NCBI RefSeq assembly: GCF_011806405.1
Contig: NZ_JAATOW010000044.1
Coordinates: 1-33,340, forward strand
Direction of reading: 5' to 3'
Source: Pseudooceanicola sp. HF7
GTDB lineage: Bacteria > Pseudomonadota > Alphaproteobacteria > Rhodobacterales > Rhodobacteraceae
Length of the DNA stretch: 33,340 nucleotides
A program made the translations under genes and the position numbers. Within the stretch, counting starts at the first letter, position 1; each line of letters begins with the position of its first letter. Positions 1-33,340 of this stretch are shown piece after piece. The notes under the pieces were generated by a model. The model saw nothing but the letters and a program-made list of their open reading frames with translations. It did not search any database and was not told where the DNA came from.

Positions 1-143
1 CGGGCTTTTGCCAGCCCCTCTTCTATCTTGCGGGGGGTTGGGGGGTCGGGGTCGAACAGGGCCCCGTCCCAGCCGTTCAGCAGGAAGCGCGCGGCCCAGC
101 CGCCGCCGATGACCCCACCGCCGATGATCGCCGCGCGGCTCAT
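1..143 (-). CDS. lcdH: L-carnitine dehydrogenase, N-terminal part (cut by window edge)
   Basis: Only the first 47 codons are present; the rest lies beyond position 1. The start ATG at 143-141 overlaps the stop of the preceding BKACE gene as ATGA. The visible protein is the beginning of a 3-hydroxyacyl-CoA dehydrogenase-type Rossmann fold: a glycine-rich NAD loop (IIGGGVIGGGWAARFLL, residues 6-22) and an acidic strand end (FDPDPP) that would bind the NAD ribose. This N-terminus is what L-carnitine dehydrogenases show. The family oxidises L-carnitine to 3-dehydrocarnitine with NAD+, and some members carry a C-terminal thioesterase domain, which cannot be checked here. Position directly after BKACE, CaiD and an acyl-CoA dehydrogenase supports carnitine over a fatty 3-hydroxyacyl-CoA as substrate. 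Confidence 0.75.
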   Translation of the reverse strand, partial: MSRAAIIGGGVIGGGWAARFLLNGWDGALFDPDPPTPRKIEEGLAKA

Positions 144-1063
144 GCCGACAGGCTTTCGGGCACGCGTTTCGTCAGGCCCAGAAGGTCGCGCACCTCTTGC
201 GGGCCCATCAGCTCTGCCCCCAGACCCTTGAGGATCCCTGCCGCCTTTTCAACCAGTTGCGCATTCGTGGCCAGCACACCGCGTTCAAGATAGAGGTTGT
301 CCTCAAGCCCGACGCGGCAGTTGCCCCCCGCGATGGCGGCGGCCGCGACATAGGGCATCTGGTCCCGGCCCAGGGAGAAGGCGGACCAGGTCCAGCCGGC
401 GGGCACGTTGTGCACCATCGACTGGAAAGTCAGCATGTCATTGGGCGCGCCCCAGGGAATGCCCATGCAAAGCTGCACCAACGCAGGATCCTCGAGCGCG
501 CCTTCCTTCACCAGCTGGCGCGCGAACCAGAGGTGGCCGGTATCGAAGGCCTCGATCTCCGGCTTCACGCCAAGGTCGGTCATCTGACGGCCCATGGCGC
601 GCAGCATGTTGGTGGTATTGGTCATGACGTAATCGCCATCGCCAAAGTTCATGGATCCGCAGTCCAGAGTGCAGATCTCCGGCAGGCAGGCGCGGATATG
701 GGCCATCCGCTCGGTCGCACCGATCATGTCGGTGTCGGCTTCTTCCAGCGCCAGCGGTGTTTCAGGGGCCCCCAGGGTCAGGTCACCGCCGATGCCCGCC
801 GTCAGGTTCAGCACCATGTCCACGTCCGAGGCGCGGATCAGCCGGGTCAGTTCCTCGTAATAGGCGACATCGCGGCAGGGCGCGCCGGTTTCGGGATCAC
901 GCACATGGCAATGCACGATGGCCGCCCCGGCGCGCGCGGCATCGATGGCGGCTTCGGCGATTTCCTGCGGCGAGCGCGGGACAAGGCGGCTCTTGTCCTG
1001 GGTGGCGCCTGCGCCGGTGATGGCAGCGGTAATGAAGGGCTTGCGGTTCATCTGAAGCGGCAT
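140..1063 (-). CDS. BKACE-family (DUF849) dehydrocarnitine cleavage enzyme
   Basis: 307 residues, a normal length for the beta-keto acid cleavage enzyme family. These Zn-dependent TIM barrels condense a beta-keto acid with acetyl-CoA. For 3-dehydrocarnitine the products are acetoacetate and betainyl-CoA, the latter hydrolysed to glycine betaine. The N-terminal strand (KPFITAAITGAG), the zinc-binding HxH (IVHCHVRDP), and the late LEDNLYLERG segment are all present. I chose the ATG at 1063 because AGGAG lies 6 bases upstream; a longer frame reaching 1150 would run into caiD. The stop overlaps lcdH by ATGA, so the two are probably translationally coupled. Substrate specificity is inferred from the carnitine neighbours; other BKACE subfamilies use 3-keto-5-aminohexanoate and other keto acids. 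Confidence 0.85.
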   Translation of the reverse strand: MPLQMNRKPFITAAITGAGATQDKSRLVPRSPQEIAEAAIDAARAGAAIVHCHVRDPETGAPCRDVAYYEELTRLIRASDVDMVLNLTAGIGGDLTLGAPETPLALEEADTDMIGATERMAHIRACLPEICTLDCGSMNFGDGDYVMTNTTNMLRAMGRQMTDLGVKPEIEAFDTGHLWFARQLVKEGALEDPALVQLCMGIPWGAPNDMLTFQSMVHNVPAGWTWSAFSLGRDQMPYVAAAAIAGGNCRVGLEDNLYLERGVLATNAQLVEKAAGILKGLGAELMGPQEVRDLLGLTKRVPESLSA

Positions 1064-1076
1064 CGGGATCTCCTGT

Positions 1077-1859
1077 TCAGCGGCCCTTCCAGACCGGATC
1101 GCGTTTCTCTGCAAAGGCGCGGGCGCCTTCCTTCTGGTCCTCGGAGGCATAGAGCGTTTCCACGGTGGGGAACTGGGCCCGCGTGATGCGGTTCATACCG
1201 TCCTGGAATTTCATGTCCTCGGCCTCGCGCGCGATTTCCTTGATCGCGGCGAAGACAAGCGGCGGGCCGGAGGCCAGCTCATCGGCCAGCGCGCGGGCGG
1301 CCTCCATCAGCTCTGCCGCCGGCAGGATGCGGTTCACCAGGCCGAAACGCTGGGCTTCGTCCACGTCGAACCAGCGGCCCGTCAGCAGCAGCTCCATCGC
1401 GACGTGGTAGGGCACGCGCTTGGGCAGCTTGAGCGTGGCAGCATCGGCCACGGTGCCCGATCGGATTTCCGGCAGGGCAAAGCTGGCGTGTTCGGCGGCA
1501 AGGATGATGTCGGCCGAAAGCGCCAGTTCCAGCCCGCCGCCACAGCAGATGCCGTTGACGGCGGCGATGACGGGCTTGTTCATGCGCGGCAGCTCTTGCA
1601 GGCCGCCAAAGCCGCCGGGGCCGTAATCGGCATCCGGTGCCTCGCCTTCCGCGGCCGCCTTCAGGTCCCAGCCGGGGCAGAAGAACTTCTCTCCCGCGCC
1701 GGTGATGATGGCCACCCGCAGCTCCGGATCGTCGCGGAAGGCCAGGAAGGTTTCCCCCAGCTCCCGAGAGGTTTCCATGTCGATGGCATTGGCCTTGGGC
1801 CGGTTGATTGTGACCTCAAGTACGGCGCCACGGCGCTCTACCAGGATATTTCGGGTCAT
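1077..1859 (-). CDS. caiD: Carnitinyl-CoA dehydratase / crotonobetainyl-CoA hydratase CaiD
   Basis: 260-residue crotonase-fold protein. Two segments look almost identical to Escherichia coli CaiD as I remember it: GWDLKAAAEGEAPDAD near residues 63-78 and the extreme C-terminus AFAEKRDPVWKGR. The two glutamates reported for CaiD catalysis align at the same numbers, E111 (GGGLELAL) and E131 (ALPEIRSG). CaiD interconverts crotonobetainyl-CoA and L-carnitinyl-CoA. The start at 1859 overlaps the stop of the upstream ligase gene (ATGA). The gap to BKACE is only 13 bases and carries that gene's AGGAG, so it lies within the operon. In this aerobic setting it would hydrate crotonobetainyl-CoA towards carnitine, giving a beta-oxidation-like path from gamma-butyrobetaine. 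Confidence 0.9.
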   Translation of the reverse strand: MTRNILVERRGAVLEVTINRPKANAIDMETSRELGETFLAFRDDPELRVAIITGAGEKFFCPGWDLKAAAEGEAPDADYGPGGFGGLQELPRMNKPVIAAVNGICCGGGLELALSADIILAAEHASFALPEIRSGTVADAATLKLPKRVPYHVAMELLLTGRWFDVDEAQRFGLVNRILPAAELMEAARALADELASGPPLVFAAIKEIAREAEDMKFQDGMNRITRAQFPTVETLYASEDQKEGARAFAEKRDPVWKGR

Positions 1860-3943
1860 GCGGGGTCTCCCATGCGGATAAGGGCGTCTGCGGCCACGGC
1901 CCCGTCGGGCAGGCACATCAGCGGATTGATTTCGAGTTCCTGCAGCGTCGCGGCATTCGCCGTCACAAACTGTTGCAGGGCCATGATGGTGTCGAGCACC
2001 GCGTCCAGGTCGGCGCTCGGGCGGCCCCGGTAGCCTGTCAGCAGCGCGCCTGTGCGCAAGCTTTTGAGGTTTTTGTCAATCTCGGCGCGCGTCGCCGGGA
2101 TCAAGACCGAGGTCGTATCCCCGATCAGCTCCGTCAGGATGCCGCCAAGGCCCATGGTCAGCACAAAGCCATGGGCGGGATCCCGGGTGACCCCGATCAG
2201 CAGCTCTGCCACGGTGCCGGTGACCATCTCTTCCACCAGGAAGCTGTCACAGGGCATGGCGCGGGCGGCGGCGGCGACCGCTTTCGCGGTGCCAAGGCCC
2301 AGCACCACCGCGCCGGCCTCTGTCTTGTGCGCCACGCCTTCGCCCTTCAGCACCACAGGGAAGCCGATGCGCGCGGCCTCTGTCGCGGCCTCTTCGGGGC
2401 TCAGGGCGCGGGCCGCAGCGGGCACGCGCAGCCCGGCGGCAGAGAGAAGCGGCTTGGCCTCTGCCTCTGCGAACAGACGGGGGGACGTCGCGGGATCGCC
2501 CGACGGGCCAGGCTGTTGAACTGGCAACAGAACGGGCGAGGCTTCGCCGCTGACGTCACCCGGCGCACCGACAAGCGCGGCCGCTCGGATCGCCACGGCG
2601 GCCTCGCCCATACCGCACAGCGGGGTGATGCCGGCAGCGATCAGCCTGGCGGAAACCGCTTCCGGCAGCCCTTCGGGCAGCAGGGACAGCACCGCCATGC
2701 GCTTGCCCGCCGCGGCGGTCGCTTCGATGGCGGACAGCACCTGGTCGTAATCGGGGGCGGTGAAGCGATCGGCCCGCGGCAGGTCCAGGATGACCAGCGT
2801 CAGCGCCTGCGCGCCATTGGCCAGCCCGTCGAAACAGGCCTGCAGCGCCGCTTCGTCACCCCAGATATAGGTGTTGTAATCCAAAGGGTTGGCCAGGGCG
2901 ACGCGCGGGCCCAAAGCGGCGCGCAGGGCGATCTTCTGCCCCTCATCAAGCACGGGAAAGTGCAGGCCGGCTCGCTCGCCGATATCAGCCATTAGAGAGG
3001 CCTCTCCACCCGAGCAGGAAGCCGAGGCGACGCTGGCAGAGGGCAAGCCGCCGGTCACATGCAGAAGCTTCAGCGCCTCGACCAGTTCGGCGGGGGTGTC
3101 GACCTGCGCGATGCCAAGACGGGCCAGAAGGGCCCGCGCGCCCGCATCGCTGCCCACGAGGGAAGCTGTATGGGACACGACGGCCTCCTGCGCCTGCTGG
3201 CTTGAGCCGACCTTGAGCGCCACGATGGGCTTGCCAAGGGCACGGGCGCGGGCCGCCAGAGCTTCGATCGAGGGGATGTCGGAAAGTCCTTCGATATGCA
3301 GACCCAGGGCGGTGATACGGGGATCTTCCAGCAGCGCCACGCCAAGATCAGCCATGGAGGTCTGCGCTTGGTTGCCTGCCGCCACGACGGCGGCCAGCGG
3401 CAAGCCACGTTGCTGCATGGTGAGGTTGATCAGCACGTTGGAGCTTTGCCCAACGACCGCCACGCCACTTTCCAGCGGGGTCATGCCGTGCCGGTCGGGC
3501 CAAAGCGCGACGTCGTCCAACATGTTGACCATGCCATAGCAATTTGGGCCAAGGACGCGCATTTCCCCTGCGGCCTCAACCAGTTGCGCCTGAAGCTCTG
3601 CCCCGTCGGCCAGCTCTGCCGTGGCTTCGGAGAAGCCAGCGGCGAAACAGACCGCGCCGCTGCATCCCATCGCCGAAAGCTCTGCCGCGACGCTGACGGT
3701 CAGCGAGCGGTTCACGCCGATGAAGGCCGCATCCGGCACCCCCGGCAGATCGGCCAGACTGGCATATGCGCGTTCGCCCGCGATCTCTGGCTTGCTGGGG
3801 TGGACCGGCCAGACCGGCCCGGTAAAGCCACTGTCCCGGCATTGCGCGATGACGGAGGCACACCAGGTACCCCCGCCGATCACCACGATGGCCCGCGGCG
3901 TCAGGAACCGCGCAAGCGCGGCCTTTTCCGGCGCGTCCTTCAT
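1856..3943 (-). CDS. NDP-forming acyl-CoA synthetase (ATP-grasp), probable butyrobetaine/carnitine CoA ligase
   Basis: 695 residues with the fused layout of ADP-forming acyl-CoA synthetases: CoA-binding Rossmann domain (about 1-135), succinyl-CoA-ligase-like domains (about 150-450), and a C-terminal ATP-grasp domain (about 490-690). The phosphohistidine candidate is H258 in VVSHTASLVG, and the ATP-grasp part carries GVAHKTEAGAVVLGLG and an EINPLM segment. The start at 3943 lies one base after the upstream acyl-CoA dehydrogenase stop (TGAGATG). In enteric carnitine metabolism the CoA step is done by CaiC (AMP-forming) or CaiB (transferase). Here a different superfamily occupies the slot, so I infer that it makes gamma-butyrobetainyl-, crotonobetainyl- or carnitinyl-CoA. 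DddX, an ATP-dependent DMSP lyase, belongs to the same superfamily and is the main alternative. Confidence 0.75.
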   Translation of the reverse strand: MKDAPEKAALARFLTPRAIVVIGGGTWCASVIAQCRDSGFTGPVWPVHPSKPEIAGERAYASLADLPGVPDAAFIGVNRSLTVSVAAELSAMGCSGAVCFAAGFSEATAELADGAELQAQLVEAAGEMRVLGPNCYGMVNMLDDVALWPDRHGMTPLESGVAVVGQSSNVLINLTMQQRGLPLAAVVAAGNQAQTSMADLGVALLEDPRITALGLHIEGLSDIPSIEALAARARALGKPIVALKVGSSQQAQEAVVSHTASLVGSDAGARALLARLGIAQVDTPAELVEALKLLHVTGGLPSASVASASCSGGEASLMADIGERAGLHFPVLDEGQKIALRAALGPRVALANPLDYNTYIWGDEAALQACFDGLANGAQALTLVILDLPRADRFTAPDYDQVLSAIEATAAAGKRMAVLSLLPEGLPEAVSARLIAAGITPLCGMGEAAVAIRAAALVGAPGDVSGEASPVLLPVQQPGPSGDPATSPRLFAEAEAKPLLSAAGLRVPAAARALSPEEAATEAARIGFPVVLKGEGVAHKTEAGAVVLGLGTAKAVAAAARAMPCDSFLVEEMVTGTVAELLIGVTRDPAHGFVLTMGLGGILTELIGDTTSVLIPATRAEIDKNLKSLRTGALLTGYRGRPSADLDAVLDTIMALQQFVTANAATLQELEINPLMCLPDGAVAADALIRMGDPA

Positions 3944-3944
3944 C

Positions 3945-5105
3945 TCAGGCCCCCAGCGGCCGGAAGATCTCCCGGCTGATGATGTGGCGCTGGATTTCAG
4001 AGGTCCCGTCCCAAATGCGCTCCACCCGGGCATCGCGCCAGAAGCGTTCAATGGGCAGTTCGTCCATCAGGCCCATCCCCCCATGGATCTGCAGCGCGGC
4101 ATCGGTAACTTTTGCCAGCATTTCAGAGGCATAGACCTTGGCCGAGGCGATCTCTCGGTTGGCGGGCAGGCCCTGGTCCAACCGCCATGCAGAGGACAAC
4201 GTCAGCAAGTCTGCCGCGTCGATCTCTGTGATCATGTCGGCGATCTGGAAGCTGACGCCCTGGAACTTGGCGATGGGCTGGCCGAACTGGCTGCGCCCGG
4301 CCGCATAGTCCACGGCGTGGTCAAAGACGCGCCGCGCGCGGCCCACGGACATGGTCGCGACGGTGATGCGGGTGGCATAGAGCCATTCGTTCATCACCTC
4401 GAACCCGCCGTCGACCTCGCCCAGGACCTGGGCGTCCGACAGGCGGCAGTTGTCGAAGTAGAGAATGCAGTTCTTGTAGCCCCGGTGGGAAACGGAGTTG
4501 TAGCCCTTGGCCACCTCGAATCCCGGCGTGTCGCGATCCACCAAGAAGCAGGTGATCCGTTTCTTTGGCCCACGCGGGGTTTCATCGACGCCGGTGGCAA
4601 CGAAGACGATGAAGAAATCCGCGTGATCCGCGCCTGAGATGAAGTGCTTTGAGCCGTTGATGACCCAATCGCCGCCGTCGCGGGTGGCGCTGCATTTCAT
4701 GCCCCGAACGTCAGAGCCTGCGTCGGGCTCCGTCATCGCCAAGGCATCCATCTTTTCACCGCGCACGGCAGGCATCAGGTAGCGTTCCACCTGGTCGCCT
4801 TCGCAGGCCATCAGGATATTCTGCGGCCGCCCGAAGAAGTGCGTCAGCGCCATGGAGCCGCGGCCAAGCTCGCGTTCGACCAGGGCGAACTCCAGGTGCG
4901 ACAGGCCGGGCCCACCCACGCTTTCGGGGAAGTTGGACGCGTAGAAGCCCAGGTCGATGACCTTCTGCTTGATTTCCTGCGCGATCTCCGCCGGGACCTC
5001 TCCAGTCTTTTCGACGGTGTTTTCATGCGGATAGATCTCGTTCTCCACGAAGGAGCGGACGGTGGAGACGATCATCTCCTGTTCATCGGTAAGTCCGAAA
5101 TGCAT
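3945..5105 (-). CDS. Acyl-CoA dehydrogenase, probable gamma-butyrobetainyl-CoA dehydrogenase (CaiA-like role)
   Basis: 386 residues, full-length acyl-CoA dehydrogenase. The flavin/substrate motif AMTEPDAGSD is at about 123-132, the middle beta domain contains NGSKHFISGADHADF, and the C-terminal helical domain has QIHGGMGLMDELPIERFWRDARVE split around residues 339-362. At the place where medium/short-chain enzymes have the catalytic Glu (YEGT) this protein has D366 (WDGTSEIQ). The start at 5105 begins MHFGLTDEQE, the usual family N-terminus. It is the first gene of the operon, divergent from the regulator with 54 bases between starts. In context it would introduce the double bond of crotonobetainyl-CoA from butyrobetainyl-CoA. 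Enteric CaiA runs the reverse reduction; direction cannot be read from sequence. Confidence 0.8.
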   Translation of the reverse strand: MHFGLTDEQEMIVSTVRSFVENEIYPHENTVEKTGEVPAEIAQEIKQKVIDLGFYASNFPESVGGPGLSHLEFALVERELGRGSMALTHFFGRPQNILMACEGDQVERYLMPAVRGEKMDALAMTEPDAGSDVRGMKCSATRDGGDWVINGSKHFISGADHADFFIVFVATGVDETPRGPKKRITCFLVDRDTPGFEVAKGYNSVSHRGYKNCILYFDNCRLSDAQVLGEVDGGFEVMNEWLYATRITVATMSVGRARRVFDHAVDYAAGRSQFGQPIAKFQGVSFQIADMITEIDAADLLTLSSAWRLDQGLPANREIASAKVYASEMLAKVTDAALQIHGGMGLMDELPIERFWRDARVERIWDGTSEIQRHIISREIFRPLGA

Positions 5106-5159
5106 CTGTGCCCTCTTGAATGATTGGCTGCACAATGAAAGAGAATGGCCAGGACAATC
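5106..5159. promoter_or_regulatory. Divergent promoter region between acyl-CoA dehydrogenase and GlxA-type regulator
   Basis: Only 54 bases separate the two divergent start codons, so both promoters and any operator must lie here or extend into the coding regions. An AGGA at 5151-5154 serves the regulator start at 5160. I see no clear -35/-10 pair. Assignment is by arrangement alone. Confidence 0.45.
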
Positions 5160-6122
5160 ATGCAGTTCTGGCCGGGTACCATGCAGGAAGCGATAAAATC
5201 GACTGAACCCCGTGAACTGGCCGTATTGCTGTTCTCATCCTTCTCGAACTACTGCCTGGCCAATGCGGTGGAGCCCTTTCGCGCGGTGAACAACCTGACC
5301 GGGCAAGCCTGCTACCGCTGGCGGTTCGTCGGCCTGGAGGCGGGCGAGGTGACCTCTTCCAGCGGGATGACGGTCAAGGTGGAGGCGCTGGATCAGGCGC
5401 GCGGGGCCTACCTGTTCGTCATGCCCAGCTATGATGTCCAGGCCCATGACGGCCCCGATTGCCAGCGCGCGCTGCGCCAAGCGCGGGGGCGGTTCGGTGC
5501 GGTTGCGGGGCTGGACACGGGCAGCTGGCTGCTGGCCAGCGCCGGGCTGCTGGAGGGACGCCGCGCCACCATCCACCGCGAAGAACAGATCGCCTTGGCA
5601 GAGCGCTTTCCAGAGGTGCAGGTGCTGCCGGACCGGGTGGTGGATGACGGCGATCTCTTGTCCTGCGGCGGGGCACTTACCACCTTCGAGCTGGCGCTGG
5701 CGCTGATCGAACGCCACCAGGGCGCGGTGATGCGCCTTGAGGTGGCCGCCCTGTTCCTGGATGGCGACATGGAGGCCGGCGCAGGCCCGCGCCCGGGACG
5801 CAGCGCAGAAGCCGCAATGGCGCTAATGCTGCGCCGGATCGAGGCCCCGCTCCCCGTCGAGGCCATCGCCGCAGAGCTGGGCTTGAGCCGCAAGAGCCTG
5901 GAACAGCGGTGCCGGGCGCGCTACGGGATCGGCCCCAGCCAGCTTTACCGCGCCGTCCGCCTGCGCGAGGCCCGCCGCCTGGTCGAGAATACGATTCTCT
6001 CGGTGGCCGAAATCGCGGTGCGTTGCGGCTACAAGGATGCCAGCGCCATGACACGGGCCTTCCGGGTCGAGTTCGGCCTGCCTCCGCGTGCGCTGCGAGC
6101 CCGGCGGGAGCTGGGTTTCTAG
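5160..6122 (+). CDS. GlxA/CdhR-type AraC-family regulator of carnitine catabolism
   Basis: 320 residues: an N-terminal DJ-1/PfpI (glutamine amidotransferase-like) domain (about 10-170) and a C-terminal AraC double helix-turn-helix (about 210-315, with LGLSRKSLEQRCRARYG and VAEIAVRCGYKDASAM split by a linker). The nucleophile-elbow position that holds Cys in true DJ-1/PfpI enzymes reads GLDTGSWLLA, so this is a ligand sensor rather than an enzyme. Pseudomonas CdhR and GbdR, which sense carnitine and glycine betaine, share this architecture. Divergent placement from the carnitine operon fits a CdhR-like activator. I prefer ATG 5160, which has AGGA 5 bases upstream, over the in-frame ATG at 5145. 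The stop codon lies in the loop of a 13-bp hairpin. Confidence 0.8.
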   Translation: MQFWPGTMQEAIKSTEPRELAVLLFSSFSNYCLANAVEPFRAVNNLTGQACYRWRFVGLEAGEVTSSSGMTVKVEALDQARGAYLFVMPSYDVQAHDGPDCQRALRQARGRFGAVAGLDTGSWLLASAGLLEGRRATIHREEQIALAERFPEVQVLPDRVVDDGDLLSCGGALTTFELALALIERHQGAVMRLEVAALFLDGDMEAGAGPRPGRSAEAAMALMLRRIEAPLPVEAIAAELGLSRKSLEQRCRARYGIGPSQLYRAVRLREARRLVENTILSVAEIAVRCGYKDASAMTRAFRVEFGLPPRALRARRELGF

Positions 6123-6137
6123 GCCCCGCCGGGCTCG
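6096..6137 (+). terminator. 13-bp perfect hairpin straddling the regulator stop codon
   Basis: CGAGCCCGGCGGG at 6096-6108 is exactly complementary to CCCGCCGGGCTCG at 6125-6137, with a 16-base loop holding the TAG stop (6120-6122). There is no U-run, so it may be a GC-rich transcript end or mRNA 3' stabiliser rather than a classical intrinsic terminator. Confidence 0.55.
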
Positions 6138-6143
6138 AGTGGA

Positions 6144-6189
6144 CGGGACGGGTTTTGTCCCGCCCCCTCCGTTTGTCCCGCCCCCTCCG
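6144..6189. repeat. Short hairpin plus perfect 18-bp tandem duplication
   Basis: CGGGAC (6144-6149) pairs with GTCCCG (6157-6162). Overlapping it, the 18-mer TTTGTCCCGCCCCCTCCG occurs twice in perfect tandem at 6154-6171 and 6172-6189. The duplication lies between two convergent genes and looks like a recent slippage or duplication event. Confidence 0.8.
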
Positions 6190-6209
6190 GTCGCAGCAGA
6201 TGGCGCGCT

Positions 6210-6238
6210 TTTGGGCCCTGAACGTTCAGGAGCCCAAA
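6210..6238. terminator. 14-bp perfect palindrome extended to a 29-base hairpin at aldolase 3' end
   Basis: CCTGAACGTTCAGG at 6217-6230 is a perfect palindrome. Outer arms TTTGGGC (6210-6216) and GCCCAAA (6232-6238) extend it with a single bulged base at 6231. It contains the aldolase stop codon. It could end transcription from either side or bind a dimeric protein; no U-run follows on either strand. Confidence 0.5.
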
Positions 6239-6969
6239 GGCGGCAGGGTTGAGCGCAGGTAAGCAAAGTGCTTCTGCGCCATCCCGCGATAGGCCTGCCA
6301 GCCCTCTGCCGTGTTCTGCGCCACCGCGTCCGACAGCACCGCCAGCTTCTGCCCGGTAGAGCGCGCCAGCACGATGGTCTGCGCCGCCTTTTCGAAGAAG
6401 TAGAGATCCTCGAAGGCCTCTGCCACGGTATCGCCCACGATGGTCACCCCGTGGTTGCCCATCACCAGCACCGACTTGTCGCCAAGGGACTCCGCCAGCC
6501 TCTGGCCCTCTTCCTGGGCATCGGCGATGCCGCCGAAGGACAGGTCATAGGCGGTGCGGCCGTGGAAACGGGCAGTGTTGTTGTCCAGCGGAATGACCGT
6601 GGGATCGGCCAGGCAGGACAGCGCCGTGGCATAGGGGGAATGGCAATGCAGGATCACCCGCGCGGCCGGAAGCTGCCCGTGCATCGTGCCATGGATGCAC
6701 CAGGCAGAGGCATCGGGCGCATCGGGCCCCTCAAGCGTGTCGCTGTTGCGGCTGTCCAGCCGCAGCAGGTCTTCAGGGGCGATGGTCGCGAAATGCTGCC
6801 AGCGCGGGTTGAGCAGGAATTCCTGCCCATCCGCCGAGATCGCCGCAGAGAAGTGGTTGCCCACGGATTCGCTCCAGCCCATGGCGTGACAGATGCGGAA
6901 GGCATCCGACAGGTCACGGCGCAGCGCCTGCTCCGTCTGGGGGGCTGTGTCTGGAGTCAGGTCCTTCAT
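6226..6969 (-). CDS. Class II aldolase/adducin family protein
   Basis: 247 residues. Zinc ligands of the family are visible: H108 and H110 (ILHCHSPYATALS) and H173 (MGNHGV). The catalytic Glu of fuculose-phosphate-type aldolases (usually S-E-W before the next His) is Ala here (SAWCIHG, A89), placing it with adducin-like members whose reactions are mostly unknown. The start at 6969 overlaps the stop of the upstream dioxygenase gene (ATGA), so the two proteins are co-translated. In that setting it may act on the hydroxylated product or a later aldehyde or keto intermediate; this is inference. A retro-aldol split of 3-hydroxytrimethyllysine would fit if the partner were a trimethyllysine dioxygenase, but such activity is normally PLP-dependent. 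Confidence 0.75.
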   Translation of the reverse strand: MKDLTPDTAPQTEQALRRDLSDAFRICHAMGWSESVGNHFSAAISADGQEFLLNPRWQHFATIAPEDLLRLDSRNSDTLEGPDAPDASAWCIHGTMHGQLPAARVILHCHSPYATALSCLADPTVIPLDNNTARFHGRTAYDLSFGGIADAQEEGQRLAESLGDKSVLVMGNHGVTIVGDTVAEAFEDLYFFEKAAQTIVLARSTGQKLAVLSDAVAQNTAEGWQAYRGMAQKHFAYLRSTLPPLGS

Positions 6970-8114
6970 GCCTTGAACCGCCCTTCGCTGACCAGCGCCC
7001 GGTAGGTGGAGCGCATTTCGGAACGGTCCACGTAGCAGCCCCGCAGCATCCGCTCGCCGCTGGTGGCGGTATATGCGGCGCGGCCATGGACGATGCGGTG
7101 ATTGTCGAAGACCATGCATTCCCCGGCCTTCATCAGGAAGTGCATCACGTATTTCTCTTCCTGCAACATCCGGCCGAAGCGGCAGAAGGCGGGGTAGTAG
7201 TCATCCAGCAGGCGCTGATCCAGGTCGAAGATATCGGCCATGTGCTGGCTGATCGTCAGGCCGGAGACCTCTCCGTGGGCGTCCAGTTCGATCACCGTCT
7301 GGCGCGAGCGTGCATCATAGGTGTCATGCTCGCAGAAGAAGGGGATCGGCACGGTCGACAGCAGGCGGAAGCCTTCGGGATCGCGGTGGCGGAAGTCGTT
7401 GGCCACGGCGACGCCATCCGCATAAAGGCTTTCGCCGCCATCCACGCTGTTGGCGCGGCAATGCAGGAACTGGATGCCAGGGGCGAATTCCTCTGCCGGG
7501 GTGTCGGTGTGCAGCTCAAGCGCGCCTGCGGTATAGGCGGTATTGGTCGGATCGATCTGCATGTAGACATCGAAGTAGGTGCCGAAGAAGGTCGGCCGCA
7601 CCGATCCCATCAGCTCTGCCAGCTCGGTGATGCCGGCTTCGGTATCGGGCATGTCCGACACGATGGCGAAGCCTTCGACCAGGATCGCTTCCATCCATTT
7701 CGCGCGCTCGGCGGGATCCGCGACCAGGCGCGGCTGGGAAAAGCGCGGCACATCGGCGTAGTGATCGGCGAACCAGGCCTTGCGCGGCAGGTCAGCCACA
7801 TCGGCACGGGTCTTGCCGCCGGCATAGGTTTCCAGCCAGGACAGCGGCATCCGGGTCACGTGGTCTTCGCCCTGCCAGTGGATCACCAGCGCATCGCCCT
7901 CGACCACGGCGGTTTCGGCACGCGGCGGCTGGTCCAGGTGGAAGATGTCGAAGCTGCGCTCCCGCGTCACAGGGGAGAACGAGCTGGGGCAATTGTCGCG
8001 CAACCAATAGTAGTTGAAGTAATGCTCCAGCCCATCGGCAAGGGGCAGCTCCAGCCCGGTATCATGCAGCGTGACATGCCGGGGGTCTTTCAATGCAGGT
8101 GCATGAACGTTCAT
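6966..8114 (-). CDS. Gamma-butyrobetaine / trimethyllysine dioxygenase family protein
   Basis: 382 residues, the length of gamma-butyrobetaine hydroxylases. It has the N-terminal DUF971-like domain (HYFNYYWLRDNCP, about 31-43) and a C-terminal TauD-type Fe(II)/2-oxoglutarate fold. Iron ligands are H202 and D204 (LELHTDTPA) and H343 (FDNHRIVHGRAAY); R355 would bind 2-oxoglutarate. Compared with human BBOX1 as I recall it, aromatic cage positions remain aromatic (F177, F181, Y194), which suits a trimethylammonium substrate. The N-terminal zinc cysteines are missing (NCPSSFSP has a single Cys). The expected reaction is hydroxylation of gamma-butyrobetaine to L-carnitine, feeding the operon to the left; trimethyllysine dioxygenase is the close alternative. 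A divergent LysR gene lies 118 bases away. Confidence 0.8.
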   Translation of the reverse strand: MNVHAPALKDPRHVTLHDTGLELPLADGLEHYFNYYWLRDNCPSSFSPVTRERSFDIFHLDQPPRAETAVVEGDALVIHWQGEDHVTRMPLSWLETYAGGKTRADVADLPRKAWFADHYADVPRFSQPRLVADPAERAKWMEAILVEGFAIVSDMPDTEAGITELAELMGSVRPTFFGTYFDVYMQIDPTNTAYTAGALELHTDTPAEEFAPGIQFLHCRANSVDGGESLYADGVAVANDFRHRDPEGFRLLSTVPIPFFCEHDTYDARSRQTVIELDAHGEVSGLTISQHMADIFDLDQRLLDDYYPAFCRFGRMLQEEKYVMHFLMKAGECMVFDNHRIVHGRAAYTATSGERMLRGCYVDRSEMRSTYRALVSEGRFKA

Positions 8115-8185
8115 TTGTTTTCTCGATATTTGGGGGAGGATCTGCCCCGGAAGATGTCAGGGAATTGCGCCCGCCGACAGATCGT

Positions 8186-8200
8186 TTACCCTGAAGGTAA
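8186..8200. promoter_or_regulatory. Candidate LysR operator upstream of dioxygenase operon
   Basis: TTACC (8186-8190) and GGTAA (8196-8200) form an inverted repeat with a 5-base spacer in the 118-base divergent gap. The size and dyad suit a LysR-type site. No other evidence. Confidence 0.4.
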
Positions 8201-8232
8201 GATAAGCCATTCGTTAAGTTACGGGTTATGTC

Positions 8233-9126
8233 ATGGACCGCCTGCCCCCCCTGCGCCTGCTCACCACCTTCGAGGCCTTTTCGCGCCATGGCTCCATGCG
8301 GGAGGCCGCCGCGCGGCTGAACGTGACCCAGCCGGCGGTCAGCCAGGCGCTGCGCGCGCTTGAGGATCACCTGGACGTCTCCCTGATCGACCGCGGCACC
8401 CGCCCCGCCGGCCTGACCGAGGCCGGAGAGATGCTGGCCCGCGCCGTGCGCGAGGGCTTGGGGCGGATCACCGCGACGCTGGAAGATATCCGCGCCCTGC
8501 AGGGAGCCGACGAAAGGCAGGTGACAGTCAGCTGCACGCTGGGCATGGCGACCTACTGGCTGATGCCCCGCCTGCCGGATTTTTACGCCCGCCACCCGGA
8601 GATCACCGTGAACGTGCAGGCCCCGGCAACGGATCTGCCGCTGCTGGCGCCCGGTGTCGACGTGGCGCTGCGCTACGGCACCGGCGGCTGGCGCGAAGGA
8701 GGAACGGAAAAGCTGTTCGATGAACAGGTCTGCCCGGTCGGCGCGCCAGAGCTGGTCGCGCGCTACCTGGCGGAGGGGCGCAGCCTGGAAGAGGCCGCCC
8801 TGATCCATGTCCGCAGCCCCCGCAACCAGCACTGGGCCGGCTGGGAGGAATACTTTCAGAGGCGCGGCATCGCACGGGCGCGCATGGGCGGGCAGAGCTT
8901 CAACAACTACGTCCAGGCGGCCCAGGCGGTGCTGGACGGGCGCGGTCTGATGCTGGGCTGGCGTTCGATCACCGCCCGGGCAGAACAGGACGGCGCGCTG
9001 CGCTCCTGGCCGGGGGGCGCGGTGGACCTGGGCACCAGCTACTACATAACCGGGGCGCCGCATCTTTCCACGGATGGCCAGGCCTTTGTGGACTGGGTGC
9101 GCGGGCTGACGGGCGCCCCGGCATAG
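8233..9126 (+). CDS. LysR-family regulator (GcvA-like) of the dioxygenase-aldolase operon
   Basis: 297 residues. The N-terminal winged helix-turn-helix (LLTTFEAFSRHGSMREAA then LNVTQPAVSQALRALEDHL) is typical, followed by a periplasmic-binding-protein-like effector domain beginning near residue 95 (VTVSCTLGMATYWL). Length and the PRLPDFYARHPEI segment resemble GcvA-type regulators. The start ATG at 8233 has only a weak ribosome site. Divergence from the dioxygenase gene makes that operon the probable target, with a betaine-type compound as a plausible effector. Downstream is the cobalamin riboswitch, so bluB is probably a separate unit. Confidence 0.85.
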   Translation: MDRLPPLRLLTTFEAFSRHGSMREAAARLNVTQPAVSQALRALEDHLDVSLIDRGTRPAGLTEAGEMLARAVREGLGRITATLEDIRALQGADERQVTVSCTLGMATYWLMPRLPDFYARHPEITVNVQAPATDLPLLAPGVDVALRYGTGGWREGGTEKLFDEQVCPVGAPELVARYLAEGRSLEEAALIHVRSPRNQHWAGWEEYFQRRGIARARMGGQSFNNYVQAAQAVLDGRGLMLGWRSITARAEQDGALRSWPGGAVDLGTSYYITGAPHLSTDGQAFVDWVRGLTGAPA

Positions 9127-9170
9127 CACGGAACTGTTGCGTCCGGGCGCGCGGGTCTTTACCTCGTTAG

Positions 9171-11038
<1,868 letters not shown>

Positions 11039-11039
<1 letters not shown>

Positions 11040-11989
11040 CAGCGAGCCACGCCGGGCAGCGCGCAGAGCATCTCGTACAGGAAGTTCGCGGCGATGACGG
11101 CGGTATTGCCGGACGGGTCATAGGGCGGAGACACCTCCACCAGGTCACAGCCCACCAGGTTCAGACCGGCTGTGCCGCGAATGATCTCAAGCCCCTGCAT
11201 GGTGGTCAGCCCACCGACCTCGACCGTGCCGGTGCCGGGGGCAAAGGCGGGATCCAGGCTGTCGATATCGTAGGTCAGGTAGACCGGCGCATCGCCGATC
11301 TTCGCGCGGATCTCGGCCATCAGGGGGGTGAGGGACTTGTGCCAGCACTCCTCGGCCTGGATGCAGGTCCAGCCCTGATTGCGGCCCCAGTCAAAGTCAT
11401 CCGCCGCGTAGCCGGAGCCGCGCAGCCCGATCTGGAAGACCTTGTCGTTGATCAGGCAGTCATCCTCCCAAGCGCGCCGGAAGGGGCAGCCATGGGCGAC
11501 CGTTTCACCGAACATCTCCATGTTGGTATCGGAATGCGCATCCACGTGGATCAGCGCCACCGGCCCGTGCTTTTCGCGGATCGCGCGCAGGATCGGCCAG
11601 GTCAGCGTGTGATCGCCGCCCAGCGTCAGCGGGATCGCGCCGTGGGAAAGGATCTCGCGGTAATGGTCGGTGATGATGTCGACGCTCTTCTTCAGGTCGA
11701 AGAGGTTGATCGGAACGTCCCCGATATCGGCCACCTGCAGATGCTCGAACGGTGCGGCGCGGGTCGCCATGTTGTAGGGCCGGATCATGCGGCTTTCATC
11801 GCGGATCTGGCGCGGGCCCAGCCGCGTGCCCGGCCGGTTGGAGGTGCCGATGTCCATGGGGATGCCGACGAAGCAGGCATCCAGCCCCGCGGCCGTCTCC
11901 TGTGTGGGCAGGCGCATCATGGTGGCGGGGCCGCCGGTGCGGGGCATGTCATTGCCGCCAAGCGGCTGGTTGTAGGTATGCTGGGTCAT
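11039..11989 (-). CDS. gbuA: Guanidinobutyrase-type ureohydrolase (agmatinase family)
   Basis: 316 residues, arginase/agmatinase fold. All six manganese ligands are present: H127 (GGDHT), D150, H152 and D154 (VDAHSDT), and D241 and D243 (YDIDSLDPAFAPGTG). The N-terminal QPLGGNDMPRTGGPATMMRL and later AEECWHKSLTPLM and CDLVEVSPPYD resemble Pseudomonas GbuA, which splits 4-guanidinobutyrate to GABA and urea, more than classical SpeB agmatinase. Guanidinopropionase is a close alternative. The gene starts 25 bases after the stop of an ABC permease and overlaps the reductase gene, so it probably belongs to the transporter operon. This makes a guanidino compound the likely imported substrate. Confidence 0.82.
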
Positions 11990-12014
11990 TTCAGGTCTTC
12001 GCTTCTGAAAGGGA

Positions 12015-12815
12015 TCAGGCGCGGCGGGTCATCTGCCAGACCACGCGCCCAAGGATGACGAAGGTGACAAGGGCGATCAGTAGCACGGAAATCGCCGCGA
12101 CCGAGGGGTCGATATTGTCGCGAAGGCCCATCCACATGCGCCTGGGCAGGGTGATGGCCCGCACCGAGGTGATGAAGAGGGTCACGCCGATCTCATCCCA
12201 GGACAAGATGAAGCTGAGAAGGAAGCCGCTGGCCACCCCGAAGCGGATGTTGGGCAGGATCACCTGGGTGATCCGGGTCCAGACCGTGGCTCCCATGGAG
12301 CGGGCGGCCAGGTCGATCTTGCGATCCACCTGGGACAGCGCAACCATGATCACGACCACCGCATAGGGCACAACCATGACCGTATGCGCCACCGCAACGC
12401 CCACCCAGCCATCGTAGATCACCAGCGAATTCCACTCTGTCGCCTGGCGCAGGAAGTAATAGAGCGTGAGGGCCGAAACCACCGGCGGGGCCACCATGGG
12501 CAGCAGGGCGACGCCGGCCAGCAGGCTGCCGCCCCGGGGCCGCATCATCCAGAGGCCAAGCGCGAAGGCCAGCGCCAGCAGGGTCGACAGGCTTGCCGCG
12601 AGCAAGCCGACCTTGAGCGACAGGAAGATGCTCTCGGCCCACTCGGGCTTGCTGATCAGCGCCTCGTAGTGGCGGGTGGACCATTCGCCGCGGGGCAGGC
12701 TGAGGTAACGCTTGGGCGTGAAGCTGACCGGGATCACCGCCAGCAAGGGCAGCAGCAGGAAGATCGCGGTCAGCCCGCCGATCAGCGCCGTGAAGGGGCC
12801 TGTACGTGTCTTCAT
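12015..12815 (-). CDS. ABC transporter permease, PotC-like
   Basis: 266 residues with about six membrane helices, the first at residues 8-28 after a short cytoplasmic start. The inner loop motif SMGATVWTRITQVILPN (about 185-205) matches the EAA contact site for the ATPase. It pairs with the permease just upstream: start and stop overlap as ATGA. In polyamine/opine-type importers (PotABCD and relatives) the second permease is PotC-like, as here. Substrate inferred from the neighbouring ureohydrolase: a guanidino or polyamine compound. Confidence 0.87.
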   Translation of the reverse strand: MKTRTGPFTALIGGLTAIFLLLPLLAVIPVSFTPKRYLSLPRGEWSTRHYEALISKPEWAESIFLSLKVGLLAASLSTLLALAFALGLWMMRPRGGSLLAGVALLPMVAPPVVSALTLYYFLRQATEWNSLVIYDGWVGVAVAHTVMVVPYAVVVIMVALSQVDRKIDLAARSMGATVWTRITQVILPNIRFGVASGFLLSFILSWDEIGVTLFITSVRAITLPRRMWMGLRDNIDPSVAAISVLLIALVTFVILGRVVWQMTRRA

Positions 12816-13618
12816 TGGGAACCGACCCCCGTGCGGCGAATGATGGTGACCAGGAAGCCCCCGACGGCCACCATGATCAGCGCCGAAAGCGCCGCCGCGA
12901 TGCCCCAGTCCGGGATCTGGAAGATCCGCAGGTAGATAAGCTCTGCGATCATGACCGAGCGCCCGCCGCCCAGCAGGGTGGGCACCACGTAGAAGCCGAT
13001 GGAAAAGACGAAGACCAGCAGCGCCGCGCCCATGATGCCGCCCCAGGTCATCGGCACGAAGATTTGCCAGAAGACCCGGAACCGAGAGGCGCCGATGCCG
13101 CGCGCGGCCATCAGCACGCGTTCATCCATGTTGCGCATGGCCGAGGCCAGCGGGAAGACCGCGAAGGGAATGAGAAAATGCACCATGCCGACGATCACGC
13201 CGAAATCATTGCGCACCATGGTCAGCGACATGTCGATGATGCCGAGGTCCTTCAGCCAGGTGTTCAGCAGGCCCCGGTTGGACAGCATCGACAGCCAGCC
13301 GAAGGTCCGGCTGAGCACGGAAAGCCAGAAGGGGATCATGATGCAAAGCTCGACCACGATCTGCACGGGGCGCCTGCCCCGAACCCAGAGCATGGTCAGC
13401 GGATAGGCCAGCACCGTGGCCAGCACGGTGACGAAAAGGCAGATGCGCAGCGTGCGCCAGATGACGCTCCAGACCAGCGGGTCCCCCAGGACCTCCTGGT
13501 AGTTCTGCAGGCCGGGTTCGGGCACGGTGACGCTTTGCAGCAGGACGCCCGCCAGCGGAACCAGGTAGGTCACGCCAAGAAACAGCAGGAGCGGAGCGAT
13601 GAGCAATGTGCGGGACAT
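12812..13618 (-). CDS. ABC transporter permease, PotB-like
   Basis: 268 residues, starting MSRTLLIAPLLLFLGVTYLVP, a signal-anchor-like first helix, with about six membrane helices in all. The EAA-type loop is ARGIGASRFRVFWQIFVPM (about 160-180). I chose ATG 13618 (AAGG 7 bases upstream) rather than an upstream extension, which would run back into the binding-protein gene. An intercistronic hairpin separates it from that gene. Together with the PotC-like partner it forms the membrane channel of the importer. Confidence 0.85.
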   Translation of the reverse strand: MSRTLLIAPLLLFLGVTYLVPLAGVLLQSVTVPEPGLQNYQEVLGDPLVWSVIWRTLRICLFVTVLATVLAYPLTMLWVRGRRPVQIVVELCIMIPFWLSVLSRTFGWLSMLSNRGLLNTWLKDLGIIDMSLTMVRNDFGVIVGMVHFLIPFAVFPLASAMRNMDERVLMAARGIGASRFRVFWQIFVPMTWGGIMGAALLVFVFSIGFYVVPTLLGGGRSVMIAELIYLRIFQIPDWGIAAALSALIMVAVGGFLVTIIRRTGVGSQ

Positions 13619-13637
13619 GAAGCGGCCTTGAAAGGGC

Positions 13638-13664
13638 TGCCGGCGCGGGGGCACCGCACCGGCA
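13638..13664 (-). terminator. Intercistronic hairpin after the binding-protein gene
   Basis: TGCCGG (13638-13643) pairs with CCGGCA (13659-13664); after one mismatch, GCGG (13645-13648) pairs with CCGC (13654-13657), leaving a 5-base loop. It sits in the 55-base gap between the binding-protein stop and the next permease. Such hairpins often protect or partly terminate transcripts so that the binding protein is made in excess. No U-run. Confidence 0.5.
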
Positions 13665-13673
13665 AGGTGTTGA

Positions 13674-14786
13674 TCAGGAAGAGATGATGCCGAGGTATTC
13701 GTCCAGGGCCGCGCCGTAGTTTTCCTCATACCAGTCCATGTCCAGCGGGATCTGCTGGGCATAGTTCTCCGGGTCCACGGGATTGTAGAACTTCTCTTCA
13801 TCCGGGATCAGAGCATCGGCGGCAGGGTTCGCCGGGCCGTTGCCGAGCATCTCGAAAAGCACGACCTGCTTCTCGGGATCCTGGGTAGAGGCGATGTACT
13901 GCATCGCCGCTTCCGCGCCGCCGGGGTTGTTCTTGATCACGCCGTTGGAGCCGGGCGCGATGATGCCTTCTGCCCAGGTCATGGCGATATCGCCATCGGT
14001 GTCCTTGTCCAGCAGCATCGCGCGGGTGCTCCAGATCAGAGCCATCGACACGTCGCCGTTCAGCAGCAGGGACTGGCTTTCCGCCCCGCCGCCCCAGAAG
14101 GCGCCAACGTTGTCCTTGAAGGCCGCGATCTTGGCGTGCGCGCGCTCCATATCCAGCGGATAGAGGTCCTCGGGCGCAACGCCATCGGCCAGCAGCGCCG
14201 CTTCCCACATGCCCACGCCCCATTTGTACATGGACCGCTTGCCCGGGAACTTCTCGGTATCGAAGAAGTCGGCCATGGAGGTCGGCGGAGTGTCATAGAC
14301 GGTTTTGTCATAGGCGATGACGTAGCTGTAGAAATAGCTGGAGGCCGCGTATTCCCACTTGAAGCCCTCGCGAAGCTTGCCTTCGTCGACGATGGACCAG
14401 TCGATCGGCTCCATCAGGCCCTGGCGGCCAAGCGCCTGGCCAGAGAAGGGATCGCAATCGACCAGGTCCCAGGTGGGGCTGCCGCCTTCGGCCTGGGCCT
14501 TGATCGCGCCTTCGGTCGGGCCGGAGCCGTCGTAAAGGATGGTGATCCCGGTCTCTTCGGTGAAGCTGTCGCCGAAGGCCTCTGCCATGGCGTCGATCGC
14601 GTCACCGCCCCAGTTCACGTAGATCATCTCTTTCGTGTCGGCCTTGGCGGTGGCGGCGTTCAGACCAAGCGCCGAGGCGCCGGCCAGCATGCCCAGCCCC
14701 TGCACGAAGCTGCGGCGATTGATGCGCCCGCTCTTGAATTTCTCTGCCAGGAGCAGCGCCTGGTCCTTCTGGAAATGTCCGTTCAT
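13674..14786 (-). CDS. ABC transporter periplasmic binding protein, PotD/PotF-like, Tat-exported
   Basis: 370 residues. The N-terminus has a twin-arginine signal (INRRSFVQGLG, R24-R25, followed by a hydrophobic stretch) and a likely cleavage site after AKA (residue 49), so it probably folds before export. The mature part is of the spermidine/putrescine-type binding family: MIYVNWGGDAIDAMAEAF near the start and YEENYGAALDEYLG at the end. AGAGGAAA lies upstream of ATG 14786. It lies between the ATPase gene and the permeases. Tat export is unusual for PotD relatives, which mostly use Sec. The ligand is unknown; context suggests a guanidino compound. Confidence 0.87.
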   Translation of the reverse strand: MNGHFQKDQALLLAEKFKSGRINRRSFVQGLGMLAGASALGLNAATAKADTKEMIYVNWGGDAIDAMAEAFGDSFTEETGITILYDGSGPTEGAIKAQAEGGSPTWDLVDCDPFSGQALGRQGLMEPIDWSIVDEGKLREGFKWEYAASSYFYSYVIAYDKTVYDTPPTSMADFFDTEKFPGKRSMYKWGVGMWEAALLADGVAPEDLYPLDMERAHAKIAAFKDNVGAFWGGGAESQSLLLNGDVSMALIWSTRAMLLDKDTDGDIAMTWAEGIIAPGSNGVIKNNPGGAEAAMQYIASTQDPEKQVVLFEMLGNGPANPAADALIPDEEKFYNPVDPENYAQQIPLDMDWYEENYGAALDEYLGIISS

Positions 14787-14820
14787 GTGGTTTCCTCTCT
14801 GTTCTGTAGGCGCAGCCGGA

Positions 14821-15867
14821 TCAGAAGATCAGGCTGTCTGTTGGGGCCCAACGGACCCAGATCTGGCGTCCGGGTTGCACGCCGTCGGGCAGATCGGCTG
14901 TGGGCTGGTCCAAGACCAGCGGCGTGGCATCCGTGGTGCTTTCCAGCAGCAGGCGCGACGTGGCGCCCATGTAGATCCTGTCGGTGACCTTGCAGGGCAT
15001 GGCGGTGGCGTCTGCCCCTGTCAGAAGGGTCATCTTCTCGGGGCGCACGGCCAGGTGGGTTGCGCCCTCTGCCGGGCCGGGCAGCGGCAGGCTGATGCCG
15101 CCCACCTGCGCCATGCCACTGGTGAAGCTGGCCGGCATCACGTTGATCTCACCCAGGAATTCGGCAACGAAACGGTTGGCCGGGCGCTCGTAGACTTCCG
15201 TCGGCGTGGCGATCTGCTGCAAACGGCCGTGGTTGAAGATCGCGATACGCGAGGACAGCGCCAGCGCTTCGGACTGGTCGTGGGTGACGAAGACGAAGGT
15301 GGTGCCCATCCGGGCGTGGATGCGCCGCATCTCTTCCTGCATCTGGCCGCGCAGGTTCTTGTCCAGCGCGGAAAAGGGTTCATCCAGCAGGAGCACGGGG
15401 GGTTCATAGGCCAGGGCGCGGGCCAGGGCGACCCGCTGCTGCTGACCACCCGACAGGCCCGTCGGCTTCTTGTGGCCATGGCCCGCAAGCCCCACCAGCT
15501 CGATCATCTCTGCCACGCGGCTCTTGATCTGCGCCGCCGAGCGTTTCTGGACCTTGAGCGGGAAGGCGATGTTTTCCTCCACCGTCATGTGCGGGAACAG
15601 CGCGTAGCCCTGGAAGACCATGCCGAAGCCGCGCGCCTCTGCCGGGGACAGGGTGCGATCCATGCCATCGATCAGCAGGGATCCACGGGTGGCCTGCTCG
15701 AAACCCGAAAGGATCATCAGGAAGGTCGTCTTGCCGGAGCCCGACGGCCCGAGCAGCGTGACGAACTCTCCGGGGTTGATCGTCATCGAGATGTCATCCA
15801 GCGCGGTGAAACTGCCAAAATCCTTGCCGATAGCGACGGCTTCGATGGCTGCCGAAGAGGTATTCAC
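14821..15867 (-). CDS. ABC transporter ATP-binding protein, PotA-like
   Basis: 348 residues. Walker A GPSGSGKT (40-47), Q-loop Q86, signature LSGGQQQ (138-144), Walker B LLLDEP (159-164) and switch H196 are all intact, and a C-terminal TOBE-type regulatory domain (about 240-348) is present. It is the first gene of the importer operon, 34 bases ahead of the binding-protein gene. The 130-base gap upstream holds an AT-rich region and a LysR-like dyad, likely the operon promoter. Confidence 0.92.
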   Translation of the reverse strand: MNTSSAAIEAVAIGKDFGSFTALDDISMTINPGEFVTLLGPSGSGKTTFLMILSGFEQATRGSLLIDGMDRTLSPAEARGFGMVFQGYALFPHMTVEENIAFPLKVQKRSAAQIKSRVAEMIELVGLAGHGHKKPTGLSGGQQQRVALARALAYEPPVLLLDEPFSALDKNLRGQMQEEMRRIHARMGTTFVFVTHDQSEALALSSRIAIFNHGRLQQIATPTEVYERPANRFVAEFLGEINVMPASFTSGMAQVGGISLPLPGPAEGATHLAVRPEKMTLLTGADATAMPCKVTDRIYMGATSRLLLESTTDATPLVLDQPTADLPDGVQPGRQIWVRWAPTDSLIF

Positions 15868-15942
15868 ACTGTCCGTCCTGTTCCGTTTGGCTTGTCAGCT
15901 CAAGAATAGGAAGGTCAGGGGCCAGAGGTACAAGTGAAACAT

Positions 15943-15961
15943 ATTTGCACAAACGACAAAT
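15943..15961. promoter_or_regulatory. Candidate LysR operator in front of the ABC operon
   Basis: ATTTG (15943-15947) and CAAAT (15957-15961) form a dyad with a 9-base spacer inside an AT-rich patch of the 130-base gap between the LysR stop (15998) and the ATPase start (15867). The arrangement fits a T-N11-A LysR box. Sequence-only candidate. Confidence 0.4.
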
Positions 15962-15997
15962 AAAACTTGCCATTGGGGGAAATTCTTCACAACCCGC

Positions 15998-16882
15998 CTA
16001 GCGATTGCGCAAAGCCTCTCGAAGCCAGCCCAGAAATGCATCACGAACCGGCGTGTCGGCGCGATCTCGGGGCACGGCAAGGCAATATGCGTTTTCCGTC
16101 GGCAGGGCCTGCGAAAATGGGCGGACCAGTAATCCACGGTCCAGAGCCTCTCCGCACACAAATTCATCACCCATGGCGATCCCCTGCCCGGCCATGGCCG
16201 CCGAATAGACCAGGTTCATGTCTGAAAATATGATTCCCCGACTCGCCAATCCCATCGGCTGACCCATCAGGCGCAGCCACCCGTCCCATTCCGACTTATC
16301 CACCAGGTGCAGCAGCGTGGCCCCCGCCAGGCGGGAGGGATCCGGGAAACGGTCGAAACGGTTCAGGTAGGCCGGGCTGCAGAGCGGCGTGTATTCGATC
16401 GGTTCCAGGGTCTCAATTTCAACATTTCCAGTGAAATCCTGCCCAAAGGCGACGAACAGGTCGACGTCCGGGCTGCTGACATCATCCAGCCGCCTTGGCG
16501 TGACCAGCCGCAGGTTGACCTCTGGATAGGCCTCTATGAAACTGTCGATGACCCGGCACAGCCAGTTGGAGGCAAAGGCAGGCGGCGCGCTGACCGTCAG
16601 GTGCCCGGTGATCCCGCGCGTCGCCGATTGCACGGCCGAATTGGCCAGGATGTCCAAGGCCCGGCGGATGTCCGCAGCATAGCCCCGGCCCAGGGGCGTC
16701 AGCTCAAGCCGGGTGCCGGAGCGGGTGGTCAGGGGGAATCCCAGCTCTCTTTCCAGCTGCCTGAGCTGGTGGGAAACGGCACTTTTGGTCAGGTGCAGCT
16801 CTTCCGCAGCCTGCCAGACAGTGCCCAGCCGGGAAAAGCTTTCAAGCGCCCGAAGGGCCTGGGTGGAGGGAACGCGCTGCAT
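15998..16882 (-). CDS. LysR-family regulator (GcvA-like), upstream of ABC-ureohydrolase operon
   Basis: 294 residues. Helix-turn-helix near the N-terminus (LESFSRLGTVWQAAEELHLTKSAVSHQLRQLERELGF, split across 13-49) and an effector domain of GcvA type (ITGHLTVSAPPAFASNWL, about 93-110). It lies directly upstream of, and on the same strand as, the ABC importer operon, unlike most LysR genes here, which are divergent. It most likely regulates that operon through the dyad at 15943-15961. It lies 71 bases after a second LysR gene; the two share GcvA-like architecture and may be old duplicates. Confidence 0.83.
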   Translation of the reverse strand: MQRVPSTQALRALESFSRLGTVWQAAEELHLTKSAVSHQLRQLERELGFPLTTRSGTRLELTPLGRGYAADIRRALDILANSAVQSATRGITGHLTVSAPPAFASNWLCRVIDSFIEAYPEVNLRLVTPRRLDDVSSPDVDLFVAFGQDFTGNVEIETLEPIEYTPLCSPAYLNRFDRFPDPSRLAGATLLHLVDKSEWDGWLRLMGQPMGLASRGIIFSDMNLVYSAAMAGQGIAMGDEFVCGEALDRGLLVRPFSQALPTENAYCLAVPRDRADTPVRDAFLGWLREALRNR

Positions 16883-16953
16883 TTAACCAGAGTGGCCCAC
16901 ATGCCTGCACTTGTGCAATTCCGTTTGTCAAAGACCCAGGTTTTTTCGCACTC

Positions 16954-17817
16954 TCAGGGGCCGGTCGCGGCGATCTCTGCCCGGATCCAGTCCAGGAAGG
17001 CAGAGGCCGGCGCGGTCAGACCGCCGGGCGTCGGCGTGATCCAGTAGCCCGCGCCCGAGGGCAACTCATGATCAAAGACCCGCACCAGCCGCCCTGTACT
17101 GAGCGCGCGGGCCGAGGTCAGCGCATCGCCCAACCCGATGCCCAGCCCCGCCTCTGCCGCCGCGTACATCGCCAGCAGGCCGGTAAAGCGAATGCCGCCA
17201 CCGCTGGTCGGCACCGGGCTTTGCACGGCCGTCAGCCAGTGAGCCCAGTCGTCGCGGTTATCCAGGTGCAGCAGCATGTCCGGCGCCAGGCTCTGCGGCG
17301 TGAGACCCGCGTTGGCATAGAGGAAATCCGGACTGCACACTGGGAAGAAGGTCACGTCAAAAAGGTGCTCTGCCCCCTCTCCGGGCGTGGCGGTAAAGGC
17401 GATTTCCAGGTCGCAGGGCGGAAAGCTCTCGCCAAGCGCCACGCTACGCAGGGTCAGGGAAATCTCAGGGAAGCCATTGAGAAAACGGCGTAATCTAGGG
17501 GCCAGCCAGGTGGCCGCCAGGCCGGAGGACACGGCAATGTCCAGCCCGCCGCGCGCCATGCCCAATCCCCGGTGCGCGTCCCGCAACGCCGCCAACCCAG
17601 GAGAGACCGCCGCCACGTAGCGCCGCGCCTCTCCGGTCAGGGCCACGCCCCGGCCCTGCGGCGTGGTCAGCCTGAACCCCAGGTGCGCCTCAAGCGCCTT
17701 CAGCTTGTGGGACACCGCGCTCTGGCTCAGGTGCACCGCCTCTGCCGTGCGGCTGACGGATCCCGTGCGGGCCAGGGCCTCCAGCACTTCCAGAGCAGAG
17801 ATGGGTGGTAGATTCAT
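16954..17817 (-). CDS. LysR-family regulator (GcvA-like), divergent from desaturase-like gene
   Basis: 287 residues from ATG 17817 (MNLPPISALEVLEALARTG). Helix-turn-helix LARTGSVSRTAEAVHLSQSA then VSHKLKALEAHLGF; effector-binding domain from about residue 90. I rejected a start further upstream because it would cross the divergent promoter and enter the desaturase-like gene. The start has no good ribosome site. It is probably the regulator of the diverging two-gene unit. The region between them holds nested inverted repeats. Confidence 0.82.
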   Translation of the reverse strand: MNLPPISALEVLEALARTGSVSRTAEAVHLSQSAVSHKLKALEAHLGFRLTTPQGRGVALTGEARRYVAAVSPGLAALRDAHRGLGMARGGLDIAVSSGLAATWLAPRLRRFLNGFPEISLTLRSVALGESFPPCDLEIAFTATPGEGAEHLFDVTFFPVCSPDFLYANAGLTPQSLAPDMLLHLDNRDDWAHWLTAVQSPVPTSGGGIRFTGLLAMYAAAEAGLGIGLGDALTSARALSTGRLVRVFDHELPSGAGYWITPTPGGLTAPASAFLDWIRAEIAATGP

Positions 17818-17825
17818 GCAGGAAT

Positions 17826-17862
17826 TGCATGTGATTGCGGAAATAATGTCAATAGACATGCA
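17826..17862. promoter_or_regulatory. Overlapping dyads in the LysR / desaturase divergent promoter
   Basis: TGCATGT (17826-17832) and ACATGCA (17856-17862) are perfect 7-bp arms. Overlapping the right arm, ATGTC (17846-17850) and GACAT (17855-17859) form a tighter dyad. They lie in an AT-rich stretch between divergent starts 17817 and 17924, as expected for a LysR activation plus autorepression site. Confidence 0.45.
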
Positions 17863-17888
17863 GAATATTGATGAAATACCCTTGGCGC

Positions 17889-17912
17889 GCAACAGGACAG
17901 GCAACAGGACAA
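17889..17912 (+). repeat. 12-bp tandem repeat in the desaturase leader
   Basis: GCAACAGGACAG is followed by GCAACAGGACAA, 11 of 12 bases identical, ending 11 bases before the ATG. Each copy contains an AGGA that resembles a ribosome site; AGGGG immediately after is the functional-looking one. Confidence 0.7.
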
Positions 17913-17923
17913 GGGGACACGCC

Positions 17924-18907
17924 ATGGAAGCGAGCTTTTCACGCCGGAAACTGCTGGAACCCGCAGAGCTGAAGGCGCTGAACCAGCGCTCGGATCTGCG
18001 CGGCTGGCTGCAGATGGGCAGCCACCTTGGGGCCATCGCCGTGACGGGCTGGCTGCATTACCTGGCCATGGGGACGTGGTGGGTGCTGCTGACCGGCTTC
18101 GTGCTGGGGGTGCTGATCAACTTCCTATACGCGGCCCAGCATGAGCTGTCCCATTCCACCGTCTTCGCCACCCGGCAGGTGAATGAATTCTGGGGCCGGG
18201 TCATCGGCTTCTTCATGCTCTTCCCGCGCGATTACGACCAGATCATGCACTTCGCCCACCACCAGTGGACCCAGGACTGGGAACGCGATGGCGAACTGGT
18301 GCGCGAACCCTATACGCTGCGGACCTACCTGCTGTGGCTCTCCGGCGTATCCTACTGGAAAAACAGGGTTCTGGGCATCGTGCGCCGCGCCCGCGGGATC
18401 ATCATCGAGCCCTATATCCGCGCCGATCAGGAGGCCAAGGTGATCCGCGAAAGCCGCATCCACCTGGCGCTTTACATCGCGATCATCGCCGTTTTCGCGG
18501 CGTTCGGCAGCTGGGCCTGGGCGACCTTCTGGATCATCCCAATGGTGCTGACCAAACCCGTTCACCAGCTGCAGAACACGATCGAGCACCTGGGCCTCAG
18601 CCATGAGCAGAACATCCTGGAGAACACCCGCTCGACCCGCACCAACGCGGTGATGCGCTGGCTCTGCTGGCAGATGCCTTACCACACCGCGCATCACACC
18701 TTCCCCTCCGTGCCGTTCTGGAAGCTGAAGCACCTGAATGCCAAGATCGAGGACAAGGCAGGCGAGGTCTGGCGGATGGGCTGGATCGAATTCCAGATCG
18801 AGGTGATCGGCAAGCTGCGCCAGAAAGACGAAAGCCAGTACCCGATGAACGAGGTCTGGGTACTGCCCACCCGGGGCGGTCGCACAGTGCGCATGGCCGC
18901 GGAATGA
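17924..18907 (+). CDS. Fatty-acid-desaturase-family membrane diiron enzyme
   Basis: 327 residues from ATG 17924 (AGGGG 7 bases upstream). All histidine boxes of membrane diiron desaturases/hydroxylases are present: H73-x3-H77 (QHELSH), H109-x2-H112-H113 (HFAHH), EHLGLSH (222-227), and H254-x2-H257-H258 (YHTAHH). Hydrophobic segments lie at about 35-70, 93-100 and 180-210. The family uses O2 to desaturate or hydroxylate lipids or small molecules. The stop overlaps the next gene (ATGA), tying it to an isomerase-like protein rather than to lipid genes, and a LysR is divergent. This suggests a catabolic, perhaps small-molecule, role; the substrate is unknown. Confidence 0.8.
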   Translation: MEASFSRRKLLEPAELKALNQRSDLRGWLQMGSHLGAIAVTGWLHYLAMGTWWVLLTGFVLGVLINFLYAAQHELSHSTVFATRQVNEFWGRVIGFFMLFPRDYDQIMHFAHHQWTQDWERDGELVREPYTLRTYLLWLSGVSYWKNRVLGIVRRARGIIIEPYIRADQEAKVIRESRIHLALYIAIIAVFAAFGSWAWATFWIIPMVLTKPVHQLQNTIEHLGLSHEQNILENTRSTRTNAVMRWLCWQMPYHTAHHTFPSVPFWKLKHLNAKIEDKAGEVWRMGWIEFQIEVIGKLRQKDESQYPMNEVWVLPTRGGRTVRMAAE

Positions 18908-19749
18908 CCATGGGCCAGACTCTGGATGTCTATACCTCGCTCTGGGCCATGCAGCCCCATGACCAGAGCGGGATCAAGCTGCCCTATGAAGAGGTGGTGA
19001 GCATGGTGGCCGAGGCCGGCTACCGCGGCATGGCGCTGGATTTCGGCGCCACCCCGGCGGAGGATGTGAAGCGTATCCTGCCGATGATGGCTCAGGCGGG
19101 GCTGCGGCCCTTCCTGGTGGATTTTCCCAAGACAATCGAGGGGTTGCGCCCCACCCTGCGGCTGGCAAAGGAGCATGACGCCCCCTTCGTCGTGGTCATC
19201 GGGCAGGTCATGCCGCTGACTGTCGAGGGCATGATCCCGGTGATCCGCGCCTGGATCGCCATGTCCGAAGAGGAAGGCATGCCGGTCCTTTTCGAGACCC
19301 ATCGCAACTGCATCACCAATGACCTTTACACCACGCTCTGCCTGCTGGACGCGGTGCCGGAAATGCGGCTGTGCGCGGATCTTTCGCATTACGTGGTGGG
19401 GCGGGAGATGACCTTGCCGATCCCGGAGCGGGAGCTGGGGCACATCAGCCGGATCCTGGCGCGCTCGGACAGTTTCCAGGGGCGCATCGCGGGGCGCCAG
19501 CAGGTGCAGCTGCAGCTTGATTTCCCGCAGAACCAGAAGTGGGTGGAGCTGTTCAAGGGCTGGTGGGAAGAGGGCTTTGCCGGCTGGCGCAAGCGCAACG
19601 CGGAGGATGCCTCCTGCGTTTTCCTGTGTGAGCTGGGGCCGCCGGATTATGCCATAACCGGTTCAGATGGAAAGGAAATGTCCAACCGCTGGGAAGAGGC
19701 GCTGACGATCAAGTCCTGGGTCGAAGACATGTGGAAGGCGCTCGACTGA
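18904..19749 (+). CDS. Sugar phosphate isomerase/epimerase-like TIM-barrel protein
   Basis: 281 residues, AP-endonuclease-2/xylose-isomerase-like barrel. Likely metal-binding residues sit at strand ends: E131 (VLFETHRN), D159 and H162 (CADLSHYVV), and E243 (FLCELGPP). Start overlaps the desaturase-like stop (ATGA), so the two are made together. The family includes isomerases, epimerases, dehydratases and hydrolases; I cannot name the reaction. A hairpin 30 bases after the stop probably ends the unit. Confidence 0.72.
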   Translation: MTMGQTLDVYTSLWAMQPHDQSGIKLPYEEVVSMVAEAGYRGMALDFGATPAEDVKRILPMMAQAGLRPFLVDFPKTIEGLRPTLRLAKEHDAPFVVVIGQVMPLTVEGMIPVIRAWIAMSEEEGMPVLFETHRNCITNDLYTTLCLLDAVPEMRLCADLSHYVVGREMTLPIPERELGHISRILARSDSFQGRIAGRQQVQLQLDFPQNQKWVELFKGWWEEGFAGWRKRNAEDASCVFLCELGPPDYAITGSDGKEMSNRWEEALTIKSWVEDMWKALD

Positions 19750-19779
19750 GCCACCTCTCACACGGTCAGACAAACAAGC

Positions 19780-19802
19780 GAAGCCGGGCCTGTCCCGGCT
19801 TC
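19780..19802 (+). terminator. Hairpin terminator after the desaturase / TIM-barrel unit
   Basis: GAAGCCGGG (19780-19788) pairs perfectly with CCCGGCTTC (19794-19802) around a 5-base loop, 30 bases after the stop. Only a weak T-rich stretch (GTTTC) follows. Probable transcript end. Confidence 0.65.
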
Positions 19803-19910
19803 CTGCGTTTCGGGGCCAAGTGCGCAGCCCCCGCGAAAGGCCCCCTGCCCGCCGGGTTCTTGTGCGCTGACGCAGGGCTGTTTGGTGCTGAAAATCCACG
19901 TCTGTGGCAG

Positions 19911-19957
19911 GTCTGTATCGCGTCGGTGTGACGTCGGTATCACGTCGGTGCGCGGCG
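19911..19957. repeat. 11-bp-period repeat element, copy 1
   Basis: A 47-base stretch beginning GTCTGTATCG that recurs at 33190-33236 with 43 of 47 matching bases by my count. Inside are 11-bp units GTATCGCGTCG, GTGTGACGTCG and GTATCACGTCG, then GTGCGCGGCG. It lies in the 268-base intergenic stretch 19750-20017, which otherwise holds only the hairpin at 19780. The period equals about one helical turn, which would put any bound protein on one face. Confidence 0.8.
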
Positions 19958-20017
19958 CGCGGTGGGGTCACATCCCGGTAATGTGCGTAAATGCAGAGAT
20001 GGGGGAAAGCCGCCCCC

Positions 20018-21019
20018 TCAGAGCACCGTGGAAAGCGTGATCGCCAGAACCGCCAGGAACCCCGTGGTCACGACCACCACCGCGAAATGCCCGACCCCGA
20101 CAGAGAACATCTGCTTGAGAGAGGTCTTCACCCCCAGGGCAGAGATCGCGATCACCAACAGCCAGCGCGACAGCTCCGACAGGCCCTGCGCCAGGGTGGG
20201 CGGCACCACGCCAAGGTTGCCGATCAGCGCCAGCGCGGCGAAGAGCACCACGAACCAGGGCAGGCCCGCGCGCGTTCCCTGCCCGCTGCCACGGGTGGTG
20301 AAGATCAACACCAGGATGACCACGGGCAGCAGGGCCACGCGCACCAGCTTGACGAAGGTCGCGATATCGCCGGCCTCGTCCGAGACGGCATAGCCAGCGC
20401 CCACCACCTGGGCCACGTCATGCACGGTCGCGCCCAGCATGATCCCGATTTCATGATCGCCGAAGCCGACGGCGGAAAACAGGATCGGGTAAAGGATCAT
20501 GGCCAGGGTCGACAGGCCGGTGACGGCGATGACGGTGAACAGCGTGTTCTGCTCGCTTTCCGGGCGCCGGGGCAGCACGGCGGCGATGGCCAGCGCGGCA
20601 GAGGCGCCGCAGATCGCCACCGCCCCGCCAGCGACCATACCGAAGGTCCAGTCGCGCCCGGTCAGCCGCGCCACGATCAGCCCGCAGAGGATCGTGGCGG
20701 GCACGCAGATCAGCACAAGCAGCAGCGGACCCAGGCCGATCTCTGCGATCTGGGCAAAGGTGATGCGGATCCCCAGCAGACCGACCCCGAGGCGCAGCAG
20801 CGTGGTGGCGGCGAAATCCACGCCCGCCGCGCAGGGCCTCTCTTCCCACAGGAAGTGGAAGGCAAGGCCCAGCAGAAGCGCCAGCAGCATGACCGGCGTG
20901 CCGTAGTGGTCCGAAAGGAACCCCGCCGCCAGCCCGATCACCAGCGCCAGCAGAAGCCCCGGCGCGATCCGCCGGGCCTGGCCGCCCAGATGGGCAAGGG
21001 AGGGTCTGCGCTCTGTCAT
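20018..21019 (-). CDS. YeiH/UPF0324-family membrane protein, putative sulfate exporter
   Basis: 333 residues, about ten membrane helices (starting at about 17-35, GLLLALVIGLAAGF). The family hallmark GATVHDVAQVVGAG is present mid-protein, along with GGAVAICGASAALAIA. The ATG at 21019 gives the usual length. In marine bacteria family members are linked to sulfonate and taurine catabolism and proposed to export sulfate or sulfite, but the transport reaction is not settled. It follows a TRAP operon on the same strand but a terminator lies between, so it may be independently expressed. A sulfur-anion exporter near a predicted DMSP-type cluster is suggestive only. Confidence 0.82.
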   Translation of the reverse strand: MTERRPSLAHLGGQARRIAPGLLLALVIGLAAGFLSDHYGTPVMLLALLLGLAFHFLWEERPCAAGVDFAATTLLRLGVGLLGIRITFAQIAEIGLGPLLLVLICVPATILCGLIVARLTGRDWTFGMVAGGAVAICGASAALAIAAVLPRRPESEQNTLFTVIAVTGLSTLAMILYPILFSAVGFGDHEIGIMLGATVHDVAQVVGAGYAVSDEAGDIATFVKLVRVALLPVVILVLIFTTRGSGQGTRAGLPWFVVLFAALALIGNLGVVPPTLAQGLSELSRWLLVIAISALGVKTSLKQMFSVGVGHFAVVVVTTGFLAVLAITLSTVL

Positions 21020-21154
21020 CTGCGACGTCCTGCTCTGTGATCCGAAGGCGGCCCGGAAGACCACGACAGGGTGATACGCCCGAAGGCCGGCAGGCCCAAG
21101 GGGGGCGGCGTCACATTCTGCGCGGGCGGCCAGAGAGGGGCAGCGCCCAAGGCA

Positions 21155-21183
21155 AAACCGGGCAGGAAGGTCCCGCCCGGTTT
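21155..21183 (-). terminator. Terminator after the TRAP transporter operon
   Basis: AAACCGGGC (21155-21163) and GCCCGGTTT (21175-21183) form a perfect 9-bp stem. Read on the minus strand, the stem is followed by T then GCC, completing TTTT. Read on the plus strand, CAGCCTTTTT follows, so it could act both ways. It is 33 bases after the dctM stop. Confidence 0.7.
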
Positions 21184-21215
21184 CAGCCTTTTTCACCTGT
21201 CAGGCCCCCGCAGGG

Positions 21216-22526
21216 TCAGCCCGTGCCGATCATCGTATCCGGCAGGAAGAGCGAGATCGACGGGAAGGCGATCAGCAGCCCCAGCGTCAGCAGCATGGCG
21301 ATCCAGAAGGGGATGACCCCGATGAAGATCTGGCCCAGCGGCACCTTTGGCGCGATGGATTTGACGATAAAGACATTGACCCCCACGGGTGGGGAAATCA
21401 GCCCCATCTCAAGCGTCAGCACCACCAGCACGCCGAACCAGATCGGGTCGATCCCCAGGGAGACGATCACCGGGAAGAAGATCGGCATCGACAGCACCAG
21501 CATGGCGAAGCCTTCCAGGAAGCAGCCCAGCACCAGGTAGCACAGCAGGATCAGCCCCAGCACCGCCATGGGCGGCAGGTCCATGCCCCCCAGGAAGGCG
21601 CCGATCGCCTGCGGGATATGGGAGAGCGCCAAGAAAGGGTTCATCATGTGGGCAGAGATCAGGATCAGCATGACCGTCGCCGTGGTCACGACCGAATCCC
21701 GGGACGCCTGCCAGAGGATGGCGAGGGTGAGCGTGCGCGACAGGATCCCGAACAGGATGACCAGCCCCGCGCCCACCGCCGCGGCCTCGACCGGGGAAAA
21801 CAGGCCGCCGTAGATGCCGCCGATGGTCAGCACGATCACGGTCATGATCGGTGCCGCCCCGCCAAGGGCGCGCAGCTTCTGCGCGGCGCTGGTGCGTGGC
21901 CCGGCGGGGGCCAGCGCGGGAAGCGCCCAGCAGAGCAGCGTGATGGTCAGCACGAACATCGACAGCAGCAGCAGCCCCGGCAGCACGCCGGCCAGGAAGA
22001 GCCGCCCGATGCTTTCCTGGGCCAGGATCGCGTAGATCACGAAGCCGGTGGAGGGCGGGATCAGGATGCCCAGAGTTCCCCCCGCCGCGACGGAGCCCGC
22101 AGAGAGGCGGGAGTCATAGCCGAAGCGCTCCATCTCCCCAAGGGAGACCTTGCCCATGGTCAGCGCCGAGGCCACCGAAGAGCCCGAGAGCGCGGCAAAG
22201 CCCCCGCAGCCGATGACCGTGGCCGAGGCCAGCCCGCCCCGGATCTGCCCGATCAGCGCATAGGCGGCATCGTAGAGCCGGCGGCTCATCCCCGTGGAGG
22301 TGGCGACATTGCCCATCAGGATGAAGAGCGGCACCACGATCAGCTCGGAAGACGAAGCCAGCGTGAAGCTTTCCGAGGCCAGCAGCCCGGTGGCCGCGTC
22401 GAAGCTGCGCAGCAGGGCGATGCCGGTGAAGCCGACCGCGAACATGGCGAAGGCCACGGGGATGCGCAGCGTCAGCAGGACCAGCAGAACAGCCAGGCCC
22501 GTGAGGCCGATGGACATGTCAGTCAT
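21216..22526 (-). CDS. TRAP transporter large permease, DctM-type
   Basis: 436 residues from ATG 22526; a GTG at 22535 that overlaps the dctQ stop as GTGA is an equally possible start. About twelve hydrophobic segments, beginning LTGLAVLLVLLTLRIPVAFAM. Family motifs such as SGSSVASALTMGKVSLGEM and the late GLISPPVGVNVFIV segment are clear. It uses an ion gradient to import the ligand delivered by the periplasmic DctP protein. It is the last gene of the dctP-dctQ-dctM operon, closed by the hairpin at 21155-21183. Confidence 0.93.
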   Translation of the reverse strand: MTDMSIGLTGLAVLLVLLTLRIPVAFAMFAVGFTGIALLRSFDAATGLLASESFTLASSSELIVVPLFILMGNVATSTGMSRRLYDAAYALIGQIRGGLASATVIGCGGFAALSGSSVASALTMGKVSLGEMERFGYDSRLSAGSVAAGGTLGILIPPSTGFVIYAILAQESIGRLFLAGVLPGLLLLSMFVLTITLLCWALPALAPAGPRTSAAQKLRALGGAAPIMTVIVLTIGGIYGGLFSPVEAAAVGAGLVILFGILSRTLTLAILWQASRDSVVTTATVMLILISAHMMNPFLALSHIPQAIGAFLGGMDLPPMAVLGLILLCYLVLGCFLEGFAMLVLSMPIFFPVIVSLGIDPIWFGVLVVLTLEMGLISPPVGVNVFIVKSIAPKVPLGQIFIGVIPFWIAMLLTLGLLIAFPSISLFLPDTMIGTG

Positions 22527-22531
22527 TTGGG

Positions 22532-23038
22532 TCACTCACTTCGGGGTTCGGCCGGGCGCGGCGAACCGGCCAGCAGGGAAAGGGCGCGCAGGGTCATGCC
22601 CAGCCCGGTGATCACCGAGAAGACGGCCAGGACGGTCTGGAACCAGGCCTTTGGCAGCTGGATGATATTGGTCGACAGGTTCAGCATCCGCGACAGGGCG
22701 GCGCTTTCCATGACGGTCCAGGCGATGCCGAAGAAGATCACCGCGCCCAGCAGGGCGGTCGCGATATCCCCGGCGCGGCGCAGCCAGGCCGGCATGGCCG
22801 GTTCGAAGAGATCCACGGCGATATGGCCGCCGAGCCGGTCACACAGGCTCATGCCGCCGAAGACCACGATGACCATGGTCATGGTCGTGATGTCCTGGGC
22901 CCCGCGCAGGGGGGCGCCGAAATAGCGCCCCACCACGTCGACAAGGATGATCACGACCTCTGTCAGCAGGCCAAGCGTGCCGAGCAGGGCGGCCAGGCTG
23001 GTCAGCCCCGCCGCCCATCTGTCGAGGCGCGCGAGCAT
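22532..23038 (-). CDS. TRAP transporter small permease, DctQ-type
   Basis: 168 residues with four hydrophobic segments, including EVVIILVDVVGRYFGAPL and the GAQDITTMTMVIVVFGG stretch typical of DctQ. ATG 23038 lies one base after the dctP stop (TGAGATG), giving coupled translation. It forms the membrane complex with the large permease. Confidence 0.9.
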   Translation of the reverse strand: MLARLDRWAAGLTSLAALLGTLGLLTEVVIILVDVVGRYFGAPLRGAQDITTMTMVIVVFGGMSLCDRLGGHIAVDLFEPAMPAWLRRAGDIATALLGAVIFFGIAWTVMESAALSRMLNLSTNIIQLPKAWFQTVLAVFSVITGLGMTLRALSLLAGSPRPAEPRSE

Positions 23039-23039
23039 C

Positions 23040-24017
23040 TCAGCCGTCGCCGCGCATGATGGCCAGCACGTCAGCGCCGTCGACCTCTTCGGCGATGGCA
23101 TCGGTCAGCGGTTCGGTCAGCGCGTTGAATGGCGCGGCCTCTTCCGCGGAAAGCTCGATCACCGTGGTGCCTTCCTTGGACTTCAGCCCCTCGATGATCT
23201 GGTCGGCGCGGGCGAACCAGCCTTCTTCGGCTGATTGGGACAGGGTGCGGCCGCGCACACTGTCGAGCGCGGCTTTCTCAGCCTCGCCCAGGGCGTCGTA
23301 GCGGGCCTTGTTCATCACCACGTAGAAGGAGATCTGCCCCATCGACGGGCCGAGCGTGTAGCTGTTGGCCACCTCGTCCAGCTTGAAGTCGCCGATGGCG
23401 GAAGAGCCGGTGACGATGGCATCGATCAGGCCGGTCTGCAGGGCGTTGTACATCTCTGTCGCGGGCATCTGCACCGGGGTGGCGCCCAGGGATTCGATGA
23501 CGCGGGCGGCGGCAGAGCCGGAAACGCGGATCTTCAGGCCCTCGACGTCCTCGGGGGTGCGGATCTCACGGTCCTTGGTGATGAAGACATTGGGCTCAGC
23601 CAGCCAGAGCGCCAGCGGCACGGTGGCGGGGAATTCGCGTTCCAGCAGGCCCGCGTCCCAGGCATCCCAGAGCAGCTCGTAGCCGTGGCCGTCCGGGCCG
23701 CGCACGCCGGGCAGCTCGGAGATCATGGTCTTGGAGAACTGCGACGAGGTATAGCCGGGCAGGCCCCAGACCACGTCCGCCACGCCCTGAACGGCGCGGA
23801 CATATTGTTCCAGCGGGCCGGCGCCCAGCTCTCCGCCGGGGTAGACCTTGATTTCCAGCTCGGACTCGCCGGAGCCCGCGGCCTCTGCCAGCGGTTCGAT
23901 GACGGCCGAGGTCAGCGTGTGCTGCGGGGGCACGAAATGCGCGAAGCTGATGTCTTCGGCCAGTGCGGCACCGGCGAAGGAAACTGCGGCGCAGGCGCCG
24001 ATAAGAGTTCTGATCAT
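23040..24017 (-). CDS. TRAP transporter substrate-binding protein, DctP-type
   Basis: 325 residues. A Sec signal peptide (MIRTLIGACAAVSFAGAALA, cleavage after residue 20) precedes the periplasmic domain. Family features include SGSAAARVIESLGATPVQMP and the following MYNALQTGLIDAIVTG segment, with the conserved Arg of the RVSGSAA stretch that usually binds a substrate carboxylate. AGGAGG lies 9 bases before ATG 24017. This predicts a carboxylate ligand. The operon lies directly downstream of the P450/ferredoxin genes on the same strand (171-base gap), so the ligand may be the P450 substrate; that link is inference. Confidence 0.9.
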   Translation of the reverse strand: MIRTLIGACAAVSFAGAALAEDISFAHFVPPQHTLTSAVIEPLAEAAGSGESELEIKVYPGGELGAGPLEQYVRAVQGVADVVWGLPGYTSSQFSKTMISELPGVRGPDGHGYELLWDAWDAGLLEREFPATVPLALWLAEPNVFITKDREIRTPEDVEGLKIRVSGSAAARVIESLGATPVQMPATEMYNALQTGLIDAIVTGSSAIGDFKLDEVANSYTLGPSMGQISFYVVMNKARYDALGEAEKAALDSVRGRTLSQSAEEGWFARADQIIEGLKSKEGTTVIELSAEEAAPFNALTEPLTDAIAEEVDGADVLAIMRGDG

Positions 24018-24092
24018 TGGGTCCTCCTCCCTATGGACGGCCGGGTGATCCGGTCCGTTGCGGCAGCGGGCCGAGGCCCTGTGCCGGTCTTG

Positions 24093-24119
24093 CCGCCGCG
24101 CGCCGGAGGCACGCGGCGG
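24093..24119 (-). terminator. GC-rich hairpin between ferredoxin reductase and TRAP genes
   Basis: CCGCCGCG (24093-24100) pairs with CGCGGCGG (24112-24119) around an 11-base loop in the 171-base gap. No U-run follows. It could end the P450-system transcript or lower read-through into the TRAP genes. Confidence 0.45.
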
Positions 24120-24155
24120 GTCGTTGATTGGGTTCGTCTCCTCCTCAGGCCGAAC

Positions 24156-24200
24156 CCTTCAGACCTTGGCCCCTCAGACCTGGGCCCATTAAACCTGGGC
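24156..24200 (-). repeat. In-frame triplicated 15-bp repeat carrying the reductase stop codon
   Basis: Read on the minus strand, the last codons of the reductase are GCC CAG GTT TAA TGG. The same 15-bp unit follows twice more in the same frame as GCC CAG GTC TGA GGG and GCC AAG GTC TGA AGG. Each copy encodes Ala-Gln/Lys-Val and a stop. This looks like local tandem duplication of the gene end. Confidence 0.8.
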
Positions 24201-25358
24201 CATGTCGAACTCCGCAGCTTCGAGCGCGGCGCGGGCGACGGGGCCCTGGGCCAGGCGCTTGCGGGTCTGCATGTGGGTCTTGGCGTCGTTCACCGTTTCC
24301 ACGGCAGACAGGCGATCCCCGGCAAAGCGGAAGACCGCGCCATCCGGGCGCAGGATCGTGTCGTCGCCCTCGGCGGCCAGGCCGGCGATCTGCAGCTTGC
24401 AATCGGCCTGGTCCGACCAGAACCAGGGCACGGCGCCGTAGGGGTCATCGACCTGTTTCACCAGCCGCTTGGCAATCAGCCGCGCGTGATCGGTGGCCGC
24501 CTGGACGGATTCAAGGCGCACCGCCCGTCCGGTGACCGGATCGGGGAAGACCGCGCAATCGCCCAGGGCCGAGATCGCGGGATCCTCTGTCAGCATCCGG
24601 GTGTCCACGACAACGCCATTGTCCACCGCCAGACCGGCAGAGGCCGCAAGTTCGCTGTTGGGCACGACGCCGGCGGCCATCAGCACCAGGTCCGCCTGGA
24701 TCTCTGTCCCGCTTTTCAGCGTGATGCCATCGGCGCGCACGGCGCAGACCGGATCGCCCAGGTGGATATCGCTGCCCATATCGCGGTGCAGCGCCAGGAA
24801 GCGCTCGGAGGTTTCCGGCGAGACGGCGCGCGCCATGAGGCGCGGCGCGGCTTCGGCCAGGGTGACCTCGTGCCCAAGAGCGCGGGCCACGGCAGCAAAT
24901 TCCAGCCCGATGAAGCCGCCGCCGATCACGGCGCAGCGCATCGGCCGGTCCAGCGCGTTGCGCAGGCGCAGGGCGTCATCGAGGGTGCGCAGGTCCAGCG
25001 CCTGTTCCGCGCCGGGAATGGGCGGGCGCAGGTTGCGGGTGCCGGTGGCCAGGATCAGGTGATCGTAGTCAAAGGACCGGTCCCCCGCCATCACGCGGCG
25101 CGCCGCGCGGTCGATCGCCTCCACATGGGTGCCATCGACCAGCGTGATCTGCTTCTTTTCAAAGAAGCTGGCCGGGCGCAGGCTGAGGGCATCGGCATCG
25201 CCGGTCTTGAGATAGGCCTTGGAGAGCGGCGGGCGCTGGTAGGGCAGGCCCTTTTCCGCGCCGATCAGGGTGATGGCGCCTTCAAAGCCTTCCTGGCGCA
25301 GGCTCATCGCGGCCTGAAGACCGCCCTGCCCCGCCCCGATGATGACGACGTTCTGCAT
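24189..25358 (-). CDS. FAD-dependent ferredoxin reductase (putidaredoxin reductase type)
   Basis: 389 residues. FAD loop VVIIGAGQGG at the N-terminus, NADH loop CAVIGGGFIG at about 142-151, and the second FAD motif with ALGDCAVFPD. This is the layout of putidaredoxin/rhodocoxin reductases, which pass electrons from NADH to a [2Fe-2S] ferredoxin serving a P450. It starts 3 bases after the ferredoxin stop, completing a three-component P450 system. The stop lies in a triplicated 15-bp repeat. Confidence 0.92.
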   Translation of the reverse strand: MQNVVIIGAGQGGLQAAMSLRQEGFEGAITLIGAEKGLPYQRPPLSKAYLKTGDADALSLRPASFFEKKQITLVDGTHVEAIDRAARRVMAGDRSFDYDHLILATGTRNLRPPIPGAEQALDLRTLDDALRLRNALDRPMRCAVIGGGFIGLEFAAVARALGHEVTLAEAAPRLMARAVSPETSERFLALHRDMGSDIHLGDPVCAVRADGITLKSGTEIQADLVLMAAGVVPNSELAASAGLAVDNGVVVDTRMLTEDPAISALGDCAVFPDPVTGRAVRLESVQAATDHARLIAKRLVKQVDDPYGAVPWFWSDQADCKLQIAGLAAEGDDTILRPDGAVFRFAGDRLSAVETVNDAKTHMQTRKRLAQGPVARAALEAAEFDMAQV

Positions 25359-25361
25359 TGC

Positions 25362-25685
25362 TCAGGCCTGTTCTTCGGGCAGGTGGACGATCAGCCCGTC
25401 CATGTCCTCGGTCAGCTTGATCTGGCACGACAGGCGCGAGGTTTCCTTCACCTCGTCCGCGGCGCAATCCAGCATGTCGTCTTCGCCGTCATGGCGTTCG
25501 CCGGTCTTTTCGGTCCAGTCGTCATCCACGTAGCAATGGCAGGTCGCGCACATCATAGCGCCGCCGCATTCGCCCACGATGCCGTCAACGTCATTGTCCA
25601 GCGCGGTCTGCATCACGTTGCTGCCCGGGGCGGCATCGACCGTGGTGCGCGTGCCATCGGCCGCGACATAGGTCACCTTGACCAT
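25362..25685 (-). CDS. [2Fe-2S] ferredoxin, putidaredoxin type
   Basis: 107 residues. Cluster ligands C40, C46, C49 (GECGGAMMCATCH) and C87 (RLSCQ) have the spacing of putidaredoxin and adrenodoxin. AGGAGGAG precedes ATG 25685. It lies 39 bases after the P450 stop and 3 bases before the reductase, so it is the electron carrier between the two. Confidence 0.95.
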   Translation of the reverse strand: MVKVTYVAADGTRTTVDAAPGSNVMQTALDNDVDGIVGECGGAMMCATCHCYVDDDWTEKTGERHDGEDDMLDCAADEVKETSRLSCQIKLTEDMDGLIVHLPEEQA

Positions 25686-25724
25686 GGTAATCTCCTCCTG
25701 AAGTCTCGTGTCGTTTGCCGGCGC

Positions 25725-26900
25725 TCAGTTGAGCGTCACGGGCATGTTGATCGGCCCGCGGAATCCGAAGCCGCGCCATTTGACGGCCTCCGGATCGGGC
25801 AGCGTCATGTTCGGGAAGCGTTCGAACAGGGCCGGCATCATGATCTCGCCCACGGTGCGGCGCGCGATATGGGCCCCCGCGCAATGGTGCGGGCCGGAAC
25901 CGAAGGCCTGGTGGACGTTCTTGTCCCGGAAGACGTGGAAATTCTCACTGTCTTCATAGAGATCCTCGTCCCGGTTGGCCGAGGCCTGGACCGTCATCAG
26001 GATATCGCCCTTGGCGATGTCGCAGCCGCCGATCTGGATGTCGTCCATCGCCACGCGAGAGGAACACTGGATCGGCGCGACCCAGCGGACGCCCTCTTCG
26101 AAGGCGGCGCCCCAGGCCTCTTGCCGGCGGACTTCTTCCAGCTGCTCGGGGTTGGTCAGCAGGCCGTAGATGATGGTGGCCATGGCATCGCGCGGTTCAT
26201 TGATGCCGCCGCCGATGGCGATCTTGATATTGGCCTCGACCTGGCTCCAGGGGATCGGATCGGCCGCGTTGACCATCAGGGACAGGGCGGAATCGTCGGG
26301 CTCTGCCCGCAGGCGCTCTGCGCAATCCGCGATCAGCACGTTCATTTCCTGGTTCGCGCGGTCGGTGATGGCAAAGAGATCGGGATCCCAGCCGAAGTTG
26401 CCCGCGCCGTCGATCAGCTGCTGTGACCAGCGCATCATGTCCTCGTCCGAAGCGCCGTGCAGGCCCAGGATATGGATCAGGATGCGGGCCGAGACCGGGC
26501 CGCAGATTTCCTGGTAGAGATCCACGGTTTCGCCGCGCGGCAGACGGTCCAGGTATTCGGCCGTGATGTCACGGTAGACCTGGGCCCAGTTGGTCTTGAT
26601 GATCTTGGGGGTAAAGGCCTTTTGCATGGCCATCCGTTCGCGCCGGTGCTCATCGCCATCCTTGCGCATCAGCGTATGGGCGCGGAAGGCCGGGTGCATC
26701 GGGGATTCAGGATCGTTGGAGCTGAACAGCTCCGCATCGTCCTTCACCATCTTGGTGAATTCCGCCTTGGTCAGCAGCGTGCGGTTGACCGAGGGCACCC
26801 GGACCACCGGGGTTTCGGCCCGCATGCGGCGGTAGATCGGATAGGGATCCAGGACCAGGTCCTTGATCATTACGCTTTCATCAACCGGTGCCAATGGCAT
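25725..26900 (-). CDS. Cytochrome P450 monooxygenase with unusual I-helix
   Basis: 391 residues, a soluble bacterial P450. The haem loop FGSGPHHCAGAHIARR places the cysteine ligand at C340; the K-helix E-x-x-R is E269-R272 (EEGVRW). The I-helix reads AIGGGINEPRDA (228-239). Where P450cam has the acid-alcohol pair GGLDT, this protein has GGINE, so Asp/Thr become N234/E235, followed by Pro. Oxygen activation may therefore differ. GGAGGAGG precedes ATG 26900; a longer upstream frame would overlap the divergent LysR. With the ferredoxin and reductase it forms a complete class I system. The substrate is unknown; the flanking TRAP importer and DddD-type gene suggest a small carboxylate or onium compound, by inference. 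Confidence 0.93.
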   Translation of the reverse strand: MPLAPVDESVMIKDLVLDPYPIYRRMRAETPVVRVPSVNRTLLTKAEFTKMVKDDAELFSSNDPESPMHPAFRAHTLMRKDGDEHRRERMAMQKAFTPKIIKTNWAQVYRDITAEYLDRLPRGETVDLYQEICGPVSARILIHILGLHGASDEDMMRWSQQLIDGAGNFGWDPDLFAITDRANQEMNVLIADCAERLRAEPDDSALSLMVNAADPIPWSQVEANIKIAIGGGINEPRDAMATIIYGLLTNPEQLEEVRRQEAWGAAFEEGVRWVAPIQCSSRVAMDDIQIGGCDIAKGDILMTVQASANRDEDLYEDSENFHVFRDKNVHQAFGSGPHHCAGAHIARRTVGEIMMPALFERFPNMTLPDPEAVKWRGFGFRGPINMPVTLN

Positions 26901-26966
26901 TGTCGACGCCTCCTCCCAAAGAACGTGTTCGCTTAGAAGGGCACAGGCCTCGCAATCTTTCAACCA

Positions 26967-27000
26967 GATGGGCTTGATGGGTTTGATCGGATAATCAGAT
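26967..27000. promoter_or_regulatory. 9-bp tandem repeats and candidate operator in P450 / LysR divergent promoter
   Basis: GATGGGCTT, GATGGGTTT and GATCGGATA follow one another at 26967-26993, and ATCGGAT and ATCAGAT form a direct repeat at 26986-27000. The array lies in the 129 bases between divergent starts 26900 and 27030 and is the best candidate for a binding site of the LysR protein. Confidence 0.45.
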
Positions 27001-27029
27001 ACTGCTAGACGATCTGCGGAGGAGCCCCC

Positions 27030-27929
27030 ATGACAGACCCGCATCAGCTTGATTTCCGTGCCTTTCATTTCCTGACGGTGGTGCACCGCGAGCGGTCCTT
27101 CAGCCAGGCGGCGGAGGTGCTTGGGGTGAGCCAGTCGATGGTGAGCTATGCGATCGAGAAGCTGCGGCAGGTCTTTGATGATCCGCTTTTCGTGCGCGAG
27201 GCCGGCAGCACCCTGCCCACGCCGCGCTGCGAGGAGCTGGTCAGCTATGCCTCTGGCCTGCTGTCGGATTTCGAGGCGATCCGCGCGGGCAAGGATTTCG
27301 ATCCCGCCACCACCACCGCGCGCTTCACCATCGCCTGCAACTACTACGAGCGCTCGCTGATGATCCCCGCCGTCATCGCCACCCTGCGCAAGCAGGCCCC
27401 GCTGCTGCACCTGGAGGTGATCGATGCGGCGGGCGGCGGGCATACGCGCCTGCTGGAGGGCGACGCGGATCTGCTGATCGGCCCCTACCGGCGGCAGGAT
27501 GTGTCCTTTTACGAAAGGATGCTGTTCATTGACCGCTACGCCTGCCTGATGGATCCCGGCCACCCCTCAGCCAACCAGGTACTCACGCTGGAGGAATACC
27601 TGGCCTTCGAACATATCCTGATCACTTACGGGGGGCACTGGATCTCTCCCTATATCCACGAGATCGAGAGCATGGGGCACCAGATCACCCCCGCCCTGCG
27701 CGTGCCAAGCCCGGCGGGGATCGACCGGCTGGTGACGGGGTCGAACCTGGTGGCGACGGTGCCGCGGCGGCTGGCGCTGAACCACGGCGCGCAGCTGCGG
27801 GTGCTGGATTGCCCGGTGGGCGCGCCGGTGGAGGTCAAGATGGTCTGGAGCGGGCGCAACCATCACTCCGCTCTGCACAAATGGGTGCGCGATCTGATCT
27901 CGCGCACCGTGGCACAGCCGGCGCGCTAG
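27030..27929 (+). CDS. LysR-family regulator of the P450 operon
   Basis: 299 residues. Helix-turn-helix VVHRERSFSQAAEVLGVSQ then SMVSYAIEKLRQVFDDPLFVRE; the wing ends in the usual DDPLFVRE. The effector domain begins at about residue 90 and contains YGGHWISPYIHE. Length and the FVR motif resemble NodD/PcpR-like LysR proteins rather than the GcvA type seen elsewhere here. GGAGGAG lies upstream of ATG 27030. It is divergent from the P450 gene and convergent with the DddD-type gene. Confidence 0.87.
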   Translation: MTDPHQLDFRAFHFLTVVHRERSFSQAAEVLGVSQSMVSYAIEKLRQVFDDPLFVREAGSTLPTPRCEELVSYASGLLSDFEAIRAGKDFDPATTTARFTIACNYYERSLMIPAVIATLRKQAPLLHLEVIDAAGGGHTRLLEGDADLLIGPYRRQDVSFYERMLFIDRYACLMDPGHPSANQVLTLEEYLAFEHILITYGGHWISPYIHEIESMGHQITPALRVPSPAGIDRLVTGSNLVATVPRRLALNHGAQLRVLDCPVGAPVEVKMVWSGRNHHSALHKWVRDLISRTVAQPAR

Positions 27930-27939
27930 GCACGCCGGC
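27917..27939. terminator. Hairpin at convergent LysR and dddD ends
   Basis: GCCGGCG (27917-27923) pairs with CGCCGGC (27933-27939); the loop contains the LysR TAG stop. The dddD stop is 17 bases further on. Possible two-way terminator without U-run. Confidence 0.45.
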
Positions 27940-27955
27940 CGAGGGAGAGGAGCGG

Positions 27956-30466
27956 TCAGCTGGGCAGATACTCCCGGCTCCAGGAGGTGCTGACCGCGCC
28001 GGCATCCAGCATCTTCTGAACTGCCGCCTCGCTATAGCCCAGCTCTGCCAGGATCTCGCGGGTGGAGGTGCCGAACTTTTCCGCCGGGCTCACGGCCATC
28101 ACCGCGCCACGGCGGGTGCGCACCGCGTAGGGATCAAGCTGCGTGACCTCGTGGCCAGAGGGGTGATCGCGGTAGATCGAGAAGGAATAGCTGCCGTTCT
28201 GCGTGCCCGGCGTGCCATCGGCCTCATGTTCGTTGCGGGCGCGCAGGGCGTCGATGTTCTCACAGATCGCCACGCCGATATCGGCGGCGCGCAGGCGGGT
28301 GACCCATTCCTGGGCCGGCTGGGCCTGGAAGGCGGTGGCAAGGTAGGCCGCGCGATCCTCGACCGGGATATCGGGCAGGTCTTCCAGCCCCTCCACCGCC
28401 CGGAAGCGGGGCAGATCGTTTTCCCAGGCACATAGCAGGATGTGACGGCCCGAGGCGGTGGAATAGAAGCGCGCCAGGTCGTTCCAGCCGCTGACATCGG
28501 GGCCGGAGGGTTCATCGAAAAGCCCCCTGCCCTTGAAGTCATAGGCGAAGGGCACCTGCAGCAGCCCGGCATTGGCAGAGAGCGAGGTGCGCCCGCGCCC
28601 GATGCGTCCATGGCGGTACTTCTGGTAGAGCGCCGCGGCCACCGAAAGCGCGCCGCCGAAGCCGCACATGACGTCGATCGTACCGACGTGGGCGTGTTCC
28701 TCTGGCCGGTCCATGGCGCCGCCAAAGCGGGTCATGATGCCGGTCGCGGCCTGCACCAGGTCATCGTAACCGATGTAATCCGTGCGCACCCCGCGCCGCA
28801 CGCCGGAGAAGCAATCCAGCTTGCAGAAGATCGCATCCGGGTTGAGCTTGCGCAGCTGCTCTGCATCCAGGCCCATCTTGCGGATCTGGCTGTCCGGCGC
28901 GTTCCAGACGATCACATCCACGGTCTTCACCAGATCCTCCAGCACCTGCTGGCCATGGCGCGATTTCAGGTCCACCAGGATGGATTTCTTGCCCCGTCCC
29001 TGGCTCATCCCGTAGATGACGGTGTTCCAGCTGTCATACATCGGCTGGGCCGGATCGAGCTTGATCACCTCTGCGCCGAAGCGGGCCAGGTAGCTGGCCG
29101 AATGCGGGCCGGCGATGACGTTGCACAGGTCCAGCACGCGCACGCCGCTCAGCCAGGCCTCCTGGTCGTTGTCCTCGGTGGCGGCGGGGATGTCGGTGCG
29201 CAGGGCGCGCAGGATCTTCAGCGCCTCCGGCATCTCGACCCAGCGACGGGGTTCGGGGCTGAGGGCTTCTTCGCCGCTTTCCTCCATCCAGACCACCGGG
29301 CCGGGCATCGTCATCTCACCGTAGACCGGATCCCAGAGGTCGATCATCAGGCCGGAGGCCTCTGCGTATTCGTCGTTGATCCATTCCTGCAACCACAGCT
29401 GTGGCCCGCCGGGAATGCCCGCGCGCCCGAACAGCTTGACCCATTCGCGCGCGGTGCGGGTCATGAAGACCTCTTTCATCCGGGCGGCGATGTGATCGGC
29501 CCAGTCCTTTGGCATCGGGTAGACCCCGAGGGAGACATGGGCGGACCATTCGGCATAGGGGCGATAGGTGTCCTCTTCCGAGGTCAGCCCCTCTTCGACC
29601 AGTTCATCGTAGATGCCCAGAACCTCCAGGCAGCGCCTGGCGTGGTACTTGTGGCTGGGGCAGACGACGTAGAACATGCGCCCGTCCTTGCACATGTAGC
29701 TGCGGAAGAAGGGATCCAGCAGTTCCTGGAGCTCTTCGTAGGAGACATTCATCTGCAGGCCTTCGATCCGGCGGCGCTCGATCTCCTTTTCCCGCTGGGT
29801 CAGGTAGCGTTCGGGCATGTCGGCGACGCGGATGGAATTGTAACACAGCCCCTCCATGATGGCGGCGGCCAGCGGCACCTCGATCTGGTCGCCGCGCCCG
29901 GTCACCTGGCGCGATTGCAGCGCCAGCACCACGGCAGAGCCGGCGATCTGCGCCGCGTAGGCAGAAGACAGCGGCAGCGGAGAGAAGGAGGGGTTCACCC
30001 CCATCAGCACCCGGTTCAGCCCCATGTCCGTGAACACGCCGGAGCTGGCCGCGACCACGCTTTCAAAGGCGCGCTGTTCGCGGCGCTCCAGGTCGTTCGA
30101 GGCAAAGCCGGGGATCGACAGCGTGATCAGCTCTGGCCGGTCCTGGCACATCTGGTCGAAATCCAGGCCCAGGGCGGCCAGCTTGCCGGGGCGGAAGTTC
30201 TCTATGATCACGTCGGCTTCGTCGCAGAGCGCGCGGGCATCGGCCAGCCCTGCCTCTGTCTTCAGGTCAAGGGTCACGATGACCTTGTTGCGGTTCAGCG
30301 TGGCATTGGCCGGGCTGTCCCACATCGGACCCTGGGGCGGATCGACCTTGACCACGGTGGCGCCAAGGTCCCCCAGCAGCATGCCCACGGCGGGGCCTGC
30401 AATATATTGTCCGAAATCAACGACTTTCACGCCAGTCAGCGGAAGGTGGGAAAAGGTCTGACGCAT
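27956..30466 (-). CDS. dddD: DddD-type double CaiB protein (DMSP CoA-transferase/lyase family)
   Basis: 836 residues made of two class III CoA-transferase (CaiB/BaiF) units, about 10-420 and 440-835. Both open with the same motif: GVKVVDFGQYIAGPAV (12-27) and GVRVLDLCNVIAGPHS (441-456). The second half has the catalytic Asp (GYDDLVQAATG, D568); the first has Glu in that place (AFESVVAASSG, E135). Length, the two-unit build and an active Asp only in the second unit match DddD, which converts DMSP with an acyl-CoA donor to 3-hydroxypropionyl-CoA and DMS. ATG 30466 has GGAG upstream. It follows a GMC oxidoreductase gene by 37 bases. A different onium substrate, such as a carnitine-like compound, remains possible, and no BCCT transporter is nearby. 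Confidence 0.78.
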   Translation of the reverse strand: MRQTFSHLPLTGVKVVDFGQYIAGPAVGMLLGDLGATVVKVDPPQGPMWDSPANATLNRNKVIVTLDLKTEAGLADARALCDEADVIIENFRPGKLAALGLDFDQMCQDRPELITLSIPGFASNDLERREQRAFESVVAASSGVFTDMGLNRVLMGVNPSFSPLPLSSAYAAQIAGSAVVLALQSRQVTGRGDQIEVPLAAAIMEGLCYNSIRVADMPERYLTQREKEIERRRIEGLQMNVSYEELQELLDPFFRSYMCKDGRMFYVVCPSHKYHARRCLEVLGIYDELVEEGLTSEEDTYRPYAEWSAHVSLGVYPMPKDWADHIAARMKEVFMTRTAREWVKLFGRAGIPGGPQLWLQEWINDEYAEASGLMIDLWDPVYGEMTMPGPVVWMEESGEEALSPEPRRWVEMPEALKILRALRTDIPAATEDNDQEAWLSGVRVLDLCNVIAGPHSASYLARFGAEVIKLDPAQPMYDSWNTVIYGMSQGRGKKSILVDLKSRHGQQVLEDLVKTVDVIVWNAPDSQIRKMGLDAEQLRKLNPDAIFCKLDCFSGVRRGVRTDYIGYDDLVQAATGIMTRFGGAMDRPEEHAHVGTIDVMCGFGGALSVAAALYQKYRHGRIGRGRTSLSANAGLLQVPFAYDFKGRGLFDEPSGPDVSGWNDLARFYSTASGRHILLCAWENDLPRFRAVEGLEDLPDIPVEDRAAYLATAFQAQPAQEWVTRLRAADIGVAICENIDALRARNEHEADGTPGTQNGSYSFSIYRDHPSGHEVTQLDPYAVRTRRGAVMAVSPAEKFGTSTREILAELGYSEAAVQKMLDAGAVSTSWSREYLPS

Positions 30467-30503
30467 GGGCGCTCCGACAGGTTGAGGGGGCTTGGCAGCC
30501 GGG

Positions 30504-32153
30504 TCACTGCCCGGACAGGATCCAGCCCGCGGCTTTTTCGGCAATCATGAGGGTCGGCGAATTGGTGTTGCCGCTGGTGATCCGCGGCATGATCGAGGCA
30601 TCCACGACCCGCAGCCCGGCGATCCCGCGCACCCGCAGATGCGGATCCAGGGGGGCGGACTCCTCCTCCGCGTGGCCCATGCGGATGGTGCCGGTGGGGT
30701 GGAAGATCGTGCTGGCGATATCGCCGGCCAGGCGCGCCAGCTCTTCATCGGACTGGTACTGCACGCCGGGTTTATGTTCCTGCGGCGCATAGCCGGCCAT
30801 CGCGGGCTGGGCCATGATACGGCGCACCTGGCGCAGGCTGTCGGCGGCGACCTTTCGGTCCTCCTCTGTCGACAGGTAGTTCGGCGTGATCTTCGGCGCG
30901 TCGCGGAAATCGGCGGAGCCGATGCGCACGTGACCGCGCGAGCTGGGGTTGAGGTTGCAGACCGAGACGGTGATCGCCGGGAAGGCATGCAGCGGCTCCC
31001 CGAAGGCATCCAGGGAGAGCGGCTGGACGTGGTATTGCAGGTTGGCATGGGTGCGCGAAGGGTCCGAGCGCGTGAAGGCGCCAAGCTGGCTGGGCGCCAT
31101 GCTCATCGGGCCGGAGCGCCGGAACAGGTATTCCATGCCGATGGTCGCCTTGCCGATCAGGGTGCCGGCCAGGGCGTTCAGGGTGCGGGTGCCATCGACC
31201 TTGAAGACGGTGCGGATCTGCAGGTGATCCTGCAGGTTCTCGCCCACCTCTGGCATGTCGCGCACCACCTCAATCCCGTGCTCGCGCAGCAGTGCCGCCG
31301 GGCCGATCCCGGAGAGTTGCAGGATCTGGGGCGAGTTCACGGCGCCTGCCGAGAGCACGACCTCACGCCGGGCGGTGACAGGGGTGCTGCGGCCGGCGCG
31401 GTTGACCATCGCGCCGCTGCACCGGGTGCCCTCGAATGTCAGCTTCTCGACCAGGGACTCGGTCCAGATGGTCAGGTTGGGGCGTTTCCTTGCCGGGCGC
31501 AGGAAGGCCTTGGAGGTGTTCCAGCGCCAGCCGGAGCGCTGGTTGACGTCGAAATAGCCCACGCCGGAATTGTCCCCGGTGTTGAAATCCTGGGTCTTTT
31601 CGACGCCGGTTTCCGCCGCGGCCTCCGCGAAGCTGTCCAGCACGTCCCACCGCAGGCGCTGCTTTTCCACGCGCCATTCCCCGCCCGTGCCATGCAGGTC
31701 CGAAAAGCGGCTGTTGTCGCCGGTCTGCGGATCGGCGCCATCATCCAGGCGGTAGTGATCCTCGTGCCGCTTGAAGTCTTCGAGCGAGCTCTCCCAGCCC
31801 CAGGCGTCCTCGCCTGTCAGCTCTGCCCAGGCATCGTAATCGCGCGCCTGGCCGCGCATGTAGATCATCCCGTTGATGGAGGAGCAGCCCCCCAGCGTCT
31901 TGCCGCGCGGATACTTCAGGCTGCGCCCGTTCAGGCCCGGATCGGCCTCTGTGCTGTAAAGCCAGTCGACGCGCGGATTGCCGATGGAATAGAGGTATCC
32001 GACGGGAATATGGATCCAGGGGTAATTGTCCGGCTTGCCCGCTTCCAGCAGCAGGACCCGGTTGGAGGGATCCGCGCTGAGCCGGTTTGCCAGCAGGCAT
32101 CCGGCCGTTCCGGCGCCCACGACGATATAATCAAACTCCATGTCGCCCGTCAT
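30504..32153 (-). CDS. GMC-family FAD oxidoreductase, choline-dehydrogenase-like (DddA-like)
   Basis: 549 residues, full length for choline dehydrogenase relatives. FAD loop VVGAGTAGCLLANRLS (11-26), GMC signature region PRGKTLGGCSSINGMIYMRG (82-101), and active-site H485 (FHPTGTIRMG) with N529 (GNTNSPTLM). GGAGGAGG precedes ATG 32153. It is the first gene of a two-gene operon with dddD. In Halomonas HTNK1 a GMC enzyme, DddA, oxidises 3-hydroxypropionate from DMSP to malonate semialdehyde, and the same role fits here. No dddC-type dehydrogenase is in the window, so the next step would be encoded elsewhere. Choline or another alcohol is the alternative substrate. Confidence 0.8.
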   Translation of the reverse strand: MTGDMEFDYIVVGAGTAGCLLANRLSADPSNRVLLLEAGKPDNYPWIHIPVGYLYSIGNPRVDWLYSTEADPGLNGRSLKYPRGKTLGGCSSINGMIYMRGQARDYDAWAELTGEDAWGWESSLEDFKRHEDHYRLDDGADPQTGDNSRFSDLHGTGGEWRVEKQRLRWDVLDSFAEAAAETGVEKTQDFNTGDNSGVGYFDVNQRSGWRWNTSKAFLRPARKRPNLTIWTESLVEKLTFEGTRCSGAMVNRAGRSTPVTARREVVLSAGAVNSPQILQLSGIGPAALLREHGIEVVRDMPEVGENLQDHLQIRTVFKVDGTRTLNALAGTLIGKATIGMEYLFRRSGPMSMAPSQLGAFTRSDPSRTHANLQYHVQPLSLDAFGEPLHAFPAITVSVCNLNPSSRGHVRIGSADFRDAPKITPNYLSTEEDRKVAADSLRQVRRIMAQPAMAGYAPQEHKPGVQYQSDEELARLAGDIASTIFHPTGTIRMGHAEEESAPLDPHLRVRGIAGLRVVDASIMPRITSGNTNSPTLMIAEKAAGWILSGQ

Positions 32154-32229
32154 TGGACCCTCCTCCTCCGCCTGCGAAAAGGGGTATCGACCCCAGAAAC
32201 GCTTTTCCAATGACTTTTGCCACAATCCG

Positions 32230-32248
32230 ATATTATAGATTTTAATAT
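32230..32248. promoter_or_regulatory. AT-rich dyad overlapping the LysR start, candidate operator
   Basis: ATATTA (32230-32235) and TAATAT (32243-32248) form a perfect dyad with a 7-base spacer, an AT island in GC-rich DNA. It lies in the 93 bases between divergent starts 32153 and 32247 and runs into the LysR ATG, which would suit autorepression. Confidence 0.5.
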
Positions 32249-33161
32249 GGAGCGCCTGTCGAACATCAACCTGCTGCTGGCCTTTGCCACCGTCGCCCAG
32301 GAGGGCAGCGTGTCCCGGGCGGCCGAGCGGCTGAACCTGACGCAGCCGGCGGTCAGCCACCAGCTGAAGCGGCTGGCCGAAGAGACCGGGACGCAGCTGT
32401 TCCGCCGGACTGGCACGGGGCTGGAGCTGACCCGGGAGGGGGCCGCGCTGGTGCCCCGGGCCGAACGCGTGTTGGAGGCCATGAGCGAGTTCACCCGCGG
32501 GGCGCAGCAGCAGGCGGGGCGGATCGCCGGGCGGCTGCGGATCGGCACGATCCTGGATCCCGATTTCATCCGCCTCGGTCCGCTGTTGCAGGCGCTGCGG
32601 GCCGATTACCCGGATGTGGCGACAGAGCTGAGCCATGCGGTCAGCGGAGAGACCCTGGCCCGGCTGATGCGCGGCCAGATCGACGGCGGCTTCTTCCTGA
32701 ATGGGCCTGAGATCCCCAAACCGCGAACCGAGGACGACCGGCTGCATGTCATGTGGCTGGCCGATTTCACCTACCGGGTGATCGCGCCGCCGGGCTGGCA
32801 GAGCCGGGTGGAAAGCGCCGACTGGCCGGCCCTGGCGGAGATGCCCTGGATCGGCACGCCGCCGACCTCGGCCCATCACGGCCTTCTGGGGGCGATCTTT
32901 GCCCGCCACGGGGTGCGCCAGAGGGTGGTGGCGGAGGTGGACCAAGAGGCCTCCATGCTGGAGATGGTGCGCGCGGGGGTGGGGCTGAGCCTGAGCCGGG
33001 AATCCATCGCGCTGCACCAGCGCCAGACCGCGGGCCTGTCGGTTGCCGAGGCGGTTTCCGTTCCCGCCAGCCTGGGGTTCATCACGTTGCAGCGCCATCT
33101 GGCGCAGCCTACCGTCGGGGTGGTTATGGATGCCTTAAGACGGACCTGGTTCGGCGGCTGA
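32247..33161 (+). CDS. LysR-family regulator, divergent from GMC-dddD operon
   Basis: 304 residues from ATG 32247 (MERLSNINLLLAFATVAQEG). Helix-turn-helix AQEGSVSRAAERLNLTQPAV then SHQLKRLAEETGTQLF; effector domain from about residue 90 (GRLRIGTILDPDFIRL). A TTG ten codons upstream is a less likely start. No clear ribosome site precedes the ATG. Position suggests it controls the GMC-dddD operon, comparable to LysR-type DddR genes of other dddD clusters; the ligand is unknown. Confidence 0.85.
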   Translation: MERLSNINLLLAFATVAQEGSVSRAAERLNLTQPAVSHQLKRLAEETGTQLFRRTGTGLELTREGAALVPRAERVLEAMSEFTRGAQQQAGRIAGRLRIGTILDPDFIRLGPLLQALRADYPDVATELSHAVSGETLARLMRGQIDGGFFLNGPEIPKPRTEDDRLHVMWLADFTYRVIAPPGWQSRVESADWPALAEMPWIGTPPTSAHHGLLGAIFARHGVRQRVVAEVDQEASMLEMVRAGVGLSLSRESIALHQRQTAGLSVAEAVSVPASLGFITLQRHLAQPTVGVVMDALRRTWFGG

Positions 33162-33182
33162 ACCGGCGTTTCGATCCCGTCG

Positions 33183-33236
33183 GTACGGCGTCTGTATCGT
33201 GTCGGTATCACGTCGGTATTACGTCGGTGCGCGGCG
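33183..33236. repeat. 11-bp-period repeat element, copy 2
   Basis: Four 11-bp units GTACGGCGTCT, GTATCGTGTCG, GTATCACGTCG and GTATTACGTCG (33183-33226) are followed by GTGCGCGGCG. The part from 33190 matches the element at 19911-19957 at 43 of 47 positions. As with copy 1, it lies just after a plus-strand gene. Confidence 0.8.
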
Positions 33237-33268
33237 AACGGGGCGTTCGCGAAGACTTAAGCGGTGGC

Positions 33269-33320
33269 GGGGGGCTTTGCCCCCCACGAAACAGGGGGGC
33301 TCGATGCCCCCCGGTTTCGT
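33269..33320 (+). terminator. Paired G/C hairpins at the window end
   Basis: GGGGGGC-TTT-GCCCCCC (33269-33285) is followed by GGGGGGC-TCGAT-GCCCCCC (33294-33312). The second is lengthened by outer arms ACGAAAC (33286-33292) and GTTTCGT (33314-33320). A C6 run then GAGTTTTT follows (33322-33335). The G6 and C6 tracts can pair in alternative ways. Similar G/C hairpin blocks are, as I recall, common between genes in roseobacters and probably end transcription. Confidence 0.6.
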
Positions 33321-33340
33321 TCCCCCCAGAGTTTTTCGGC

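Follow-up and report, generated by a model that had tools for sequence, protein, structure and literature searches.

A probable alphaproteobacterial-type dddA-dddD operon, predicted to cleave DMSP, in Pseudooceanicola sp. HF7

In our study, Pseudooceanicola sp. HF7 was found to contain a pair of adjoining genes that forms, with a probability of about 0.87, an alphaproteobacterial-type dddA-dddD operon with a divergent LysR gene, which would convert DMSP to DMS and begin to use the three-carbon acid that is left, with an unlinked methylmalonate-semialdehyde dehydrogenase (MMSDH) for the later step and with unlinked uptake. The pair lies in the window, the whole stretch of 33,340 nucleotides that was analysed, which makes up contig C38 entirely, in a draft genome of 4.27 Mb and 97% completeness, and can be read only to the contig end past the divergent LysR gene. 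The dddA-dddD unit is genuine and is an ordinary member of a known family, and the pathway is already known. DMSP cleavage is by far its most likely function and DMS is very probably released; the substrate, products, regulation and uptake discussed below are predictions from sequence comparison. DMS is a climate-active gas, and with the window the Dinoroseobacter family gains a further genome that probably uses the DddD route.

Structure of the gene pair and its surroundings

The features of the pair and of its neighbours were as follows.

27030..27929, plus strand: LysR2, a neighbouring LysR gene, convergent with dddD and probably outside the unit
27956..30466, minus strand: dddD, a fused double CaiB protein (class III CoA-transferase) of the DMSP CoA-transferase/lyase type, 836 amino acids
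28763..28765, minus strand: codon of D568, the predicted catalytic Asp of the second unit (from the alignment)
30062..30064, minus strand: codon of E135, the Glu at the matching place of the first unit (from the translation)
30347..30349, minus strand: codon of residue 40, a Lys, where the other 96 DddD rows have His (from the alignment)
30504..32153, minus strand: dddA-like GMC (flavin) oxidoreductase, predicted to oxidise 3-hydroxypropionate, 549 amino acids
32209..32235, no strand assigned: operator-like motif between LysR1 and the GMC gene, with TAATAT at 32235-32230 and GTCATT at 32214-32209, read on the minus strand
32247..33161, plus strand: LysR1, a LysR-type regulator divergent from the GMC gene, with the ATG start at 32247 set by homology

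The dddD product contained two fused class III CoA-transferase units and fell within the DddD size of about 830-840 residues; the Pfam family CoA_transf_3 matched it in two stretches (381.5 bits). In the translation, residue 135 was E (context RAFESVVAASSGVF) and residue 568 was D (context GYDDLVQAATGIM), at equivalent places in the two units. The first-pass annotation had described an 836-residue fused double CaiB protein with E135 in the first unit and D568 in the second, and a GMC oxidoreductase 37 bases upstream on the same strand, and both descriptions were confirmed. Both genes were intact open frames, and dddD is no chance reading frame, since relatives were found in other genomes of its family.

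In a comparison with PDB sequences, D568 was aligned to the Asp in the GYD motif of a formyl-CoA transferase of known structure; this Asp is catalytic in that family. The catalytic Asp of DddD was reportedly placed in the second unit by Alcolombri in 2014. None of the 35 PDB matches was a solved fused double-CaiB protein; all were single-unit chains of 359-456 residues. D568 and E135 were each invariant in 97/97 DddD rows, and together they show a predicted intact active site. The annotation had used the second-unit Asp as a cue for DddD, and the residue was indeed present, but it is not diagnostic: D568 and E135 were both also invariant in all nine rows of a look-alike clade, and the two residues were therefore rejected as a DddD signature.

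Among 213 columns that were the same in at least 96 of the 97 DddD rows, the window's DddD departed at three (A28G, H40K and Q387M), the joint highest number of any DddD row and equalled by one other row. The usual residues at 28, 40 and 387 were kept by the two genus relatives of the window. The changes to K40 and G28 might touch CoA binding, which is a guess, and the three changes would count against the DMSP reading.

The longest open reading frame of LysR1 began at TTG 32217. By hand count, 16 of the 20 GMC-type loci contained a LysR1 relative, which in 14 was directly divergent from the GMC gene. With LysR starts set by homology in the window and in three rhizobial loci, GTCATT was found 32 nt from the start codon in 10 of the 11 loci compared, and TAATAT was found 11 nt from it in eight (the window, Phaeobacter and six same-family loci). 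LysR2 was rejected as a member of the unit, being absent from the other loci: no match to it was kept in any other locus compared, and a comparison with the second LysR found in the ddd locus of Phaeobacter gave no match at E 1e-10.

Several other gene groups were present on the contig. The region 140-8114 contained genes for a BKACE protein, an ADP-forming acyl-CoA ligase, an acyl-CoA dehydrogenase, a GbdR/FtrA-like AraC regulator, a class II aldolase and a gamma-butyrobetaine/TmpA-like dioxygenase, which together resemble a cluster for the catabolism of quaternary-ammonium compounds of the carnitine or butyrobetaine type; only the aldolase scored above an NCBIfam cut-off. The ADP-forming ligase (1859-4051) belongs to the ACD superfamily, which includes DddX; a role as a DddX-type second DMSP lyase found no support, with 198 bits to DddX (7cm9) against 202 to 4-hydroxybutyrate-CoA ligase. 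The region 10086-15867 contained a 2-hydroxyacid dehydrogenase, an agmatinase-family enzyme (above the TIGR01230 cut-off) and an ABC transporter, which from its domain build we guess to be of the polyamine kind. A protein of the fatty-acid-desaturase family was found at 17663-19746, with a xylose-isomerase-like TIM barrel protein after it, and neither had an NCBIfam match at E 1e-25. In 21216-26948, a P450 (best solved relative 6g71, 269.5 bits) was accompanied by a dedicated 2Fe-2S ferredoxin and ferredoxin reductase, and adjoined DctPQM TRAP transporter genes of the same strand. The transporter (21216-24017) and the P450 group (24189-26948) were rejected as parts of the pathway, not being kept across dddD loci; with the P450, ferredoxin, ferredoxin reductase and DctP as queries, the sole kept match was a 26% DctP, 7 kb from dddD in one locus (L028).

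Relatives of DddD and the look-alike clade

In a translated search of a plasmid collection, the window's DddD was 80% identical to that of Phaeobacter piscinae and 43% identical to proteins of Dinoroseobacter and Ruegeria. The identity was 64-67% to rhizobial proteins, including that of S. fredii NGR234 (65-66%), and 52-59% to those of Paraburkholderia and Pseudomonas (58% and 52% in the plasmid collection). Matches to the fused protein at E 1e-30 were present in 17 of the 198 genomes of the window's family, the window's own included; 11 of these genomes contained a 64-100% match, eight contained a 42-44% match and two contained both. Relatives 64-81% identical over nearly the full length were found in nine other genomes of the family, and a tenth (G076) matched at 79% over residues 1-384 only. 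The locus of this tenth relative (L124) contained the GMC and LysR genes, with the match lying in a 422-residue frame, and its dddD looks truncated or broken. Within the genus of the window, dddD was found in three of the 22 genomes, the window's included.

The tree contained 69 of the 106 fused proteins extracted, 37 rows, nearly all of them gammaproteobacterial records, being left out by hand for speed; it was a quick tree without bootstrap, rooted by us on the look-alikes, and the truncated L124 stood outside it. For the scan of named genomes, the best 80 of 405 matches were taken, ranked against a Pseudomonas sequence, so that gammaproteobacteria dominate. The rows were split with long branches and an SH-aLRT of 100 into nine look-alikes and 60 rows on the DddD side, which contained the window together with Marinomonas, Pseudomonas, Endozoicomonas and SAR92 rows. 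Within the DddD side, the window belonged to a branch of 15 rows that included S. fredii NGR234 DddD (SH-aLRT 100). The annotation had staked its reading on placement in the DddD clade, and this is where the protein was found. For the alignment with Marinomonas and Halomonas DddD that it had proposed, other rows of these genera took the place of MWYL1 and HTNK1; AMMD DddD was likewise not among the rows.

The tree row of NGR234 (L026, pNGR234b) is presumably the ratified accession AAQ87407.1. NGR234 DddD is listed in a table of functionally ratified DddD proteins (PMC8520302), and four SAR92 DddD proteins, including that of H921, which fell in the same clade as the window's, are reported to have been purified and to have released DMS from DMSP with acetyl-CoA (PMC10746254). 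Enzymes of known activity thus flank the window's protein in the tree. Sagittula stellata, a roseobacter with dddD, is reported to cleave both DMSP and DMSOP (PMC10686828). At 32 positions separating DddD from the look-alikes, the window contained the DddD residue at 30; of the remaining two, G28 was the look-alike residue and K40 was of neither kind.

The look-alikes (rows L032, L033, L017-L019 and L021-L024; 42-44% identity) formed one clade apart from DddD, were present in eight of the 198 family genomes and included a Dinoroseobacter shibae plasmid gene. Those of D. shibae and Ruegeria sp. AD91A resembled the window's protein in the fused build, E135 and D568, but were only 43% identical to it and lay in the separate clade, at a support of 100. 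Neither a GMC nor a DddB-type gene was found in the two long look-alike loci that were read. Dshi_3632, which is probably the D. shibae plasmid gene of this clade, is listed as dddD in PMC4069834, with 43% identity to HTNK1 DddD. Caution is needed with dddD names that are given by similarity alone, as for Dshi_3632, which probably belongs to a different clade.

Partner exchange and unlinked pathway genes

The GMC protein contained the Pfam domains GMC_oxred_N and GMC_oxred_C. In Halomonas sp. DQ26W, the best GMC protein was 68-69% identical to it and adjoined a DddC-type MMSDH, the other GMC match was 41% identical, and dddD was on another contig; HTNK1 DddA was not among the sequences compared. 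All 11 genomes of the family that contained a DddD-clade gene had a GMC gene at most 3.4 kb upstream of it, and in 10 the two were direct neighbours.

The partner genes were compared in 99 DddD-type loci, the window included, at identity thresholds of 50% for GMC, 60% for the iron alcohol dehydrogenase of the DddB type, 40% for BCCT and 50% for MMSDH, which were set after the first locus comparison. GMC was present in 20 loci and the DddB-type enzyme in 69, and the two were never found together; 10 loci contained neither, a number that partly reflects missing data, several loci being cut by contig ends. On the tree, the partner label changed at least five times over 58 labelled rows, and a tree that held the 19 GMC rows together, a group defined once the tree was known, was rejected (p-AU 1.3e-76). 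Limimaricola, Rhizobium rhizogenes and Cohaesibacter contained a GMC gene with a DddD of an otherwise mainly gammaproteobacterial branch. The loci and the tree indicate that the DddA and DddB alcohol dehydrogenases have replaced each other beside dddD several times. In Halomonadaceae, dddA is reported to take the place of dddB (PMC9327192). The DddA-like reading of the GMC gene in the first-pass annotation gained support from the 68% identity to the Halomonas protein and from this lack of co-occurrence, and the window's GMC protein is predicted to be of the DddA type and to oxidise 3-hydroxypropionate. No description of the alphaproteobacterial GMC arrangement was found in the literature, of which subscription papers were covered only partly. 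The divergent LysR, the GMC gene and dddD together mark a genuine alphaproteobacterial dddD.

As the annotation had stated, the window contained neither a linked BCCT nor a linked DddC (malonate semialdehyde dehydrogenase), and no linked betaine ABC system of the tested kinds was found in it; the TRAP transporter and another ABC system lay 4-18 kb from the pair, in other gene groups. The annotation had taken this as a sign that the substrate or the uptake route might differ, a view that gained no support, such absence being common in GMC-type loci and a BCCT and an MMSDH being present unlinked in the genome. The stretches read of the 20 GMC-type loci contained an MMSDH in two cases and, at 40% identity or more, a BCCT in five, with a sixth BCCT at 33%; two of the 15 loci without such a BCCT contained a betaine ABC system. 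For the two genus relatives with dddD, 20 kb were read, and no BCCT or close MMSDH was found there.

The single BCCT of the window's genome was found on contig C48, beside a photolyase gene. It shared 41% and 34% identity with the BCCTs of two ddd loci; between themselves, these two were about 40% identical. A single MMSDH above the TIGR01722 cut-off was found on contig C46, with a divergent LysR; the other 21 MMSDH matches of the genome were at most 35% identical. Elsewhere in the genome, betaine ABC permeases were matched at 44% and 40%. Both the BCCT and the MMSDH lay inside their own contigs, more than 8 kb from the ends, so that neither is just a neighbour cut off from the window. The lack of a linked transporter and of a linked DddC counts against reading the window as a full ddd cluster, but is not on its own an argument for another substrate.

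Probable function and comparison with known systems

In the proposed pathway, the Asp of the second unit of DddD would serve to move CoA from acetyl-CoA onto DMSP, and DddD would then cleave the thioester, giving DMS together with 3-hydroxypropionate (free or as the CoA ester). Oxidation of 3-hydroxypropionate to malonate semialdehyde would fall to the GMC flavoenzyme (DddA), and the MMSDH encoded on C46 may convert this semialdehyde to acetyl-CoA; DMSP may be taken up by the unlinked BCCT or betaine ABC systems. The annotation had proposed an operon that cleaves DMSP or a close relative, and this proposal is supported by the DddD clade, the NGR234 branch and the DddA-like GMC gene. No cupin DMSP lyase was found in the window's genome in a PF16867 search, which was run without a positive control.

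It is unlikely that this DddD-clade enzyme acts on DMSP only as a side reaction and mainly serves, in nature, to cleave a related compound, such as DMSOP (which would yield DMSO) or some other small onium acid. DddD enzymes are reported also to cleave DMSOP, and Halomonas HTNK1 to grow on it through dddD, but the same source reports that DddD prefers DMSP (PMC10686828). The lack of a linked transporter and the three changed near-invariant positions would fit such a substrate; however, these positions lie away from D568 and its neighbours, and 15 of the 20 GMC-type loci likewise had no BCCT of at least 40%, two of them with a betaine ABC system instead. Four of the 15 rows in the window's branch came from rhizobia or Methylovirgula, for which DMSP is, in our judgement, no obvious substrate, and this counts against the DMSP reading. 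The GMC-linked alphaproteobacterial branch, which runs from roseobacters to soil rhizobia, might conceivably have shifted from DMSP to DMSOP or to plant or soil onium compounds, with the window's enzyme, given its three changed near-invariant residues and the lack of a linked DMSP transporter, further along, although we consider such a shift improbable.

A carnitine- or betaine-type fused CoA-transferase with only a resemblance to DddD, like the proteins grouped with the D. shibae plasmid gene, would share the fused build, E135 and D568, and the cluster resembling quaternary-ammonium catabolism lies about 20 kb off on the same contig. We consider this reading very unlikely, since the two clades were separated at 100 with long branches, 30 of the 32 separating positions were of the DddD kind and the partner gene belongs to the ddd pathway. 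That the GMC protein is a choline-type dehydrogenase adjoining dddD by chance is extremely unlikely. Its best NCBIfam models were indeed those of choline dehydrogenase, but the subfamily model scored 547 bits against a cut-off of 605 and betA scored 471.5 bits against a curated cut-off of 732.1. Moreover, the pairing was kept in 11/11 family genomes and in rhizobia, the GMC gene never occurred with DddB-type genes, and the other GMC proteins of the genome were only 42-44% identical to it. Cleavage of DMSP by a dddA-dddD operon is preferred as the probable function.

Among the known systems, NGR234 (pNGR234b) shared both the tree branch and the divergent LysR-GMC-DddD order with the window, but contained a betaine-type ABC transporter after DddD, an arrangement also found in R. 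binae. Plasmid pP13_b of P. piscinae had the same gene order (DddD 80%, GMC 79% and LysR1 60% identical); after it came a BCCT gene, a further LysR and an MMSDH of the DddC type, and of these the window has no BCCT or MMSDH. In Halomonas, a GMC-type DddA likewise goes together with DddD, and in Halomonas sp. DQ26W a GMC gene (68% identical to the window's) stood beside an MMSDH. In D47, unlike in the window, dddA is reported to share a transcript with dddC, acuN and acuK, while dddD shares one with dddT (PMC13104084). The dddD-dddTBC clusters of the Marinomonas/SAR92 type contained an enzyme of the same family, about 51-52% identical in two Marinomonas rows and SAR92 H921, but had a DddB-type iron alcohol dehydrogenase where the window has the GMC gene.
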